Shown here in pieces: positions 1-64,000 of a stretch of DNA of 64,000 bases (the stretch's first letter is position 1; every line of letters starts with the position of its first letter). Location: NCBI GenBank assembly GCA_017999435.1, contig JAGNLV010000001.1, positions 617,550 through 681,549 on the forward strand, read 5' to 3'. Position numbers and translations under genes: made by a program. The notes under the pieces were generated by a model. That model was given only the letters and a program-made list of their open reading frames with translations, searched no databases and was not told where the DNA came from. This DNA is from Candidatus Zixiibacteriota bacterium (GTDB lineage: Bacteria; Zixibacteria; MSB-5A5; GN15; FEB-12).

Positions 1-1
1 C

Positions 2-625
2 CATTCCGACCTCTCCCCATACCTCCACTTCGGCCAGATCGCCCCTCAGCGCGTCGCCTGGAACGCCCAGCCCTTCGACCGCTCCATCCCCGCCCTGGAG
101 GCGTTCCTCGAACAGCTCATCGTGCGTCGCGAGCTCTCCGACAACTTCTGCTGGTACAACTCCGCCTATGATTCGTGCGCGGCTTTCCCCGAGTGGGCCC
201 GGATCACGCTTGAGGAACACCGTCGCGATCCCCGTCCCCGCCTCTACTCCCGGGACCAGCTCGAGGCCGCGCAGACCGATGATCCCCTCTGGAACGCCGC
301 CCAGCGCGACCTGGTCATCGGGGGGAAAATGCACAGCTATCTCCGGATGTACTGGGCCAAGAAGATTCTCGAGTGGAGCCCGTCCCCCGAAGAGGCGCTC
401 GCCGCCGCCGTCGCCCTGAACGACCGCTACGAACTCGACGGCCGCGACCCCAACGGTTACGCCGGCATCGCCTGGTGCATCGGCGGCGTGCACGACCGCG
501 CCTTCGGCGCCCGCGACGTCTACGGCAAGATCCGCTGCCTGAGCGCCGCCGGCGCGCGGCGCAAGTTCGATGTCGCCGCTTACATCCGCGCCGGCAACCG
601 CCGCACCGCCGGGAGGAATGAATGA
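2..625 (+). CDS. Class II CPD photolyase, C-terminal part (5' truncated by window edge)
   Basis: Light-driven repair of cyclobutane pyrimidine dimers using FAD. The frame is open from base 2 and gives 207 residues, the C-terminal FAD-binding half of the usual 450-480. It opens with the photolyase sequence DLSPYLHFGQIAPQR. The class II signatures follow in order: RRELSDNFCWYN, the LYSRDQLEAAQT block, WNAAQRDLVIGGKMHSYLRM, YWAKKILEWSPSPEEAL, LNDRYELDGRDPNGYAGIAW, and the terminal KIRCLSAAG..RKFDVAAYI segment. The N-terminal antenna domain lies outside the window. The gene overlaps the next one by ATGA, so the two are probably translationally coupled. The identification rests on family knowledge and is strong. 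Confidence 0.93.
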   Translation, partial: HSDLSPYLHFGQIAPQRVAWNAQPFDRSIPALEAFLEQLIVRRELSDNFCWYNSAYDSCAAFPEWARITLEEHRRDPRPRLYSRDQLEAAQTDDPLWNAAQRDLVIGGKMHSYLRMYWAKKILEWSPSPEEALAAAVALNDRYELDGRDPNGYAGIAWCIGGVHDRAFGARDVYGKIRCLSAAGARRKFDVAAYIRAGNRRTAGRNE

Positions 626-1092
626 GGCTGCACACGCTTCAGCGCGAGCAGTTCGTCCCCCGCCCCCGCGACGAAGTCTTCGCCTTCTTCTCCCGCCCCG
701 AGAACCTCCCGCGCCTCACGCCGCCCGCGCTGCGCTTTCGGATTCTCACTCCCCCGCCGCTCGACATGATGCCCGGAGCCCTCATCGACTACACCCTGCG
801 CACCTTCGGCTTCACAGTGCGCTGGACCACCCTGATCGCCGCCTGCGACCCCCCCGCCCGGTTCGTCGATGTTCAGCTCCGGGGACCGTATGCGTTCTGG
901 CACCACGCCCACGAGTTCGTGGCCGCCGAGGGCGGCACCCGGATCATCGACCGCGTCACCTACGCCCTGCCCCTGGGACCGCTCGGGCAGCTCGCCCATG
1001 CGCTGCTGGTCCGCCGGGCGCTGCGCCGCATCTTCGACTACCGCCGCGCCGCTGTCGACCGGCTCTTCCCCCCGCATCCCCTCCCGGACTAG
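622..1092 (+). CDS. SRPBCC (START-like, polyketide cyclase/dehydrase family) protein
   Basis: 156 residues, the normal length for a single SRPBCC fold. The N-terminus runs LHTLQREQFVPRPRDEVFAFFSRPENLPRLTPP, the usual start in which a first beta strand is followed by the V-F-x-F-F helix and the N-L-x-x-x-T-P turn. A central WTTLIAACDPPARFVDVQLRG strand pair and a C-terminal amphipathic helix rich in Arg follow. These proteins bind hydrophobic ligands in a deep cavity, and the ligand cannot be predicted. Its start codon overlaps the photolyase stop (ATGA). Small SRPBCC genes are often found beside photolyases and short-chain epimerases, but no shared reaction is established here. Confidence 0.8.
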   Translation: MRLHTLQREQFVPRPRDEVFAFFSRPENLPRLTPPALRFRILTPPPLDMMPGALIDYTLRTFGFTVRWTTLIAACDPPARFVDVQLRGPYAFWHHAHEFVAAEGGTRIIDRVTYALPLGPLGQLAHALLVRRALRRIFDYRRAAVDRLFPPHPLPD

Positions 1093-1161
1093 CCGCCGCC
1101 CCCAAACGCCTCCGTGAACCCTTCCCCCGCGTTGTGCGTATTACCGCCAGGAGAACCACCG

Positions 1162-2034
1162 GTGACGACCGCTGACGACCACCTCGACCGCATCCGCCGC
1201 CACTACGGCGTGCGCGGCCTCAACGCCCGCATTCTCGCCCGCCTCGAGGAGTGCGGGCTGCGCCTCGATGCTTTGGGCCGCGACGATCTGGCGGACTTCG
1301 ACGAATTCCATGCCGGCGGTCGCGACGCCACCCGCGCCCTCGCCCGCGCCGCCGGCCTCCGGCCCGGCCTCGCCGTCCTCGACATCGGCTGCGGCCTCGG
1401 CGGTCCCGCCCGCACCCTGGCCGCCGAGTTCGCCTGCCGGGTCGTCGGCATCGACGCCACCGCTGACTACATCGAGGCTGCCCGCATGCTCACCGATCTG
1501 ACCCGCCTGGGCGGCCGCGTCCGCTTCGCCGTCGCCTCCGCCCCCGACCTCCCGTTTCCCGCGGCTGCCTTCGATGTCGTCTGGCTCCAGTTCGTCACCC
1601 CCAACATCCCCGACAAAGACGCCCTCCTGGCCGAGGTCCGCCGCCTGCTCGCTCCGGGCGGACGGCTCGCGATTCACGACGTGATGCGCGGGAGCGGCGA
1701 ACCGCTCGCCCTCCCCGTCTTCTGGGCCGAGGATGATTCGCTGAATGCGCTGGACTCCCCCGAGGACTTCGCCCGCCGCTGTAAGCGTGCCGGGTTGGCC
1801 CGCCTGGATTTCCGTGACGATTCGCCGGCGGCCCTCGCCTGGTTCCGCGCCGCCCTCGCGCCTGCCCGCCCGCCGGGCCCCAAGCGGCTGGGTCTGGGCC
1901 TTATTGTCCCCGGCGACGCCCGCACCAAGTCGGCCAACGTGCTGGCCAACCTGGAGTCCGGCCGGATCAGAATCTTTCTGGGAATTTTCTCCCGCGACGC
2001 CAAGAGTCCGGCGACAGCCGGCGGCGCGGCCTGA
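1162..2034 (+). CDS. Class I SAM-dependent methyltransferase
   Basis: 290 residues. SAM-binding motif I is LAVLDIGCGLGGPAR, motif II is VVGIDATADYIEAA, a central aspartate strand reads FDVVWLQFVTPNIPD, and the post-motif is LLAPGGRLAIHDVMRG. The layout resembles the UbiE/COQ5-like Methyltransf_11 group. The substrate is unknown. A GTG at 1114 would add 16 residues, but the GTG at 1162 is preferred because AGGAG lies eight bases before it and the protein then begins just ahead of the conserved helix. It follows the SRPBCC gene by 69 bp on the same strand and converges on the DoxX gene 44 bp downstream. Confidence 0.85.
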   Translation: MTTADDHLDRIRRHYGVRGLNARILARLEECGLRLDALGRDDLADFDEFHAGGRDATRALARAAGLRPGLAVLDIGCGLGGPARTLAAEFACRVVGIDATADYIEAARMLTDLTRLGGRVRFAVASAPDLPFPAAAFDVVWLQFVTPNIPDKDALLAEVRRLLAPGGRLAIHDVMRGSGEPLALPVFWAEDDSLNALDSPEDFARRCKRAGLARLDFRDDSPAALAWFRAALAPARPPGPKRLGLGLIVPGDARTKSANVLANLESGRIRIFLGIFSRDAKSPATAGGAA

Positions 2035-2078
2035 AAAGACCGCCCCCCGGGAACGCCCCCCTTTTCCCGCCTGCCGCC

Positions 2079-2507
2079 TTATTTCACCGGTGGCGCGAAC
2101 AACCGATCCGCCCCCCAGCGTCCCGCCCCCCGGATGAGGAACACCAGCGCGATCACCAGGAAAAGCAGCGCCCGTTCTTTAACGGCAAACGGATCGGCGG
2201 CATGGCGCCCGAACCCGGCCGTGAGCATCGTGCACACGATGAACAAAGCCGCCGGGCGGGTCAGCAGCCCGAGCGCCAGGAGCAGCCCGCCGCCGAATTC
2301 CGACAGCGCCGCCGCCCACGCGAAAAATTCGGGCGCGGGAAACCCCAGCTCCGAGACTCCCTTCACAAAGGCCTCGCCGGGCGGGAGCTTCCCCAGCCCG
2401 TGGGCCAGCGCCAGCGCCAGCCCCGCGAACACCCGCAGCAGCGTCATCGCCGCCTCGTCCGCCCATGAACCCGCCGGCGTCAACCGGAACAGCACTCTCC
2501 TGACCAT
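2079..2507 (-). CDS. DoxX family membrane protein
   Basis: 142 residues with four hydrophobic segments (about 20-37, 58-82, 84-103 and 110-128), the standard DoxX topology. The family pattern is clear: LLRVFAGLALALAHGLGKLP, then GFPAPEFFAWAAALSEFGGGLLLALGLLTRPAAL, with the conserved E-F-G-G-G in the second helix. DoxX-type proteins are small inner-membrane proteins with links to redox or quinone metabolism and oxidative stress, but their biochemistry is mostly unsettled. A good SD (AAGGAAGGG) precedes the ATG. It lies downstream of the helicase gene on the same strand with a gap of about 50 bp. Confidence 0.85.
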   Translation of the reverse strand: MVRRVLFRLTPAGSWADEAAMTLLRVFAGLALALAHGLGKLPPGEAFVKGVSELGFPAPEFFAWAAALSEFGGGLLLALGLLTRPAALFIVCTMLTAGFGRHAADPFAVKERALLFLVIALVFLIRGAGRWGADRLFAPPVK

Positions 2508-2560
2508 GGTTGCCCTTCCTTTGAGTTTACCGGGAATACGCGGACCGAACGTCCGCGCCG

Positions 2561-4078
2561 CTACTTCCGCCGGGGCCGGCGCCGCTTGCGGTCGCTCCGG
2601 CCGCCCCCCTCGCGAGGCCCGCCGCCGCTCTCCCGCCGCGGGTGCTGCTGCTCCTGCGGCAGCGGCGGCGGATTGTGCAGGCTCTCCTGGTAGTAATCAT
2701 CCACGAGCATCGCCAGCACTTCCTGGCCCGCCTCGTTCTCGGAAAGCAGCTTGACCAGCGGGAAGAAGCGCGCCATCCGCTCGACCTGAAGCTTGTCGCG
2801 GCGGCGCAGGCGCGCCTCGAGCAGCGCCGTCATCCGCTCCGACACCGCCATCACCACGTCATCTTCGCTCGGCGCCGGCCGCTCGATCATGTCGATCCCG
2901 AACCGGGTTGCGATCCGCCGAAGTTCGGTGAGCTCCATTCCCGCCACCAGGGCCACTGCCTCCCCGGTCGCCCCCGCCCGCCCCGTCCGCCCCGCCCGGT
3001 GGACATACAACTCCGGATCCTCCGGCGGTTCGTACTGGAAAATGTGGGTCAGTTCCGGGATGTCGATCCCCCGGGCCGCGAGATCGGTCGCCACCAGGAA
3101 TTTCAACTGCCCATCGCGCACCCGCTGGAGCACCTGCTCCCGCTGGCTCTGCGACAGGTCGGCCGACAAGGCGTCGGCGTCGTACCCGAACCGCTGCAGC
3201 ACCACCGTCACATAGTGCACCATGTTCTTGGTGTTGCAGAAAATGATCGCCGCCGCCGGATTCAAAAGCTCGATAATCCGCACCAGATAGCGGTCTTTCT
3301 CCATGTGCGGCACCACGTAGTACACGTGCTCGGTCTCGGCCACGTGCACCCGGTCCTTGCTCAGACTCAGGAACCCCGGATCGCGAAGGAACTGCCGCGC
3401 GAGATTGATCACGTGCATCGGATAGGTCGCCGAAAACATGTACGAATTGATATGGCGGCGCGGAAGGTACTTCTGCACCTCAATCATGTCCGGGTAGAAC
3501 CCCATCGAGAGCATCCGGTCCGCCTCGTCGAAAATGAGGATGTCGAGGTCGTCCAGCGTGAACGTCCGCTTGAGCAGGTGGTCGAGAATGCGCCCGGGCG
3601 TCCCGACCACGATGTGGGAACCGCGGGTGAGCGCCTCGATCTGGGGCCGGTAGCTCACGCCGCCGTACACCGCCGCCGTCCGCACCCCGCTGCCGCCCGC
3701 GAGCATCTCCGCTTCGTGCGCCACCTGCCGCGCAAGCTCCCGCGTCGGCACCAGGATGAGCGCCTGGCAGGTCGACCGGGACGGTTCCAGCCGCTCCAGA
3801 ATCGGAAGCAGAAACGCCCCCGTCTTCCCCGACCCCGTGCGCGACTGCACCATCAGGTCCCGCCGCGCCAGGACATACGGAATGGTCTTGGCCTGCACCG
3901 GCATGAATGCGCTCCATCCCGCTCGCGCCGCCGCCTCCCGAACCCGCTCCGGCTGCGCCTCCAGCGTCGTCTCGGGAAGCGCGTCCTCCGGCTCGATGTA
4001 ATCCGATGGGCTTACCCCGCCCCGCTCGTCCCTTCGCGTATCTTCCGTCTGCTCTTCCTTCCCCGCTTCACGATCCAT
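2561..4078 (-). CDS. DEAD-box ATP-dependent RNA helicase
   Basis: 505 residues from the ATG at 4078; a GTG at 4087 would add three. All core motifs are visible in order: Q-motif (GWSAFMPVQAKTIP), motif I (SRTGSGKTGA), Ia (PTRELARQV), Ib (TPGR), II (DEAD), III (SAT), then in the second RecA domain IV (IIFCNT), V (ATDLAARGID) and VI (HRAGRTGRAG). A C-terminal extension of about 90 residues ends in a basic Arg/Gly/Lys-rich tail, typical of RhlE/DeaD/CshA helicases that unwind structured RNA in ribosome assembly or mRNA decay. The exact subfamily cannot be fixed by eye. It is transcribed divergently from the GNAT gene. Confidence 0.93.
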   Translation of the reverse strand: MDREAGKEEQTEDTRRDERGGVSPSDYIEPEDALPETTLEAQPERVREAAARAGWSAFMPVQAKTIPYVLARRDLMVQSRTGSGKTGAFLLPILERLEPSRSTCQALILVPTRELARQVAHEAEMLAGGSGVRTAAVYGGVSYRPQIEALTRGSHIVVGTPGRILDHLLKRTFTLDDLDILIFDEADRMLSMGFYPDMIEVQKYLPRRHINSYMFSATYPMHVINLARQFLRDPGFLSLSKDRVHVAETEHVYYVVPHMEKDRYLVRIIELLNPAAAIIFCNTKNMVHYVTVVLQRFGYDADALSADLSQSQREQVLQRVRDGQLKFLVATDLAARGIDIPELTHIFQYEPPEDPELYVHRAGRTGRAGATGEAVALVAGMELTELRRIATRFGIDMIERPAPSEDDVVMAVSERMTALLEARLRRRDKLQVERMARFFPLVKLLSENEAGQEVLAMLVDDYYQESLHNPPPLPQEQQHPRRESGGGPREGGGRSDRKRRRPRRK

Positions 4079-4325
4079 CACGCGCACCTGACTCCTTTGC
4101 TGAGGGTGTCAATAACCGTGTCGTTTCCTTGCCGACCGGCTTATGGTACGTCTTTTTCCCGCCAAAAGACAGCCCTTATTTCGCCGTCCCCGGCCCCCCC
4201 CGGCCCAGGACCGGCGCATTTCTCGCGACTGGCCCGAATCTGAGAACGAATGCCGACGTGGAGCGTACCACGGGGAAACGGCCAACCGCGCGGCGCCCGA
4301 CCGCCCGACTGAGGATGTCCCGCTC

Positions 4326-4841
4326 ATGTCCACGAACTCGGCACCGCCCCGCCCCGGGGTTCAGCTCGTCCCTGCGCCGGCACAGGACCGCCGCGTCCTG
4401 CGCCGGCTCATGTCCCTCTACCTCCACGACCTGTCCGAGTACACCGATTTCCTCGAACCGGGCCCCGATGGTTCGTTCACGTACGAGGGCCTCGACCTGT
4501 ACTGGCGCAGCCCCTCGCTCATTCCCCTGTTCATCCGGAGCGGTGACCGCCTCGCCGGTTTTCTTTTGCTCAACAAGCCCCCCTACACCCCTCACGATAT
4601 CGACTGCGTCGTCCACGAGTTCTTCATTCTCCGCGCCGATCGCGGGCGGGGTCTCGGTCGCGACGCCGCCGCTGCCTGTTTCGCGCAGTACCGCGGCCGG
4701 TACCGCCTCGTGCAGTTGATCCGCAATGTCCCCGCCATCGGATTCTGGCACAGCGTCTACGCCGGCCTCAACATCTCCTACGAGGAAAGCCGGCAGACGC
4801 TTGCCGGCGAGTCGTTTCTGGTGCAGACATTCACCGTTTAG
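4326..4841 (+). CDS. GNAT-family N-acetyltransferase
   Basis: 171 residues. The fold markers are an N-terminal RRLMSLYLHDLSEYTDF helix pair, a central GFLLLNKPP strand, VVHEFFILRADRGRGLGRDAA (the acetyl-CoA pyrophosphate-binding R-G-x-G-x-G/A loop) and the C-terminal IGFWHSVYAG segment. It resembles the small predicted-acetyltransferase group in which the motif reads EFFILRxYRGxGxG. The substrate is unknown. Longer in-frame extensions exist upstream, but the ATG at 4326 has GAGGA ten bases before it and starts just before the conserved region. It converges on the DUF5131 gene. Confidence 0.8.
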   Translation: MSTNSAPPRPGVQLVPAPAQDRRVLRRLMSLYLHDLSEYTDFLEPGPDGSFTYEGLDLYWRSPSLIPLFIRSGDRLAGFLLLNKPPYTPHDIDCVVHEFFILRADRGRGLGRDAAAACFAQYRGRYRLVQLIRNVPAIGFWHSVYAGLNISYEESRQTLAGESFLVQTFTV

Positions 4842-4908
4842 CCGCAGCCCGTGCCCTATCCGAGGCGGCGCGTCTGCCCTTGGCGACAAAGGCGCCGCCC
4901 GCCCCCGG

Positions 4909-5712
4909 TCACTCTCCCGCTTCGGTGTCGGCGACCCCGGCGCGCGTCGATGTCGCCTGCTGCCCCGCGACGAAGGCAAGCGCCAATTCCCCCGATTCCC
5001 CCGGCAGCGCCGGCATCTCCTCGTAGAGTTCTCCCCGCAGAAGTCGCCCCGCCCGGTTCTTGTACATCCCTCCCCACTGTTTGAAGAAGAACGCCGTCCC
5101 CTCCGCCCGGCATTGGCGCAGCAATTCCAGCGCCCACTCCTCCCGCATCACCCGCGCCCCCGGCCCCGACTCCCCGCCGACGACCGCCCAGGCGATCCCG
5201 CTCAAATCCACATCCCCGATCGACCCCAACAGCGGCTCGAACGATATCCACTTGAGCGCCGCCGGTGTCTTGCGAAGGTCATCTATCCGAAAGCGATAGG
5301 TCGCACTCTCGACCGTGACCCCCATCCAGAGGTTCGGTGGCCACGCGAGCTTGTCAGCCGCACGCACAAGCCGTTTTGACCGCTTGGTGAGGGCTTGAAA
5401 CACGTGCTGCGGGCACCGTCGGATCACCTCGAATATCCGTTGGACATATTCGAGCGGCACCTGCTCATGAAACAGGTCCGACATCGAGTTGACAAATACC
5501 ATACGCGGCCGCTTCCATTCAAGCGGCTGGGCGAGCACATCGGGGTGGAGCGTGACCGAAAATCCGTTCTTGTACTTCTCGACGCCCATCCCCTGCAGCC
5601 GCCGGGCCATTCGCTCGGCGTAGCAGTGGTCGCACCCGGGGCTGACGCGCGCGCACCCGGTGACGGGGTTCCAGGTGGACTCCGTCCACTCTATGCGGGA
5701 ATCACTGGCCAT
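4909..5712 (-). CDS. DUF5131 family (phage Gp37/Gp68-like) three-Cys-motif protein
   Basis: 267 residues. The N-terminus has the family hallmark WNPVTGCARVSPGCDHCYAE, with cysteines at 20, 27 and 30 (C-x6-C-x2-C), followed by FVNSMSDLFHEQVP, FQALTKRSKRL, LWMGVTVES, WISFEPLLG and FFFKQWGG. The family resembles a radical-SAM barrel with an unusual cysteine spacing; its reaction has not been established to my knowledge. Such genes occur on phages and mobile islands, often beside a TcmP gene (three-Cys-motif partner). Here the start overlaps the upstream frame by 11 bases, so the two were probably co-translated. It is part of the accessory patch at 4.9-6.5 kb. Confidence 0.85.
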   Translation of the reverse strand: MASDSRIEWTESTWNPVTGCARVSPGCDHCYAERMARRLQGMGVEKYKNGFSVTLHPDVLAQPLEWKRPRMVFVNSMSDLFHEQVPLEYVQRIFEVIRRCPQHVFQALTKRSKRLVRAADKLAWPPNLWMGVTVESATYRFRIDDLRKTPAALKWISFEPLLGSIGDVDLSGIAWAVVGGESGPGARVMREEWALELLRQCRAEGTAFFFKQWGGMYKNRAGRLLRGELYEEMPALPGESGELALAFVAGQQATSTRAGVADTEAGE

Positions 5713-6085
5713 GGCACGTCAAGAAACGAACAGTTCGCTTATCACCCAAAGTGACCTTGCCCTTTCTTTCTCTCCTCTCCCGCGGTGCATCGACCGACAC
5801 CAGCCCCCTGGACTGCAAATTCAGCCGAGCTGTCCTCAGAGCGTTCTCCGGCTCTTTATACGCAAGCCGTTGACATTCGGTGAGCAGCTTACGCACTGAG
5901 CCATTGTAATGCGTAAAGTGCTTGAGCAGGCGCTCTTCAAGGGCGCCCATGCGCTCACTCATCTCAAGGTCGGCTTGATCAGCCGACCCCATTCGGATCC
6001 CCCTTAGCTGGAGCACGCGGGGTGCCACACGCTCCTCTTCCCGTAGAGCGCGGGTGTCATCCCATGGAAGAAGACCCTCAGCCAA
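5702..6085 (-). pseudogene. Truncated partner gene, possibly the C-terminal end of a TcmP-like protein
   Basis: An open frame of 127 residues immediately upstream of, and overlapping, the DUF5131 gene. It has a helical first half and a short winged-helix-like second half (ALRTARLNLQSRGLVSVDAP followed by a basic strand pair). DUF5131 genes are usually preceded by TcmP, a protein of about 250-400 residues, and a small C-terminal winged-helix-like tail fits that family. No TcmP N-terminal signature is present here, and no open frame continues it upstream. I therefore read it as a remnant that has lost its N-terminal domain. The TcmP assignment is inference from context; a short stand-alone DNA-binding protein is the alternative. 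Confidence 0.4.
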
Positions 6086-6224
6086 GCTTGTTCTCCCTAC
6101 AAGGTTTCCAGATGCGGCTCCTCGGTCGGGTTCTGCACATTCGGCTCAATTCCGGTGATCGACTGAAAGAGCAGTCGATCCGCGGTGAGTGGTCGGCGGT
6201 CAGGGTCGCCACACCTCCGCTCGC

Positions 6225-6370
6225 ACTCCGCCGGCGCGCGGCCCACGGGAGACCTCTGGAGAGCTGTCGCGCCTCAGGTTGGCACACCCCGCCGGCGCGC
6301 GGCTCATTCGACACGAGCGTCGCATTCACCGCTCCGTCCCCGCAGCATCCCGCCGGCGCGGCCCACTCCC
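6225..6370. repeat. Three short repeats at exact 61-bp period
   Basis: Copies start at 6225, 6286 and 6347. Each has A, C/T, C/T, then CCGCCGGCGCG, then an optional CG, then GC, C/T and CA, about 20-24 bases. The 37-41 bases between copies are unrelated. No fourth copy is found 61 bp to either side. The core contains the palindrome CGCCGGCG, which is common in this GC-rich sequence, so part of the likeness may be chance. The equal spacing is the notable feature. Confidence 0.45.
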
Positions 6371-6430
6371 CACCATCCGCAAGGTCGATCTCGAAGGCGT
6401 GTCGTCAAATCACATATTCTCTGCCAACAT

Positions 6431-6459
6431 AAAAAAACAGGCCCCGTCTCCGAGGCCTG
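6431..6459 (-). terminator. Rho-independent terminator of pdxS
   Basis: On the minus strand the stem CAGGCC/GGCCTG is followed by a run of seven T residues (the A-run at 6431-6437 on the plus strand). It starts 28 bp after the pdxS stop codon. Confidence 0.8.
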
Positions 6460-6486
6460 CCTCCATTATCCAAACTCTCCCCGCCC

Positions 6487-7374
6487 TCACCGCGTCTGAA
6501 GCAGCTCCTCCTGCGGAATGCTGTCGGCCTGGATCCCCTTCATCGCCGGCCCCAGCCCCCGCGAGGCATTCCCTACCGCCGCCGCGTCCTGCCAGTGCGT
6601 CGTCGCCGTCACAATCGCCTTGGCCCGCTTCTCCGGATTATCCGATTTGAAAATCCCGGACCCGACAAACACCGCCTCCGCCCCGAGCATCATACACAGC
6701 GCCGCGTCGGCCGGCGTCGCGATCCCCCCGGCCGCGAAATTCGGCACCGGCAGCTTCCCCGCCTTCGCCACCATCCGCACCGCCTCGATCGACACCCGGT
6801 GCTCCTTGGCCACCGCGTAGAGTTCGTCCTCCGGCATCGTCGTCAGCGCCCGCATCGCCGCGTTGATCTCGCGCAGGTGGCGCACCGCGTGCGAGACGTC
6901 GCCCGTGCCCGCCTCCCCCTTCGTCCGGATCATCGCCGCCCCCTCGGCGATCCGCCGCAGCGCCTCGCCGAGATTCCGGCACCCGCACACGAACGGCACC
7001 TTGAAACTCCACTTGTCCACGTGGTGGGCGTGGTCGGCCGGCGTCAGCACCTCCGACTCGTCGATAAAATCGATCTCCAGCGCCTCGAGCACGCGCGCCT
7101 CCGCGATGTGCCCGATCCGGCACTTCGCCATCACCGGAATCGTCACCGCCCGCTTGATCTGCTCGATCACGTCGGGATCAGCCATGCGGGCCACCCCCCC
7201 TTCGGCGCGGATATCCGAGGGCACCCGCTCCAGCGCCATCACCGCCGCCGCCCCCGCCCCCTCGGCAATTCGGGCCTGCTCTGCGCTCGTGACGTCCATG
7301 ATGACGCCTCCCTTGAGCATCTCGGCCAGCCCGACTTTCACCTTATGCTGTGTATCGCTGAATCTTTCGATCAT
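6487..7374 (-). CDS. pdxS: Pyridoxal 5'-phosphate synthase, lyase (synthase) subunit
   Basis: 295 residues, full length for PdxS. It forms PLP from ribose 5-phosphate, glyceraldehyde 3-phosphate and ammonia in the DXP-independent B6 pathway. The TIM-barrel signatures are complete: [65 protein letters not shown] and [12 protein letters not shown]. Lys84 in the MAKCRIGH strand corresponds to the Schiff-base lysine, and the lysine of RTKGEAGTG is the second catalytic one. The ATG at 7374 is chosen over an upstream in-frame start because AAGGAGAG precedes it and the family begins MxERxxxTQxxVK. The glutaminase partner pdxT is not adjacent. Confidence 0.96.
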
Positions 7375-7518
7375 GTCGTCTCTCCTTCTTCCGACACGCT
7401 GCCTATCACTAGAACGCACCCCCGGCCCGCCCGGATTCGAAAAAAGTCGCCAATCCGGACTGTCGCGGGCCCCTTTCGCCGCCCCGCGCCGACCCTCTCA
7501 ACCCTTCAATATAAATAG

Positions 7519-7546
7519 AAATGGGGCCTGTGGACAAGCCCCATTT
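7519..7546 (-). terminator. Terminator downstream of the Rrf2 regulator gene
   Basis: A perfect 9-bp stem (AAATGGGGC at 7519-7527 with GCCCCATTT at 7538-7546) and a 10-base loop, followed on the minus strand by a T-rich stretch. It starts 56 bp past the stop of the Rrf2 gene. Confidence 0.7.
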
Positions 7547-7601
7547 GACAACTTCCCGGGCCGGCCCGCTCACGCGGCGCCCGATCCGCGGCGGCGGTCG
7601 G

Positions 7602-8033
7602 TCACACCCTCACCCGCGCCGCCGGCCGCGTCTTGCGCCGATACTTCGCAAAATTCTGCTTCTGCAGCGCCTTCTTGAACATCTTCTCCTGCGACTCCCA
7701 GAACCCGCGCAACTGACAGGCGTTGAACTGCTCGCAGGTGCAGGTCTTCGTCTCCGTGCACAAATTCAGGTGCAGCGGGCCGTCAATGGCCTCGATCACG
7801 TCCAGAAACGACACGTCTTTCGGATTGTGCGCCAGCCGATACCCGCCGGTGACCCCCTGGTATGACACCAGGATGCCGCTCCGGGTCAGGTCTTTGAGGA
7901 TTTTCGCCAAAAACTCCCGCGGCACGCTCTCCGCCTCGGAGATCGAATTGATCGAGCCGAGCTTGCCGGGCGGAAGGTTGGAGATGTGCCGGACGGCGCG
8001 AAGCGCGTAGTCGGATTTGCGTGACAGTCTCAT
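7602..8033 (-). CDS. Rrf2-family transcriptional regulator with four cysteines
   Basis: 143 residues. The N-terminal winged helix is standard: LSRKSDYALRAVRHIS, then PREFLAKILKDLTRSGILVSYQGVTGGYRLA. The cluster-binding segment carries Cys92, Cys98, Cys100 and Cys106. Classical IscR/RsrR-like members use three cysteines, so one is spare or alternative. Such regulators bind a Fe-S cluster and adjust transcription to iron-sulfur status, nitric oxide or redox stress. The gene is divergent from the A-type carrier/ferredoxin operon, with 363 bp between starts, so it probably controls that operon and itself. Confidence 0.9.
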   Translation of the reverse strand: MRLSRKSDYALRAVRHISNLPPGKLGSINSISEAESVPREFLAKILKDLTRSGILVSYQGVTGGYRLAHNPKDVSFLDVIEAIDGPLHLNLCTETKTCTCEQFNACQLRGFWESQEKMFKKALQKQNFAKYRRKTRPAARVRV

Positions 8034-8396
8034 AGATCGTCTTCCCTTTTGACGGCCAAGCCGCCGTGAACGGTGGTTAGCTCTGTCCTTATCGTTTACT
8101 CTTTCCTCTTCGTTTCCTCATCCCCCACCGGCCCATTATACGAATAAGGATACACATAGTCCACAACAAAATTGACAAATGTATGTTTTTTTCCCTGTTT
8201 CCCCCGGCCCTCCGCACATCCTGCGCTCCGGCCCTCCGCCCGCCCCTGTCGCCGCCCGTCAGGCCCGCCCCCGCCGGCGGCCCCCCCCCCACCGGGAACA
8301 ACAGCCGTCTCTTTTCCGTTAGCTCTCAAACGGCCGCCCCGACGCGGCGTACATAGAGAGACAAAAGAGATTTGGCCCATGCGAAGGAGAGCCGCC
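8034..8396. other. 363-bp divergent intergenic region between the Rrf2 gene and the Fe-S operon
   Basis: Contains the promoter for the Rrf2 gene (8135-8163), an AT-rich stretch at 8130-8200 and a run of ten C residues near 8281. No gene was seen. An operator for the Rrf2 protein is expected here, but I could not identify one by eye. Confidence 0.6.
8135..8163 (-). promoter_or_regulatory. Sigma-70-type promoter for the Rrf2 gene
   Basis: Minus strand: -35 TGGACT (4 of 6), 17-bp spacer, -10 TATAAT (6 of 6). It lies about 100 bp before the ATG. Confidence 0.55.
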
Positions 8397-8765
8397 ATGG
8401 TTGACACCGCCGTCCGCACCGACCTCGCCGGGCCGCACCCCCCGGTGACCATCACCGCGGCTGCGGCCGAAGAAATCAAACGCCTGCGCAACCTTGAGAA
8501 AGAAGCTCCCCCCTACCTCCGCCTCGGCGTTAGCGCCGGCGGCTGTTCCGGCATGTCCTACACCATGGCCTTCGAAACCGAACGGCACGACACCGACCGC
8601 GCCTTCGACTGCCACGGTCTGACCGTCCTCGTCGACGCCCAGGCGCTCCGCTACCTTGCCGGCATTACCCTCGATTTCAAGGGCGGGCTGATGGGCGGCG
8701 GCTTCAACTTCTCCAACCCGCGCGCCAAACGCTCCTGCGGCTGCGGCTCGTCGTTCTCCGTCTGA
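8397..8765 (+). CDS. A-type iron-sulfur carrier (IscA/SufA/ErpA family)
   Basis: 122 residues. It carries the invariant three-cysteine pattern of A-type carriers: Cys50 in SAGGCSGMSY and Cys114 and Cys116 in SCGCGSSF. The remaining fold elements (VTITAAAAEEIKRL, LRLGVSAGG, VLVDAQALRYLAGITLDF, GGGFNFSNPRA) are also intact. It delivers assembled [Fe-S] clusters to apo-proteins in the cytoplasm. The ATG at 8397 has AAGGAGA six bases upstream; an ATG at 8380 lacks a ribosome-binding site. It is first in an operon with a DUF2480-like gene and a ferredoxin, opposite an Rrf2 regulator. Which of IscA, SufA or ErpA it matches cannot be told by eye. Confidence 0.93.
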   Translation: MVDTAVRTDLAGPHPPVTITAAAAEEIKRLRNLEKEAPPYLRLGVSAGGCSGMSYTMAFETERHDTDRAFDCHGLTVLVDAQALRYLAGITLDFKGGLMGGGFNFSNPRAKRSCGCGSSFSV

Positions 8766-9058
8766 TGCCCCTCGCCATCCTCGACCCCCAGGAGTTCACC
8801 GAGCAGGGCATGTTCACCGAGGACGGCTTCCTCGCGCGGGCGGAAAGCTTCGACTTCAGCCGCTTCGACGGCTGCCATGTGCTCATCCGCGGGTGCGGGG
8901 GCATTCCCGTCCCCCCGTGGGCCTTCATGCTCCTGACCGCCCGCCTCGTGGGCCGCGCCCGCTCCGTCCGCTACGGCAACGAACACGACCACATCACCGT
9001 CTACCGGGCCCCGGGCCGGCCGCAAAAGCCCGTTGCGCCGAGGAACCCCAATGACTAA
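8765..9058 (+). CDS. Small DUF2480-like protein
   Basis: 97 residues overlapping the A-type carrier gene (TGATG). The order of conserved segments resembles DUF2480 proteins of Bacteroidetes: FDFSRFDGCHVLIRGCG (family form DWSQYxxKxVAxxC), then IPVPPWAFMLLTARL (family form IxPTWAYMLLA) and a short SVRYGNE strand. It is much shorter than the usual 165 or so residues because the N-terminal half is missing. Function is unknown. DUF2480-type genes tend to sit among Fe-S assembly genes, and that position is repeated here. The assignment rests on pattern likeness only. Confidence 0.6.
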   Translation: MPLAILDPQEFTEQGMFTEDGFLARAESFDFSRFDGCHVLIRGCGGIPVPPWAFMLLTARLVGRARSVRYGNEHDHITVYRAPGRPQKPVAPRNPND

Positions 9059-9107
9059 CTTGGCCCCTGACAAAATCCGAGAGGACGCGAACCGCAAGGA
9101 CAGACCC

Positions 9108-9428
9108 ATGCGCAGGATCCGGTTTCTGCCGATCGACATTACGGTTGAAGTTCCCGAAGGCACCTCCATCCTCGATGCCGCTCTCGACCATGACATCCGC
9201 ATCGACCACAACTGCGGCGGCAACTGCGCCTGCTCCACCTGCCATGTCATCATCAACGAGGGCTACGACACCCTCGCCGCGCCGACCGAGGATGAGGAAG
9301 ATATGCTCGACGAAGCCGAGAACCTGACCGACACCTCCCGCCTCGCTTGCCAGTGCCGCGTCACCAAAGACCTCGTCGTCACTATTCCCGAGAAGGAACC
9401 CCTCTGGGATAAAGACGACACCTTCTGA
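9108..9428 (+). CDS. [2Fe-2S] ferredoxin (adrenodoxin/Isc Fdx type)
   Basis: 106 residues. The cluster ligands are Cys36, Cys42, Cys45 (C-x5-C-x2-C) and Cys81; Cys40 and Cys83 are extra. Family motifs are present: IDITVEVPEGTSILDAALDH, HNCGGNCACSTCHVII, DEEDMLDEAENLTDTSRLACQC. It carries electrons for Fe-S assembly or for an oxygenase or reductase partner. The start at 9108 has AAGGA seven bases before it and matches the family N-terminus; an ATG at 9051, inside the end of the previous gene, would add 19 non-conserved residues. Last gene of the Fe-S module. Confidence 0.93.
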   Translation: MRRIRFLPIDITVEVPEGTSILDAALDHDIRIDHNCGGNCACSTCHVIINEGYDTLAAPTEDEEDMLDEAENLTDTSRLACQCRVTKDLVVTIPEKEPLWDKDDTF

Positions 9429-9450
9429 ATAAAACCGCCCGAAATGCGCG

Positions 9451-9480
9451 CGGCGAGCTCCTGTCGGACTCGCCGTTCTG
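9451..9480 (+). terminator. Possible terminator between the ferredoxin and peptidase genes
   Basis: Inverted repeat CGGCGAG (9451-9457) and CTCGCCG (9469-9475), followed by a weak T-rich tail. It lies between two convergent genes. The U-tract is poor, so confidence is low. Confidence 0.35.
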
Positions 9481-9506
9481 ATTGCCGCTCAATGCCGGTC
9501 CGCCTC

Positions 9507-11378
9507 TCAGGGACACGCCGGCGGGGCCGCTCCGCCCCGGAACAGATACGAAATCAGCATCGTCACGTCCGACACCCGCGGCACGCCGTCCCCGTTCACG
9601 TCGGCGCGCGCCGGGCAACCGGCCGCCGGCCCGCCGCGGAAGAGATGCCCGATCAAGCCGGTCAGGTCCGACACCGCCAGCGTTCCGTCCCCGCCGAAAT
9701 CCCCCCGCACCACGCAGCAACAGGCGTCCCCCACCCCGTCGCCGTCAAAATCCGCCTGGTCCGGGTTGGCCGCAAGCGGGCAGTTGTCGCAGACATCCCC
9801 GAGCCCGTCCCCGTCCGCATCCGCCTGGTCCGGATTCGCCGCCGCGTCGCAGTTGTCGAACGCCTCCAGGATCCCGTCACCGTCCGCATCATAGCTCAGC
9901 GGATGCGCCACGTGAAGGTACATCCTGTCCCCGACCATCGAATCCACGTGCACGAGCACGTCCGAGGGGCGGTCGTAACCGTCGCTGGCGGGGCTCGTCT
10001 TCGGCCCGAACAGATCCTGGCCCGGCGTCTCGCTGGAGAAGAGCGCCCCCTTGCGCGTCTCGTAGGGATACCACCAATCGGCCGAGTCGCTCACCTGCCC
10101 GCCCGGGTTGTACGCGGTGTCCCGCGCCGGATCGTACCCCGCATCGACCACCCGCACCCGGTAGTGCTCATCCCACGGCGTCCCGTAATTGGTCGCCATC
10201 GTCTCGTCCACGTGGGTCACCAGCAGTCCCCGGTCGAGCGAATCGGGACCGAGACTCAGATGCGGGAACAGCCAGATGCTGAAGTCCGAGTCCAGCTTGT
10301 CGAACTTCCCCGGCGACCGCCGGTTGCGGTACTCCAGGAGAAAATACTCCGTCCCGTCCGCGCTGATGTTCAGTTTGTAGAGCGAGGACTCGGGGTGCGT
10401 CTCGATATCGTACAACACGAGATTGAGGTGCTCCCCTGTGATCACCGCCGGCTCGATCCACCCCAGCTCATGCTTCATGTACCCGCACAGGTGCGTCGGC
10501 ACGGTCGCGCCCAGGCTCAGCGCCCCGTACCCATAGTGCCCCATCAGGCACCAGTCCATGACCGGGTGGTCGTTGGCGTCGCCGGGCGTCATGGCCGCCG
10601 AATCGGAGTAGAGCAGATCGATGTCGAACAGGTCGCCCGCCCCGAGCATGTGCGCGATCTCGTGGCTCGCCACCCGCACCCCGTGCAGTTCGTCGCCGAT
10701 GATCACTGCGGGATCGGCCGCTGAGCGCACCGGTTTGACCTCCGGGATCGCCGCGAGCTGATTCACGTACATTCCGTCGAAAGGCCCGAATTCCTCGCCC
10801 GGAGGAAACGTGATCGCCGCCGTTCATATGTCCGTCAGGCAGTTGGTGTCCGGCCGGTTCCGCCCCGCCACCACAAACACCACCCCGTCCACCCGCCCGT
10901 CCCCGTTGCCGTCATACTGCGTGAAGTCTATCAGCGAGTCCAGCTCCGCGAGCAGGTAGAGCAGCGAATCTCCCGAAGCGACATAGGAACCGTTGTTGAA
11001 CCATCCGTAGACCTGCCCGGTCACCTGGAGCTGCCCGTAGGACACCTCGTCAAAATAGTCGGCCACCGATCCGTGGGGCATCAGGTCGCGCGAGAAGAAC
11101 AACTGCCGCAGCGTATCGACTGCATAGGTCGAGGGCCGTTTCTCCGGCGGCTCCAGCCACTCCACCGCGATCACGAGAAGCTTGAGCGTGTCCCCCGAGA
11201 ACGACTTTCCTCCCAGCGCCGCCGCTTCGGCCGGATCGAGGACGCGCAGACTGAACTGCTGCGCGAAAAGCTCGGCCGGGCAGTCGTGCACGATCGCGCG
11301 CGACGGCAACGTCGCGGCCGACACCGCCGCCGACAACAGCACAACCCCGCAGAGCACCGCCGGCCGGACCGAACCCAT
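9507..11378 (-). pseudogene. M6-type secreted metallopeptidase with dockerin-like module, interrupted by one in-frame TGA
   Basis: One continuous reading frame of 624 codons apart from a TGA at 10824-10826, about residue 185. It starts at the ATG at 11378 with a signal peptide (MGSVRPAVLCGVVLLSAAVSAA) and SD AGGTGAGG. The prodomain and M6 (immune inhibitor A-like) core contain YDGNGDGRVDGVVFVVAG and, after the stop, the zinc motif [14 protein letters not shown]. Then come two thrombospondin type 3 calcium repeats and the C-terminal paired dockerin-like module ending [12 protein letters not shown]. The TGA falls directly after NCLTDI, where M6 enzymes usually read DIW, so it most simply replaces a TGG Trp codon. 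No other damage is visible. Confidence 0.8.
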
Positions 11379-11433
11379 CAACACCTCACCTGGGCCAACC
11401 GCCTCAACCAAAATAAGATAAATGCTATCGACA

Positions 11434-11461
11434 ATATAGGACACATTACCGATTCCGCAAC
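11434..11461 (-). promoter_or_regulatory. Possible promoter of the M6 peptidase gene
   Basis: Minus strand: -10 TATATT (5 of 6) with a weak -35 TTGCGG at 16-bp spacing, about 55 bp before the start codon. Confidence 0.35.
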
Positions 11462-11623
11462 CGCGTTTTTGGCTCCGCGCCCTTGCGGCGCGCCGCAGTC
11501 CCCGCCCGCCGACTCCCGTAAACCCGCTCTAACTTCCTGCCGATAACAGAGATAGGCCGAGTGCGCCGATCCGTCGGCAGAGCCGCCGCCGGCCCCTCGG
11601 AACCTGACTAGCAGTCGAACAAA

Positions 11624-12391
11624 ATGACGACCCGGCACCACATTCTCGTCCGCGCCTCGCAGCGCGGATACTCCCTCTTTGAGATGATCCTCGTGATCGT
11701 CATCATCGGCATCCTCGCCGCCATCACCATGCGCTCTCTCCGTGGCGCCGGTGAGGCGGCCCGCACCGAAGAGACGCGCGCCGAGATGGACCGCCTTGCC
11801 TGGGCGATCGCCGGCGATCCCGGCCTCGTCTCCGGCGGCCACCGCACCGACTACGGTTACGTCGGCGATGTCGGCGCCCTCCCCCCGACCCTCGAGGCTC
11901 TCGCCGTCAACCCCGGCCTCGCCACCTGGCGCGGCCCGTATGTGCACGATGACTTCAAAACCTCTGCGGGGGCGCCGGAGAGCAGCTTCCGCATCGACGC
12001 CTGGGGGCGCCCCTACGCCTACGCCGGCGTTGCCATCACTTCGACCGGCGGACGGATTCCCCTCACGCGCCGTCTTGCTCCCGATGCCGGCCGCCTTCTG
12101 CGCAACACCGTCACCGTTGTCGTCACCGACCTGGCGGATTCTCCACCCGGCGCCCGCTACGTCGATTCCCTGGCCGTCATTCTCACCGTTCCCAACGGCC
12201 TCGGCGGCCTGGTTGAGCGAAGGCGCACACCCCGCCCCGACGGTTTCGCCGAGTTCGATTCGGTGCCGATCGGCGCCCACCTGCTGCGCCTCGTTTACAC
12301 ACCAGCCGCCGACACGCTCCGCCGCCGGGTCGCGGTGGAACCGGGGCAACACGCGCATCTGGACTTGCAGTATCCCGCGGAGGTCTGGTAG
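11624..12391 (+). CDS. GspG-like pseudopilin with C-terminal sandwich domain, paralogue 1
   Basis: 255 residues. The prepilin leader ends RG before YSLFEMILVIVIIGILAA, a class III signal with Glu at +5. Next comes the pilin helix, then a GspG-like head: YGYVGDVGALPPTLEAL, NPGLATWRGPYV, DAWGRPYAY. An extra domain of about 100 residues follows, with TDLADSPPGARYVDSLAVIL and FAEFDSVPIGAHLLRLVYTPAADTL, which looks like a carboxypeptidase-regulatory-type beta sandwich. It is first of four tandem paralogues at 11.6-15.1 kb. No secretion ATPase or secretin is adjacent. Role unknown: pseudopilus minor components or surface fibres. No clear SD is seen. Confidence 0.75.
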   Translation: MTTRHHILVRASQRGYSLFEMILVIVIIGILAAITMRSLRGAGEAARTEETRAEMDRLAWAIAGDPGLVSGGHRTDYGYVGDVGALPPTLEALAVNPGLATWRGPYVHDDFKTSAGAPESSFRIDAWGRPYAYAGVAITSTGGRIPLTRRLAPDAGRLLRNTVTVVVTDLADSPPGARYVDSLAVILTVPNGLGGLVERRRTPRPDGFAEFDSVPIGAHLLRLVYTPAADTLRRRVAVEPGQHAHLDLQYPAEVW

Positions 12392-12392
12392 C

Positions 12393-13160
12393 ATGGGAGA
12401 AGCCTGTCGGGACAACCGGGGAATGAGCCTGATCGAATTGCTCGTCGTCATCGTCGTCATCGGCATTCTGGTCGCGGCCGCCATGCAGGCCATGACCGCC
12501 ACCCTCGCCGACCTTCGCCGCGTTCGCGCCGAGCGGGACCTGGAGGCGCTTGCCCGGGCTATTGTCGGCGACCCCGTCCGCACCGCCGGCGGCGCCCGCT
12601 GGGATTTCGGCTTCGTCGGCGATAACGGTGCGTTCCCGCCCGACCTGGCTGCTCTGCGCGCCAACCCCGGCGGCTGGGTCACCTGGAACGGCCCCTACCT
12701 CGATCCCGGTTTCGATCAGGACACGCTGCGCTACCGCCTCGACCCCTGGGGAGCGCCCTACCAGTATGTCGGCGGCCTCACCGTCATCAGCACCGGCAGC
12801 GGCGCCCCGCTCGTTCAACGTCTCGCCGACGACGCCGCCGACTACCTCGCCAATACCTACGAGGGACTGGTCCGCGATGCCGCCGACTCGGTCCCCTCAA
12901 GCCGCTACCGCGACTCGGTTTCAATCCTGCTCACCGTCCCCAACGGCGCGGGCGCCTGGACCATCCTCCTCCAGCATCCCGACTCGGCCGGCCGCTTCGC
13001 CTTTTCCCCACTCCCGGTCGGCACCCACCTTCTCCGCATCGTTTTCACCCCCCGGGCCGACACCCTCCTGCGCTGCGTGACCGTCCTCCCGCGCCATCGC
13101 AGCGACCCGCCCGACCGCTACCGATTCACAGAGGCCTGGTTCTCCGGAGGGACGCCATGA
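12393..13160 (+). CDS. GspG-like pseudopilin with C-terminal sandwich domain, paralogue 2
   Basis: 255 residues. A very short leader (MGEACRDNRG) precedes MSLIELLVVIVVIGILVAAAM, with Glu at +5. The head repeats the paralogue pattern: FGFVGDNGAFPPDLAALRANPGGWVTWNGPYL, LDPWGAPYQYVGG and VISTGSGAPL. The extra domain has YRDSVSILLTVPNGAG and FAFSPLPVGTHLLRIVFTPRADTLL. It starts one base after the stop of paralogue 1 and overlaps paralogue 3 by ATGA, so the genes are one operon with probable translational coupling. Differences among copies lie mainly in the central head, so they may be non-equivalent subunits rather than recent duplicates. Confidence 0.75.
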   Translation: MGEACRDNRGMSLIELLVVIVVIGILVAAAMQAMTATLADLRRVRAERDLEALARAIVGDPVRTAGGARWDFGFVGDNGAFPPDLAALRANPGGWVTWNGPYLDPGFDQDTLRYRLDPWGAPYQYVGGLTVISTGSGAPLVQRLADDAADYLANTYEGLVRDAADSVPSSRYRDSVSILLTVPNGAGAWTILLQHPDSAGRFAFSPLPVGTHLLRIVFTPRADTLLRCVTVLPRHRSDPPDRYRFTEAWFSGGTP

Positions 13161-14296
13161 CCGGCCTCCGCACGGCCTCCGCCTTCACCCTCATCGAGGT
13201 CATCCTCGTGGTGGTTATCGCCGGCCTCCTGGCCACCGTCGCCCTGCGCTCCGCGGGCGCTCTCCGCGAGAGCGCCCGGAATGAAGAGGCCCGGCGCCAG
13301 ATGGAGCGCCTCGCCGCCGCCGTCGCCGGCGATCCCGAACTCCGCTCCCTCGGCGTGCGGGCCGATTTCGGCTACGTCGGCGACCTCGGCGCCCTCCCGC
13401 CCGACCTCGGCGCCCTCCGCGACAACCCCGGCCTCGCCGCCTGGAGCGGCCCCTACCTCGTCAGCCCCGCCGCCGAGGATCCCGCCGACTGCACCACCGA
13501 CCCCTGGGGCGTCCCCTATGCGCTCAGCGGCGTCAACCTCGTCTCGACCGGATCCGGCTCCCCCCTCGTCTTCCCCCTCGCCGCCTCTGCCGACGACCTC
13601 CTGCGCAACTCGGTGGCCGGTGTGGTCCTCGATGCCGACGGCACTCCCCCCGGCGCCCTCTACGCCGACTCCCTGCGCGTCATTTTCTCCCACCCCGATG
13701 GCCTCGGCGGGCGGGCCTCCCGGACCCGCATCCCCGATCGCGGCGGCTACTTCGCCTTCGACTCCGTCCCCGTCGGTAACCACGACCTCACCATCATTTA
13801 TCTCCCCGACGCCGACACCCTCCGCCGCTTCGTCTCCGTCACCCCCGGCGCCGCTCCCTACAGCGAGTTCTTCCTCGGCGCCAACCTGTGGAGCGCGCAG
13901 GGCATGTCGGGCACCGGCCTCGAGTTCGTCGACAACTCCGACACCCTCGCTGGCGGCCAGTGCAGCGTGCTCAACTTCTCCGTCACCAACACCACCTCCC
14001 ATCCTATCACCGTCTCGGCCCTCACCTTCACCTGGCCCGGCCCCACCGCCTACTACCGCAAAATCCGCTGGAACGGCGTCGACGTCTACAGCAACCCCGC
14101 CCGCGGCAGCGGCGACCTGGCCGTCTTCACCGCCCCGCAGACTCTCAGCGGCGGCGCCACCGCCCGCATCACCTGTGACCAGTTCAAGCAATTCCCCAGC
14201 GGCGGCGGCGCGAGCGTCAACGTCACCGGCGTCGCTTTCACTGTCACCTTCTCCGACGGCTCCGTCATCACCTTCGTCGCCGACAACTGCAGGTAA
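13157..14296 (+). CDS. GspG-like pseudopilin, long paralogue 3
   Basis: 379 residues, about 120 longer than its neighbours. The leader ends in Ala rather than Gly (TASA before FTLIEVILVVVIAGLL); Ala at -1 is tolerated by some prepilin peptidases. The head (FGYVGDLGALPPDLGAL, NPGLAAWSGPYL, DPWGVPYAL) and the sandwich domain (YADSLRVIFSHPDGLGG, FAFDSVPVGNHDLTIIYLPDADTLR) match the other copies. A further domain of about 120 residues follows, rich in Ser, Thr and Asn, including LEFVDNSDTLAGGQCSVLNFSVTN and an end with a lone Cys; I do not recognise it beyond a beta-rich look. The longest member may be a tip or adhesin-like subunit, but that is inference. Confidence 0.75.
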   Translation: MTGLRTASAFTLIEVILVVVIAGLLATVALRSAGALRESARNEEARRQMERLAAAVAGDPELRSLGVRADFGYVGDLGALPPDLGALRDNPGLAAWSGPYLVSPAAEDPADCTTDPWGVPYALSGVNLVSTGSGSPLVFPLAASADDLLRNSVAGVVLDADGTPPGALYADSLRVIFSHPDGLGGRASRTRIPDRGGYFAFDSVPVGNHDLTIIYLPDADTLRRFVSVTPGAAPYSEFFLGANLWSAQGMSGTGLEFVDNSDTLAGGQCSVLNFSVTNTTSHPITVSALTFTWPGPTAYYRKIRWNGVDVYSNPARGSGDLAVFTAPQTLSGGATARITCDQFKQFPSGGGASVNVTGVAFTVTFSDGSVITFVADNCR

Positions 14297-14310
14297 GGAG
14301 AACCGCCGCC

Positions 14311-15087
14311 ATGACGCCTGTTTCCCCGCACCTCAAATCACCCGCCGGCTTCACCCTCATCGAGCTGGTCATCGTCCTCGTCGTCATCGGCATCATCGGT
14401 GCCGTCGCTCTCCGCGACATGCTCCGCGCCATCGATGACGCCCGCCTGGCGCAGACCCGCGCCGAACTCGACCAGATCGCCTTCGCCATCGCCGGCAACC
14501 CCGCCCTGCAGGCCGATGGCGCCCGGTCCGATTTCGGCTATGTCGGCGACGTCGGCGCGCTCCCCCCGGACCTCGCCGCCCTCGTCGCCAACCCCGGCCT
14601 CGCCTCCTGGCGCGGCCCCTATCTTGACTTCGGAATTGCCCCCTCTGACCGCCCCTCTTTCGGAAGCCCCCTGTCCGATGCCTGGGACGTACCCTACGCC
14701 TACACCTCCCCGCCGGACGGTCCGGTCGCGGTCCAGTCCAGCGGTTCCGGCGCCCCGCTCACCCGCCTCGTCGCCCCCTCGGCCGCCGACCTCCTCAATA
14801 ACACCGTCCGCGGCTTCATCACCGACGCCGACCGCCACTCCCCCGGCCCCGTCTACCGCGACTCCCTCGCCCTGCTCCTGTCCTATCCCGATGGCGCCGG
14901 GGGCGTCGCCGCTGTCGCCTGTGTTCCCGCCGCCGATGGCTCTTTCGCCTTCACCGGTATCCCCGTCGGCAACCACACCCTCCGCGTCATCTTCATCCCC
15001 GCCGCCGACACTCTGGCTGTCCCCCTCTGTGTTCCGCCCGCCTCGGAGCTCAAACTCGCCGTCGCCTACCCCGCCGACCTCTGGTAG
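14311..15087 (+). CDS. GspG-like pseudopilin with C-terminal sandwich domain, paralogue 4
   Basis: 258 residues. The leader ends PAG before FTLIELVIVLVVIGIIGAVAL, a canonical class III signal. The head has FGYVGDVGALPPDLAALVANPGLASWRGPYL and DAWDVPYAYT; the sandwich domain has VYRDSLALLLSYPDGAGG and FAFTGIPVGNHTLRVIFIPAADTL. GGAG lies 8-11 bases before the ATG. It ends three bases before the stop codon of the convergent dehydrogenase gene, and no terminator is visible between them. Of the four copies this one is closest to paralogue 1 in the head. Confidence 0.75.
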   Translation: MTPVSPHLKSPAGFTLIELVIVLVVIGIIGAVALRDMLRAIDDARLAQTRAELDQIAFAIAGNPALQADGARSDFGYVGDVGALPPDLAALVANPGLASWRGPYLDFGIAPSDRPSFGSPLSDAWDVPYAYTSPPDGPVAVQSSGSGAPLTRLVAPSAADLLNNTVRGFITDADRHSPGPVYRDSLALLLSYPDGAGGVAAVACVPAADGSFAFTGIPVGNHTLRVIFIPAADTLAVPLCVPPASELKLAVAYPADLW

Positions 15088-15090
15088 CCC

Positions 15091-16239
15091 TCACCCCGTC
15101 CGCTCGCCGATCTCTATATTGATCCCCCGCTTCCGCAACTGCTGAATGAACGGCCCCGGCGACACCACCACCTCCTGCGGTTTGCACCCCGCCGCCGCGA
15201 TTTGCCCCCGCCCCGCCATCTGCGTGACCACCGCCGCCGGAAACGACGTCATCCGCATCATCGACGTCAGTCCCGCCTTGCTGTCCTGGCGGTCCACCGC
15301 TTCGTACACGACCGTCCGCTTCTGCCCCGCCGCCGTCCCGTCCACCGTCACCCGCACCAGCGTCATGTCCGGCTCGTTGAAACTCAGACTCCGGTCGAGC
15401 ACCGCCCGGAACACCCCGCGCGGCTCGACCTCCGCCCCGTCCACCGTCACCGCCTTCCGCGACGCCAGCCCCAGCTCGAGCATCGGCCGAAAGAGCGCGC
15501 AGTGCCCCGGATACCGGATTGTCTTGTAATCGAGAAACTCCACCTTCCCCTCGTACGTGTCCGGCAGCGTCGATGTCCCCCCCGAGGTGTAGAACGCTTC
15601 GAACTTCCCCAGCCCGTCGAACTCAATCTCTTCCACCGCCGTCATCGGGTTCACCGTCTTCTTCCGCCCCCCCTCGAGGATCAGGCACGGTTCCCAGTAC
15701 TCGTTGATCAGCCCCTCGGCCGAAAAGAGCATCTGGTAGTTCAGCGGCGGCCGCGGCGACTGCGGCAGCCCTCCCACCCGTATCCGCACCGATTCCGTCT
15801 GCTCCATCCGGCTCACCCCGTCCGCCACCAGCACCGACACCATCCCCGGCGCCAGCCCGCAGTCCGGCACAATGACCACTCCCGCCGCCGCGGCTTCCCC
15901 GTCCATCCCCAGTTGGATCCGCACCGTGTCGTTGTTCCCCCCGAGATCCACCAGGTGGCACTTCCCCCGGATCGCCGCCCGCGTGAGACCCGGGTTGTAC
16001 CGGTAGGTGACGCAGGAGATCGCGGCGTCATACCCGCTCAGAACTTTGGCCGCCGCCTCTTCGTCCCCGGCGTCCAGCCGCCCCGCCTTGGCTTTCCCGC
16101 CCCCGAATTTCGATGCTACCTGCTGGGCCAGTTCCGGGTTGATGTCGTAGACGCCGATCTGTTCGACGTCGGCTCCCTGCGCGAAGTCATAGACGGCGGC
16201 CCGGCCCATGAGCCCGGCGCCGATCACTGCCAGCTTCAT
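15091..16239 (-). CDS. Saccharopine dehydrogenase family enzyme, lysine 6-dehydrogenase-like
   Basis: 382 residues. The N-terminal Rossmann motif is MKLAVIGAGLMGRAAVYDF, followed by VYDINPELAQ and SCVTYRYNPGLTRAAI, LVDLGGNND and VPDCGLAPGMVSVL. The C-terminal catalytic domain has GGLPQSPRPPLNYQMLFSAEGLINEY and the run STLPDTYEGKVEFLDYKTIRYPGH. This arrangement and length match lysine 6-dehydrogenase (oxidative deamination of L-lysine to piperideine-6-carboxylate) better than the larger saccharopine reductases. Related activities cannot be excluded by eye. The ATG at 16239 follows GAGAGGA; longer frames upstream lack conservation. A TATATT -10-like hexamer lies about 50 bp upstream. Confidence 0.8.
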   Translation of the reverse strand: MKLAVIGAGLMGRAAVYDFAQGADVEQIGVYDINPELAQQVASKFGGGKAKAGRLDAGDEEAAAKVLSGYDAAISCVTYRYNPGLTRAAIRGKCHLVDLGGNNDTVRIQLGMDGEAAAAGVVIVPDCGLAPGMVSVLVADGVSRMEQTESVRIRVGGLPQSPRPPLNYQMLFSAEGLINEYWEPCLILEGGRKKTVNPMTAVEEIEFDGLGKFEAFYTSGGTSTLPDTYEGKVEFLDYKTIRYPGHCALFRPMLELGLASRKAVTVDGAEVEPRGVFRAVLDRSLSFNEPDMTLVRVTVDGTAAGQKRTVVYEAVDRQDSKAGLTSMMRMTSFPAAVVTQMAGRGQIAAAGCKPQEVVVSPGPFIQQLRKRGINIEIGERTG

Positions 16240-16529
16240 ACTGTCCTCTCCGGTCGAATCAAAACCATCCTCGCTTGCAATAGCTCCTAATATAACGCCC
16301 CCGCCCCCTCCCGCCATCACAAATCGGCTGAAAATATACACAGTGTGGGAAACGTGAATGTGATTGACAAGTTGCTCCCCGCTTGTCAGGATGCAGCCGA
16401 CACCGTCTCGCACACGGATGTCATGATCTGGGAGAAACAGAGGTCCGCTTACCGGCGGACTCAAGGAGGGATTTTCGTGGCCGTCGCGGTCCGCTGCGGC
16501 GGCGAACACCAACACTTCAGGAGGGAGAT
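16240..16529. other. Divergent intergenic region with AT-rich pocket at the strand-asymmetry change
   Basis: 290 bp between two divergent genes. It contains AT-rich sequence at 16285-16296 and 16317-16365, two imperfect DnaA-box-like 9-mers facing each other (16334-16342 and 16344-16352, each 7 of 9) and a hairpin or operator (TGACAAG/CTTGTCA, 16365-16388). No gene was recognised. See the finding on base skew. Confidence 0.4.
16365..16388. promoter_or_regulatory. Inverted repeat upstream of the Asp-box dockerin gene
   Basis: TGACAAG (16365-16371) and CTTGTCA (16382-16388) separated by ten bases, 142 bp before the start codon at 16530. It could be a dyad operator or an RNA hairpin; nothing further can be said from sequence. 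Confidence 0.35.
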
Positions 16530-19500
16530 ATGCGCTGCATCCGCCCGCTCATATTGGGCGCCGCCGTGGCGCTGTACGCCGGCGCGTCGGCCACAGCCGA
16601 CCGCCCGCTCGGTTCAGCGAAACAGTTGTCGCCGGGCGCCGTTATCGGCACGTCTTATTGGGATCGGCAATGCAATTTCGCCACCACGCGCCGCGTCCAC
16701 CTGAGCACCGCGGCCGGGCGCGAGCTCGTCCATCATGTGTGGACCTTTCAACCGGCGCCGCCCGTGTGGGAACGGACCGCTCACTACCGTCTGTACGACA
16801 TCGCGGGCGGCGCCTACAGCCCGGGGGTGGACATACCCGAGGGCACTCGCATCAGGGCCGGCTTCGGGGATATGTGGATCACCGACGACAACCGGGCGGT
16901 GATCGCGTACCAACACTATTCCGACCCGGACCAACGATATCATCTGTGGACAGCCTTTGACTCGGCGGCGGGCGCCGGCGAGTTCTCCAATCTGGTCGAG
17001 ATCCCCGACTCCATCGACTTCTACAGCTTGGTCAACTACCAATCGCCCCTCTGGCCCCACGTGGCCTACGTGGAGGGTGTCCACGACACGGTCCTTCACA
17101 TCGTGGCGCAGGAATCGCTCCAGTATCCGGACTCGGTCGCGATCTTCTACTTCCGCCGCGTCGGATCCGATTCCGACCCGACGGCGGTGTGGGATTACCC
17201 GCCTCGCGTGATCGATTCCAACTACAACTGGGGTTCCCACCAGCTTGCGGCAACCTCCGATGGCCGGGTGGCTATCGCGTGGACGGCCAACGTGCCGTGC
17301 GCGGGGGATCCCGACACCGCCTCGGGAGTCGGCTGCTCTGATTTCGTCTTTTGGGAGAACGATCTGTACTTCCAGGTGTCGAACGACCAGGGTCTCACGT
17401 GGCAGAATCGGGTTAACGTGACCCGTTACTCCGAAACGCCGGAGCACCCCTATCGGGCGCACTGGGAGATATCGGCGCTCTTCGATCACCTTGGCGTCCT
17501 GCACATGATATGGTCGGCTGCAGCCTGGCCGCGAACAGCCCCCGGGCCCGGTGAGGTCGCCCAGACCGCCAGCGCCATTTTCCACTGGTCGGAGACCAAC
17601 CCGACGCCGACCATGGTGCGTGAGACAAACTGGAATCAGACCGTCTGCGGCGGCGGCGAGGGCCGCCCGTTGAACATCGGCGACATATCGCTCGCCGAGT
17701 GCGACGGACGTCTCTACACCCTGTTCGTCCAGTTCAACGATTACGACGCCGGCATTATGAGTGACTGCTGTGACTCGAACTTGACTTTTTACCCCGATGG
17801 CGCCGCCAACGGCGACCTGTATATCTGTGTCTCCTCGGACGGCGGACTGACCTGGGACGCTGCCCGCAATCTGACGTCCACGCGAACTCCCGGCTGCAGG
17901 TTCGACACGCCCGGCAACGTCTGCGCGTGTGAAAGCTGGCCCTCGGTCACCCCCTACGGGAGCAATGTCTCCATCGACCCGTCAATTTCCGGGGCCGACG
18001 TTGTTGTCCCCGCCGGCGGGAGTGATCCGGGTTGGTATCTCGATGTGCAGTACGTGCTCGACCCTTTGCCCAGTTCGCCGATGACGCAGGAAGGTTGGCG
18101 GACGGAAACCTCCATTCGATGGTTCCGCATCGCCTGTGTCGACCCAATCCAGGAACCCGATCTGGCCATATTGCCCGACAGCCTCGCCTATCCGGTCTAT
18201 ACCCCGCACTGCGCGGAGCGCCTTGTTCCGATTGTCCTTTCCAACAGCGGTGTCGGCGAGGGGCACTACTCGATCATTGCCGAGGAGTTCGCCGGCCCCG
18301 CCGGGTGGCTGGGCACGACCGGCTTCTCGGGGACAGTGGCGGCCGGGGCGGCCGCCGATACCGGGTACGTCGTGCTGAACCCGGGCGGGGCGCTCTGTTC
18401 TCCGGGCGCCATTGTGCGCCTGGCCGGCCGGCTGCGCTTCGACTCGAACGATCCGAATTCTCCTCACTATGTCCTGATCGACCTCGTGGCCGCGGACACG
18501 GTCTGCCTGCCGTCAGCCGACACGCTCACCACTGCCTGCGTCGCGCTGCAGGTGTTCAATGACGCGGGGTTCGGCGGACGGGGCGCCGGCGGTGTGACGA
18601 TGGACTACTCAATGTCCGGCGACTGCGATCCGGCGGCGGCAACGTACTTGTCCGACGCCTCGCCCATCGTCATCGCTGACACTCTCGTCAACTGGTCGGT
18701 CTATGGCTGTGATTTCCTTGCGCCGCACGGGCTGGTGCCCCTCGCGAGCGCGTCGGGCAGCGGCGGCGGATTCCGTTGGAGCCGGTCGCTGGCCACAGTC
18801 CGCGACTCGTCGCTCATTCTCGAAACCGACTGGTACGCACCCCTGCCTACCGACTCCTGCGCCTTCTTAATCCAGCGGCTCAGTCTCTACGCGGCTGATG
18901 CTCTCCCACACACAGTCTCCTTGGGCCAGCTCATCGACTGGAATATCCCCTCGGATTCGGGCCTTCGCAACGGATCGGACACGCTGGTCGATCCGGCGAT
19001 TATCTATCAGTACGGCGCGGAATACCACCAGGACCCCGGCGCCTGCCGGAACAGCGACCGCCGCATGGGTGCGGTCTTTCCGCTGGCCATGTATCGCCGC
19101 GCGGCGTTGCACGAGCCCCTTGTCGCGGACTCGAGCAACCTCTGGCATTGCGCCCAGACCCGCGCCACCGATGCATGCCTGGACACCGCGCGGTGCGGTC
19201 TGGACGCGGCCGAACTGGAGCTTGCCCTGAGCGAACCGGGCCGCCGCCTTTACTCTGCCACGGTACCCGAATCGACGTACACGGATCTCCACACCCTCGT
19301 CGGTTTCGTCTCCGATCTATCGCTGGTTCCGGGCGAGACGCTCGTCGTGTACACAGGTCTGGCGACGGTTGCGGATGGCGACACGGCGGTTCTCCGCGGC
19401 CTCGCAGACCAGGCCCGGCAGTGGTACTGCGACCACCTCGTGCCCGACCCGCCCGGTTGCGGCTGTTGCCGGCTCCGCGGCGACGTCAACCGCGACAGCG

Positions 19501-19673
19501 GCGTTAAGGTCAGCGATCTGACTTTCTTGGCGAGCTACCTTTTCCGGGGAGGTCCGGAGGCGCTATGCCCCGACGAAGCGGACGCCACCGGTGACGGTGA
19601 GGTGAAGGTTTCGGATCTCACCTATCTGACCGCGTACCTGTTCCGCGGCGGGCCCGCCCCCATCCCCTGCTGA
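16530..19673 (+). CDS. Secreted Asp-box (BNR/sialidase-like) protein with dockerin-like C-terminus
   Basis: 1047 residues, beginning with a signal peptide (MRCIRPLILGAAVALYAGASATA) after a strong AGGAGG five bases upstream. The first half is beta-propeller-like, with Asp-box motifs SNDQGLTW and SSDGGLTWD. The sialidase catalytic arginines are not evident, so a binding or scaffold role is more likely than glycosidase activity. The middle has beta-rich segments with DSNDPNSPHYV, recalling choice-of-anchor or ASPM-SPD-2-like domains. The end is the paired dockerin-like module: CGCC, VSDLTFLASYLFRGGP, then VSDLTYLTAYLFRGGPAPIPC. It is probably exported and held at the cell surface. It converges on the 2000-residue gene. 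Confidence 0.8.
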   Translation: MRCIRPLILGAAVALYAGASATADRPLGSAKQLSPGAVIGTSYWDRQCNFATTRRVHLSTAAGRELVHHVWTFQPAPPVWERTAHYRLYDIAGGAYSPGVDIPEGTRIRAGFGDMWITDDNRAVIAYQHYSDPDQRYHLWTAFDSAAGAGEFSNLVEIPDSIDFYSLVNYQSPLWPHVAYVEGVHDTVLHIVAQESLQYPDSVAIFYFRRVGSDSDPTAVWDYPPRVIDSNYNWGSHQLAATSDGRVAIAWTANVPCAGDPDTASGVGCSDFVFWENDLYFQVSNDQGLTWQNRVNVTRYSETPEHPYRAHWEISALFDHLGVLHMIWSAAAWPRTAPGPGEVAQTASAIFHWSETNPTPTMVRETNWNQTVCGGGEGRPLNIGDISLAECDGRLYTLFVQFNDYDAGIMSDCCDSNLTFYPDGAANGDLYICVSSDGGLTWDAARNLTSTRTPGCRFDTPGNVCACESWPSVTPYGSNVSIDPSISGADVVVPAGGSDPGWYLDVQYVLDPLPSSPMTQEGWRTETSIRWFRIACVDPIQEPDLAILPDSLAYPVYTPHCAERLVPIVLSNSGVGEGHYSIIAEEFAGPAGWLGTTGFSGTVAAGAAADTGYVVLNPGGALCSPGAIVRLAGRLRFDSNDPNSPHYVLIDLVAADTVCLPSADTLTTACVALQVFNDAGFGGRGAGGVTMDYSMSGDCDPAAATYLSDASPIVIADTLVNWSVYGCDFLAPHGLVPLASASGSGGGFRWSRSLATVRDSSLILETDWYAPLPTDSCAFLIQRLSLYAADALPHTVSLGQLIDWNIPSDSGLRNGSDTLVDPAIIYQYGAEYHQDPGACRNSDRRMGAVFPLAMYRRAALHEPLVADSSNLWHCAQTRATDACLDTARCGLDAAELELALSEPGRRLYSATVPESTYTDLHTLVGFVSDLSLVPGETLVVYTGLATVADGDTAVLRGLADQARQWYCDHLVPDPPGCGCCRLRGDVNRDSGVKVSDLTFLASYLFRGGPEALCPDEADATGDGEVKVSDLTYLTAYLFRGGPAPIPC

Positions 19674-19696
19674 GCGCCGCTCCCCCCGAAATCAAA

Positions 19697-19727
19697 ACGC
19701 CCGTTGGGGGCACTACCCAACGGGCGT
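19697..19727 (-). terminator. Strong terminator between convergent genes
   Basis: A 12-bp perfect stem (ACGCCCGTTGGG with CCCAACGGGCGT) and a 7-base loop. On the minus strand it is followed by TTTTGATTTC, so it best serves the minus-strand giant gene, ending 35 bp past its stop; it may also stop plus-strand transcripts. Confidence 0.75.
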
Positions 19728-19761
19728 ATCAGAGGAAAGATAAGAGAGGGGGATTGATGTC

Positions 19762-22700
19762 TTACTTCAACAGGATCATCTTCTTCGTGTCGTTAAACTC
19801 CCCGGCCTCAAGGCGATACAGGTACACGCCCGATGCCACCCGGCTGCCGTCGGCCGCCCGACCGTCCCATTCCACCTGGACGCGCCCGGCATCCGACCCG
19901 TGGTACTCGCGCACGAGCGCCCCGTTGACGTTGTAGATCGCCAGCGTCCAGTCGGCCGTGTTGGCCAGCGCGAAACTGATCACCGTGCTCGGGTTGAACG
20001 GATTCGGGAAATTCTGGTCGAGCACAAACTCGCTCGGCAACACCCCGCCGGTGGCCGCCACCGAGTACGCCTGACCCTGGTAGTCAACCACTTCGGCGCG
20101 CGCCAGGAGCAGCTCGCCCGACCCTTCGAGCGCCACCGAGACCAGCTCCTGCGGCCCCGCCGGGATCGCCGCCTTACCGATCTTGAACAGCAGGATCCGC
20201 AGCTGGCCGTCCATCACGTTCCACTTGACATCCATACCGGCGGCGGCTCCGATCGCGGCCACGTTGCTGACCTGTGCGCCGCGCGGCACCTGGTAAACCA
20301 GGAGCGCCCCGCCGATCTCACCCGGCGCCTCCGAACTGATCGTCACCCGCCCCTCCTCGCGCAGCGCGCTCAGGATGACATCCTGGCCCCGCGGCGCCAG
20401 ACGCGGGAACGGGTTCTCGTCGCCGACCAGCACCCGGATCAGGTACACCAGATCGGCCACTGTCAGCGTCAGCCCGTCGGCGTTCACGTCGGTCGCGGCG
20501 ATCTGCCCGGCGATGTTCACGGTGAAGACCGACAACCCGTAGACAAAGTAGTTGGAGAACAGGACCACGTCGCTGATCTCGTTGGGCACATTGTTCAGGT
20601 TGACGTCACCCCGGTCGTCGAGCGAATCCGGATGGCAGATGTGGATGCCGGCGTTATAGAATTCGACGCAGCGAGTCGGCGTCGGCTTGCCGGGCACCGG
20701 CACGAAGCAGTCGTCCGGCGCGCCCAACCCCATGGGCCGCGCCGCTTCCGGATAGAGCGCGTCGTCGTCCTCGTCCCAGCGCAGAACGTCGTTCTCGAAT
20801 ATCCGCAGGTCGACCATGAGATTGTAGCCGGTGGGGTCGGAGAAGGCGTTGTCGCCGCAGTCAAACCAGTAGAACTGGACGGGCACCCACTGGTCCCCCA
20901 GCGACTGGTCGTTGGCGACGTAGAACTCCAGGGTCGCAAACAGGCCCGCCGGCGAAAGCGCCGATGCCGGCGGATGCTGCGCGCCGTTGTTCATGTCGGC
21001 GATCCCCACCAGGCGCACAAATCGATTGGAGCAGCTCGCCCCGCAGTTGACGTCGTCAAGCCGGTACGTGAAGTACTCCCAGGCCTGGAGCGAGGCCGCG
21101 CGGGTGAGGCCGGTCAGCGTCAGCACCGACTTGTCGAACGCCAGCAGCAGATCGAATCCGCCGATCGGCGTCAACGCCTCAATGTAGATATCCATCGTCT
21201 TGGTCACGCCGACCGGAGTGCAGTCGCCGCCGTCCAGCCAGATCTTCACGCAGACATCGCAGCCCGGCTTCTCCACCACCTCGACATCCATCGTGTCGCG
21301 AACCGTGTGGCACCCGTCGGTCGCCTCAAAACAGAAGCTGTACACGCCGAACGTGTCGGGGACGAAGCACACCTGGCCGCTGTCCGTGCCGGCAAGCGTG
21401 AAACTGCCCGCGCCGCAGGTCCGCGAGAGAACCGGCGTCGACTCGGCGTCGGTTGCGAAAATCCCGTCGATACAGATCCGGCTCGTATCGTCGGCGCAGC
21501 GCTCGAAAGTCTGCAGGCCGGGCACCGTGAGCACCGGCGACTGGTCGGCGCGCACGATCACATTCGTGGTCTTGCTCACCGTGTTGCAGTAGCCCACCGC
21601 CGTGAGCGTAATGGGGTAGGTGCCGGGCGCGCTCACCGGCAGGCAGACCCGTCCGGCGCTGTACACCGCCGGGCTCGTCACCGTGACGTTCACCTGCGTC
21701 CCGGTCACGGTGACCGGGTAACAGATCGTGGCCGGACCGCTGAAACAGACCAGAGTATCCTCGGTCGCCGGCGCCGTCACCGCCACCTGTTCCGCGCGCA
21801 CGATGGAGACGGTGAATTCGCAGGTGTCGCTCCCGCAGGGCGCAGCCGCGATCATCCGCACGTTTATGGTCCCGGTCGCGCTGACCGGAACACATACCTG
21901 TCCCGTGCCCGCGTTGTACCACCCGACCGGGGTCACCGTCACCGTCGCGCCGGCCGGACTGACCGGAGCGGCCACGCAAACCGTGTCGAGGGCGCAGATC
22001 GTATCGACCGGCGGGCTCGTCGGGCAGATGATCGTCGCCGACTGCCCGGCCAACACCCGGATCGTCACCGTGTCCTTGCCGGTGGCCCCGCAAGCGTCGG
22101 TCACGGTCGCGATCACCTGGTATGTGCCCACGGCCAGGTTGCTGAAGCAGATCGAATCGGGCCCCACCACTCCCGCACCGGCCACGACCGACACGATGTT
22201 GGAGTCAAGGTCGGCGACCTGGTACCGCACGCAGACATTGGCGGTGGCGCAGGTCGTCACCGGCGGCGGGGACGTCAGCACGATCACCGGCGGGCGGTTT
22301 GTCTCGTACGTAATCGTGAAGCTGCAGGTATCCGCGCCGCAGTCGCCGGAGGCGATCAATGTAATCGACTTCTGTCCGACGCCCGAAGGAATCGGCACGC
22401 AGACCGTCCCATTGTCTATGAAGGCGCCCCCCGACGCCTGGACCGACTCGACCGACGCCGATGCGCTGTAGGGCAGGCAGATCGTGTCGGGCGCACACAG
22501 GATGACGGTCGTATCCGGCGGGCAGAGAATCGAGACCGGTTCGGCGACGCTCACGGGGACATTGAACTCGCAGGTGTCGCCGTTGCACTTGGCCGAGGCG
22601 ATGACGCGCACGCTGTAGACGCCGCTCGTATCGGCCGTGAAACAGAGTTCGTTGTTTGCCCAGACGCCGATGTTTGTCCAGACCGAGTAACCGGCGCCGG

Positions 22701-25700
22701 TGATCTCCAGCGGCAGGCACACCTCGCCGGGCGCGCAGAGCACAACCGCGGGCGGGGCGCCGACGGGGCAGTCAATGTCGACGGAACCGCCTGTGGTGAT
22801 GGTCACGCAGAAATTCGCCGTATCCTGCAGGTTGCACTGGTCGGCAATCACGAGCGCTCCGCAGTAAGTACCCTCCGCGCCCGGGGTGAAGCAGATCTCC
22901 GAGGCTGCGGCGTTGTAGGTAAATCCGCCGGTCAGCGAGACCACCGTGACCGGCTGGCCGTCCGGGTCGGCAATCGTGACGGGCAGGCAGACCTGCTGCG
23001 GCTGGCACTGGCTGAGAGCTGTATCCGGGGCCGCAACCGTCACCGTCGGCGGCCGGTTCGCCAGCACGGTGATCTGCATCTGGTCGCTGTCGCTGGCGCC
23101 GCAGGAATCGACCGCCACCGCGGTCACCGTGTACGTGCCCGGACCGGCGAGGTCGACGCAGATGCGGCTTGTCCGCGGATTGTACACGCCTCCAGTCACC
23201 GTAATCGACTGAATGTTCCGATTGACATCGCTGATCGCCGCCGGCAGGCAGAACGTCTCAGTGCCGCACAGGGCGAGGCTGGTGTCTCCCGGCAGGAACA
23301 CCACCGGGGCGCTGTTGCACAGCACCGTGACCCGGAACTCCCGCTGGTAGGTCGTGCAGGGCGTCCGCACCGTCAGGCGCACCCGGTTCTGATTGGAGCA
23401 CTGCGACCAGAAACAGACCGTCTGATTGGCCGCGTCCCACCAGGTGTTGATGCCGCTCACCGTCACCTGCGCCCCCTCCGGCACTCCGGCCACGGGGAAG
23501 CAGAAGGTGTCGACCAGCGAACACGTGAACACGGTCGTGTCGCGCGGGGTAATGATATTGACGTTCTCGTCCGTCTTGATGGTCACGACGGCGGTGTCGA
23601 CGTCCCGGTTGCCGCACTCGTCGATTGCCGTGATGATGATTTCATACTGGCCGCCCGTGTAGGGCACGAAGCACACGCGGCCGTCGTTGGTCACCGTGCC
23701 CCGGTTGGTGATCACCGTGTCGAGGTCGCCGTCCGGATCCGTCACCGCCAAGGGGAGGCAGATCCACTGGGAGTAGCAAAGATAGATGGTCGTGTCCGGA
23801 AGCGGCGCGATCACCGGCGGCTGTCCCAGATCGACCGAAATGTTCACCGTGTCGACCGCCGCGCCGCAGGAATCCGTGACCTGCGCGATGAGCCGGTAGA
23901 GACCGGCCGTGTCGGCGGGGAAGCAAATCCGGCCGGTCTCGGCGTCGTACGATGCGGCGGGCGGGAGGATCGTCAGATCTCCCGCGGACGCCTCGACATC
24001 GACACACACTTCGCCCGGCCCGCAGAGACTCACCGCCCGGTCGTCGCCGAGATCCACAGAGGGTCCCGATGAGAAGGCGACCGTCACCCGGGTCGTGTCG
24101 CGGTCGCTGAAGCCGCATTCGCCCACGACCCCGAACACGATCGTGTAGACGCCCGCCGTATCCGGCGTGAAGCAGATCTCGCCGGTCTCGGCGTTGAACG
24201 AGAACACGTGCTCCATCGGAAGAATGTAGGACAGCACGGTGTCCGCCGTAACACTCGCCTCGACACAAACCTCCGTAGTTCCGCAGACCGAGACGGCCAA
24301 GTCATCTCCGAGGCTCACGGTCGGCGGAGCCGGCCGCGACACCGTCACGACCGTCGTGTCGGCGGCGACGATGCCGCAGGAATCGGCGGCCGTCACCACC
24401 AGCACGTACACGCCCGCGGTATCGGCGGTGAAGCACAGCCGGTCGGTCGCCTCATCCCAGATGCCGAAAGAGGCGGTCACCGAGGCAATATCGAAATCCG
24501 GATCGTCGACCGCCGCCGCGAAACAGACGGTCTCGGGGGCGCACAGCGCCACCGCAAAATCCGCCGCCATGGTCACGTAGGGCGGACGGTTGCCGGACAC
24601 GGTCACCGGGACTGTGCAGGTATCGGTCAAACCGCACTCGTCGGTCACTGTGAGCGCGATCTCGAACGCGTCCGATTCCTCGCCCGCAAAGCAGACTTTC
24701 CCGGTCTCGTCGAGGTACGCGTTTCCCGAGATGACGGCGAACTCCAGCGGCCCGTTTTCGGGATCGAGCGCTTCGACCTCAAAGCAGAAGGTATCGAGAG
24801 CGCAGGTGGAAAACTCCTGGGGGTCGGGACAGACCAGCTGCGGCGGCCGGTTCGGCACGACCAGGACGCGCACCGAATCCACCAGCCACTGGGGGCTCAC
24901 CGGCGCCCTGTCGCTGCCCTCGCAATCGTCCAGATAGGAATACGTAAACGTGTACCAGGCGCTGTCGCCGGGCGCCGGCGCGAAGCAGGTGCGCCCGACC
25001 GAATCATTCACGACCGTGGTTGACCCGGGCCCGCCCACCTGGTTGAACCAGACGGCGTCTCCATCCGGATCCGAAAACACCACGTCGAAACAGATCTCCC
25101 CCTCGGCGCAGAGGCTGAAAATGCTGTCGGCGAGGACAATTCGCGGCGCGCCGTTGAAGCGGACGGTGTCATAGACCGTGGCCGCCGCCCTATTGCAGTC
25201 GTCGCTCGCCGCGACCTCAAAAACGTACACTCCCGCCGTGTCGGGCGTGTAGGTGATAAGCCCCTGACTGTCGATTGTCCCCGGTCCCGACACAATTTCC
25301 CAGGCGAGCGGCCTCGACTCGGGATCCCACGCGTACACTTTCAAGTAGTGCGGACCGGGCCAGCAGACCTTGAACGCGTTGTACTGGTCGCCCAGAGTGG
25401 GCGGCTCATCGACCCACACAATGTAGCGGTGCCGGAAATCCGCCGAGTCCGTCGGGGCATACCACACCCGGTAGACGATCTCGAAGGCGGTGTCGCCGGA
25501 CGGCGCGTATTCATAGTAACCGTAGAGCTTGTCGGACACGCTGTATGTCAACGCCCCCGGCCCGCTGACGAGCGCCATGGCGACGCCCGGATTGCCCGGG
25601 TTCGGCAGGTCCACCGCAATCGTATCGAAGAGCGCCTCCTGGAAACAGAGGGCCACCGAATCGGTGGCGATCGTTGCCGCCTCCGCCTGAGCCCAGGCGC

Positions 25701-25764
25701 CGGCGCTGCAGATAAGGGTGAGGACAAACAGCATTGGAATTCGCGGAATCCCTGAGTGTTTCAT
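19762..25764 (-). CDS. Giant (2000-residue) secreted multi-Ig-repeat protein with cohesin-like, dockerin-like and FlgD-like C-terminal domains
   Basis: A signal peptide (MKHSGIPRIPMLFVLTLICSAGAWA) is followed by about 17 tandem repeats of 80-95 residues up to about residue 1500. A typical repeat has four cysteines in the order SLCGPGEVC, then GRICFPADTAGLY, then VTDSCG, and most end NRPP or similar, like bacterial Ig/HYR repeats. A cohesin-like domain follows (about 1500-1670; GGFDLLLAFDKSVLTLTG). Next is a dockerin-like pair with calcium loops DVNLNN and DVNADG (about 1716-1775). The FlgD-like sorting domain is last (about 1911-2000; FVLDQNFPNPFNPSTVISF, then ASGVYLYRLEAG). SD AGAGGAAAG precedes the ATG at 25764. 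Probable outer-surface stalk or scaffold. The long open frames opposite it are shadows. Confidence 0.85.
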   Translation of the reverse strand: MKHSGIPRIPMLFVLTLICSAGAWAQAEAATIATDSVALCFQEALFDTIAVDLPNPGNPGVAMALVSGPGALTYSVSDKLYGYYEYAPSGDTAFEIVYRVWYAPTDSADFRHRYIVWVDEPPTLGDQYNAFKVCWPGPHYLKVYAWDPESRPLAWEIVSGPGTIDSQGLITYTPDTAGVYVFEVAASDDCNRAAATVYDTVRFNGAPRIVLADSIFSLCAEGEICFDVVFSDPDGDAVWFNQVGGPGSTTVVNDSVGRTCFAPAPGDSAWYTFTYSYLDDCEGSDRAPVSPQWLVDSVRVLVVPNRPPQLVCPDPQEFSTCALDTFCFEVEALDPENGPLEFAVISGNAYLDETGKVCFAGEESDAFEIALTVTDECGLTDTCTVPVTVSGNRPPYVTMAADFAVALCAPETVCFAAAVDDPDFDIASVTASFGIWDEATDRLCFTADTAGVYVLVVTAADSCGIVAADTTVVTVSRPAPPTVSLGDDLAVSVCGTTEVCVEASVTADTVLSYILPMEHVFSFNAETGEICFTPDTAGVYTIVFGVVGECGFSDRDTTRVTVAFSSGPSVDLGDDRAVSLCGPGEVCVDVEASAGDLTILPPAASYDAETGRICFPADTAGLYRLIAQVTDSCGAAVDTVNISVDLGQPPVIAPLPDTTIYLCYSQWICLPLAVTDPDGDLDTVITNRGTVTNDGRVCFVPYTGGQYEIIITAIDECGNRDVDTAVVTIKTDENVNIITPRDTTVFTCSLVDTFCFPVAGVPEGAQVTVSGINTWWDAANQTVCFWSQCSNQNRVRLTVRTPCTTYQREFRVTVLCNSAPVVFLPGDTSLALCGTETFCLPAAISDVNRNIQSITVTGGVYNPRTSRICVDLAGPGTYTVTAVAVDSCGASDSDQMQITVLANRPPTVTVAAPDTALSQCQPQQVCLPVTIADPDGQPVTVVSLTGGFTYNAAASEICFTPGAEGTYCGALVIADQCNLQDTANFCVTITTGGSVDIDCPVGAPPAVVLCAPGEVCLPLEITGAGYSVWTNIGVWANNELCFTADTSGVYSVRVIASAKCNGDTCEFNVPVSVAEPVSILCPPDTTVILCAPDTICLPYSASASVESVQASGGAFIDNGTVCVPIPSGVGQKSITLIASGDCGADTCSFTITYETNRPPVIVLTSPPPVTTCATANVCVRYQVADLDSNIVSVVAGAGVVGPDSICFSNLAVGTYQVIATVTDACGATGKDTVTIRVLAGQSATIICPTSPPVDTICALDTVCVAAPVSPAGATVTVTPVGWYNAGTGQVCVPVSATGTINVRMIAAAPCGSDTCEFTVSIVRAEQVAVTAPATEDTLVCFSGPATICYPVTVTGTQVNVTVTSPAVYSAGRVCLPVSAPGTYPITLTAVGYCNTVSKTTNVIVRADQSPVLTVPGLQTFERCADDTSRICIDGIFATDAESTPVLSRTCGAGSFTLAGTDSGQVCFVPDTFGVYSFCFEATDGCHTVRDTMDVEVVEKPGCDVCVKIWLDGGDCTPVGVTKTMDIYIEALTPIGGFDLLLAFDKSVLTLTGLTRAASLQAWEYFTYRLDDVNCGASCSNRFVRLVGIADMNNGAQHPPASALSPAGLFATLEFYVANDQSLGDQWVPVQFYWFDCGDNAFSDPTGYNLMVDLRIFENDVLRWDEDDDALYPEAARPMGLGAPDDCFVPVPGKPTPTRCVEFYNAGIHICHPDSLDDRGDVNLNNVPNEISDVVLFSNYFVYGLSVFTVNIAGQIAATDVNADGLTLTVADLVYLIRVLVGDENPFPRLAPRGQDVILSALREEGRVTISSEAPGEIGGALLVYQVPRGAQVSNVAAIGAAAGMDVKWNVMDGQLRILLFKIGKAAIPAGPQELVSVALEGSGELLLARAEVVDYQGQAYSVAATGGVLPSEFVLDQNFPNPFNPSTVISFALANTADWTLAIYNVNGALVREYHGSDAGRVQVEWDGRAADGSRVASGVYLYRLEAGEFNDTKKMILLK

Positions 25765-26350
25765 CTTTCCTCTCGGTCGAACTGCCCGGCTGCTCGAGTC
25801 CCCACCGGACAGCTGCCTGGAATCAGTGTCAAATCGATCCAGTAGTGCCATATTTCCATGCGCCGACGGGGCATAGGAAACCTGTCAACGCAACATTTAG
25901 CGCCGGTAACCCCACACCAATCGTGGACGTATAAACTCGATGCGCCAGTGCAGTAATTGCGCGGGTCTCTTTGGCCATACAAATATACTTTCCGGTCCCT
26001 AAAAGTCAAGGTCATTTCACTCCGCAGGAACAGTGACGCAAGAATCGGGCCAACAGATTAACGGCCTGAACTCAATGAACTTACGCCGGCCCCGGCCCCT
26101 CTCCTGCAACCGCCCCGCCCTAATTGTGAAGCCGCTGTGACAGATTGTGCTTTTCCTTGCCTACCGGCGCATCTGAACCCCGCGCCGATCATCGGTCGAC
26201 AGTCAGATTTCAACCCGCCCCGCCTCGGAGCAGTCGGTGCGCCGCCTCCGGCCGCAAACCCGGAGGACACGGCGGTCTGTCCTTTACATCCGTCGACTGC
26301 CGCATTACCTTGGTCTGAGGTTCACCTGAAAACTGCGGTGCAGCGGAATC
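25765..26350. other. 586-bp intergenic region upstream of the giant surface protein
   Basis: Holds the minus-strand promoter at 25982-26009 and therefore an apparently long (about 210-base) leader for the giant gene. The right half (26040-26350), upstream of the HicB/DinB fusion, shows no gene, repeat or terminator that I can support. Confidence 0.55.
25982..26009 (-). promoter_or_regulatory. Sigma-70-type promoter for the giant surface protein
   Basis: Minus strand: -35 TTGACT (5 of 6), 16-bp spacer, -10 TATATT (5 of 6), 218 bp before the chosen ATG. Confidence 0.55.
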
Positions 26351-27046
26351 ATGAAATTCGCTCTGGGTCTGGAGCAGACCGAACCCGGCAAATGGATTGC
26401 CTGGGTGGTTGACCTGCCCGGATGTTTTGCCCGGGCCTCGGCGCGTGACGAAGTCGTGCGGTGCGCCCCGCGGGCTATCGCCGATTACTTCAACTGGCGG
26501 GACGGGTATGAGCGCGTCAGCAGCGAGGCGATCGAGCAGATGGGTATCGAGGTGGTCGAGGAATTCAGGAACTACGAGACGCTCGACGGGTACTGGGTGA
26601 ATGCCTTCTTCGCCTGGGACCGCCGTCCCCTCCTGGCGGGTGAGATCGACGACGTGCGGTGGCTGTTGAGCTGCACGCGGTCGGACCTGATTTCCGCCGT
26701 GCGCCGGGTACCGGCCGCGGCCCTCGACCAGCCCATCGCGGGGGAGCGCTTCGGCACGATCGCCGGGATCCTCACGCACGCGGCCACGGCCGAGCGCTGG
26801 TATCTGGACAAGCTCGGTCTGGCGCCGCAGAAAGAGACTCTCGGAACCGATCCCTTCGCGATGCTGGAATCGGTCCGCCGCCACCTGCTCATGCACCTTC
26901 CCCGCTTCGCCAATGATGCGACGGTGAGCGAGGGGCACGGGGAGTTTTGGTCGGCCCGCAAAGTCGCCCGCCGGGCTCTCTGGCACGAGCGGGTCCATAC
27001 CTGGCACATCCAGCGCCTGACGGCGCAACTTGTGAACCAGCGGTAA
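26351..27046 (+). CDS. HicB-like domain fused to a DinB-like domain
   Basis: 231 residues. Residues 1-50 (LEQTEPGKWIAWVVDLPGCF and then a helix ending AIADYF) match the HicB antitoxin-like alpha/beta fold that recognises RNA or peptides. Residues about 75-231 are a DinB/DfsB-like four-helix bundle with the expected metal-binding histidines: ILTHAATAERWY in the second helix and LWHERVHTWHIQRL in the last. DinB proteins are metal-dependent thiol S-transferases or related enzymes. The order HicB-like then DinB is a known but uncommon fusion with unknown function. There is no HicA toxin partner beside it. The upstream ribosome-binding site is weak. Confidence 0.7.
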   Translation: MKFALGLEQTEPGKWIAWVVDLPGCFARASARDEVVRCAPRAIADYFNWRDGYERVSSEAIEQMGIEVVEEFRNYETLDGYWVNAFFAWDRRPLLAGEIDDVRWLLSCTRSDLISAVRRVPAAALDQPIAGERFGTIAGILTHAATAERWYLDKLGLAPQKETLGTDPFAMLESVRRHLLMHLPRFANDATVSEGHGEFWSARKVARRALWHERVHTWHIQRLTAQLVNQR

Positions 27047-27050
27047 ACGA

Positions 27051-27067
27051 GCCCGGCGCCGCCGGGC
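27051..27067 (+). terminator. GC hairpin after the HicB/DinB gene, possible terminator
   Basis: GCCCGGC and GCCGGGC with a 3-base loop, starting 5 bp after the stop codon. There is no good U-run, so it is only a candidate. Confidence 0.3.
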
Positions 27068-27395
27068 AGACCGCTTTGCCGCAGCGTGACATCCCCCGCC
27101 CACCAGGTCCGCCCCGGCGGTGGCCAAGAGCCGTCCACGCCACTTGCCCGACCTCGCCCCGCGGAGGGGCAGGAGAATCACGTAAGGCGTTACCAATCAG
27201 TCGATTGCGGGGCCCGACGCGGAATAACCCCAGCGCCGATTTCCCCTCTGCAAAGGAAACCAATTGCGTCTCGCTGCGTATCCAAGCTAGGGTACGTGTG
27301 CCTGAGCGCACGTAAGCCGCGTGACGGTCGGCGCCGGGATTGACCCGGCGGGAAGAAAATGGCCGGCCGCGTGTAGAAAAAGAAAGGACTTGATC

Positions 27396-27506
27396 TTGGC
27401 AAATATGTGCCAACTCATTGGGTTGAAAGACCATTTGCCGGTCGGCGAACCGCCGATGGTCGAGAACCCGTGGGATGTTGACTGATCCCGCGGGTGGCGG
27501 AAAGGA
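27396..27506 (+). ncRNA. Candidate structured 5' leader (riboswitch-like) of the adhesin-like gene
   Basis: Seen by hand folding. Hairpin A is TTGGCA/TGCCAA (27396-27413). Stem P1 is GGGTT (27420-27424) with AACCC (27465-27469). An internal loop of GAAA opposite GAG comes next, then stem P2, GACCAT (27429-27434) with ATGGTC (27456-27461). An inner hairpin TCGGCG/CGCCGA (27442-27456) shares A27456 with P2. A strong hairpin E (27466-27495, 11 bp with one G-U) uses most of the bases of the P1 3' strand, so P1 and E exclude each other. The SD AAAGGA (27501-27506) follows directly. Two more hairpins lie upstream (27294-27313, 27332-27350). It matches no riboswitch class I recognise. Confidence 0.4.
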
Positions 27507-27513
27507 CACGGAC

Positions 27514-29634
27514 ATGACTGCCGCAGGCGTAGGAGCAAGCATACCGCGATTCGGCGGAGATCAGCCGAACCGGACAGGTGCGGGAGCATTCCTGCAGGCC
27601 GGCTTGCGGTGCGGCGCGCGCCGAGGCCGAAGGGCGGGAGCGGCGACGGCGGTCGCGGTCATGTGTGTTCTTATGGGAGGTTTCTCCCCGGCCGGCCCGG
27701 TGTGGGCTCAGGCCCCGCTTCCTCCGCCGCCGCCAGCGGGCGACCGGCATCAGGATCGTGCGGAAGACGCCCGGCGCGAGGAGCTGCAGCGCCTCAGCCG
27801 CGAGGTCCGAGATCTCGGCCGCGAGTACCTCGAGCTGCTCAACGAGCTCAAAGAGGTGATGAAGGACTACAACCGGTACCTCGCGGAGGCGGCCGTCAAG
27901 TCGCGCTCCGCCGGTCGGAGCGGGCAAACGGCGGCGAGCACGGTGACCGCGGAGCAGAAAGAGCTGCAGGTGTTGATGGAGCGGCTCGCCGCGGGCGCGT
28001 ACCTGAAAAACGCCCTGCAACTGGAGGGGGACCTGAGCCGCGTGCGCGCGGCCCTCGACTCCCAGCGGGAGGCGGTGCGGGCGGACCGGCGCGCCTATGC
28101 CCTGAGCGAGAATCTGGGGCGCAGCCTCGAGGCCATCACCATCCAGCTCGAATCGGAGCTCGCCGACCTCCCCTCGGAAAATGACGGGCTGCCGCCGGAG
28201 CTCTATTTCTGTTTCCAGCAAGCCAGCGACTCCGGGCAGGTCGACGCCGAGAAGCTCCGGCAGGTCTATGTCAGACTGCTGGGGCGCGACGGGAACGTCC
28301 AGGTGGCGGTGCCGGATTTCGATTTCACGTTTGATTTCGACCCCGCCCAGCTGGCCAAGCTGGAGTACCTTGATTCGCTGTTCGGGGATTCGATGTGTGC
28401 GGTGATCCCGCAGGTCTATGTCGCGTCGGCCAAACCACCGGCCCCGCCTCGAACGCCGGTGGTGGTGGGCGACCGCAACATCGTGTTCACGGGCGCCGGG
28501 GGAAAGACCGAGGTGGTCCGGGAGTACGGCGACAGCCTGCGGGTCGCCTCGCGCGCGCCGATCACGATCACCAACCCGAACGGCGACCTGCGCTTGATCG
28601 GGTGGGACCGGGAGCTGCTCCTGGTGCGGGGAGAGATCACGCTCGGGGCCGATTCGCGCAAAGCGGCCGAGGCGCTCGCGGAAGAAGTCCGCCTTCGGCT
28701 CGAACGGTCCGGCAGCGGCTACGAGGTCGGCTACCTGATGCCCGAGTTGCGCGATACCCGCCAGAAGGCCGCGAACCGGACTCTCACCGTCATGGTGCCG
28801 CAGGACAACCCGCTCATCGTGACAAGTCCGTTCGGCAGCGTTGTGCTCGAAAGCCTGGAAAACGATGTGATGCTCACCACCGAACACGCCGACGTGACCG
28901 GCAGCGACATCGTGGGGCGGGTAGGGCTGACGTGCCAGATGGGATCGGTGCGTCTGACCGGAGTCGAGGGGCATATTGCGATCACCGCGCGCCGTACGCC
29001 GGTGGAGCTGCAGGGCTGCGATGGGGAGGTGACGATTGACAACGAGTACGCATCGGTGCAGCTGGCCGAGTGCGCCGGGCCCGTCGACATCCGCAACAGC
29101 GGCCAGGTGCGCATCAGCTACCACCAAGGGGATATCAGCGTCGACAACTCCAACGGCCAGGTGGAGGTCCAGCACTCCGAGGGAAACTGCCGGCTGACCA
29201 GCCGGTACCAGCCGATGCAGATCGCGTACGTGAAGGGGTCGGTGACGGCCGAGAACAGCCACGCCCCGATTGTGATCTCCGACATCACCGGGCGGATCGA
29301 GGCCGGCAACTCCTTCGCTCCCATCCAGGCCACCGACTTCTCGGGACCGATCAGCCTGACTAATTCCAACGGACCAATTACGGTGAGCGTGTCGGGACCG
29401 CTGCAGGGACCATCGGCGATCCGCTCAACCGGCGGCGTGATCAACCTGACGCTGGAACCGGGCATCGACCTGCTCATGCGGGCGACTGCGGTCGACGGCA
29501 AGATCGAGTCATCCTACCCCCTGTCGCTGAAGCAGGCCGGAACGACGACTGTGGCGGAGCTGGCGCTGGGGAAAGCGCGGCCGGAACTGACGATTACGGG
29601 AACGCGGACCAGGATCGTGGTGGGGGAAGACTGA
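27514..29634 (+). CDS. Secreted DUF4097-like beta-strand-repeat protein with coiled-coil N-terminal region
   Basis: 706 residues. An extended basic N-region and one hydrophobic segment ending VWAQA (about residues 42-66) look like a long signal peptide. A charged helical region follows (about 80-170; REELQRLSREVRDLGREYLELL), probably a coiled coil. From about residue 345 there is a right-handed beta-helix-like array of short strands (ITITNPNGDLRLIGW, LIVTSPFGSVVLESL, VDIRNSGQVRISYHQGDI, ISLTNSNGPITVSVSG), typical of DUF4097/putative auto-adhesin domains. The role is unknown; exported location is inferred. The ATG at 27514 is preferred over upstream in-frame starts because AAAGGA sits seven bases before it, after a structured leader. 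Confidence 0.7.
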   Translation: MTAAGVGASIPRFGGDQPNRTGAGAFLQAGLRCGARRGRRAGAATAVAVMCVLMGGFSPAGPVWAQAPLPPPPPAGDRHQDRAEDARREELQRLSREVRDLGREYLELLNELKEVMKDYNRYLAEAAVKSRSAGRSGQTAASTVTAEQKELQVLMERLAAGAYLKNALQLEGDLSRVRAALDSQREAVRADRRAYALSENLGRSLEAITIQLESELADLPSENDGLPPELYFCFQQASDSGQVDAEKLRQVYVRLLGRDGNVQVAVPDFDFTFDFDPAQLAKLEYLDSLFGDSMCAVIPQVYVASAKPPAPPRTPVVVGDRNIVFTGAGGKTEVVREYGDSLRVASRAPITITNPNGDLRLIGWDRELLLVRGEITLGADSRKAAEALAEEVRLRLERSGSGYEVGYLMPELRDTRQKAANRTLTVMVPQDNPLIVTSPFGSVVLESLENDVMLTTEHADVTGSDIVGRVGLTCQMGSVRLTGVEGHIAITARRTPVELQGCDGEVTIDNEYASVQLAECAGPVDIRNSGQVRISYHQGDISVDNSNGQVEVQHSEGNCRLTSRYQPMQIAYVKGSVTAENSHAPIVISDITGRIEAGNSFAPIQATDFSGPISLTNSNGPITVSVSGPLQGPSAIRSTGGVINLTLEPGIDLLMRATAVDGKIESSYPLSLKQAGTTTVAELALGKARPELTITGTRTRIVVGED

Positions 29635-29706
29635 GCCCGCGGGGCGACCCTTCAGAGCTTCTCTCCGACTTTCGATAAATCATCTAATCCATTGGTGTCC
29701 AACCGC

Positions 29707-31044
29707 TTACTTCGCGGCCGGGGCCGGGCTGTCGCCGATCGCTTCGACTTTTTTCCGGATCTTCTTTTCGATGTCGATGATGTACGTGTCGTCGTAGTAA
29801 ACGGTGGTCTTGAAGGCGGAGAGATTGGTGAGCTCCTCCATCACTGAGCGGATCGTCTTCACGCCGTTGACGATGATCTCCATCGATTCGAGCGCGCTCT
29901 CGGGATTCCGGGCGAACGTGCCCCGACGGATATCGTGCTGGACGAGCTGGGCGCGGCCGAGGATAGCGCCGACCGCGTTGTTGATGTAGTGATTGAAGGT
30001 GGCGGTGATGGTTTTGAGGGTCTCGAGGGCGGATTTTTCGAGCTGGCCGCGGGCGATCTCGCGCTGCATGGCGCGGTTCTCGCGCAGCAGCCGCTCGAGC
30101 GCGATGAACTGGTGGTAGAGGATGCGGTTGGCCTCCGTGAGGAGCACCTCGTTGGAGCCGATTTCGATTTCGAGGAAGGCCGCCTCCTGCATGGTCCGGG
30201 AGAGCAGATCCTCGCGGATCTTCTGCAGCCGGTCGGCATCGATCTTGAGGTTGCCACAGAGGATGTCCTGGCGATCCATGTGCTGGGCGTGGAGCGGGCG
30301 CGCCTTCACAATCGTGAACTGGGCGATGTCGTTGGCGAGGGCGACGATCTGCGGAAGGCGGAAGGCCGGGTCGTGGTCATCGGCCGGGTACTCGGTGTGG
30401 TGCTTGCCGACCGCGGAGCAGACCGCCTCCGGGATGTGCCACTGTTCGAGGAGGAACTGGCCGACACGGGCGTGGTTGGTGCCCCAGACCTGATCCTCCA
30501 GATCGGGCAGGCTCTCCCCCGCCTCGGCCTGCCGCCAAAGCCGGGCATAGCGCTCGGGGAACGATTTTTCCAGCACGAGCAGACCGATGTCGTGCAGGAG
30601 GCCGGCGACGAACGCCTCTTCGGAACACTCGTAGCGAATCGATTCGGCGATACTCCGGGCGCCGATCGCAACCGCCAGCGAGTGGCGCCAGAAGCGAAGG
30701 CGGTCGACGGCCCCGGCCCATTTGCCGGTGAGGTCGTAGACCGAGGCCGAGAGCGCCAGCGCGGTCACGGCGCGCATCCCGAGGGTCATAACCGCCTGGG
30801 TGACCGAACTGATCCGGCGGCCGGCTCCGAAATAGGGGGAGTTGGCCAGCCGGAGAAGTTTGGTCGTCAGACCGGGGTCGCGCATCAGCACGGCGGCCAG
30901 GTCGCGGGCGGAAGAATCAGGATCGCGGGCCAGCCGGAGTACCTCGGCCAGCGACTGCGGCAGCGAGGCCAACTCCTCGTGATCCCGGAGGATGATCTGG
31001 AAGAGATCCTGCTCGGTCATGGCGGGCGTCTTGGCGTCTGTCAT
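29707..31044 (-). CDS. HDOD domain protein with a histidine-kinase-like helical tail
   Basis: 445 residues. Residues about 20-215 are an HDOD domain: LPSLPQSL-type start (ELASLPQSLAEVLRLARDPD), LLRLANSPYFG, VTQAVMTLGMRAV, AFVAGLLHDIGLLVLE, HARVGQFLLEQWHIP and VGKHH. The His-Asp pair of HD enzymes is kept in GLLHDIG. The C-terminal part has a coiled coil and then FNHYINNAVGAILGRAQLV, which resembles the H-box helix of HisKA dimerisation domains, but no ATP-binding domain follows. HDOD proteins act in signalling. An ATG at 31020 is an alternative start; neither start has a good SD. It lies 161 bp downstream of the kinase gene. Confidence 0.8.
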   Translation of the reverse strand: MTDAKTPAMTEQDLFQIILRDHEELASLPQSLAEVLRLARDPDSSARDLAAVLMRDPGLTTKLLRLANSPYFGAGRRISSVTQAVMTLGMRAVTALALSASVYDLTGKWAGAVDRLRFWRHSLAVAIGARSIAESIRYECSEEAFVAGLLHDIGLLVLEKSFPERYARLWRQAEAGESLPDLEDQVWGTNHARVGQFLLEQWHIPEAVCSAVGKHHTEYPADDHDPAFRLPQIVALANDIAQFTIVKARPLHAQHMDRQDILCGNLKIDADRLQKIREDLLSRTMQEAAFLEIEIGSNEVLLTEANRILYHQFIALERLLRENRAMQREIARGQLEKSALETLKTITATFNHYINNAVGAILGRAQLVQHDIRRGTFARNPESALESMEIIVNGVKTIRSVMEELTNLSAFKTTVYYDDTYIIDIEKKIRKKVEAIGDSPAPAAK

Positions 31045-31205
31045 ATGAGTATTATCGGCGGAATGAGCAAGGGGTTGAGACGAAGGGCGAGAATCAGGCC
31101 GGCAAATCGGGCGCCCGCAGGCAGTGCCGTCCCGGCGGCGTGTTGCGGGAAAAAACGCCGGCCCCGCGCAGCCGGGCCGGCGGTCGCGAGCGGGCGGCTC
31201 CGAAC

Positions 31206-33764
31206 CTACTTGGCCGGGGCCGGGCGACGCACCGCGTAGTAGGTGGCGTAGACCGCGGGCACACCCCACAGAAGGAGACACAGCAGGGAGTCTTTGAGGA
31301 ACCCTCCGTGGCCATAGTGGGCCAACATGACGGCGCTGTCCACCAGGTTGTAAACGACGACCGCGAGAGCCCCGGCGAACAGGCCGTAGCGATTGGTCAG
31401 CCAGACCGAGACAAAGATGAAGATCACCAGCCACAGCGCCGGCAAATCCACAGCGCTGTCGCCGGCCGCGGACGTCTGGTTGGCAGCCACGAGCACCGTA
31501 ACCACCAGGGTCAACAGCAGCCAGGCTCTCTTGCCGACCGGCGTATAGTGTTCCAGAATCTCAGCCAGGAGAACGAACAGGCCGACCGCCGCGCATGTGA
31601 AAGGCAGCCCCAGGATGGTCAGAGACAGCACCTGCACGCCGGAATTCACATACTCGGAAGACGACGACAGGCTGCCGGCCGTATCGAACAGGACCGCGGC
31701 CGAATGGCGGTAGAGCATGCACACCACATACAGCGCGGCGCCGCAGACAAACCCGGTACTCGCGGCGGCGGCAAGAGCAGGGCGCTCCATCCTCCCCTTC
31801 AGGAGGGGCGCGAGTCCGGCCAGGAGGCCCGGTTTGACACGCCCGACCACACCATAAACGGCGGCGATGACCAGATACACGGCGACGGCCAAGAAGGCAA
31901 AGAGGACGAGAAGGAGGAGCACATGGGTCAGCACGCCGGCCGTGCCGGTATCAGCGAATTTCTCGTACGCCCCGGTGCCGCCCAGCAGGCCGATTACCAT
32001 GAGGGCGTAAGCGGCGACGAGGACCGACGGGGACGGGAACTGCCACATCCTCTTTTTGGTGACGAATATGCAGGCAGCCAAAAAGGCCAGCGTGACCGCG
32101 CAGAAAGTGCCGGTAGAGATCCAGTCCGGGCCCCGGCTGGCGATGGTGCGACGCAGAACCTCGGGGAACGCCGCAGTCGAGCGAATGTCCGTGAGGGCGG
32201 CGCCGGAGAACGTCGCACGGACTTCTCCCACGGCCCCGGCCAGGAGAGTATCGGGCTCGACCCACTGAAAGCTCGTTTGGGCGACGCCTGCGGAGAAGGA
32301 AACGGCCACCGGCATTTCTCTCAGGGAATCGAGGTCCCGGCCGAGAAATGCCTGCGCATACTGCCCGGCCGCGCTCCGGAGCGAATCAACGGACGCGGAA
32401 TCGGACCTCCGGTCGGGGCGCAGCGAATGGCTGAAGGAAAAACACCGGCCATCGAGGGTCGTGAGCACGTCGTACCGTTCCTGCTGATCGGCGCTCACGG
32501 CAGCGGTACGGTAAAACTGGGCAGGCCGCCATTGGCTGAGCGCCTCCCACTCGCGGTCGGAGGGACGAAGGAACTCCCTGATTTCCTGAAGCTCGGCGTC
32601 GGCATCGCTGACGGTGTAGGATCGGAAACCCAAAAGGCCGCTGTGGTCACGCCGCGCCAGGTCAAGGGCGGCCTTTTCCACCTGCGCAGGTGCGGTCGTA
32701 GCCCGCTCGAGTTCGGATAGCGGCTGGGGGGTGAAGGCAAGCAGAAGCGCCACACCGACTGCGGCGAGGCCCAGGCCGAAAAGCAGAAAGAGCGGTTTCG
32801 GCTGAGGCGGGCGCGCGGGAATCTGCGACGCGTCGAGAGCATCCGCGACCGGCGCGGCGCCGACTCCGCTCCGGGGCGAGGAGATGACGGCAAAGGGGTC
32901 GCCGGACCCGGAAAGGACGCGCTGGAAGTGCTTCAGGTCGTCGACCACCTGGCCGGTTTCCTGATACCGATCCACCGGGTCCTTCTCCAGGCACCGGCCG
33001 ATAATGCGGAGCAGTTCCGGAGGGATGCCGGTCCCGGCGGGATCGAGGGCCGACGGCGGTTCGGCGACAATTCTGTGCGCGATTTCCGCGGCGTACTCGC
33101 CGCGAAACGGGCGGCGGCCGAGGACCATCTCGTACAGCACGACTCCGAACGAGAAGATGTCCGAACGTCTGTCGACGGCCGTTCCCCGCACCTGTTCGGG
33201 AGACATGTAGGCGAAGGTGCCCGCGGTCCCCCCGGTGCGGGTGATGTCCTGATCGTCAGTACGCTTGGCCAGACCGAAATCGAGGATCTTTACCCGGCCG
33301 TCCTGGCCTACCAGAATGTTGGCCGGTTTGATGTCGCGGTGCACAATACCCGCGTCGTGGGCGGTCTTGAGCCCGGAGGCGATCTCAACGGCCGTCTGGC
33401 AAATCTCAGCAAGCGGCCGGTCGGGCTGGGCGCTCAAGGGACGGCCGTCAACGTATTCCATGGCGATAAACGAGCGGTTGCCCGCCTGGAAGACCTCGTA
33501 GATGCCGACGATGTTCGGATGGTTCAGGTTGGCGAGGATTCTGGCCTCCCGCCGGAAGCGCGCCTGGAACTGCTCGTCCTGGGCAAGCTCCGGGGACAGA
33601 TGCTTGAGAGCGACTTTGCGGTCGAGATCCATGTCGTGGGCAAGGAACACGGTTCCCATGCCGCCGGCGCCGATGCGGGACTCGATGCGGAAGTGGCCGA
33701 CAATCTGGCCCTCGGCGAGCGGCGCTATGCTTCTGGTGACATCATCCTCGGCGAAGTCGCTCAT
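31206..33764 (-). CDS. Membrane Ser/Thr protein kinase (PknB-type) with polytopic C-terminus
   Basis: 852 residues. The Hanks-type kinase domain (about 25-290) has the glycine loop IGAGGMGTVF, catalytic Lys54, HRDIKPAN with Asp144, DFG at 162-164 and the MSPEQVRG activation segment. A single transmembrane helix follows (about 340-360), then an extracytoplasmic segment of about 190 residues with no repeat I recognise. The C-terminal 300 residues hold about seven further hydrophobic helices, including a conserved-looking integral membrane module near the end. A kinase tethered to such a polytopic domain is unusual; PASTA or TPR domains are the common partners. It is preceded by a strong SD (AGGAGG). 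Confidence 0.9.
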   Translation of the reverse strand: MSDFAEDDVTRSIAPLAEGQIVGHFRIESRIGAGGMGTVFLAHDMDLDRKVALKHLSPELAQDEQFQARFRREARILANLNHPNIVGIYEVFQAGNRSFIAMEYVDGRPLSAQPDRPLAEICQTAVEIASGLKTAHDAGIVHRDIKPANILVGQDGRVKILDFGLAKRTDDQDITRTGGTAGTFAYMSPEQVRGTAVDRRSDIFSFGVVLYEMVLGRRPFRGEYAAEIAHRIVAEPPSALDPAGTGIPPELLRIIGRCLEKDPVDRYQETGQVVDDLKHFQRVLSGSGDPFAVISSPRSGVGAAPVADALDASQIPARPPQPKPLFLLFGLGLAAVGVALLLAFTPQPLSELERATTAPAQVEKAALDLARRDHSGLLGFRSYTVSDADAELQEIREFLRPSDREWEALSQWRPAQFYRTAAVSADQQERYDVLTTLDGRCFSFSHSLRPDRRSDSASVDSLRSAAGQYAQAFLGRDLDSLREMPVAVSFSAGVAQTSFQWVEPDTLLAGAVGEVRATFSGAALTDIRSTAAFPEVLRRTIASRGPDWISTGTFCAVTLAFLAACIFVTKKRMWQFPSPSVLVAAYALMVIGLLGGTGAYEKFADTGTAGVLTHVLLLLVLFAFLAVAVYLVIAAVYGVVGRVKPGLLAGLAPLLKGRMERPALAAAASTGFVCGAALYVVCMLYRHSAAVLFDTAGSLSSSSEYVNSGVQVLSLTILGLPFTCAAVGLFVLLAEILEHYTPVGKRAWLLLTLVVTVLVAANQTSAAGDSAVDLPALWLVIFIFVSVWLTNRYGLFAGALAVVVYNLVDSAVMLAHYGHGGFLKDSLLCLLLWGVPAVYATYYAVRRPAPAK

Positions 33765-33888
33765 ACATCCTCCTGGCGCAATAATGGAGCCGACGCCCCG
33801 CGATTAGCGATCGTGCATTCCAACAGCGCTCAATTTGTCGCTTTTGCCCAAGCGCGTCAAGTGCAATCAGAACAGCGGGGCCGCCGGC

Positions 33889-35418
33889 TCACGCCTCCTG
33901 CTTTCGCACCAGGCGATCCCGGCGCTTCTGCAGACTCCTCCGACGCGAGGGATTCAGGTCGGGGAGGGATTCGGCGCGGCGGGTATAGGCGAGGGCGAGG
34001 GCGAATTCCTTGGCGCGGTGCTCATAGTGGATAGCGAGTTCGAGGCAGGCGCGGTAGGCGACGCGGAGGAGGGTTCCGGCATCGGCGGGTGAGGTCAGGC
34101 CGGGACCGGAGGGGGTCTGATCGGCGGGGAGGTTGTGCCTGATCGGCAAGTCCGAAGCTCCGGTCGGGGTGTGCCTGGGTTCCCGCCTTCGCGGGAATGA
34201 CAAATGAGAAGAGCCGGTCGCGGGACCGGTGGCGGGAGGAGGCGCGGGACCGGTGGCGGGAGGAGACGCGGGACCGGTAGCGGGACCGGTTGCGGGAGGG
34301 GCCGGGATTGACGACGCGAGCTGCTTCCAGATCACGACAGCCTCGTCATACTCCCCGCGGCGCTTATGAGTCTGCGCGTGGAAGAAGAGGACATCGGCGG
34401 GGAGCGCACGGGCGCCGGGGTGACCGCCCGGTTGGGCGCGGTCGGCGCGAGGGTCCGGATGATCGGCCAGGGGGTCGGGAGTGCCGGCGAGACTCTCCAC
34501 CCGGCGGTTGAGATCGACGACCAGATCGAAATCGCGGCGGCGGTTGAACACGCGGGCGAGCGAGTGGAGATCGTCGATCTCCGAGAGCCTCTCCCCTCGC
34601 GACTCGAACACCTCGGCGAGGACGGCGGCGAGGAAGTACAGCGAGACGATGTCGTGGCGGTTGTGCTGGAGGACTTTCTCCATCTCGTCGAGTTTGTGAT
34701 CGCTCAGCCAGTCGAAATAGACGGAGGGGACGAGGTAGCCGGGGATGTCGTCGAAACGGCGGAACCCGAAGACATCGCGCTCAATATTGCCGAGGTCGCA
34801 CTGGCGCAGGCGCCGCCGGAACAGGCGCCGGACCGCGTGGAGCAAATCGACGTGGCGGGCGCGGGGGATCTCCCGGCCGACGCGGTTGATGGTGAAGCGG
34901 TCGAGGAGGATGGGGAGGTCGAACGCGGCGCCGTTGTAGGAGACCAGGACGGTGCGGTCGGAGAATTCCTCGGCGACCGCGGCCAGCAGCGCGGCCTCGT
35001 CATCGTAGTCGGGCAGCAGATACTGGCGGACCTCGAAGCCGCCCTCGACGAGAGCGCCGAGGCCGACGAGAAAAGCGGCTGTGCCGGCGCCGCCGAGGCC
35101 GATGGTCTCGAGGTCGAAGAAGCGCAGGTCGGCGACGGGGAGGCGGGCCGGGTCGTCGGAGGCGGTGAAGGCGGAGGCGGGGAAGTCGGTGCGGGCGGCG
35201 AAATCCGCCAGCGCGATCTCGCCGTGGGTGTAGACAGGGGGAAAGCGTTTGCGGATGAGGACAAAACCGCCGCGCGCGGTGCAGACCGCCTCGCCATCGA
35301 GCCGCTCGGCCAGCACCCGGCAGCGCTCCGGGAGAACCTCGGGCGGCGGGGCCGCGGGTTTTGCGACGATGTGGCCGCGGAGCCGGTCGAGCTTACTGTG
35401 CAGTTCCTTTTTCGACAT
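33889..35418 (-). CDS. RNase H-fold (DEDD) exonuclease domain protein with TPR-like tail
   Basis: 509 residues. Residues about 90-300 form a YprB-type RNase H-like domain: FFDLETIGLGGAGTAAF (first acidic pair), LVSYNGAAFDLPIL (second Asp), then a CDLGNIERDVFGF run and HNRHDIVSLYFLAAV (third and fourth acidic residues). The C-terminal region has two TPR-like helical pairs (DVLFFHAQTHKRRGEYDEAVVIWKQL and ACLELAIHYEHRAKEFALALAYTRRAESL). They are split by a low-complexity linker of about 85 residues containing PATGPA repeats and a REP-like insertion. Probably a nuclease for DNA or RNA with an adaptor tail. The start overlaps the upstream HEAT gene by 26 bases. Confidence 0.8.
   Translation of the reverse strand: MSKKELHSKLDRLRGHIVAKPAAPPPEVLPERCRVLAERLDGEAVCTARGGFVLIRKRFPPVYTHGEIALADFAARTDFPASAFTASDDPARLPVADLRFFDLETIGLGGAGTAAFLVGLGALVEGGFEVRQYLLPDYDDEAALLAAVAEEFSDRTVLVSYNGAAFDLPILLDRFTINRVGREIPRARHVDLLHAVRRLFRRRLRQCDLGNIERDVFGFRRFDDIPGYLVPSVYFDWLSDHKLDEMEKVLQHNRHDIVSLYFLAAVLAEVFESRGERLSEIDDLHSLARVFNRRRDFDLVVDLNRRVESLAGTPDPLADHPDPRADRAQPGGHPGARALPADVLFFHAQTHKRRGEYDEAVVIWKQLASSIPAPPATGPATGPASPPATGPAPPPATGPATGSSHLSFPRRREPRHTPTGASDLPIRHNLPADQTPSGPGLTSPADAGTLLRVAYRACLELAIHYEHRAKEFALALAYTRRAESLPDLNPSRRRSLQKRRDRLVRKQEA
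34180..34197. repeat. REP-like palindrome inside a coding region
   Basis: TTCCCGC, loop CTTC, GCGGGAA, followed by TGAC. It is the core of the widespread bacterial palindromic repeat that reads TTCCCGC(N)GCGGGAATGAC. It is translated as SFPRRREP in the exonuclease linker. Confidence 0.65.
34219..34302. repeat. 24-bp tandem repeat in the exonuclease linker
   Basis: Units beginning CGCGGGACCGGTGGCGGGAG start at 34219, 34243 and 34267; the third diverges after 12 bases. They encode a Pro/Ala/Thr/Gly linker (PATGPA). Confidence 0.7.
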
Positions 35419-36451
35419 GGCGGGCCGTTTTCAGGGCGGACTCCACTTTCAGGCGCCCGAGGCGGTCAGGCTGCGCGGCGAGCAGTTTCTCGCGGTAGCG
35501 GCAGCGATCGAGCGGGTCGGCCTCGATGAGGGCGCAGGCGGCCGGCACGCGCCGGGCCGGGTCGGGATCCTCCGTCGCCTGCCGGAAAAGCGCGTCGAGC
35601 GCGCGGTCGGCGCCGATGCGGCCGAGGGCCGCGGCCGAGAGGGCGCTCACGAAGGCGTCGGCCGAGGCCAGAGAATCGATGAGGACGGGCAGGCTGAGCA
35701 CGGTGTCCAGCTGCAGGAGGGCGTCGACCGCGGCCAGGCGGGCGCCGTAGAAGGGATCGCCGAACCGGTGGACCAGGGGCGCGGCGGCCTCGAGGATTTT
35801 CAGCCTGCCGGCGGCGACCGCAGCCGCCTTGCGCACCTGGCCGATCGAGTCGCCCAAGGCGGCCAGGATGGCGTTGTCGCCGCGCCGGTCGCCGATGTCG
35901 CCGAGAGAGCCGATCGTCTCCTCGCGGACCTGCCAGGCGGCGTGGGTGCTCTTGGCGATGAGCGGGAGAACGGCGCCGGTGTCCTTGATGTCGCCGAGCG
36001 CCCAGGCGACGCGCGAGACCACGAGCGGATCGGCGCGATCGAGAGCCCGCACCAGGTCGGGAACCGCGGGAGAGCCGATGCGCTGGAGAATCCAGATGAT
36101 CGTCCAGCGGTCGCGGGCCGATTTCGTGTCGAACTTGTCGATCAGGTATGGGACCGCCGGCTGGCCAAAAGCCGCGATCGAGTCCATCGCAGGGCCGGTC
36201 AACTTCTGGTAGCGCACCTCGCCGGAGGAAGCGATGACAAACAGCGAGTCGATGCGGTGCTGGAGGTCGATCTGCGCGCTCAGAGCGGGGGCAAGGACGA
36301 TCACCAACAGGAGGCCGCCGATGAGGGTGCGCACCCGGCCGCCGGGCCGCCACAGCGGCCGCCGGGCCGCCGGGTCAGCGTGAGACGCACGGCCGTCCGA
36401 GGCGGTCCTGGGCTTCTGAAGGGTGTCCTGATTCTTGAAATCCGAAAACAT
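35393..36451 (-). CDS. Secreted or membrane-anchored HEAT-repeat protein
   Basis: 352 residues. A hydrophobic segment at about 42-58 (TLIGGLLLVIVLAPALSAQ) acts as signal peptide or anchor. From about residue 95 there is a run of six or seven HEAT/PBS-lyase-type repeats of 30-33 residues (PAVPDLVRALDRADPLVVSRVAWALGDI, NAILAALGDSIGQVRKAAAVAAGRL, RALDALFRQATEDPDPARRVPAACAL). Such repeats form protein-binding solenoids. The start overlaps the stop of the upstream gene (TGATG) with GGGGAGG before it, and the end overlaps the exonuclease gene by 26 bases. An alternative GTG at about 36332 would begin right at the signal peptide but has no SD. Confidence 0.8.
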   Translation of the reverse strand: MFSDFKNQDTLQKPRTASDGRASHADPAARRPLWRPGGRVRTLIGGLLLVIVLAPALSAQIDLQHRIDSLFVIASSGEVRYQKLTGPAMDSIAAFGQPAVPYLIDKFDTKSARDRWTIIWILQRIGSPAVPDLVRALDRADPLVVSRVAWALGDIKDTGAVLPLIAKSTHAAWQVREETIGSLGDIGDRRGDNAILAALGDSIGQVRKAAAVAAGRLKILEAAAPLVHRFGDPFYGARLAAVDALLQLDTVLSLPVLIDSLASADAFVSALSAAALGRIGADRALDALFRQATEDPDPARRVPAACALIEADPLDRCRYREKLLAAQPDRLGRLKVESALKTARHVEKGTAQ

Positions 36452-38403
36452 CACTGCACCTCCCCGATGACGGCGCTGTCCGGGCGCGGGGCGCGTTCGA
36501 TGTCCATGCCGCCGCCCCATTGGGAAGGGGTGCGCCAGTAGAGGTTGTCGCCGCCGTAGCCGTTGTAGAGGTCTTCGCCGCCGAGGTCGAGGAACAGGCC
36601 GATCGAGCCGAAATCTCGACGGGGGTTGCCGTAGCCGTGCGTGTTGTCGGCGTTGCGGATGAAGTAGCGGTCGGCGCCGGCGTTGTCGATGAGGATGCCG
36701 ACGCCGTTGGCGGAACCGGCCGCCTGCGAGAGGTCCCAGGCGGTGTAGAGATCGTCGCCGGCGCGGTCGAGGAGGAGTCCGCAGGAGTAGTCGTGGCCGA
36801 CGCCCTGCATGAGGCCCTTGCCGATGTAGGCGTCGTTCCCGGCGTCGTCGATGAGCACGCCGAGGGTCATGTGGGTAGCGCAACCCTGGGCATACTGGAA
36901 CGAGTTGTAGGTGTCGTTGCCGGAGGAATCGTAGATGACGCCGAGCGACCACCAGTAGCTCGTGCCCTGGCCGAAGATGTCGGTGTAGTAGGCGTCGCTG
37001 CCGCGGTCGTCGATGATGGCGCCGATGCCGCCCGAGGTCCACGGGCGGAGGCCGTAGCCGAAGCCCTGCGAGAGCGAGAGGTAGTGGTCCTCATAGCGGA
37101 GGATGTCCTTGTACTTGCCGCCGGCATAGTAGCTGTCGGAACCGTCGGTGTCGTAGATCACGCCCATGCCCTCGGTGAAGCCGAAGCCCTGGGCGTAGAG
37201 AGCGGCGTTATAGCAGTCGCGGCCCCCCTCGTCGATGAGCAGGCCGAGTCCGAACGAGCCGGCGGCCATGACGTGCGTGTCGCCGTCGTAACGATCGTCG
37301 CCGGCCGCGTCGTAGAGGAGGCCGAAGCCGAAATAGCCGGAGCCGAGGGCGAACGACTGGGCGTCGTAGCGGTCGTTGCCGCCGAAGTCGAGGAGCAGGC
37401 CGGCGGAGAGGCAGCCGGAGGCGAGCGCGAAATCGGTGAGGCCGCGGTAGCGGTCATCGCCGGCGAGATCGATGATGATGACGCCGTGGGGGCGGGCCGG
37501 GTCGTAGGAGAGGCGGTAGACGTCGTCGCCGCCGAAATCGAAGATGAACCAGTAGTCCCCCTCGTAGTAGTCGGGGCCGGGGCCGCCGACTTTCCAACCG
37601 GGTTGGCGGCCGAGGTAGGATTCCTCGCCCACCCCTTTCTCGGGGATCTGGCCGAGACCTTTCATCACGGCGCCGGCGTCCAGGGTCCCGGCGGCGAGGT
37701 CGCGGCGAAGGGCGGCGATTTCGGGCATCAGGTCGCGGAGGCAGTCAAAACCGGCGGTGAGGATCGGGTCCTTGTCGATCCGCCAGCCGAAAGCGGTGAA
37801 CTCCTCCGTGTACTTCTCCTCGATCTTCTCGACCGAATCAAGCTGCTCGGGGGTGAAGAACTCCTCCTCCGCGTGACTGACCAGCAGTTCCTTGAATTCG
37901 GCGGTGAGAAACCGCCGCTGGGCGGGGCTGAGCGATGCCAGGGCCGTCTCGGCGGACCGGGGGAAGATGACGTCGAGGTAGAGACCGGCCCGGGCCATGA
38001 GCTGGTTCAGGCCGGGGCTGGCGTAGAACAGGTTATAGCCCTGCTGCATTTCCGGTCCGGTCGGACGGTACGGCGGGGTGCGGTCGGGGCGGCCGACCAC
38101 CGCGAGATCGCGGGACAGGAGCGCGGCCGTCACCTCGGGCTGGCCTTTGGTGTAGGCACGGCGGAGACCGGCGGCGTAGTCGATCATGCCGAGGGGGTTC
38201 TCCATGAGGCCGGAGAGGACCTGGAGGCGGAAGGAGTCGGGCTCGGTGTAGTCGGGGCGGAAGCTGATGTCGGCCGGGGTGAGGGCCAGGTAGTCGGCGA
38301 GGTGGGTCAGGCCCCAGATCTCCGGGGGCGGTTCGCCCGGGGCGCCGGCGGCCGGCAGGCACAGCACCGCCAGCGCAAGCGGTACAAAGCGCAGGTTGGT
38401 CAT
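36451..38403 (-). CDS. Secreted protein with about 12 RTX-like Asp/Gly repeats
   Basis: 650 residues. The signal peptide is MTNLRFVPLALAVLCLPAAGAPG. The N-terminal 270 residues are mainly helical and unrecognised. Residues about 280-620 contain roughly 12 repeats of 24-45 residues with the core h-h-x-D-x-x-G-x-D-x-Y (GFGLLYDAAGDDRYDG, GVLIDDAGNDAYIG, GLFLDLGGEDLYNG). The Gly/Asp turns recall RTX or hemolysin-type calcium-binding repeats, but the hydrophobic strand and Tyr positions differ, so a calcium-bound beta-roll or beta-helix is inferred. First gene of a three-gene operon with the HEAT protein and the exonuclease. The ATG at 38403 is chosen over 38418 because AGGAT precedes it. Confidence 0.75.
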   Translation of the reverse strand: MTNLRFVPLALAVLCLPAAGAPGEPPPEIWGLTHLADYLALTPADISFRPDYTEPDSFRLQVLSGLMENPLGMIDYAAGLRRAYTKGQPEVTAALLSRDLAVVGRPDRTPPYRPTGPEMQQGYNLFYASPGLNQLMARAGLYLDVIFPRSAETALASLSPAQRRFLTAEFKELLVSHAEEEFFTPEQLDSVEKIEEKYTEEFTAFGWRIDKDPILTAGFDCLRDLMPEIAALRRDLAAGTLDAGAVMKGLGQIPEKGVGEESYLGRQPGWKVGGPGPDYYEGDYWFIFDFGGDDVYRLSYDPARPHGVIIIDLAGDDRYRGLTDFALASGCLSAGLLLDFGGNDRYDAQSFALGSGYFGFGLLYDAAGDDRYDGDTHVMAAGSFGLGLLIDEGGRDCYNAALYAQGFGFTEGMGVIYDTDGSDSYYAGGKYKDILRYEDHYLSLSQGFGYGLRPWTSGGIGAIIDDRGSDAYYTDIFGQGTSYWWSLGVIYDSSGNDTYNSFQYAQGCATHMTLGVLIDDAGNDAYIGKGLMQGVGHDYSCGLLLDRAGDDLYTAWDLSQAAGSANGVGILIDNAGADRYFIRNADNTHGYGNPRRDFGSIGLFLDLGGEDLYNGYGGDNLYWRTPSQWGGGMDIERAPRPDSAVIGEVQ

Positions 38404-38485
38404 ACGGTATCCTAGCATTGTGGGGCGGGAGAAAGCAACTACAATAGAGGTATCGGCGGCGGCCGGGCGAAAGTTGCGCAAAAAG

Positions 38486-38513
38486 AAGGGGCGCCCGCGA
38501 GCGGGCGCCCCTT
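38486..38513 (-). terminator. Terminator of pilin gene 1
   Basis: A 12-bp stem (AAGGGGCGCCCG with CGGGCGCCCCTT) and a 4-base loop. On the minus strand it is followed by a T-run (CTTTTTG). It lies 28 bp past the pilin stop. Confidence 0.8.
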
Positions 38514-38540
38514 CCGGTAGGGAGGTGTGAAGTCGTCCTA

Positions 38541-38936
38541 TCAACCCGTGACGTCGTTGACGGTGCACTGGAGAATGCCGCCGTCGTCAATCGTCCAGGT
38601 GTCGATGGTCGCGTCATCATCCAGGTTCGCGGTCGCCGTGGCCGTGAACCCGGTCCCGTTCAGAGCGATGACGTAGCCGTAGCGGCGCGGCGGCTGCGGC
38701 TGCAGCTCGACGCCGATCGTGTTCAGATCGGTCACGTATACGTCATGCTCCTGGCGGTAGGCGTGCTCCATCGTGTAGATCTGCTTCAGGATACCCTTGG
38801 CTTCCGACTGCTTGGACTTCATCGACGCCTGCATGAAGCGCGGGATGGCCAAAGCCGCCAGAATCCCGATGATGACCACGACGATCATCAACTCGATCAG
38901 GGTGAAACCTTTGCGGTTGCGGATGGTTGAGAACAT
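38541..38936 (-). CDS. Type IV pilin-like protein (pilin 1)
   Basis: 131 residues. The short leader MFSTIRNRKG precedes FTLIELMIVVVIIGILAALAIPRF, the classic type IVa N-terminus with Glu at +5. The globular part is about 75 residues and ends with an FTATATANLDDDATIDTWTIDDGG segment shared with pilin 2. It is small, like geobacterial or deltaproteobacterial PilA. It would be matured by prepilin peptidase and assembled into a type IV pilus or pseudopilus. AGGAGG lies seven bases upstream of the ATG. A sigma-54-like promoter site lies about 70 bp upstream and a strong terminator downstream, so it is probably monocistronic. Confidence 0.9.
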   Translation of the reverse strand: MFSTIRNRKGFTLIELMIVVVIIGILAALAIPRFMQASMKSKQSEAKGILKQIYTMEHAYRQEHDVYVTDLNTIGVELQPQPPRRYGYVIALNGTGFTATATANLDDDATIDTWTIDDGGILQCTVNDVTG

Positions 38937-39004
38937 GCTGACCTCCTATAGTACGGTGATTCAGGTTCCAGCTTTCACTTCAGCATCTGTGTCGGCTGAT
39001 CCTA

Positions 39005-39023
39005 TCGCAAAGTCCATACCTTT
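39005..39023 (-). promoter_or_regulatory. Sigma-54-like promoter site for pilin 1
   Basis: Minus strand: AAGG-TATG-N4-TTTGC. GG (39020-39019) and GC (39008-39007) are separated by exactly ten bases, as sigma-54 requires. The -24 part reads GGTATG and the -12 part TTTGCG, a moderate match to TGGCACG-N4-TTGCA. Confidence 0.45.
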
Positions 39024-39204
39024 TGCCGTCGGAAAATTGAACAGATTGGGGGGCCGGAAAGCCTTGCGGCGGTATAGGTTTTCGGGAGGGCCGGCGGGCT
39101 ATGGCGAGGGGCCGACAGATTCGACGGTTTTTGTCGGCCGGGGAACTCGGCAATTTGCGAGAGTCCTTGCAGGATGCAGGAGCGGCGGCGGGCGGGAGGG
39201 GAGG

Positions 39205-39248
39205 CCAAAACGAAGCGACGGCGCGCCTCCGGAGAGACGTGCCGTCGC
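39205..39248 (-). terminator. Probable terminator of pilin gene 2
   Basis: Inverted repeat GCGACGGC (39215-39222) and GCCGTCGC (39241-39248), with TTCGTTTT downstream on the minus strand. Confidence 0.5.
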
Positions 39249-39292
39249 ACGGATCGATGGCCATCAGAGGACCCCACGCCCGTCGGACGGGA

Positions 39293-39721
39293 TCAGGAGA
39301 CGAGAATGTCATTGACGGTGTTGGTGAGGACGCCCTGCTCGTTGATTGTCCAGGTGTCGAGGACCGCGTCGTCGTCGATGTTGGCCGTGGCGGTGGCGGT
39401 GAAGGAGCCGGCGGCCGTGGTGATGGTGTAGGTGTAGCGGGCCGAGGCGCCGATCTCCACGCACAATTCGGCGAAGGCGGTCCGGTTCCCCGCGCTCGCG
39501 GGGGCGGCCGGCGTCCAGTAGGTGTTGTTCTCGGAGGCGTGGAAGTAGGCGCGCTCGCCCTCGTAGACCTGCTTGAGGATGGCCTTGGCCTCGCTCTGCT
39601 TGGACTTGGCGCTGGCGGTCATGTAGCGTGGAATGGCGAGGGCGGCGAGGATGCCGATGATGACGACGACGATCATCAGCTCGATCAAGGTGAAACCGCG
39701 ATTGTTCCGTATCCGATTCAT
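39293..39721 (-). CDS. Type IV pilin-like protein (pilin 2)
   Basis: 142 residues from the ATG at 39721. The leader MNRIRNNRG precedes FTLIELMIVVVIIGILAALAIPRY. It is a clear paralogue of pilin 1, sharing KSKQSEAK-ILKQ-Y, the FTATATAN-DDDA-DTWTI run and a TVND end. It differs by a longer variable loop containing PAAPASAGNRTAF. The gene lies 80 bp downstream of an NtrC-family response regulator, the same order as pilR-pilA in Pseudomonas and Myxococcus. A sigma-54-like site lies in the gap and GAGGA stands before the start. An upstream in-frame extension of 42 codons is rejected because a prepilin leader must be short. Confidence 0.9.
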   Translation of the reverse strand: MNRIRNNRGFTLIELMIVVVIIGILAALAIPRYMTASAKSKQSEAKAILKQVYEGERAYFHASENNTYWTPAAPASAGNRTAFAELCVEIGASARYTYTITTAAGSFTATATANIDDDAVLDTWTINEQGVLTNTVNDILVS

Positions 39722-39763
39722 ATCCAGATCCTCTTCCCTTTCGGTTCGCTTTAGCCCTGGTAT

Positions 39764-39781
39764 GTGCAAGCGGCATTCCCG
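39764..39781 (-). promoter_or_regulatory. Sigma-54-like promoter site for pilin 2
   Basis: Minus strand: GG (39779-39778), ten bases, GC (39767-39766). It reads GGAATG-N4-TTGCA, with a perfect -12 TTGCA and the G of the -24 region in place. It is 45 bp before the ATG, between the regulator gene and pilin 2. Confidence 0.5.
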
Positions 39782-39800
39782 CGGCCTGTGCAATCTTCGC

Positions 39801-41207
39801 CTAGGCGCCGTCAGGAGTGCCGGACGGTTTATCCTTTCGGGTGACAAAGTCGGTCAGGTTGTAGCGCTGAATCTTCCGGTACAGGGTGGAGGCGTCGATC
39901 CCGAGGATCCGCGCCGCCTCGGCTTTCCGGCCCTCGGTCTGGCTCATCACGTAGTGGATGTAGGCCTTCTCGATCGACTCGAGGGTCGGAGTCGCCGGCT
40001 GGTCGGGCTGGATGAGACCGGCCGGGGCGGCCGACGGCTCGCGGAGTTTGTCGGGGAAATCGCCGACATCAAGCGTCTCGGACCGGCTGAGGAGAGCGGC
40101 CCGTTCGATCGTGTTTTCGAGTTCGCGGACGTTCCCGGGCCAGGGATAATTGCGGAGCAGGAGACGGGCTTCGTCGGTGAGGCGCTTGACCGGCACGCCG
40201 AGCTTGGCGCAGCAGCGGTCGATGAAGTGCTGGGCCAGCAGGTCGATGTCGTCGGCCCGCTCGCGCAGAGCGGGGATGGCGATGGGGATGACGTTGAGCC
40301 GATAGAAGAGGTCGGCCCGGAAGCGGGCGGCCTTGACCTCGGCCTCGAGGTCGGCGTTGGTGGCGGCGATGAGACGGACATCGACCTCGAGCGGCCGGGT
40401 GTCGCCCACGGGCGTGATCTTCTTGTCCTCGAGCACGCGCAGGAGTTTGACCTGGATGGCCATGGAGGTGTTGCCGACCTCGTCGAGGAAAAACGTGCCG
40501 CCGTCGGCCACCTTGAACAAACCGTCCTTGTCCTTGACCGCGCCGGTGAAGGAGCCCTTCTTGTGGCCGAACAGCTCCGACTCGAGGAGGCTTTCGGGGA
40601 GCGCGGCGCAGTTGATGGTGACGAAGGGTCCCTTGGCGCGGCTGCTGTGGCGGTGGATGGCGCGGGCGATGAGGTCTTTGCCGGTGCCGGATTCGCCGCG
40701 GATGAGAACGGTGGAGTCGGAGGCGGCGATACGGGCGGCAAGCTTCTTCAATTGCGCGACCGGCTCGGACACGCCGATGAAGTTGGCGAAAGACGCCCCC
40801 TCGGCGAGCTGTTCCTTGAGCACCCGGTTCTCGTCGATGAGCCTTTTGCGGCTGAGGGCTTTCTCGATGGTGAGCTTGATAGCGTCGACCTTGAAAGGTT
40901 TGGTGACGTAGTCGACGGCCCCCTGTTTCATGGCTTCGATGGCGGTGTCGACGGTGGCGTAGGCGGTCATGACGATGAGGTCCTGGTCGGCCTTGAAGGA
41001 GCGGACCTCGCGCAGGACGTCGAGGCCGGACATTTCGGGCATGTTGAGATCGGCGATGACGAGGTCGTAGGCGCGGTCGCGCAGCAGCGCGAGACCGTCG
41101 CGGCCGGAAGCCGCGGTGTCGACCGCGTAGCCCTCGCGGTTGAGCATGATCTCCATGAATCGGCACATGGATTCTTCGTCGTCGATCACCAGAATGCGCG
41201 CGTCCAT
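39801..41207 (-). CDS. NtrC-family sigma-54-dependent response regulator, PilR-like
   Basis: 468 residues. The receiver domain (1-120) has phospho-acceptor Asp53 in IADLNMPEMSG and Lys103 in VTKPF. The AAA+ domain has Walker A GESGTGKD (171-178), the sigma-54 contact loop GSFTGA (218-223; usual form GAFTGA), Walker B GGTFFLDEVG and the R-finger region. The C-terminal Fis-type helix-turn-helix includes EAARILGIDASTLYRKIQRY. It activates sigma-54 promoters by ATP hydrolysis. Its place directly upstream of pilin 2 suggests it controls the pilins; no sensor kinase is adjacent. The ATG at 41207 follows GGGAGAA. Confidence 0.93.
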   Translation of the reverse strand: MDARILVIDDEESMCRFMEIMLNREGYAVDTAASGRDGLALLRDRAYDLVIADLNMPEMSGLDVLREVRSFKADQDLIVMTAYATVDTAIEAMKQGAVDYVTKPFKVDAIKLTIEKALSRKRLIDENRVLKEQLAEGASFANFIGVSEPVAQLKKLAARIAASDSTVLIRGESGTGKDLIARAIHRHSSRAKGPFVTINCAALPESLLESELFGHKKGSFTGAVKDKDGLFKVADGGTFFLDEVGNTSMAIQVKLLRVLEDKKITPVGDTRPLEVDVRLIAATNADLEAEVKAARFRADLFYRLNVIPIAIPALRERADDIDLLAQHFIDRCCAKLGVPVKRLTDEARLLLRNYPWPGNVRELENTIERAALLSRSETLDVGDFPDKLREPSAAPAGLIQPDQPATPTLESIEKAYIHYVMSQTEGRKAEAARILGIDASTLYRKIQRYNLTDFVTRKDKPSGTPDGA

Positions 41208-41323
41208 GGGTTCTCCCAGCGATGCTGCCTGTTGCCGGATTGACCGTATCATAGGATAGTTTCGGCAGGCGGGGCGGACATTATAGGCGGACGGCGGCGA
41301 TTGCGCACGGATTAAACAGGCCG

Positions 41324-41352
41324 TTGACGAGGGCGGGGGGGCGGCGTATATT
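41324..41352 (+). promoter_or_regulatory. Sigma-70-type promoter for the URO-D-like operon
   Basis: TTGACG (5 of 6), 17-bp spacer, TATATT (5 of 6), about 130 bp before the start codon at 41485. Confidence 0.55.
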
Positions 41353-41484
41353 GGGTCGTTTCCGAGTGAAACCGGGCGCTCTCGGCCGGGCGCGCAAGCC
41401 CGGCCGGGCGAGCCGGCGGGCGGGACCCGCGCCTCCCGCAAACGGAAGCGGCGCCGGCAGCCGACCCGGACGAGAGGACACCCG

Positions 41485-42486
41485 ATGGCCAGGTACTCCC
41501 ACCGCGAACGGATCGAAATAATACTGGCGGGCGAGAAACCGGACCGGTTCGCCGGCTCGGCCTGGCGGCACTTTTTCCACATGGAGCACGACGCCGCGCA
41601 GACGGCCGAGGCCATGGTGGGCTTTCAGAGAACCTTCGACTGGGACTTCGTCAAGGTCAACCCGCGGGCCGACTACCACGTCGAAGACTGGGGACTCCGC
41701 CAGGAGTGGTCGCGGAACGAGTTCCGCAAGCACCGGAAGACGGCTTTCCCGGTCAATCGGCCGGAGGACTGGGAGCGGATCCGCCCCCTCTCCCCCGCCG
41801 CGCCGGTGCTGGCGGAACACCTCAGAACGGTGGCGCTGGTGCGCAAGGGGGTGGGCCGGGAGGTGCCGGTGCTGATGACGGTCTTTTCGCCGCTGGCGAT
41901 TGCGGGGCGGATGGTGCCGGACGGGGCGCTCCTGGCGGCCGAACTGCGGGCGAACCCGGAGCGGATCCACCGGGCGCTGCGGGCCATCACCGAGACTTTC
42001 CGGGCGTACGCGGCAGAAATCCGCAACGCCGGGGCGGACGGGCTGTTTTTCGCCACCACCCAGTGGGCCTCGCGGCAGACGATCTCCTGGGCGGAGTACG
42101 AAGCCTTCGGCATACCCTACGACCGCGAGGTGCTCCGGGCAACCGAAGCCGACGCCCTCAACCTGCTCCACGTGTGCGGGAGCGAGAACTACCTCCGGGA
42201 GCTGGCGGCCGCGGACTACCCCTGCCGGCTGTACAACTGGGACGCCGACGATCCGACCAACCTTCCGCTCGACAAGGCGTACGACGCGCTGCCGGGGCGG
42301 ACGCTCGCCGGCGGCATCGACCGCAACGGGTGGTTCCTCCACGCGACGCCGCAGGAGGTGGTTTTCCAGGTGCAGAAACTGATGCGCGCGCACGATGGCG
42401 CGCGGGTGGTCCTCGCGCCCGGGTGCGCGGTGGAGCCGGAGGCGCCTCGGGAAAATTACCGCGCCTTTCGGGAGGCGCTGGGATGA
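41485..42486 (+). CDS. Uroporphyrinogen decarboxylase-like (URO-D superfamily) protein
   Basis: 333 residues. It has the TIM-barrel URO-D pattern: RERIEIILAGEKPDRFAGSAWRHFFHMEHD, FDWDFVKVNPRADYHVEDWG, the GADGLFFATTQW strand, LNLLHVCGSENYL and LAGGIDRNGWFL, with a VVLAPGCAVEP end. The HxCG and GxGC-like positions resemble the corrinoid-methyltransferase branch (MtaA/CmuA-like) as much as true HemE. HemE normally begins near R-x-P-V-W-x-M-R-Q-A-G-R, which is absent, so haem biosynthesis is unlikely. Substrate unknown. Its stop overlaps the start of the GAF gene (ATGA). Confidence 0.8.
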   Translation: MARYSHRERIEIILAGEKPDRFAGSAWRHFFHMEHDAAQTAEAMVGFQRTFDWDFVKVNPRADYHVEDWGLRQEWSRNEFRKHRKTAFPVNRPEDWERIRPLSPAAPVLAEHLRTVALVRKGVGREVPVLMTVFSPLAIAGRMVPDGALLAAELRANPERIHRALRAITETFRAYAAEIRNAGADGLFFATTQWASRQTISWAEYEAFGIPYDREVLRATEADALNLLHVCGSENYLRELAAADYPCRLYNWDADDPTNLPLDKAYDALPGRTLAGGIDRNGWFLHATPQEVVFQVQKLMRAHDGARVVLAPGCAVEPEAPRENYRAFREALG

Positions 42487-42962
42487 CGCCCGCTCGGCTT
42501 AAGCTGGTGGAGAGCATCCGGACGGCAGCGGCCGACCTGGACTCGGAGACGGCCGTCCTGCGGGCCGCAGCGGAACTGATCGACGGTTACTCGGAAGGCT
42601 ACCACTGGACGGGGTTCTACCTGTTGCGGGACGGGGTGCTCGAGGTGGGGCCGTACGTGGGGCCGCCGACGCCGCACACGCGGATTGCGCTGCACCAGGG
42701 AATCTGCGGCGCGGCGGCATCGCAGAAGAAATCGATCGTGGTGGACGACGTGCACGCCGACCCGCGGTTTCTCGCATGCTCGCTGACGACGCGGTCGGAG
42801 ATCGTGGTGCCGCTCCTGGAGGGCGGGGAGTGCCTGGGGGAAATCGATATCGACTCGAATCATCCCGCGTTTTTCACGGCCGAGGACCGCGAGATGCTGG
42901 AAGCGGCGGCGGCGGTCGTGGCGGCGCGGCTGGCGGAAATCCGGGGGCGGCGGCCGGCCTGA
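42483..42962 (+). CDS. GAF-domain free methionine-(R)-sulfoxide reductase-like protein
   Basis: 159 residues, one GAF domain. It matches the fRMsr (MsrC) pattern: YHWTGFYLLRDGVLEVGPYVG, HQGICGAAASQKKSIVVDDVHADPRFLAC and TRSEIVVPLLEGGECLGEIDIDSN. Cys75 and Cys99 are 24 residues apart, the same spacing as two of the redox cysteines of the E. coli enzyme; the third of that enzyme is not at the expected position, but Cys117 is nearby. The enzyme would repair free methionine R-sulfoxide. A signalling GAF is the alternative. Overlaps the URO-D-like gene by ATGA. Confidence 0.8.
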   Translation: MTPARLKLVESIRTAAADLDSETAVLRAAAELIDGYSEGYHWTGFYLLRDGVLEVGPYVGPPTPHTRIALHQGICGAAASQKKSIVVDDVHADPRFLACSLTTRSEIVVPLLEGGECLGEIDIDSNHPAFFTAEDREMLEAAAAVVAARLAEIRGRRPA

Positions 42963-43013
42963 AACGGCGCCGCGCCCGGACGGGATCGAACACCGTAAGC
43001 AGGAGAGGTCGGC

Positions 43014-43172
43014 ATGTTTATCGGATTGCTGCTGGTCGTGCTCGGACTGCTCATGCTCCTGGACCGTCTCGGGTACATCCAGGGCGACATCTGGGGGTAT
43101 TTCTGGCCGCTGGCGTTGGTGGCGCTGGGTCTGTCGATGGTCGTGACGCACCGGCGCAAGGAGAAACGCTGA
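43014..43172 (+). CDS. Small membrane protein with a LiaI/LiaF-like transmembrane hairpin
   Basis: 52 residues, easily missed because of its size. MFIGLLLVVLGLLMLL, then DRLGYIQGDIWGYF, then WPLALVALGLSMVV forms two helices with the W-P-L start of the second, the pattern of DUF5668/LiaI-LiaF-like membrane domains, and a basic tail. AGGAGAGG lies five bases before the ATG. Its stop codon overlaps the presumed CTG start of the BlaI-type repressor (CTGA), so the two are probably coupled. LiaF-like proteins inhibit cell-envelope stress sensors; a related role is inference. Confidence 0.75.
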   Translation: MFIGLLLVVLGLLMLLDRLGYIQGDIWGYFWPLALVALGLSMVVTHRRKEKR

Positions 43173-43501
43173 CGGCGGGCGGGCATTTCCATTTTGACCC
43201 GCGGGGGCGCGGGCTCGAGGTGTTCCTGGGACCGACCGAGGCGCAGCTCATGGACCTGGCCTGGGAGCGGGAGAGCCTCACGGTCAAGCAGGCGCTGTTT
43301 CTCCTGGGAGAGAGCGACGGGCGGGCGTACACGACGATCATGACGGTGCTGAACCGGCTGGCCGAAAAGGGGCTGCTCTCGCGGCGCAAAGCCGGCCGGG
43401 GGTTCATCTACGCGGCCGCGAAGAGCCGGGAGGAATTCATCGGTGAGCGGGTGCGGATCGTCCGGGAGGTCCTCCGCAAGAATTTCGCAGGGGACGCATG
43501 A
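43169..43501 (+). CDS. BlaI/MecI/CopY-family transcriptional repressor, probable CTG start
   Basis: 110 residues. The winged helix is clear: GPTEAQLMDLAWERESLTVKQALFLLGE, then YTTIMTVLNRLAEKGLLSRRKAGRGFIY, and a dimerisation helix from residue 80. No ATG, GTG or TTG stands at a suitable place. The CTG at 43169 has AAGGAG five bases before it and overlaps the preceding stop (CTGA). It also includes the N-terminal FHFDP-GLEVFLG run that the family often has. A GTG at 43220 would cut into the first helix. BlaI repressors usually pair with a BlaR1 protease; none is present. The downstream membrane protein overlaps by ATGA. Confidence 0.75.
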   Translation: MTAGGHFHFDPRGRGLEVFLGPTEAQLMDLAWERESLTVKQALFLLGESDGRAYTTIMTVLNRLAEKGLLSRRKAGRGFIYAAAKSREEFIGERVRIVREVLRKNFAGDA

Positions 43502-44157
43502 TCCTCGCTCTCGTCGCGGTGCTGGCGCTGGCGGTGGCGGGCAACCGCTTCGTCAGCCTCCCCGACTCCGTCACGCTGCCGGCCCCCGGGGGCTGGCGGG
43601 TGCTGGGCGAGCCGGCGTCGTATCCGGCGGTGCTGCACAACGAAGCAAGCGGGGCGCGGCTGCTAGTCTTTGAGACCCGCCTCGACCCGGGGGAACGGAT
43701 CGGCGGGGCGGCCGATTTCCAGGTCTCGGTCAGCCGGATGATCGACAGCGTGGTCCTCCAAATGCCGAACGCCGTGCTGCTGACGAGCACGGGGCAGCAG
43801 GCAGAGAACCGGGCCGAATTCGCGGTCGAGTTCCAGACGATCGACACGGCGACGGGGGCGGCGGTGTACCACCGGCTGGCGGGGATCCTCTACCGCCATC
43901 CCGACGGATCGCAGCTCCTGTTCAGCCTGTGGGCGCAGGCCCCGCCCGGGGCGGACGCGGCGCTGCGGGCGGAGCTGGAGCGGATGCAGTCGGGTTTCCG
44001 CTACAACGGGCCGCAGGAGGCGCAGGTATTTGCGCCGGCGCGCTCCGATATGCAGTGGTTTCTCGTCTTCCTCATCGGAGCGGCGGCGGTGGTGCTGTTC
44101 TTGCGGCAGCGGCGGCGCCTCGCGCGGGCGGCGCCCGAGCCGCCTAGAGCGCCGTAG
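43498..44157 (+). CDS. Membrane protein of unknown function in the BlaI operon
   Basis: 219 residues. An N-terminal hydrophobic segment (MILALVAVLALAVAG) serves as signal peptide or anchor. An extracytoplasmic domain of about 160 residues follows, with SVTLPAPGGWRVLGEPASYP and FAVEFQTIDTATGAAVYHRL. A C-terminal transmembrane helix (about 183-203) and a basic tail complete it. I do not recognise a family; the layout resembles small envelope-stress sensors or lipid-binding domains. It overlaps the repressor gene by ATGA, so the repressor may control it. The last 14 bases overlap the convergent epimerase gene. Confidence 0.6.
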   Translation: MILALVAVLALAVAGNRFVSLPDSVTLPAPGGWRVLGEPASYPAVLHNEASGARLLVFETRLDPGERIGGAADFQVSVSRMIDSVVLQMPNAVLLTSTGQQAENRAEFAVEFQTIDTATGAAVYHRLAGILYRHPDGSQLLFSLWAQAPPGADAALRAELERMQSGFRYNGPQEAQVFAPARSDMQWFLVFLIGAAAVVLFLRQRRRLARAAPEPPRAP

Positions 44158-44578
44158 GGTGTTCCTCCAGTTCGAGCAGGACGCCGTGGCTGCCGGCCGG
44201 GTGGACGAAGGCGATGCGGTTTCCCTCGGCGCCGCAGCGGGGAGTCTCGTCGATGAGTCTCGCCCCGGCCGCTTTCAGTTCGGCCAGTTTGCGCTCGATG
44301 TCCGCGACATAGAGGCAGATGTGGTGGAGGCCCTCGCCGCGTTTGGCGATGAATTTGGCCACCGGGCTGTCGTCGGAGACGGGGGCGACCAGTTCGATGC
44401 GGCCGCCGCCGTGGCCGGGAGCGCCTTCCCCCCCGGAGAAGATCGCGACTCTCACTTTCTGGTCGGGGACGTCCACAATGACGGGGGCCGCGCCGCCGGT
44501 GAGGAGGCGGTACCGGGCGACGGCGGCGTCGAGGTCGGCGACCGCGATGCCGACGTGGGAGATCATGTCTGAAGCCAT
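44144..44578 (-). CDS. mce: Methylmalonyl-CoA epimerase
   Basis: 144 residues of the glyoxalase/VOC fold: SHVGIAVADLDAAVARYRLLTG, then VRVAIFSGGEGAPGHGGGRIELVAP, GEGLHHICLYVADIERKLAELKAAGARLIDETPRCGAEGNRIAFVHP and GVLLELEE. The metal ligands (His8 of SHVGIAV, the Glu of IELVAP, His86 of HHICLYV and the terminal Glu) are in place. It interconverts the (S)- and (R)-methylmalonyl-CoA epimers between carboxylase and mutase. Last gene of the propionyl-CoA operon; its ATG overlaps the lipoprotein stop (TGATG). Confidence 0.93.
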   Translation of the reverse strand: MASDMISHVGIAVADLDAAVARYRLLTGGAAPVIVDVPDQKVRVAIFSGGEGAPGHGGGRIELVAPVSDDSPVAKFIAKRGEGLHHICLYVADIERKLAELKAAGARLIDETPRCGAEGNRIAFVHPAGSHGVLLELEEHPTAL

Positions 44579-45099
44579 CAGTTTCCGGACTCCTTCTTGG
44601 CGGCCTCAATCGCGGCGTTGCGAACGCTGTCGAAAGCGGCCTGGTCTTTCAGTCGGGAGATCGTCGGTTTGATCCACTTCCCCTGGTGCCAGTAGAGCGT
44701 GACCTTGTCATCGATCACCGATTTCCGCCCGGCGTTGTCGAAGTGAACGAGCACGCGGGCGACGGCCGAGTCGCCGAGGCGCTCCACCGAGGTCACCTCG
44801 ATGCGGACGAGGGAGTCGGCCGAGGCGTTCGCGATATAGGGCTGCGTGACGTAGTCGTCGAAGGTGCGCTCCTCACGCAGGTATTCGAACTCGTTTTCCC
44901 AGAGGCCGGACTTGTCGTCGTAGCGCAGGCGGTCGAAGACGGCGTTCATCTGGACCTCGAGCTGCTTATCCAGGGTCAGGGAATCGGCCCCGGCGGCCGC
45001 GGCCGAGTCGGCCGTGTCGGTGTCGCTTTGGCCGCCGCAGCCGACGAGGGCCAGGAGCGCGCCGGCGAACGCCAGGCGGCGGAGCTTAAAGGTTTTCAT
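44578..45099 (-). CDS. Small lipoprotein of unknown function within the propionyl-CoA operon
   Basis: 173 residues. The signal [21 protein letters not shown] ends in a lipobox (LVGC), then a Ser/Thr/Ala linker. The mature domain of about 130 residues ([60 protein letters not shown]) resembles the NTF2-like or DUF-type fold used in small periplasmic lipoproteins, but I cannot name it. Its start overlaps the end of the mutase gene by 14 bases and its stop overlaps the epimerase start. It is thus embedded in a metabolic operon without an obvious catalytic role. Confidence 0.75.
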
Positions 45100-46660
45100 G
45101 GTACTCACCCCATACCTCGCGGAAGATGTCGGAGATTTCGCCGACAGTGGCGTAGTGGGCGACGGCGTCGATGATCGGTTCGACCACGTTCTTGTTCTGC
45201 CGGGCGGCGTCGCGCACGGCGGCCAGCGATTCGGCGACGGCTTTGCGGTCGCGGGTCGCTTTGAGTTTGGCCAGTTCCCGGACCTGGTTGCGTTCCAGTT
45301 CGGGATCGACCCTGAGGACGGCCGGGATACCGGGGCTGTGCGAGGTGAACTCGTTGACGCCGACGACGATCTGGCGGCGGGTCTCGACGCGGCGCTGGAA
45401 GTCGTAGGCGGCGGCGGCGATTTCGTCGCGGAAATACCCGTTCTCAATGCAGGCGACTGCGCCGCCGCGCGACTCGATCTCGGCCAGGAGCGCCCGGATG
45501 CGTTTGTCCATCGCGGCCGTCAGGTACTCGATGTAGTAAGAGCCGCCGAGCGGGTCGACGGTGGCGGCGGCCCCGGATTCGTGGGCGATGATCTGCTGGG
45601 TGCGCAGGGCGATCTCCACCGACTTCTCGGTCGGCAGGCCGAGAGCCTCATCGTACGAGTTCGTGTGCAGCGACTGGGTGCCGCCGAGAACGCCGGCGAG
45701 GGCCTGGATGGCTGTGCGCACGATGTTGTTCTCGGGCTGTTGGGCGGTGAGGGTGGAACCGCCGGTCTGCGTGTGGAACCGCAGGAGCATCGACTTTTCA
45801 TCCCGGGAACGGAAGCGGTCGCGGACGAGCTCGGCCCAGATCTGCCGGGCGGCGCGGAATTTCGCCACCTCCTCGAAGAGGTCGTTGTGGGCGGCGAAGA
45901 AAAACGACAGGCGCGGCGCGAAGTCGTCGATCGACAAGCCGGCGGCGAGCGCCGCCTCGACATAGGCGACGGCGTTGGCCAGGGTGAAGGCAACCTCCTG
46001 CGCCGCGGTCGAGCCCGCCTCCCGGATGTGGTACCCGGAAATCGAGATCGTGTTGTACTTCGGCAGGTGCTTCGCCGCGTAGGCGAAGATGTCGGTGATG
46101 ATCTTCATCGAGGGTTTCGGCGGCAGGATGTAGGTGCCGCGGGCGATGAATTCCTTGAGCACGTCGTTCTGAACAGTGCCGGAGAGCTGCGCCGCGGGCA
46201 CGCCCTGCTTGCGGCCGACGGCGATGTACATGGCGAGCAGGATGACGGCCGGGGCGTTGATGGTCATGGAGGTGGAGACCTTGTCCAGCGGGATGCCGTC
46301 GAAGAGCTTCTCCATGTCGGCGAGCGAGTCAATGGCGACTCCCGTGCGGCCCACCTCGCCGGCGGCCATGGGGTGGTCGGAATCGTAGCCGATCTGGGTG
46401 GCGAGGTCGAAGGCGACCGAGAGGCCGGTCTGCCCGCGCTGGAGGAGGTACTTGAAACGGCGGTTGGTTTCGGCGGCGGTGCCGAAGCCGGCGTACTGGC
46501 GCATGGTCCAGAGGCGGCCGCGGTACATGGTCGGGTAGACGCCGCGGGTGAACGGGTACTCGCCGGCGTGCCGGGGACCGGGGGCAGCGGGCGCGTCGGC
46601 GGCCGTCGCCGTGACCGGAATGGGAATCCCCGAGGTGGTCAGTTTCGTATCGTCAGACAT
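45086..46660 (-). CDS. Methylmalonyl-CoA mutase, large (catalytic) subunit
   Basis: 524 residues, the catalytic TIM-barrel part without a B12-binding domain, as in split two-subunit mutases. [24 protein letters not shown] places Tyr56 at the position of Tyr89 of the Propionibacterium enzyme. Arg174 (in EFIARGTYI) sits at the Arg207 position and His211 (in SISGYH) at the His244 position, so all three methylmalonyl-CoA signature residues are kept. Motifs [19 protein letters not shown] and [20 protein letters not shown] are present. It converts (R)-methylmalonyl-CoA to succinyl-CoA. The start overlaps the biotin carrier stop (TGATG). Its B12 subunit is not in this operon; the only one nearby is at 53.3 kb. 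Confidence 0.95.
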
Positions 46661-47172
46661 CACGCGAACTCCAGGAGTTTGTCGTTTTTCTCGACCGACT
46701 TGCCGGGGGCGACGAAGACGGTCTTGACGGTTCCCTCCCCCTGCGCCTTGATGATATTTTCCATTTTCATGGCCTCGATGATGAGCAGGGGCTGGCTCCT
46801 GCGGACGATCTCCCCCGGCCGGACTTTGACTTCCAGCACCAGGCCGGGCATGGCGGCGCGCAGAACGCGGTCGATCTCGGCGCCGGAGCGGATGCCGGCG
46901 GTCTTGCGCAACTGCGCGAGGTGGTAGTCCTCAATGGTGACCGGGATTTCCATGCCGTGGACGAAGAGCGTCTTCTTGGTGTCGTAGGCGTTCGCCCGGA
47001 CATCGACCTCGAGCGATTCGTTGTCGATGAGGACGAGCGCCCGGCTGGGACCGAGGAGGTGGGTGATGATTTCGCGGGGACGGCCGTTGCACAGCAGGCG
47101 CCCCGACTGCATGCTGGGGTCAAGGGAAATGTCGAATTCCCGGCCGTCGACAGTAATGAGATAGCGGCGCAT
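46660..47172 (-). CDS. Biotin carboxyl carrier subunit of propionyl-CoA carboxylase
   Basis: 170 residues. The C-terminal 75 residues are a biotinyl domain with [10 protein letters not shown]; Lys136 is the biotin site. The N-terminal 90 residues have beta strands ([53 protein letters not shown]) like the BT-type domain that ties carrier to carboxylase subunits. Together with the genes on both sides it makes a three-component carboxylase. It overlaps both neighbours by TGATG. Confidence 0.92.
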
Positions 47173-48704
47173 CAGCGGCTCCCGCTGAACGGTTTGAGGA
47201 CGGAGCGGCGGTGGACGAGCACCCAGTTGGAGGGGGCCGCGCCGCCGCGCGCGTTGTTCTGGACAATAATCGTGCGCTCGCGGGCGGCTGTCTCGAGAGC
47301 GGCCGCGATCGCGATCTGCTCGCGGAGCTTGTCATCGAGGACGAGGTAGTTGTTCTCCGGAAATTCCTCCTCGAGGAAGCGCGTGGAGAGGTCGCCGGCG
47401 AGAAATTTCGGGTTGCGCAGGACGGCGCGGTGGAACTCGATCGTGCTCTGGACGCCGCCGATGCGGTATTCCACGAGAGCCCGGCCGGCGCGCCGGATGG
47501 CTTCGTCGCGGTCGCGCCCCCAGACGATCAGCTTGGCGATGATCGGGTCGTAGTAGACCGGGATTTCCGAGTAGACGACCACGCCGGAGTCAACCCGCAC
47601 GCCGGGGCCGGAGGGAGCGCGGTAGTTGCGGAGGGTGCCGGTCGAGGGGAGGAAGCCCTCCTCGGGGTCCTCGGCGTAGATGCGGCACTCGAGGGCGTGG
47701 CCGTGCAGGCGGATGTCCTCCTGCCGCCAGCGCAACCGCTCCCCTTCCGCAACCGCGATCTGTTCGGCGACGAGATCGATGCCGGTCACCATCTCGGTCA
47801 CCGGGTGCTCGACCTGGAGACGGGTGTTGACCTCGAGGAAGTAGAAGGAGCGGTCCCGGTCGACGAGGAATTCGACGGTGCCGGCGCCGACATAGCCGCT
47901 CTCCCGGGCGAGGCGGACCGCGGCGTCGCCCATGCGCGCCCGCAGCTCGGGGGTCATCATCGGCGAGGGGGACTCCTCGATCACTTTCTGGTGGCGGCGC
48001 TGGATGGAGCATTCGCGCTCGAAAAGATGGACGGCGTTGCCGTGCCGGTCGCAGAGGATCTGGATTTCGACGTGGCGCGGCCGGGCAAGGTATTTTTCGA
48101 TGTACACGCGGCCGTCGCCGAAGGCCGATTTCGCCTCGCGGGAGGCGCTTTCGAGAGCCTCGGCGAACTCGCCGGGGGCGGCGACGATGCGCATGCCTTT
48201 GCCCCCGCCGCCGGCGGCGGCCTTGACGAGGATCGGAAAACCGATTTGGCGCGCGGCGGCGAGCGCCTCTTCCCCGCCGGCGCCGTCGAGTCGGGCGCCG
48301 GGCGTGACCGGCAGACCGGCTCTCTGCGCCACCTCGCGGGCCGCGAGTTTGTCGCCGAGCAGGGCGATGGTCTCGGGGGCCGGACCGATGAAGACGAGGC
48401 CGGCCGCGACCACCTTGCGGGCGAAGTCGGCGTTCTCGGCCAAAAAGCCGTAGCCGGGGTGGATGGCGTCGGCCCCGGCGCGGCGGGCGGCGGCGATGAT
48501 GTTCTCATGGACCAGGTAGCTCTCGGCGGCCGGGGAGGGACCGATGTGGTAGGCCTCGTCGGCCATGCGTACGTGGAGGGCGGCGTGGTCGCAGTCGGAG
48601 TAGACGGCGACCGATCCGATGCCGAGGTCGTGGCAGGCGCGGATGACGCGGACGGCGATTTCGCCGCGGTTGGCGACGAGGATTTTGCGGATCTTGCGGG
48701 TCAT
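47172..48704 (-). CDS. Biotin carboxylase subunit of acyl-CoA (propionyl-CoA) carboxylase
   Basis: 510 residues. It has the full ATP-grasp biotin carboxylase sequence: ILVANRGEIAVRVIRACHDLGI, AIHPGYGFLAENADFAR, IGPAPETIALLGDK, the glycine loop KAAAGGGGKGMRIV, RHVEIQILCDRHGN, ERECSIQRRHQKVIEESPSP and EVNTRLQVEHPVTEMVTGIDLV. It carboxylates the biotin of the adjacent carrier with bicarbonate and ATP. The C-terminal 60 residues carry an extension after the usual end of the BC domain. SD GAGAGGA precedes the ATG. Overlaps the carrier gene (TGATG). Confidence 0.95.
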   Translation of the reverse strand: MTRKIRKILVANRGEIAVRVIRACHDLGIGSVAVYSDCDHAALHVRMADEAYHIGPSPAAESYLVHENIIAAARRAGADAIHPGYGFLAENADFARKVVAAGLVFIGPAPETIALLGDKLAAREVAQRAGLPVTPGARLDGAGGEEALAAARQIGFPILVKAAAGGGGKGMRIVAAPGEFAEALESASREAKSAFGDGRVYIEKYLARPRHVEIQILCDRHGNAVHLFERECSIQRRHQKVIEESPSPMMTPELRARMGDAAVRLARESGYVGAGTVEFLVDRDRSFYFLEVNTRLQVEHPVTEMVTGIDLVAEQIAVAEGERLRWRQEDIRLHGHALECRIYAEDPEEGFLPSTGTLRNYRAPSGPGVRVDSGVVVYSEIPVYYDPIIAKLIVWGRDRDEAIRRAGRALVEYRIGGVQSTIEFHRAVLRNPKFLAGDLSTRFLEEEFPENNYLVLDDKLREQIAIAAALETAARERTIIVQNNARGGAAPSNWVLVHRRSVLKPFSGSR

Positions 48705-48716
48705 GGTCCTCTCCGG

Positions 48717-50267
48717 CTACAGCGGTATATTCCCGTGCTTCTTCGGCGGGTTGCTGTCTTTCTTCGTCGCCAGCATCTCGAACGCCCGGATGAGGCGCGG
48801 GCGGGTCGTCTTCGGCTCGATCACATCGTCGATGTAGCCGCGCGAGGCGGCAATGTAGGGATTGGCGAATTTCTCGCGGTACATCTCGGTCTGGCGCTGG
48901 GTCTCGAGCTCGGGGCTGGAGGCGTCGGCGATCTGCTTGCGGAAGATGATCTCGACGGCGCCCTTGGGGCCCATGACGGCGATCTCGGCCGTCGGCCAGG
49001 CGTAGTTCATGTCGCCGCGGACGTGTTTGGAATTCATGACGTCGTAGGCGCCACCGTAGGCTTTGCGGGTGATGACGGTGACTTTGGGCACGGTGGCCTC
49101 GCAGTAGGCATAGAGGAGTTTGGCGCCGTTGACGATGATGCCGTTGTGTTCCTGGTCGGTGCCGGGCAGGAAACCGGGGACGTCTTCGAAAGTGAGGATG
49201 GGGATGTTGAAGCAGTCGCAGAAGCGGATGAAGCGCGCGCCTTTGCGCGAGGAGTTGATGTCGAGCACGCCGGCGAGCACGGCCGGCTGGTTGGCGACAA
49301 TGCCGATCGAGCGCCCGCCGAGGTGGGCGAAACCGACGATGATGTTCGGGGCGAAGTCCTCGTGGACCTCGAAAAACGAACCCTGGTCGACAATGCGGGC
49401 GATGACCTCTTTCATGTCGTAGGGCTGGTTGGGGTTGTCGGGAACGAGAGTGTTGAGGAGATCGTCCTCGCGCCCCGGCGGGTCGGCACACTCGGCGACG
49501 GGCGGGTCCTCGCAGTTGTTCTGGGGGATGTACTCGAGCAGCCGCTTGATCTTCGCGATCGTGTCGGCCTCGTTGTCGCAGGCGAAGTGGGCGACCCCGG
49601 ACCGGCTCGCATGGACCGCCGCGCCGCCGAGGTCCTCGGAGGTGACCTCCTCGTGGGTGACCGTCTTGACCACGTTGGGGCCGGTAACGAACATGTAGGA
49701 GGTGCCTTTGGTCATGAGGGTGAAGTCGGTGATGGCGGGGCTGTAGACGGCGCCCCCGGCGCAGGGACCGAGGATGGCCGAGATCTGCGGCACGACGCCC
49801 GAGGCGAGGGTGTTGCGCAGGAAGATGTCGGCGTAGCCGCCGAGCGAGACGACGCCCTCCTGGATGCGGGCGCCGCCCGAGTCGTTGAGGCCGATGACCG
49901 GGGCGCCGACTTTCATGGCCATGTCCATGACCTTGCAGATCTTCTCGGCGTGGGCCTCGGAGAGGGAGCCTCCGAAGACGGTGAAATCCTGGCTGAAGAT
50001 GTAGACGAGGCGGCCGTGGACCTTGCCGCAGCCCGTGATGACGCCGTCGCCGAGGATGCGCTGTTTGTCGAGGCCGAAATCGCTCGAGCGGTGGGTGACG
50101 AACATGTCGAATTCCTCGAACGAGTTCGGGTCGCAGAGGAGTTCGATCCGCTCGCGGGCGGTCAGTTTGCCCTTGGCGTGCTGGGCGTCGATGCGCTCCT
50201 GGCCGCCGCCGAGGCGGGCCTCGCGGCGCGCCGCCTCCAGGCGCTGGAGTCTGTCTTCAATGGACAT
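48717..50267 (-). CDS. pccB: Carboxyltransferase subunit of propionyl-CoA carboxylase (PccB-like)
   Basis: 516 residues, the usual length for PccB/MmdA. Crotonase-fold motifs are complete: [52 protein letters not shown], the second-half [47 protein letters not shown] and [12 protein letters not shown]. It transfers the carboxyl group to propionyl-CoA. A decarboxylase (MmdA) role is possible in principle, but the biotin carboxylase in the same operon favours the ATP-dependent carboxylase. The ATG at 50267 (MSIEDRL) is chosen; a GTG three codons upstream is possible. First gene of the operon proper, 71 bp below the TIR gene. Confidence 0.93.
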
Positions 50268-50337
50268 GGCGTTCACTCTCGCTCTAGACTATGCCGAATA
50301 CCGCTTGTTTTCAGTCTCTTTGCACCGGAAGTGACAA

Positions 50338-51222
50338 TCAATCAAGCCCTTCCAACGCATCGTCAATGCGCTCTTGCTCGTCGCTCTCTTGCCTGACTCT
50401 GTCTCGATACTCGCGCTCTTGCTTCACGAGCGAGTCCCGGTATTTCTGATTGGAAGCCGCAACGTCTTGCCTGATATCGTCGAAATGGTATTGCCTCACC
50501 TCATACAAAGCACATCGGACAACTATGCGGTCTTCCTCAACACGCGCCTTGCGCCACATCGTATGCCGAGGATGGGCCCGCTCCTCGTCGAAGATGGATT
50601 TCCAGCCAGCGGGAGGAGTGACGGACAGTATGAAGGGCACATCATAAAGCGCAAGCCCACCACCGACGTCATCAATCCGCTTAACGTTACCTCTATCCAC
50701 GCCCAAGACCGTGATATCGGGGAAGTAATGAAGAACATCTTCTGGGTGCTTCACTACTTGAACCTGGCTAGCTAACCCGGTCGTTGCCTCAGACGCCTGC
50801 GGGTTCGATATAGCTTCGGGCAGTTCACTGATTCCGATAGCTCTTAACAGGAGCCTAAACGGCTCCTCGAAGTCTGACGGGCTTCGAAAGTCGGCATACA
50901 CCTTCCCTTGGAGTACAGGGGGGATTTGACAATCATCAATGACGATTGGCAACACTACGGTGCGCCGATCCTCAATTTCCTTGCTCATGCCCTTGTTCAT
51001 CTCGACCTGAACCCATCTGGAGTCGACAGAGTTTCTTGATAGCACGACCACCATGAACTTGGAATCAGAGATGCCCTTCGAGACTCTCTCAGCCAAGTAA
51101 TCGCCTACGTTGATTTCTTTTTCATCGATCCAAACATCTATCGCTTGCTTGGTCAGCTCGGCTGCTAATCCTCTTACGAAGGGCTTGTCTTTGGAGCTGT
51201 GGCAAAGAAACACCGTCGGCAT
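50338..51222 (-). CDS. TIR-domain protein, probable horizontal acquisition
   Basis: 294 residues. The N-terminal TIR domain (1-135) runs MPTVFLCHSSKDKPFVRGLAAEL, VWIDEKEINVGDYL, then SKFMVVVLSRNSVDSRWVQVE. Glu74 is at the place of the catalytic NADase glutamate. The C-terminal 150 residues are not recognised and end in a charged, probably coiled-coil tail rich in Glu, Arg and Gln. Base composition is near 50% G+C by eye, far below its neighbours, and its codon use differs. The ATG at 51222 is preferred over 51234 because GGAGG precedes it. It is inserted between two acyl-CoA operons, starting 12 bp after the hydrolase stop. A defence or signalling role is inference. Confidence 0.85.
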   Translation of the reverse strand: MPTVFLCHSSKDKPFVRGLAAELTKQAIDVWIDEKEINVGDYLAERVSKGISDSKFMVVVLSRNSVDSRWVQVEMNKGMSKEIEDRRTVVLPIVIDDCQIPPVLQGKVYADFRSPSDFEEPFRLLLRAIGISELPEAISNPQASEATTGLASQVQVVKHPEDVLHYFPDITVLGVDRGNVKRIDDVGGGLALYDVPFILSVTPPAGWKSIFDEERAHPRHTMWRKARVEEDRIVVRCALYEVRQYHFDDIRQDVAASNQKYRDSLVKQEREYRDRVRQESDEQERIDDALEGLD

Positions 51223-51234
51223 TATCCCCTCCAT

Positions 51235-52089
51235 TTATCGATGACGTTGGCGATACTGTTCAACAGACCTCGCCACTGTCCGAGTCCCCTCCATGGCCAG
51301 CGTGGCCAGCGGCATGGCCGTGTCGTGGTCGACAGCGAGAATGACGCCCTCGGCGACGATGCGCGGCAGCAGCCTGAGCTTGACCGCCATGGTCTCCAGC
51401 GGGTAGAGGTCGGCGGCCGGGACGTAGGCGGGTTTCAGGTGCGCGGCCGTGGGAAACAGGTCGGCGTAGTACCAGACTTTCCGCCCGCCGCCCTCGATCT
51501 CCAGGCCGAAGTGTCCCTCGGTGTGGCCGCCGGTGGGGACGGCGCGCAGGCCCTCGCTCAGGACCGTGTCCCCCTCGATGAACTGCACCTGTCCGGCGTC
51601 GGCGAGCGCCTGCAGGCGTTCGGGGCTGTAGACGGCGGCGGTGCGCTCGTTGGGGTGCATGGCGGCCTCCCATTCGCGTCGGTGGGCGACGTACACGGCC
51701 CCGGGAAAGCGCGGGACGAAGCGGCCGTCGGCGCGCCGGACGGCGCCGGCGGCATGGTCGGTGTGGAGGTGGCTCAGGACGACGCGGGTGACGTCGGCGG
51801 GGGCCAGCCCGAGGCCGGCCAGGCCCTCCTCAAGGCCCGAGGCCGACTCGACGCCGTAGATCTTCTCCTCGCGCGGGGTGAGGGTGTCGCCGAAACCGGC
51901 GTCGAAGAGCGTCACAGCCCCGCGGCCGCGCAGCACAAACAGGTTGGTCACCATCGCAATCCGATTCTCGCCATCCGCCGGCAGGAGGGTCTGCCAGATC
52001 GCCTTGGGGACGACCCCGAACATACTCCCTCCGTCGAGGCGAAACCGCCGTTCGACGAAGGGAGTGATGTCGCAATCGCCCAGGCGCAT
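51235..52089 (-). CDS. Metallo-beta-lactamase fold hydrolase
   Basis: 284 residues. The zinc motif HLHTDHAAG stands at its usual place after the VTRVVLSHL strand. The second metal residues are in PTGGHTEGHFGLEIEG and YYADLFPTAAH, with a final LAVDHDT His. The DAGFGDTLTPREEKIYG loop after the first strands is typical of the broad MBL hydrolase group. Substrate is unknown; a CoA-thioesterase or lactonase role would fit the operon but is inference. The start overlaps the acyl-CoA dehydrogenase stop (TAATG). Confidence 0.85.
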   Translation of the reverse strand: MRLGDCDITPFVERRFRLDGGSMFGVVPKAIWQTLLPADGENRIAMVTNLFVLRGRGAVTLFDAGFGDTLTPREEKIYGVESASGLEEGLAGLGLAPADVTRVVLSHLHTDHAAGAVRRADGRFVPRFPGAVYVAHRREWEAAMHPNERTAAVYSPERLQALADAGQVQFIEGDTVLSEGLRAVPTGGHTEGHFGLEIEGGGRKVWYYADLFPTAAHLKPAYVPAADLYPLETMAVKLRLLPRIVAEGVILAVDHDTAMPLATLAMEGTRTVARSVEQYRQRHR

Positions 52090-53234
52090 TACCGTCCGAT
52101 CACATTGCCCGCGATGACCAGGCGCTGGACCTCGGAGGTTCCCTCGTAGATTTCGAGCACGCGCTGGTCGCGGTAGAATTTCTCGATGTGGGAGAACTCG
52201 CCGATGTAGCCATAGCCGCCGTGGATCTGCATGGCCCGGTCGACACAGAAGCGGGCGGTCTCGGAGCAGTAGAGCTTGGCCATGGAGGCCTCCAGCCCGA
52301 ACGATTCGCCGGCGTCCTGCAGTTTAGCGGCGTGGTAGGTCAGGTGGCGGGCCGCCGCCAGGCGGGTGGCCATGTCGGCAATCATCCACTGGATCGCCTG
52401 CAGCTTGGCGATCGGCGCGCCGAAGGCCTCGCGCTTCTTCGCGTAGGCCACGGCCTCATCGAGCATCCGCTGGGCGATGCCGACGCCCTGGGCGGCCACG
52501 CCGACACGGGCCGAGTCGAGGGTGGTCATGGCGTAGCGGAAACCCTTGCCGAACTCGCCGAGCAGGTTCTCTTTGGGGACAAAGACGTTCTTGAGGTGGA
52601 TGCCGCCGGTGGTCGCCGCGCGCATCCCCATTTTCTGCCGGAGGGTGCGGGCCTGCCAGCCGGGCTGCTTGAGATCGTCGATGATGAAGGCGGAGAGTTT
52701 GGGCTTGTCCTTGACCTTGCAGAAAACCACGGCCAGGTCGGCCGCGTCGCCGTGCATGATGAAGATCTTCTCGCCGTTGAGAATGAAGCCGCCGTCCCCC
52801 TCGACCGCCTCGGTCTGCTGGTTGGCGGCGTCGGAACCGGCGTTCGGCTCGGTGAGCACGAACGCGGGGATGCGCGCGGCGCGGGCGCAGTCGGGCACAT
52901 ACTTCTTCTTCTGCTGGTCGGAGGCGAAGTGGATGATCGGGTGGGTGGCGAGTTCGCCGACGGCGCAGAGGAGGCCTACGGCCGGGTCGTGGTAGCAGAG
53001 CTCCTCCACCAGGGTGATGTACTCGAGGTGCGACTTGCCGGAACCGCCGAGTTCTTTGGGCATGGCGTAGCCGATGAAGCCGGCGGCGCCGATCTTGCGG
53101 TAGAGCTCGGTGGGGAAGCGGCGCGGTTCGGGCATCTGGTCGAGTTCGCGCGTGATCGGGTAGATCTCCTTCTCGGCGAACTGCTTGACCTGGTCGCGGA
53201 CAGCCTGTTGCCGCGGGTCGATATTCCTGTTCAT
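52089..53234 (-). CDS. Acyl-CoA dehydrogenase
   Basis: 381 residues, standard length for a short-chain flavin acyl-CoA dehydrogenase. Motifs: YAMPKELGGSGKSHLEYI, the FAD-binding FVLTEPNAGSDAANQQTEA, GEKIFIMHGDAADLAVVF, LDSARVGVAAQGVGIAQRMLDEAVAYAKKREAFG and MQIHGGYGYIGEF. The catalytic base is in LEIYEGTSEVQR at the C-terminus, as in butyryl- and isobutyryl-CoA dehydrogenases. It stands beside an isobutyryl-CoA mutase-like pair, which makes a four-carbon acyl-CoA substrate likely. No electron-transfer flavoprotein is in the window. A strong GGGAGGA precedes the ATG. Confidence 0.93.
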   Translation of the reverse strand: MNRNIDPRQQAVRDQVKQFAEKEIYPITRELDQMPEPRRFPTELYRKIGAAGFIGYAMPKELGGSGKSHLEYITLVEELCYHDPAVGLLCAVGELATHPIIHFASDQQKKKYVPDCARAARIPAFVLTEPNAGSDAANQQTEAVEGDGGFILNGEKIFIMHGDAADLAVVFCKVKDKPKLSAFIIDDLKQPGWQARTLRQKMGMRAATTGGIHLKNVFVPKENLLGEFGKGFRYAMTTLDSARVGVAAQGVGIAQRMLDEAVAYAKKREAFGAPIAKLQAIQWMIADMATRLAAARHLTYHAAKLQDAGESFGLEASMAKLYCSETARFCVDRAMQIHGGYGYIGEFSHIEKFYRDQRVLEIYEGTSEVQRLVIAGNVIGR

Positions 53235-53341
53235 GGGTCCTCCCTGACGGGGTTGTTATAGAGTGACATTGTGCCTGTATTCGCAGGGGGTCATCGGCGG
53301 GCCGCCGGGTCGCCGCGGGCGGCCGGCCCTCGGAACCCGGC

Positions 53342-53761
53342 CTACATGATCTGCTCGCCTTTCTGTTTCTTCGCGACCGCCTCGCGGAGGTACTCGATGG
53401 CGGCCTCGGTCGGAGCACCGGGGGTGAAGATCTTGCCGACGCCCATATTCTCGAGCGCGGCTTTGTCGTCCTCCGGGATGATGCCGCCGCCGAAGAGGAT
53501 GATATCCCCGGCCCCCTTCTTCTTCATTTCCTCGAGAATCGCGGGAAAGAGGGTCATGTGGGCGCCGGAGAGGATGGAGACGCCGATCGCGTCGACATCT
53601 TCCTGAATGGCGGCGTCGACGATCATGGGCGGGGTCTGGCGGAGGCCGGTGTAGATAACCTCCATGCCGGCGTCGCGGAGGGCCGCGGCGATGACTTTGA
53701 TGCCGCGGTCATGGCCGTCGAGGCCGGGTTTCGCAAGCAGGACGCGGATTTTGTCTGGCAT
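53342..53761 (-). CDS. B12-binding small subunit of an acyl-CoA mutase
   Basis: 139 residues, all one cobalamin-binding domain: [20 protein letters not shown] (the D-x-H-x-x-G motif whose His replaces the dimethylbenzimidazole ligand), [15 protein letters not shown] (the S-x-L motif) and [13 protein letters not shown] (the G-G motif). It partners a separate large subunit. It lies 47 bp after the mutase large subunit at 53.8-55.5 kb and is the only such domain in the window, so it may serve both large subunits. Confidence 0.95.
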
Positions 53762-53807
53762 ACCTGAATCTCTCTGTCGTAAGGCTCGTGTAGCTTTTCC
53801 GCCGAGT

Positions 53808-55505
53808 TCAGCTCGGCATCATGGCCGCCTGGGACTCGACCCACTCCCCCCACTCCTGCCGGAGGACGTCGCACATCTCCCCCACGCTCGCGTAGGCCCG
53901 GGCGCACTCCAGGAGGGCCTCGAAAGTGTTGCCCTGGCCGCGGGCGACCCGGCGCAGAGTCTCGAGGCTCGCTTCGACCCGGGCGCGGTCGCGCTCGGCT
54001 TTCACTTTTTTCAGAAAGGCGACCTGGTCGCGCTCGATCTGCGGGTCGATGCGGAGGACGGGGATGTCGATTTCCTCGTTCTCGAGCTGGAAGCGGTTGA
54101 CGCCGACGATGACGCGCTCGTCGCGTTCGAGTTCCTGCTGGTGGGCATAGGCGGCGCGGGCGATTTCCTGCTGGAAGAAGCCGTCCTCGATGCATTTGAG
54201 AACACCGCCGCGCTCGGCGATTTCTCTGAAGTAGGCCTCGGCCCCGGCCTCCATCTGGTCGGTGAGGGCCTCGACGAAGTACGAGCCGGCGAGCGGGTCG
54301 ATGGTGTTGGCGACGCCGGTTTCGTAGGCGATGATCTGCTGGGTGCGCAGGGCGATCCGGGCGGCCTTCTCCGAGGGCAGCGCGAGCGTCTCATCCATCG
54401 AATTCGTATGGAGCGACTGCGTGCCGCCGAGGACGGCCGAGAGTCCCTGGATGGCGACGCGGGCGATGTTGTTCTCGGGCTGCTGGGCGGTCAGCGAGAC
54501 GCCCGCGGTCTGGGTGTGGAAGCGGAGTTTCCACGAGCGTTCATCCTGCGCCCGGTAGCGCTCGCGCAGGTGGCGCGCCCAGATGCGGCGGGCGGCGCGG
54601 TATTTGGCGATCTCCTCGAAGAAGTCGCTGTGGGCGTTGAAGAAGAACGACAGCCGCGGCGCAAACTCATCGACGCCCATCCCCGCCTCGAGGCACGAAT
54701 CGACGTACTGGAAACCGTCGGCGAGAGTGAACGCCAGCTCCTGCACGGCGGTCGAGCCGGCCTCGCGAATGTGGTAACCGGAGATCGAAATGGTGTTGAA
54801 TTTCGAAACGTGCCGCGTGCAGTAGGCGATCATGTCGGTTATGAGGCGGAGCGACGGGCGCGGCGGGAAGATGAATTCCTTCTGCGCGATATACTCCTTG
54901 AGGATGTCGTTCTGGAGCGTGCCGGTGACCGCGGCGAACGGAACGCCCTGCTTCTCGGCCACCGCGAGGTACATCGCGAGGATCATCGACGCCGGCGAGT
55001 TGATGGTCATGGAGGTCGAGACCCGGCCGAGGTCGATGCGGTCGAAGATGATCTCCATATCGGCCAGCGTGTCGACGGCCACCCCGCACTTCCCCACCTC
55101 GCCGAGCGAACGGGGGTGGTCGGAATCATACCCCATCAGGGTGGGCAGGTCAAAGGCGGTCGAGAGGCCGGTGCCGCCGTTGGCGAGGATGTAGTGGAAA
55201 CGCTCGTTGGTCTGCCTGGGGGTGCCCATGCCGGCGAACTGGCGCATGGTCCAGAGCTTGGTCCGGTACAGGGTGTGGTGCACGCCGCGGGTGTAGGGAT
55301 ACTCGCCGGGGAAGCCGAGGTTGCGCCAGAAGTAATCCTCGCGGTCGGCGCCTGCGATGGAATCGGGGGTGTAGAGGTCGTTGATGTCGACGCCGGAGAC
55401 GGTGAAGAAACGGGGCATGGATTTCTGGGCGCGGTACTTCTCGGCCGTCTGGTCCCAGGTCTGACGGTGGGCCTTGAGCTGGTCGAGAAATTTCTTCAGG
55501 AACAT
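53808..55505 (-). CDS. icmA: Acyl-CoA mutase large subunit with isobutyryl-CoA mutase signature residues
   Basis: 565 residues. Same fold as the methylmalonyl-CoA mutase at 45-46.7 kb, with [59 protein letters not shown] and [11 protein letters not shown]. Phe90 replaces the methylmalonyl-CoA mutase Tyr (Tyr89 position), and Gln208 replaces Arg (Arg207 position). These are the two substitutions known to distinguish isobutyryl-CoA mutase (Phe80, Gln198). His245 is kept. An Ala stands 27 residues after Phe90, not the Asp of 2-hydroxyisobutyryl-CoA mutase. It should interconvert isobutyryl-CoA and n-butyryl-CoA with adenosylcobalamin. Family assignment is firm; substrate is inferred from these residues and the adjacent acyl-CoA dehydrogenase. 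Confidence 0.88.
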
Positions 55506-55858
55506 GGCCGGCTCACTCCTTCAGGTTACAGTGTTCAAGACTCGAAGATAAGCGGTCGGGCGGGGAAACGCAAGCGGCGCGGGGGAAAATCCGCCCCCGG
55601 CGGCGCCGGGAAAGCAAAAGATTCTCATGGGGTTAGCGGCCGGGTCTCGCAAACCGCCCGTCATCGGAGGAGCGCACCGCGCGAAAGTCCTTGCCGTGTC
55701 GGGCCGACCGGTGTATACTGGAACTATAGGGCGTATATCTCTGCGATCCAGAGATCGCCCGGCGGCCGGGTCGCCGGCGGCCGACAGCACGACGCCCGAC
55801 ATACCCTTGAAGCAAGGGGAGGTGACTCATCGCAAGGCCGAACTGCGATTGTGTCAGG
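55506..55858. other. 353-bp divergent intergenic region
   Basis: Between the mutase operon (minus) and the glycosyltransferase (plus). It holds a plus-strand promoter at 55691-55719. No gene, repeat or terminator was seen. Confidence 0.55.
55691..55719 (+). promoter_or_regulatory. Sigma-70-type promoter for the glycosyltransferase gene
   Basis: TTGCCG (4 of 6), 17-bp spacer, TATACT (5 of 6), about 140 bp before the start codon. Confidence 0.5.
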
Positions 55859-57040
55859 ATGCTGGGGATTGACTACGGCGATCCCTGGGACATCAGGACA
55901 TTTTCGGGGTCCTCGAGATACCTGTGGAGCGAGTTCCGTCGCCAAGGTGTGCTCGTGGATGCATTCACCCCGTATCCCTCGCGCCCGCTCACGATGTTCT
56001 ACAAGGCGCGGGCGTTCCACCCGAACATGCGGCGGTGGCGGGCCCGGTGGCGAAGGAGCCTGCCCTTTCGCAAGTGCCTGTCGGCGCGGGCGGTCAGAAA
56101 GATCCTCCGAAATTACCGCGGCGCGTTCAACGCGAGCCTCCAGATCGGGGCGTACTACAATCTCGCCGCCGCGCTCGATTGCCCCCGGGGGCTGCTGGCC
56201 GACGGCAACTGCGCTCTGTCGCAACGCACGTACGCCACGTATCAGACATCCGACGCCATATTTCGCAAACAGAGGGAATTCGAGCGCGCCGTCTACCGCT
56301 CGATGGACCGGGTGTTCTGTTTCAGCCGGTTTCTCGCGCAGTCGATGATCGATGACTTCGGCTGCGCGCCCGAGCGCGTGAAGGTGGTCGGCGCGGGGAT
56401 AAACATCGACGAGACGCTGATCCGCAACCCCGAACGAAATTACGGCGCCAAGACCATCCTCTTCTCCGCTTTCGACTGGGTTCACAAGGGTGGACCGGTG
56501 CTGCTGGAGGCGTTCGAGAAGGTGAAGCGGGAGGCGCCGGAGGCCCGGCTCATCCTGCTGGGGCCGACTCTCACGGGGCTGCCGCAAGGGGTGATCTGCC
56601 ACGGACCGCTGTCCAAGGATCAGCCGCAGCAATTGCAGACACTCGGCGAGGCGTTCCGATCCGCCTCGATCTTCGTGCACCCCACGCTGGCCGATGCATT
56701 CCCCAATGTGATTCGGGAGGCGATGGCCGCCGGGTTGCCGTGTGTCGCGAGCGACATCGGCTCCATCCCGGAGATGGTCACCGAGGGACAGACCGGCTAT
56801 CTGGTGCCGAAAGGGAACGCCGCGCAGCTCGCGGACCGTGTGCTCCGGCTGCTGGCGAATCCGGGTTTGGCGCAAGCGATGGGCGAGGCAGGTTACGCGA
56901 GGTACCGGGAGCGGTTCACCTGGGCACGCGTCTGCGCCACCATTGTCGACGAGTTGGGGCAGGTGCCGGCCGAGCGAAGCACCGGGGCATGGCCGGCGGA
57001 TCAGACAATGGAGACGGCGTTACGAGATAGCGCCGAATGA
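55859..57040 (+). CDS. GT4-family glycosyltransferase
   Basis: 393 residues, GT-B fold. The C-terminal domain carries the group 1 signature: TILFSAFDWVHKGGPVLLEAFEKVKREAPEARLILLG, LSKDQPQQLQTLGEAFRSASIFVHPTLADAFPNVIREAMAAGLPCVASDIGSIPEMV, then a GYLVP loop. The N-terminal domain is more divergent and lacks an obvious glycine-rich start. It transfers a sugar from an activated donor to a glycan or lipid acceptor at the inner face of the membrane; donor and acceptor cannot be told. A single gene, not within a polysaccharide cluster. Ribosome-binding site is weak. Confidence 0.85.
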   Translation: MLGIDYGDPWDIRTFSGSSRYLWSEFRRQGVLVDAFTPYPSRPLTMFYKARAFHPNMRRWRARWRRSLPFRKCLSARAVRKILRNYRGAFNASLQIGAYYNLAAALDCPRGLLADGNCALSQRTYATYQTSDAIFRKQREFERAVYRSMDRVFCFSRFLAQSMIDDFGCAPERVKVVGAGINIDETLIRNPERNYGAKTILFSAFDWVHKGGPVLLEAFEKVKREAPEARLILLGPTLTGLPQGVICHGPLSKDQPQQLQTLGEAFRSASIFVHPTLADAFPNVIREAMAAGLPCVASDIGSIPEMVTEGQTGYLVPKGNAAQLADRVLRLLANPGLAQAMGEAGYARYRERFTWARVCATIVDELGQVPAERSTGAWPADQTMETALRDSAE

Positions 57041-57174
57041 CCCGCCGCTTTGTCTCTCGACGTTCGCTCCGGGCTGTGTCATCGGCGCGCCGGGCGAGGT
57101 CGGAAACGACGACCGGCAATGGGGTAACGCGAGGCGCAGGCCGCGCGCAGGCCGAGACGCGGGCGTCAAAGATG

Positions 57175-57203
57175 TTGGCTATCCGCGCCGACACTAGTAT
57201 ATT
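57175..57203 (+). promoter_or_regulatory. Sigma-70-type promoter for the SBBP-repeat protein
   Basis: TTGGCT (4 of 6), 17-bp spacer, TATATT (5 of 6), about 90 bp before the start codon at 57294. Confidence 0.55.
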
Positions 57204-57293
57204 AGGTGGTCTTCGCGGAAAACCGGGGCTGCAGCGCCAGCGGCGCGGGGCCTCTGAATACTCGGACAACGCCATACCCAGGAACACCAGCGT

Positions 57294-59618
57294 ATGCGGG
57301 ATTGTATCTCTCTCATCATTGCAGCTATCCTTGTGGCGGCCGCCGCCGCGCCGGCGAACTGCCGCCCGTCAACGCCGACATTCACGGAGAATCGCGGACA
57401 GTGGCCCGACAGCATCCTCTTTCGGGCCGAGGACGGACCGACCGCTCTGTGGTTCACGACGGGCGGGGTGTACTACCAGTTTACGCGGGTTCTCGGCGAC
57501 CGCCACGCGGCGGGCCGCTCGGCTCTCTCGACCGACCAGGTCGCCCGCAAACCGGAGGCGGCGGAACTGCTGACGGTCAAAGCGGCGCTGGCCGGAGCGA
57601 ACCGTGCGGCGACGGCGACGGGAGTGAATCCGACCGCCTCCCGGTGCCATTTCTTCCTCGGCGATGACCCTTCGCGCTGGCGGACCGAGGTCGCGAATTT
57701 TGCGGAGATACGGCTGACCGAAGTGTACCCTGGGATCGACCTGGTGTACCGGGGGATTGCGGCTGATCCGGGGTCGCCGGGGGGAGCGGTCGAGTATGAT
57801 TTCCGGATCGCGGCGGGTGCGGATTATACGCAGATCCGGGTGCGCTACGAGGGGGCCGAGGGGCTGGCGATCGACCCGGAGGGCGGGCTAGTGATCAAGA
57901 CCGCCTGGGGAGATCTCCGCGAGTCGCGGCCGGTCGCGCACCAGGAGGCGCACGGGGTGCGGTGGTCGGTGGAGGCGGCATTCGTCATCACCGGCCCGCG
58001 GGAATTCAGCTTCCGTCTGGGGGCAGGGTACGACCCCTCACAGCCGGCGGTCATCGACCCGGTGCTCGTGTACGGGACGTTTCTCGGCGGAACGGACCGG
58101 GAGCAGGGCAACGGCGTGGCCGTGGACAACGCGGGGGCGATCTATGTGGCCGGGACAACGTACTCGGCGGATTTTCCGACCGCGGCGCCATACGACGGAA
58201 CGCTGGGCGGGGACGCCGATCTGTTTGTAACCAAGCTTGCGGCCGACGGCAGCGACCTGGTCTATTCCACCTATCTCGGGGGGAGCGGGGCGGATTACGG
58301 CTTTGACCTGGCGGTGACCGGCGAGGGAAGCGCCGCCGTCACCGGACAGACGTACTCGACGGATTTCCCGACTGTGAGCGCCTGGCAGACCGACCCGGAT
58401 GTGCCGGACGGCGCCAGCGCGGACGCGGTGATCGCAAAACTCGCGCCGGCCGGCAACAGCCTGACGTTCAGCACGTACGCCGGCGGAACCAACGCGGAGT
58501 ATGCCTGGGGGATCGCACTCGGCGCCGACGGTGCGGCCTATGTCACCGGATACACGCTCTCGGACGACCTGCCCACGATCAACGCCATCCAGACGTTCCA
58601 GGGCGGAGCGGACGCGTTCGTGGTGAAGATTCCGTCGGCCGGCGGCCCCGCTCTCTACAGCACATACCTCGGCGGCGAAGGCGAGGACTGGGGCCGCGGG
58701 ATTGCGGCCGACGCTGCCGGGGCGGCCTACGTGACCGGACACACGCGGTCGACGGCGTTTCCGACGCAAAGCCCGTTCCAGGGCGACCAGCCGGGGCACG
58801 ATGCGTTCGCCGTGAAGATCGCGGCGGCCGGCGGGAGCCTGGTGTACGCGACCTACCTCGGGGGGAGCGCTTACGACGCGGGGATGGGGATTGCGGTGGA
58901 CGGGGCGGGGTTCGCCTCCATTACCGGCCGGACCTATTCGAACAATTTCCCGACGCAGAACGCCTACCAGGCCAATCAGGACACGCTCGATGCATTTGTA
59001 GTGAAGCTGACGGCGGGCGGGAACGGCCTCGTGTACGGAACCTACCTGGGCGGAAACGGACTCGACGAGGGATGGGACATCGCGCTGGGGAGCGACGGCG
59101 GGGCATACATCACCGGGAACACCTACTCGACCAATTTCCCGCAGAGCTATGCGTACCAGGGAGACCAGGGAACGGCGGACGCCTTTGTCACCCGGCTGTC
59201 CCCCAACGGGCGGAGCGCGCTCTGGAGCACCTACCTGGGCGGCCAGATGATCGACCTGGGGACGGACATCGCGCGCGACAGCGGCGGCGGAGTCTATGTC
59301 GCGGGATACACCTACTCCGACGACTTCCCGACCGAGAGCGCATACCAGGCGGCGCGGACAGGCATCGACCTGTTCGTCGCCAAGTTCGATGCAGCGTGCT
59401 GCACAGGGATTCGCGGGAACGCCGAGGGCGACAGCAACGACAACATCACGGTGGCCGACATCACTTTCCTGATCGCGGCGGTGTTCCGGGGCGGGCCGCT
59501 GCCGGAGTGTTTCGAGGAGGGGGATGTGAGCGGCGACGGCGAGTTGAAAGTGGGGGACATCACCTACTTGATCGCCTATGTTTTTCGCGGCGGGCCGGCG
59601 CCGGCAGCCTGTCCGTGA
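57294..59618 (+). CDS. Secreted SBBP-repeat beta-propeller protein with dockerin-like C-terminus
   Basis: 774 residues. Signal peptide MRDCISLIIAAILVAAAAAPANC. Residues about 28-255 form the conserved N-domain that precedes SBBP repeats (FTENRGQWPDSILFRAEDG, VYPGIDLVYRG, VEYDFRIAAGAD). Seven SBBP-type repeats of about 60 residues follow, each with LVYSTYLGG and AYVTGxTxSxDFPT, forming a propeller or solenoid. The end is a paired dockerin-like module from CCTGIRGNAEGD, with VADITFLIAAVFRGGP and VGDITYLIAYVFRGGPAPAACP. Its DNA is identical over 170 bp with that of the next gene. Probably surface-attached; no enzyme motif is seen. Confidence 0.85.
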   Translation: MRDCISLIIAAILVAAAAAPANCRPSTPTFTENRGQWPDSILFRAEDGPTALWFTTGGVYYQFTRVLGDRHAAGRSALSTDQVARKPEAAELLTVKAALAGANRAATATGVNPTASRCHFFLGDDPSRWRTEVANFAEIRLTEVYPGIDLVYRGIAADPGSPGGAVEYDFRIAAGADYTQIRVRYEGAEGLAIDPEGGLVIKTAWGDLRESRPVAHQEAHGVRWSVEAAFVITGPREFSFRLGAGYDPSQPAVIDPVLVYGTFLGGTDREQGNGVAVDNAGAIYVAGTTYSADFPTAAPYDGTLGGDADLFVTKLAADGSDLVYSTYLGGSGADYGFDLAVTGEGSAAVTGQTYSTDFPTVSAWQTDPDVPDGASADAVIAKLAPAGNSLTFSTYAGGTNAEYAWGIALGADGAAYVTGYTLSDDLPTINAIQTFQGGADAFVVKIPSAGGPALYSTYLGGEGEDWGRGIAADAAGAAYVTGHTRSTAFPTQSPFQGDQPGHDAFAVKIAAAGGSLVYATYLGGSAYDAGMGIAVDGAGFASITGRTYSNNFPTQNAYQANQDTLDAFVVKLTAGGNGLVYGTYLGGNGLDEGWDIALGSDGGAYITGNTYSTNFPQSYAYQGDQGTADAFVTRLSPNGRSALWSTYLGGQMIDLGTDIARDSGGGVYVAGYTYSDDFPTESAYQAARTGIDLFVAKFDAACCTGIRGNAEGDSNDNITVADITFLIAAVFRGGPLPECFEEGDVSGDGELKVGDITYLIAYVFRGGPAPAACP

Positions 59619-59620
59619 GA
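59451..59620 (+). repeat. 170-bp identical segment, copy 1 (dockerin-like module)
   Basis: Bases 59451-59620 are identical to 62097-62266, running from inside the first half of the dockerin-like module to two bases past the stop codon. Upstream of it the two genes differ. Confidence 0.93.
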
Positions 59621-59692
59621 CCTTCTCCCCCGCGCCGATCCGCCGGCAGAATACCCGGACGGCCGCCGGCCGTGACGCAGACCGGTTTGACC

Positions 59693-59720
59693 TTGCCGAT
59701 CGGTCTTGGTCCGATATATT
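59693..59720 (+). promoter_or_regulatory. Sigma-70-type promoter for the second propeller protein
   Basis: TTGCCG (4 of 6), 16-bp spacer, TATATT (5 of 6), about 140 bp before the start codon at 59862. Confidence 0.5.
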
Positions 59721-59861
59721 GAGGGTACGACGGGCATTCCACTCGGCAAAACACCCGATGAAGCGGGGACCAGCCGAGGGCGCCGCAGATCAGATCGCCG
59801 CGACGTCGCCCATTCGTTGCTGAGACAACAACCCGAGACCGCACCTGACGAAGGGATCCTC

Positions 59862-62264
59862 ATGACATTCACATCGCGCCTGATTGCCCGGGCTGCAGCG
59901 GCTTTTCTCCTGGCGGGCGGACTGCTCGAAGTGGGCCTGGCCCAGTCGAGACCAGCGCTTCCGCCCCCCGAGCCGGCCGGAAGCGGAACCTCTGACGCCG
60001 CCTTTGGCCATCCCGACGACGTCTTCTGGGACAACACCCTGTCGCCGTCTTTTCCGGGCGTGTCCGGGGCAGTGAACGCCATGGCCGCATACAACGGCAA
60101 TCTGGTCATCGCCGGGAGTTTCACCGTCGCGGCGAACGTCGAGGCGCGCAATATCGCCGTCTGGAACGGGTCGGCATGGTCGGCGCTCGGCTCCGGCGTG
60201 AATTCTTCAATCTATGCTCTCGTGGTGTACGACGGCCAACTGATAGTCGGGGGGTGGTTCGACTCGGCGGGCGGGATCGCGGCGAATGACATTGCCGTCT
60301 GGGACGGCACCGCGTGGTCGACTTTCGGCGCGGGGATCGATGACAGCGCGGTATACGCGCTGACCGTGCATGACGGAGAGTTGATCGCCGGCGGCGGGTT
60401 CAATACGATCGGGGGCGTGACCGCCCACAAGGTGGCGGCGTGGAACGGCGTCTCCTGGGCGCCGCTCGGCGCCGGGATCGGCGGGAGTTACCCGTATGTC
60501 AACGCGCTCAAGAGCTACAACGGCGAACTCATCGCCGGCGGTGCGTTCAACTCCGCCGGAGGGTCGCCCGCGGTTGGGATCGCCGCCTGGAACGGCAGTT
60601 CGTGGCGCTCGCTCGGGACGGGCGTCGGCGGGGAGTCTTTCTACGTGCAGTCACTGGCGGAGTACGACAGCCGACTGATCGCCGCGGGCGGCTTCACCTC
60701 GGCCGCCGGGGCGCCGGCGAACAACATCGCCGCCTGGGACGGAAGCCGGTGGTCGGCGCTCGGCGCCGGCGTGAGTTCATCGGTGTACGCCCTAGCGGTG
60801 TACGGCGGCGACTTGGTGGCGGGGGGACAGTTCGCCACCGCCGGCAACGACACGGCGCGGGGCATCGCCGCGTGGAACGGCAGCGGGTGGTCGCCGATCG
60901 GAACCGGCGGGGAGGCGTACTATACGGTTTCCGCGCTGGTCGAGTTCGACGGCGTGCTGATGGCCGGGGGCAGTTTCACCAGCGGCGAGGGCCGGCCAGC
61001 CGGCGGAATCGCCGCGTGGGACGGTGTCACATGGTCGAGCCTGAGCCCGATTTCAGGCTTCGACGGCACCGTGTGGGCGCTGACAGTCTTCGGGACAGAC
61101 ATTATCGCGGCCGGTTCTTTCACCGCAACCGGAGGCGCGGCGGCTAACCGGATTGCCGCTTGGAACGGATCGGCCTGGTCGGCGCTGGGAGATGGAATCG
61201 GCGGGGGGTACAATCCCCATGTGACCGATGTAGCGGTGTATGACGGCAAGCTGATCGCCGCGGGGCAGTTCACGCTCGCGGGCGGGGCCGACGCCGCCAA
61301 CATCGCCGCTTGGGACGGTGCCGCCTGGGCGCCCCTGGGCGCGGGGACCAACAACCGGGTCGCGGCGCTGGAGGTTTTCGACGGACGGCTGATCGCCGCC
61401 GGGGCGTTCACAATGGCCGGCGGTTCGCCCAGGAGCGGCATCGCCGCCTGGGACGGCGGCTCGTGGTCCGCGCTGGGAACCGGGCTCGGAGGCACGTCTC
61501 CGCAGGGCCAGGCCCTCGCGGTCTTCGACGGCAAGCTCATCGTGGGCGGGTGGTTTACGGCCGCCGACGGGACGCCGGCCAACCGGGTGGCCGCCTGGAA
61601 CGGTTTCGCCTGGCAGGCGCTTGGATCCGGGATAGGCGGACCGAACCCGTATGTCGCGGCTTTGGCGCTGTGGGACGGCAGGCTCATTGCGGGGGGGTAT
61701 TTCGCCACAGCGGGGGGAAATCCGGCGGCCAATGTCGCCGCCTGGAACGGCACGGCCTGGTCGGCCGTCGGCTCCGGGTTGAATTCGGTCGTCCAGACGC
61801 TCGGCGCGTTCGATGACCTCTTGATTGCGGGCGGGTGGTTCTCGTCGACTGCCGACAACCTGCAGGTCCTGGACAATATCGGCGCGTGGGACGGTGCGGC
61901 CTGGACGCCGCTCGGGTCGGGAACAAACAGCAGCATCTACGTGGTCCAGCCGGTCGAGCAGGATCTCCTCGTGGGCGGGTCTTTCGTCCGCGCCGGCGAC
62001 AAGATCGCCCCCTGCCTGGCAGCGTGGACCAAACGGACCACCTGCTGCGCGGGAATCCGGGGCAACGCCAACGATGATCCGGGGGATCTGGTCAATGTGG
62101 CCGACATCACTTTCCTGATCGCGGCGGTGTTCCGGGGCGGGCCGCTGCCGGAGTGTTTCGAGGAGGGGGATGTGAGCGGCGACGGCGAGTTGAAAGTGGG
62201 GGACATCACCTACTTGATCGCCTATGTTTTTCGCGGCGGGCCGGCGCCGGCAGCCTGTCCGTGA
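59862..62264 (+). CDS. Secreted Ala/Gly/Trp-rich propeller-repeat protein with dockerin-like C-terminus
   Basis: 800 residues. Signal peptide MTFTSRLIARAAAAFLLAGGLLEVGLA; SD AAGGGAT. About fourteen repeats of 45-50 residues cover residues 60-715. Each contains W(N/D)GSxWSALGxG, then VYALxVYDGxLIAGGxF, TxAGG and A-x-x-IAAW. This resembles delta-60 or Kelch-like beta-propeller repeats. The dockerin-like module starts CCAGIRGNANDD and ends APAACP, with the final 54 or so residues encoded by DNA identical to the previous gene. No catalytic motif is visible. An upstream in-frame extension of 52 codons lacks a signal peptide at its front and is rejected. Confidence 0.85.
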   Translation: MTFTSRLIARAAAAFLLAGGLLEVGLAQSRPALPPPEPAGSGTSDAAFGHPDDVFWDNTLSPSFPGVSGAVNAMAAYNGNLVIAGSFTVAANVEARNIAVWNGSAWSALGSGVNSSIYALVVYDGQLIVGGWFDSAGGIAANDIAVWDGTAWSTFGAGIDDSAVYALTVHDGELIAGGGFNTIGGVTAHKVAAWNGVSWAPLGAGIGGSYPYVNALKSYNGELIAGGAFNSAGGSPAVGIAAWNGSSWRSLGTGVGGESFYVQSLAEYDSRLIAAGGFTSAAGAPANNIAAWDGSRWSALGAGVSSSVYALAVYGGDLVAGGQFATAGNDTARGIAAWNGSGWSPIGTGGEAYYTVSALVEFDGVLMAGGSFTSGEGRPAGGIAAWDGVTWSSLSPISGFDGTVWALTVFGTDIIAAGSFTATGGAAANRIAAWNGSAWSALGDGIGGGYNPHVTDVAVYDGKLIAAGQFTLAGGADAANIAAWDGAAWAPLGAGTNNRVAALEVFDGRLIAAGAFTMAGGSPRSGIAAWDGGSWSALGTGLGGTSPQGQALAVFDGKLIVGGWFTAADGTPANRVAAWNGFAWQALGSGIGGPNPYVAALALWDGRLIAGGYFATAGGNPAANVAAWNGTAWSAVGSGLNSVVQTLGAFDDLLIAGGWFSSTADNLQVLDNIGAWDGAAWTPLGSGTNSSIYVVQPVEQDLLVGGSFVRAGDKIAPCLAAWTKRTTCCAGIRGNANDDPGDLVNVADITFLIAAVFRGGPLPECFEEGDVSGDGELKVGDITYLIAYVFRGGPAPAACP

Positions 62265-62266
62265 GA
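62097..62266 (+). repeat. 170-bp identical segment, copy 2 (dockerin-like module)
   Basis: Second copy of the segment at 59451-59620; it includes the stop codon and ends two bases beyond it. Confidence 0.93.
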
Positions 62267-62406
62267 GCGGCACTGGAACCGGGCTTCGGAAGACCGGCAG
62301 GATTCGCTTGACACCGAGGTTTTCAGGTATCTCCTTGGCGGTAAGCGGGGAACCTGCCGACCCATGGCGATTCGGATATGCCTGCGCGGCTTGACGGTCA
62401 CCAGGG

Positions 62407-62422
62407 GATTACCGCGGTAATC
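62407..62422. promoter_or_regulatory. Perfect 16-bp palindrome, possible operator
   Basis: GATTACCG-CGGTAATC, 98 bp upstream of the gene at 62520. A perfect dyad of this length is unlikely by chance and could bind a dimeric regulator, but no family is recognised. Confidence 0.4.
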
Positions 62423-62519
62423 TAGACGCGGGCAAGCGGTCGCGACGCTATGGGGTCCGCTACTCACGCCTGGGGCGGTCTTTTCCCCGCGCAACACCTA
62501 CGTGGGGAAAGGTCACGCC

Positions 62520-64000
62520 ATGATGAAATCAGCCTTCATGTTCGCAGGAGCGGCGGCCGTCGTTCTGGCCGCCGGAAACGCTGCGGCGCAGAGTGATCCG
62601 TTTGGAACCATGGACACGGTCACGCTCGTCGGTATCGGCGATCCGGCGAGCGGCCAGTTCCGGATCGAGTTGTGGGTCTACAGCGATGAGGATCTCGGCG
62701 GAACGACGACCGGATTCATTTGGGACAACGCGAAGGTGCAGATGGACAGCGCCAAGGCATCGCCGCTGACCGCAGGCGCCTTCACGCTCGGCACATTTTT
62801 CTATGAGAGGGGAGAGATTGCCCTGACCAACGCGAACCGCCGGTTCCTCTTCGGCGGACTGGCTTTCATGGACCCGCTGCTCGGCGACGGGTCAGGTCGC
62901 CGTCTCTGGGCTACGTATTTCTTCAATACGACGGGCTGGACGGCAGACGACGAGGTAACGTTCGATACGCTTTTCTGGGGAGTCGGGACAAACTATTCGT
63001 ATGTCGAGTTCAACTCGAACCAAGAGTTCTATCCGACGTGGAACGGTGCGATAACGATTCCGCCGGGCCCGCCGACCGATCTGATCATGCAGCCCCCGAG
63101 GCTGGATTTTGCAGCGGTAGCGGGAGCCGGAAACCCGCCCGGGCGGACATTCGTGATTTCGTCCGGGCAACCGCTGGCGTTCGCCGTGTTGGCGACCTCG
63201 GACTGGCTCGAGTTGTCGCCGCTCAATGACACGACGCCGGGGACCATCACAGCAACGGTCGATGTCACGGGTTTGGCGGCGGGGACGTATCACGATACGA
63301 TTCGGGTGACATCGGAGGAGGCGACGAATTCGCCGCTGCTGGGGCCGGTGACGCTGGTGGTCAGCGAGCCGTACAGCCTGGTCCTATCACCGGATACTTT
63401 GTATTTCCAGGGGAATGAAGGGGGGCTCAACCCGCTGCCGCAGAAGTTCGCAGTGCGGGAAGAATTCGACCGGGTGATCCCGTTCACAGTCACCGAAGAG
63501 GCGGCATGGTTGGCCACGGGCTCGGCCGGCGGGGCAACGCCGGACAGCGTGACCGTGCTGGCGGATCTCGCGGGCCTGACGGCGGGAACCTACATCGATT
63601 CGATTGCGGTCCAATCATCGGCGGCCGCGGAGACCCGGTTCCTTTTCATCCGGCTGGAGCTGGGGCCGCCGCTGACGGCAAATCTGGTGCTTACGCCGAC
63701 CTCGGCGGCGTTCGTGATGCCGGAGAACCCCGGCACGGGCGTCGGTGCGCAGGACCCCGGACCGGGAGCGGGGGGGCTGAAGTGTCGGGATATCACGGTG
63801 GAGTCGGACGGCGCGCCGTTGACGTTCACTGTCAGCGCCGCTCTCCCCTGGATGGAGCTGCGTTTGGCGTCGTCGGTCACACCCGCGATCCTGACGATCT
63901 TCCCCGATATTGTAGGCCTGGCGCCGGGCGAATACTACGATACCGTATCGGTGGTTTCGCCGCAGGCGGGGAACTCGCCGCAGTTCATCCCGGTGCACGT
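62520..64000 (+). CDS. Secreted protein with cohesin-like N-domain and BACON-like repeats (3' truncated by window edge)
   Basis: 493 residues are visible; the frame is still open at the window end. Signal peptide MMKSAFMFAGAAAVVLAAGNAAAQ after SD GGGGAAAGG. Residues about 30-175 resemble a cohesin-like domain (IELWVYSDEDLGGTTTGFIWDNAKVQMDSA). From about 195 there are three repeats of about 100 residues, each with a W in sW(L/M)EL or AWLATG, then GLxxGxYxDTI or DSIxV, the BACON-like (Ig) pattern of surface proteins. It has no enzyme motif. The missing 3' end may hold a dockerin-like or FlgD-like module, as in its neighbours. Confidence 0.75.
   Translation, partial: MMKSAFMFAGAAAVVLAAGNAAAQSDPFGTMDTVTLVGIGDPASGQFRIELWVYSDEDLGGTTTGFIWDNAKVQMDSAKASPLTAGAFTLGTFFYERGEIALTNANRRFLFGGLAFMDPLLGDGSGRRLWATYFFNTTGWTADDEVTFDTLFWGVGTNYSYVEFNSNQEFYPTWNGAITIPPGPPTDLIMQPPRLDFAAVAGAGNPPGRTFVISSGQPLAFAVLATSDWLELSPLNDTTPGTITATVDVTGLAAGTYHDTIRVTSEEATNSPLLGPVTLVVSEPYSLVLSPDTLYFQGNEGGLNPLPQKFAVREEFDRVIPFTVTEEAAWLATGSAGGATPDSVTVLADLAGLTAGTYIDSIAVQSSAAAETRFLFIRLELGPPLTANLVLTPTSAAFVMPENPGTGVGAQDPGPGAGGLKCRDITVESDGAPLTFTVSAALPWMELRLASSVTPAILTIFPDIVGLAPGEYYDTVSVVSPQAGNSPQFIPVH

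Follow-up and report, generated by a model that had tools for sequence, protein, structure and literature searches.

A Tandem Set of Four Fused Pseudopilin Genes

The window, a stretch of 64,000 nucleotides from a Candidatus Zixiibacteriota genome, contains four consecutive genes (c1 to c4) whose products share a leader, a small head and a C-terminal beta-sandwich (Table 1). Copy 2 starts at the ATG at position 12393. An ATGA overlap joins copy 2 to copy 3 and gives the set the appearance of a single transcription unit. Inspection of the flanks by eye revealed Fe-S/PLP housekeeping genes and a protease upstream and a saccharopine-dehydrogenase-like gene downstream. In an alignment of the four copies, pairwise identity amounts to 44-50% across around 257 columns. 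Invariant blocks are found in three places: the leader, the head (GDxGAxPPxLxAL...NPG...WxGPY...DxWxxPY) and the P(V/I)GxHxL...PxADTL part. The four tandem paralogues with common motifs that the original prediction had described are thus present as open reading frames, and the quoted motifs are seen in the alignment.

Table 1. Coordinates (positions in the window) and predicted composition of the four fused genes and of the third domain of copy 3.
Feature	Position	Strand	Length (aa)	Composition
Copy 1 (c1)	11624..12391	+	255	Leader (..QRG/YSLFEM), GspG-like head, TTR/CnaB-like sandwich; no further module
Copy 2 (c2)	12393..13160	+	255	Leader, GspG-like head, TTR/CnaB-like sandwich; without the C-terminal module typical of most c2 orthologues
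Copy 3 (c3)	13157..14296	+	379	Leader (Ala at -1), head, TTR/CnaB-like sandwich, third beta-sandwich domain
Third domain of copy 3 (modA)	13892..14293	+		Beta-sandwich with an archaellin/FlaG-like fold; Arch_flagellin profile matches are weak
Copy 4 (c4)	14311..15087	+	258	Leader, head, TTR/CnaB-like sandwich; no further module

All four proteins had been proposed to carry a class III prepilin leader, and TIGR02532 indeed scores above its cut-off in each of them (4/4). With the Pfam profile N_methyl (PF07963), three proteins (copies 1, 2 and 4) score above the cut-off and copy 3 falls slightly short (18.5 versus 21.2 bits); all 28 relatives examined (28/28) are matched. The N-terminal class III signal peptide, a mark of modular type IV pilins, is therefore found in c1 to c4. 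The head was rightly recognised as GspG-like, but judged by its profile scores it is only a distant GspG relative. PF08334 stays below its gathering score (best E 0.0046, 17.4 of 21 bits) and TIGR01710 reaches 33.1 of 88.85 bits at best, with just the first 49 profile positions aligned. Because PF08334 also returned no match at E 1e-3 when searched against the whole genome, profiles built from the families themselves were used as genome-wide probes instead. Like GspG of the type II secretion system (T2SS), c1 to c4 have the leader, the helix and a head with a DxWGxPY block. GspG, however, stops after the head, whereas c1 to c4, which score under all GspG family cut-offs, continue through extra domains to 255-379 amino acids. 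GspG is also itself the major subunit, whereas the Zixibacteria operon described below encodes a candidate major pilin of its own that is better conserved.

The minor pseudopilins GspH, GspI, GspJ and GspK are recognised by a family match beyond the helix and by one subunit lacking Glu5, and the fused family displays neither feature. No profile for GspH/I/J/K matched c1 to c4 past the N-terminal helix, and Glu5 is present in 75 of the 76 fused pseudopilins examined, the remaining one having Asp. In T2SS, the tip subunit GspK lacks Glu5. Since all four copies keep it, there is no obvious first subunit among c1 to c4.

A Shared TTR/CnaB-like Sandwich and an Archaellin-like Third Domain

An AlphaFold2 model of copy 3, built with 22 relatives (mean pLDDT 82.5), predicts a long helix (residues 12-57), a small head, a beta-sandwich (residues 151-240, pLDDT around 80-91) and a second sandwich at around residues 255-374. 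In a structure search, the first sandwich matched 6hif_Y with a VIA Z of 11.3 over 86 residues, along with many CnaB, carboxypeptidase D and transthyretin (TTR) chains at Z 7.5-10, and a profile search of the orthologues gave CarboxypepD_reg matches in 14 out of 28 relatives (best E 5.5e-6). The modelled fold is that of the transthyretin/CnaB/carboxypeptidase-regulatory type. Copies 1, 2 and 4 align across this region without large gaps, by which the sandwich is assigned to them as well. The claim that a C-terminal sandwich is fused to the head is hence backed by the model and structural matches for copy 3 and by alignment for the other copies. Its absence from predicted structures had been named as the observation that would speak against the claim, and the prediction run for copy 3 contains it. 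Another mark of modular type IV pilins, an extra C-terminal domain that is not specific to type IV filaments, is found accordingly (TTR/CnaB/CarboxypepD_reg, and PF13385 in orthologues).

The further domain that had been noticed on the third copy is confidently modelled as a beta-sandwich (residues around 255-379, pLDDT around 90 in the three-domain model). A search with the three-domain model was swamped by the first sandwich, and the third domain was therefore predicted (pLDDT 93) and searched alone. Beta-sandwiches of the archaellum and of archaeal type IV pili head both structural match lists, with a Foldseek E of 6.9e-5 for 8fk7, a Z of 7.9 for FlaF/FlaG (6pbk) and a Z of 7.3 for the M. 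hungatei archaellin (5tfy). PF01917 matches seven of 22 members (best E 1.2e-5), the window's copy reaching 15.7 bits of a gathering score of 29.5. A sequence/profile search of the domain against solved structures yielded no archaeal relative and only insignificant matches to ribosomal S17. As the best Z of 7.9 lies below the safe level of 8 and no archaeal match was found among solved structures, the modelled fold suggests, rather than proves, kinship to archaellins. Unlike its top structural matches (archaellins, FlaF/FlaG and archaeal type IV pilins; PF01917 and relatives), modA is not a pilin's own globular part but is appended at the C-terminus, following a pseudopilin head of bacterial type and the TTR domain.

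A Related Secretin Operon Elsewhere in the Genome

That no ATPase, platform protein or secretin lies near the set, as originally remarked, is true of the flanks examined but misleading, since a related operon is located elsewhere in the same genome. The proposed search for T2SS/T4P machinery uncovered it by Pfam annotation at C1:60,340-68,146 (locus L020), 561 kb from the four-gene set, which starts at C1:629,173. Its genes encode, in order, an ATPase with an MshEN domain, a GspF-like platform protein, pilin1, pilin2, a PilM/PilN fusion, a PilO-like protein, a T2SSB-like protein and a secretin. Profile mapping of the operon in 24 loci gave the general order ATPase, platform protein, pilin1, pilin2, fused pseudopilins where present, PilM/N, PilO, PilP-like protein and secretin. 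In 14 of these loci, from eight other families, one to three fused genes occupy the slot that separates pilin2 from PilM/N. An example is the sister family (L070-L072), where the extra gene at this place encodes a 377-aa fused pseudopilin with all three domains. The remaining 10 loci, from nine genomes (the window's and eight relatives, in the two families with a separate cluster), have an empty slot with the other operon genes kept. Nine of the ten hold the whole operon, and L168, a second copy in genome G027, is partial. In the slot-empty genomes, four fused genes (once five) are located away from the operon. Encoding together with an ATPase, a platform protein and a secretin, as expected of type IV filament subunits, is thus observed for the family in 14 loci, and not locally in the window.

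The ATPase and secretin score a little better as PilB/PilQ than as GspE/GspD, with all scores under the equivalog cut-offs. The PilO-like protein gives a GspM/XpsM-like match, the PilP-like protein has a T2SSB-like domain, and none of the mapped operon genes encodes a PilT-like ATPase. The best reading of these sequence matches is an unclassified T4P/T2SS-like machine, intermediate between T4aP and T2SS. A machine of the FCB group with a similar description is the Bacteroidetes (Cytophaga) 'T2SS', which phylogenies place between T2SS and T4aP (PMC6668835); it is likened to the Zixibacteria operon by description only. The window's genome further contains a single detected prepilin peptidase, additional secretion ATPases of the same family, PilA-like pilins within the window and, on C3 and C6, further sets of minor pilins recognised by eye as PilV/PilW/PilX-like.

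Distribution and Co-Inheritance

The fused family is present in all 61 nearest genomes searched (61/61) and in 106 of 132 Zixibacteria genomes, weak matches of around 1e-9 being set aside; such a distribution is not due to chance. Zixibacteria is an almost unstudied phylum of the FCB group. One genome per GTDB species was scanned with one peptide pattern, so that relatives without the motif or of lower rank fall outside the best 80 matches; the labelled records among these 80 are almost all Candidatus Zixiibacteriota. A record labelled Ignavibacterium (L084) gives the same match as a genome of the window's order (L072/G042) and has probably been misnamed, and the same may apply to the few records under Calditrichota or Eisenbacteria. 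The distribution thus assigns the window to Zixibacteria. The notion of an orphan or transferred island was discarded, as the flanking housekeeping genes are conserved in 12-15 family members.

PilM/N was dropped as a co-occurrence marker, being too divergent across the class and cross-matching PilM of T4P. It was replaced by pilin1, which shows the strongest conservation of the operon subunits (mean column identity 72%). Pilin1 occurs in 98 of the 132 genomes, and all of these (98/98) also have the fused family; no genome among the 132 contains pilin1 without fused genes. By tally, 26 of the 34 genomes without pilin1 lack the fused family as well, while the eight that have it are mostly fragmentary or incomplete assemblies. 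Pilin1, a far better conserved protein, is the candidate major subunit, and c1 to c4 are unlikely to form the main fibre. The earlier suggestion of a surface fibre or pseudopilus with displayed domains stays plausible, but it is incomplete in that the set is not an orphan, and a role as main fibre subunit is improbable.

Evolution of Four Fixed Positions and Exchange of Modules

A maximum-likelihood tree of 84 proteins, whose bootstrap was not fully settled, groups the copies by gene position across two families, with support of 100/100 for c1 (18 rows), 100/100 for c2 and 98/92 for c3; the c4 group is less resolved. A second, quick tree rooted on pilin2, in which two rows were poorly filled, unites c1 to c4 in a single clade (SH-aLRT 95) next to the in-operon genes, and the two- and three-copy in-operon versions of other families fall outside this clade. 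Taken together, both trees indicate that one in-operon gene moved out and expanded to four before the two families split, and that the order was kept afterwards. In this reconstruction, c1 to c4 descend from a single in-operon gene, a sister of the head-only pilin2 to which a TTR/CnaB-like sandwich was added, and both the exit from the operon and the expansion to four fixed paralogues date to the ancestor of the two families. A search for the same four-gene order in other genomes likewise found c1 to c4 to be order-conserved orthologue groups, with 38 four-copy loci.

Modules were surveyed in these 38 loci with exactly four fused genes, which are related and do not represent independent events. 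At position 1, 29 of the 38 proteins have no further module, and at position 4 this holds for all 38. Position 2 carries modB (n = 20), modA (n = 8), a LamG lectin (n = 4), another module (n = 1) or none (n = 5), and position 3 carries modA (n = 28), LamG (n = 3), modB (n = 1) or none (n = 6). The LamG module corresponds to PF13385 (E 1e-17 to 3e-27). ModB ends in CTQVWVEVxY and matched no Pfam family, and modA is also carried by most single in-operon copies. Judged from these sequences, positions 2 and 3 hold exchangeable C-terminal modules. The window's set is a reduced variant in which copy 2 lacks a module.

Proposed Function

We consider it probable (roughly 0.6) that c1 to c4 are minor modular (pseudo)pilins of the envelope-spanning type IV filament machine encoded 561 kb away and make up a tip or display complex. 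That the relocated set works together with this operon is presumed from ancestry and co-inheritance. The leaders would be cut by the genome's single detected prepilin peptidase, after which the ATPase and platform protein encoded on C1 would add c1 to c4, via their N-terminal helices, to the pilin1 filament. There, the four proteins may form a complex at or near the tip, in which copies 1 and 4 would be mainly structural and copies 2 and 3 would present ligand-binding modules, either outside the cell for adhesion or to cargo. Retention of Glu5 in all four copies counts against placement at the tip. Likewise, display is disfavoured by the window's copy 2 having no extra module, and the modules may be structural rather than ligand-binding.

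The same proteins could instead form the pseudopilus of a type II-like system, with the sandwich and modules acting in the periplasm, where they would recognise exported proteins and push them through the secretin. The GspG-like heads, the GspM/XpsM match, the T2SSB-like domain and the lack of a PilT-like ATPase among the mapped genes agree with such a role, but it is rather unlikely given the PilM/PilN architecture and the slight preference, under equivalog cut-offs, for PilB/PilQ, and the swapping of LamG lectins between genomes fits outside ligands better. We find it quite improbable that the set now works with an ordinary type IVa pilus of the genome instead of the operon of its origin. 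The four genes adjoin neither machine, and further ATPases and PilA-like pilins are at hand, but tight co-inheritance with the operon's pilin1 and an ancestral place inside the secretin operon argue otherwise, as do the separate minor pilin sets seen by eye on C3 and C6.

Ordinary lineage-specific equivalents of GspH-I-J-K, with the sandwich and C-terminal domains as structural padding, are hardly credible. Four minor subunits, one major and one GspG-like subunit do give a number akin to the T2SS set, and GspH-I-J-K are also several minor subunits inherited with their machine, GspK having an extra domain. In c1 to c4, however, the extra domains are C-terminal sandwiches, followed in orthologues by modules swapped for known lectin domains; all four share a single GspG-like head type and the TTR/CnaB domain, all keep Glu5, and the sequence similarity to GspH-I-J-K ends at the helix. 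Going beyond a role as minor pilins, a tentative and rather doubtful proposal is that Zixibacteria possess a type IV filament machine of a distinct kind, tipped by a display head of four subunits that all go back to one duplicated modular pseudopilin, with copies 1 and 4 as structural scaffold and copies 2 and 3 as sockets that swap archaellin-like, lectin and unnamed modules. If so, the archaellin-like module would connect the globular domains of archaeal pilins with a bacterial T2SS/T4P machine.

Relation to Known Modular Pilins

The closest worked-out precedent, by analogy, is the tip complex of S. sanguinis. Its PilB is a modular minor pilin with a vWA module (PMC8179133) and its PilC combines a pilin with Ig-like and ConA-like lectin modules in a tip complex (PMC9934059), and both have been modelled at the filament tip (PMC8179133, PMC9934059). 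Like c1 to c4, they comprise an N-terminal class III pilin module and C-terminal functional domains, and the Ig-like-then-lectin order of PilC resembles the head-TTR-LamG order in L068, L145 and L153. Unlike them, the Zixibacteria set consists of four tandem TTR/CnaB paralogues that are inherited together, have a GspG-like head, stem from a gene of a diderm secretin operon and make use of an archaellin-like module. Modules grafted on pilins are already known, and architectures with PF13620 and PF13385 belong to the commonest kinds of modular pilin (PMC8179133). A literature search on type II secretion in Zixibacteria returned nothing. Within the literature that was covered, there is no description of a set with four fixed positions, of its departure from the operon, of modules exchanged at positions 2 and 3 as if in sockets, or of the archaellin-like module.

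Modular pilins have so far been catalogued from domain databases, mostly protein by protein, whereas a whole set here traces their evolution: an in-operon gene appears to have gained a sandwich, exited the operon and given rise to four position-fixed paralogues, two of which became sockets with modules exchanged between species. With such a position-fixed set and its two sockets, the outward-facing positions of a minor-pilin complex become accessible to testing. The set also offers a naturally varied array of presented modules from this little-explored phylum.

Genes surrounding the fused pseudopilins and related pilin sets

Profile comparison shows that both PilA-like pilins of the window resemble the Myxococcus PilA family, and they are probably members of a separate type IVa pilus. 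One of the two other minor-pilin sets of this genome contains a tandem pair of PilX-like genes.

The M6-protease-like gene beside the cluster is divided over two ORFs (10824-11444 and 9507-10772), which implies a frame break or an assembly error near 10.8 kb. Its second part ends in dockerin-like repeats. Repeats resembling those of the 1096-aa ORF also occur in other large proteins of the window and genome. The 2029-aa protein has a C-terminal tail (FVLDQNFPNPFNPST...MILLK) of a type known from T9SS substrates.

Coordinates of the features (L, loci analysed; C, contigs of the window's genome)
Feature	Locus	Position	Strand	Remarks
M6-protease-like gene	window	9507-11444	-	directly upstream of fused pseudopilin cluster, divergent
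ORF, 1096 aa	window	16383-19673	+	two dockerin-like repeats at end
Exported protein, 2029 aa	window	19762-25851	-	many repeated Ig-like-looking units
PilA-like type IV pilin 1	window	38541-38936	-	profile match
PilA-like type IV pilin 2	window	39293-39847	-	profile match
NtrC/PilR-type regulator	window	39801-41615	-	next to the pilin pair
PilV/PilW/PilX-like minor-pilin set	L023 (C3)	8861-11782		assigned by eye
PilV/PilW/PilX-like minor-pilin set	L022 (C6)	6136-9856		assigned by eye
Fused pseudopilin, long C-terminal extension	L142	12778-13977
Fused pseudopilin, long C-terminal extension	L137	7578-8489
Fused pseudopilin, long C-terminal extension	L063	8918-9562	-

Comparison of the three long extensions with Pfam gave no clear match; one bears a faint sialidase-lectin similarity. 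Four other loci (L084, L138, L147 and L153) lie on Zixibacteria-like contigs recorded as Ignavibacterium, Eisenbacteria or Calditrichota, and these assemblies are probably misnamed.
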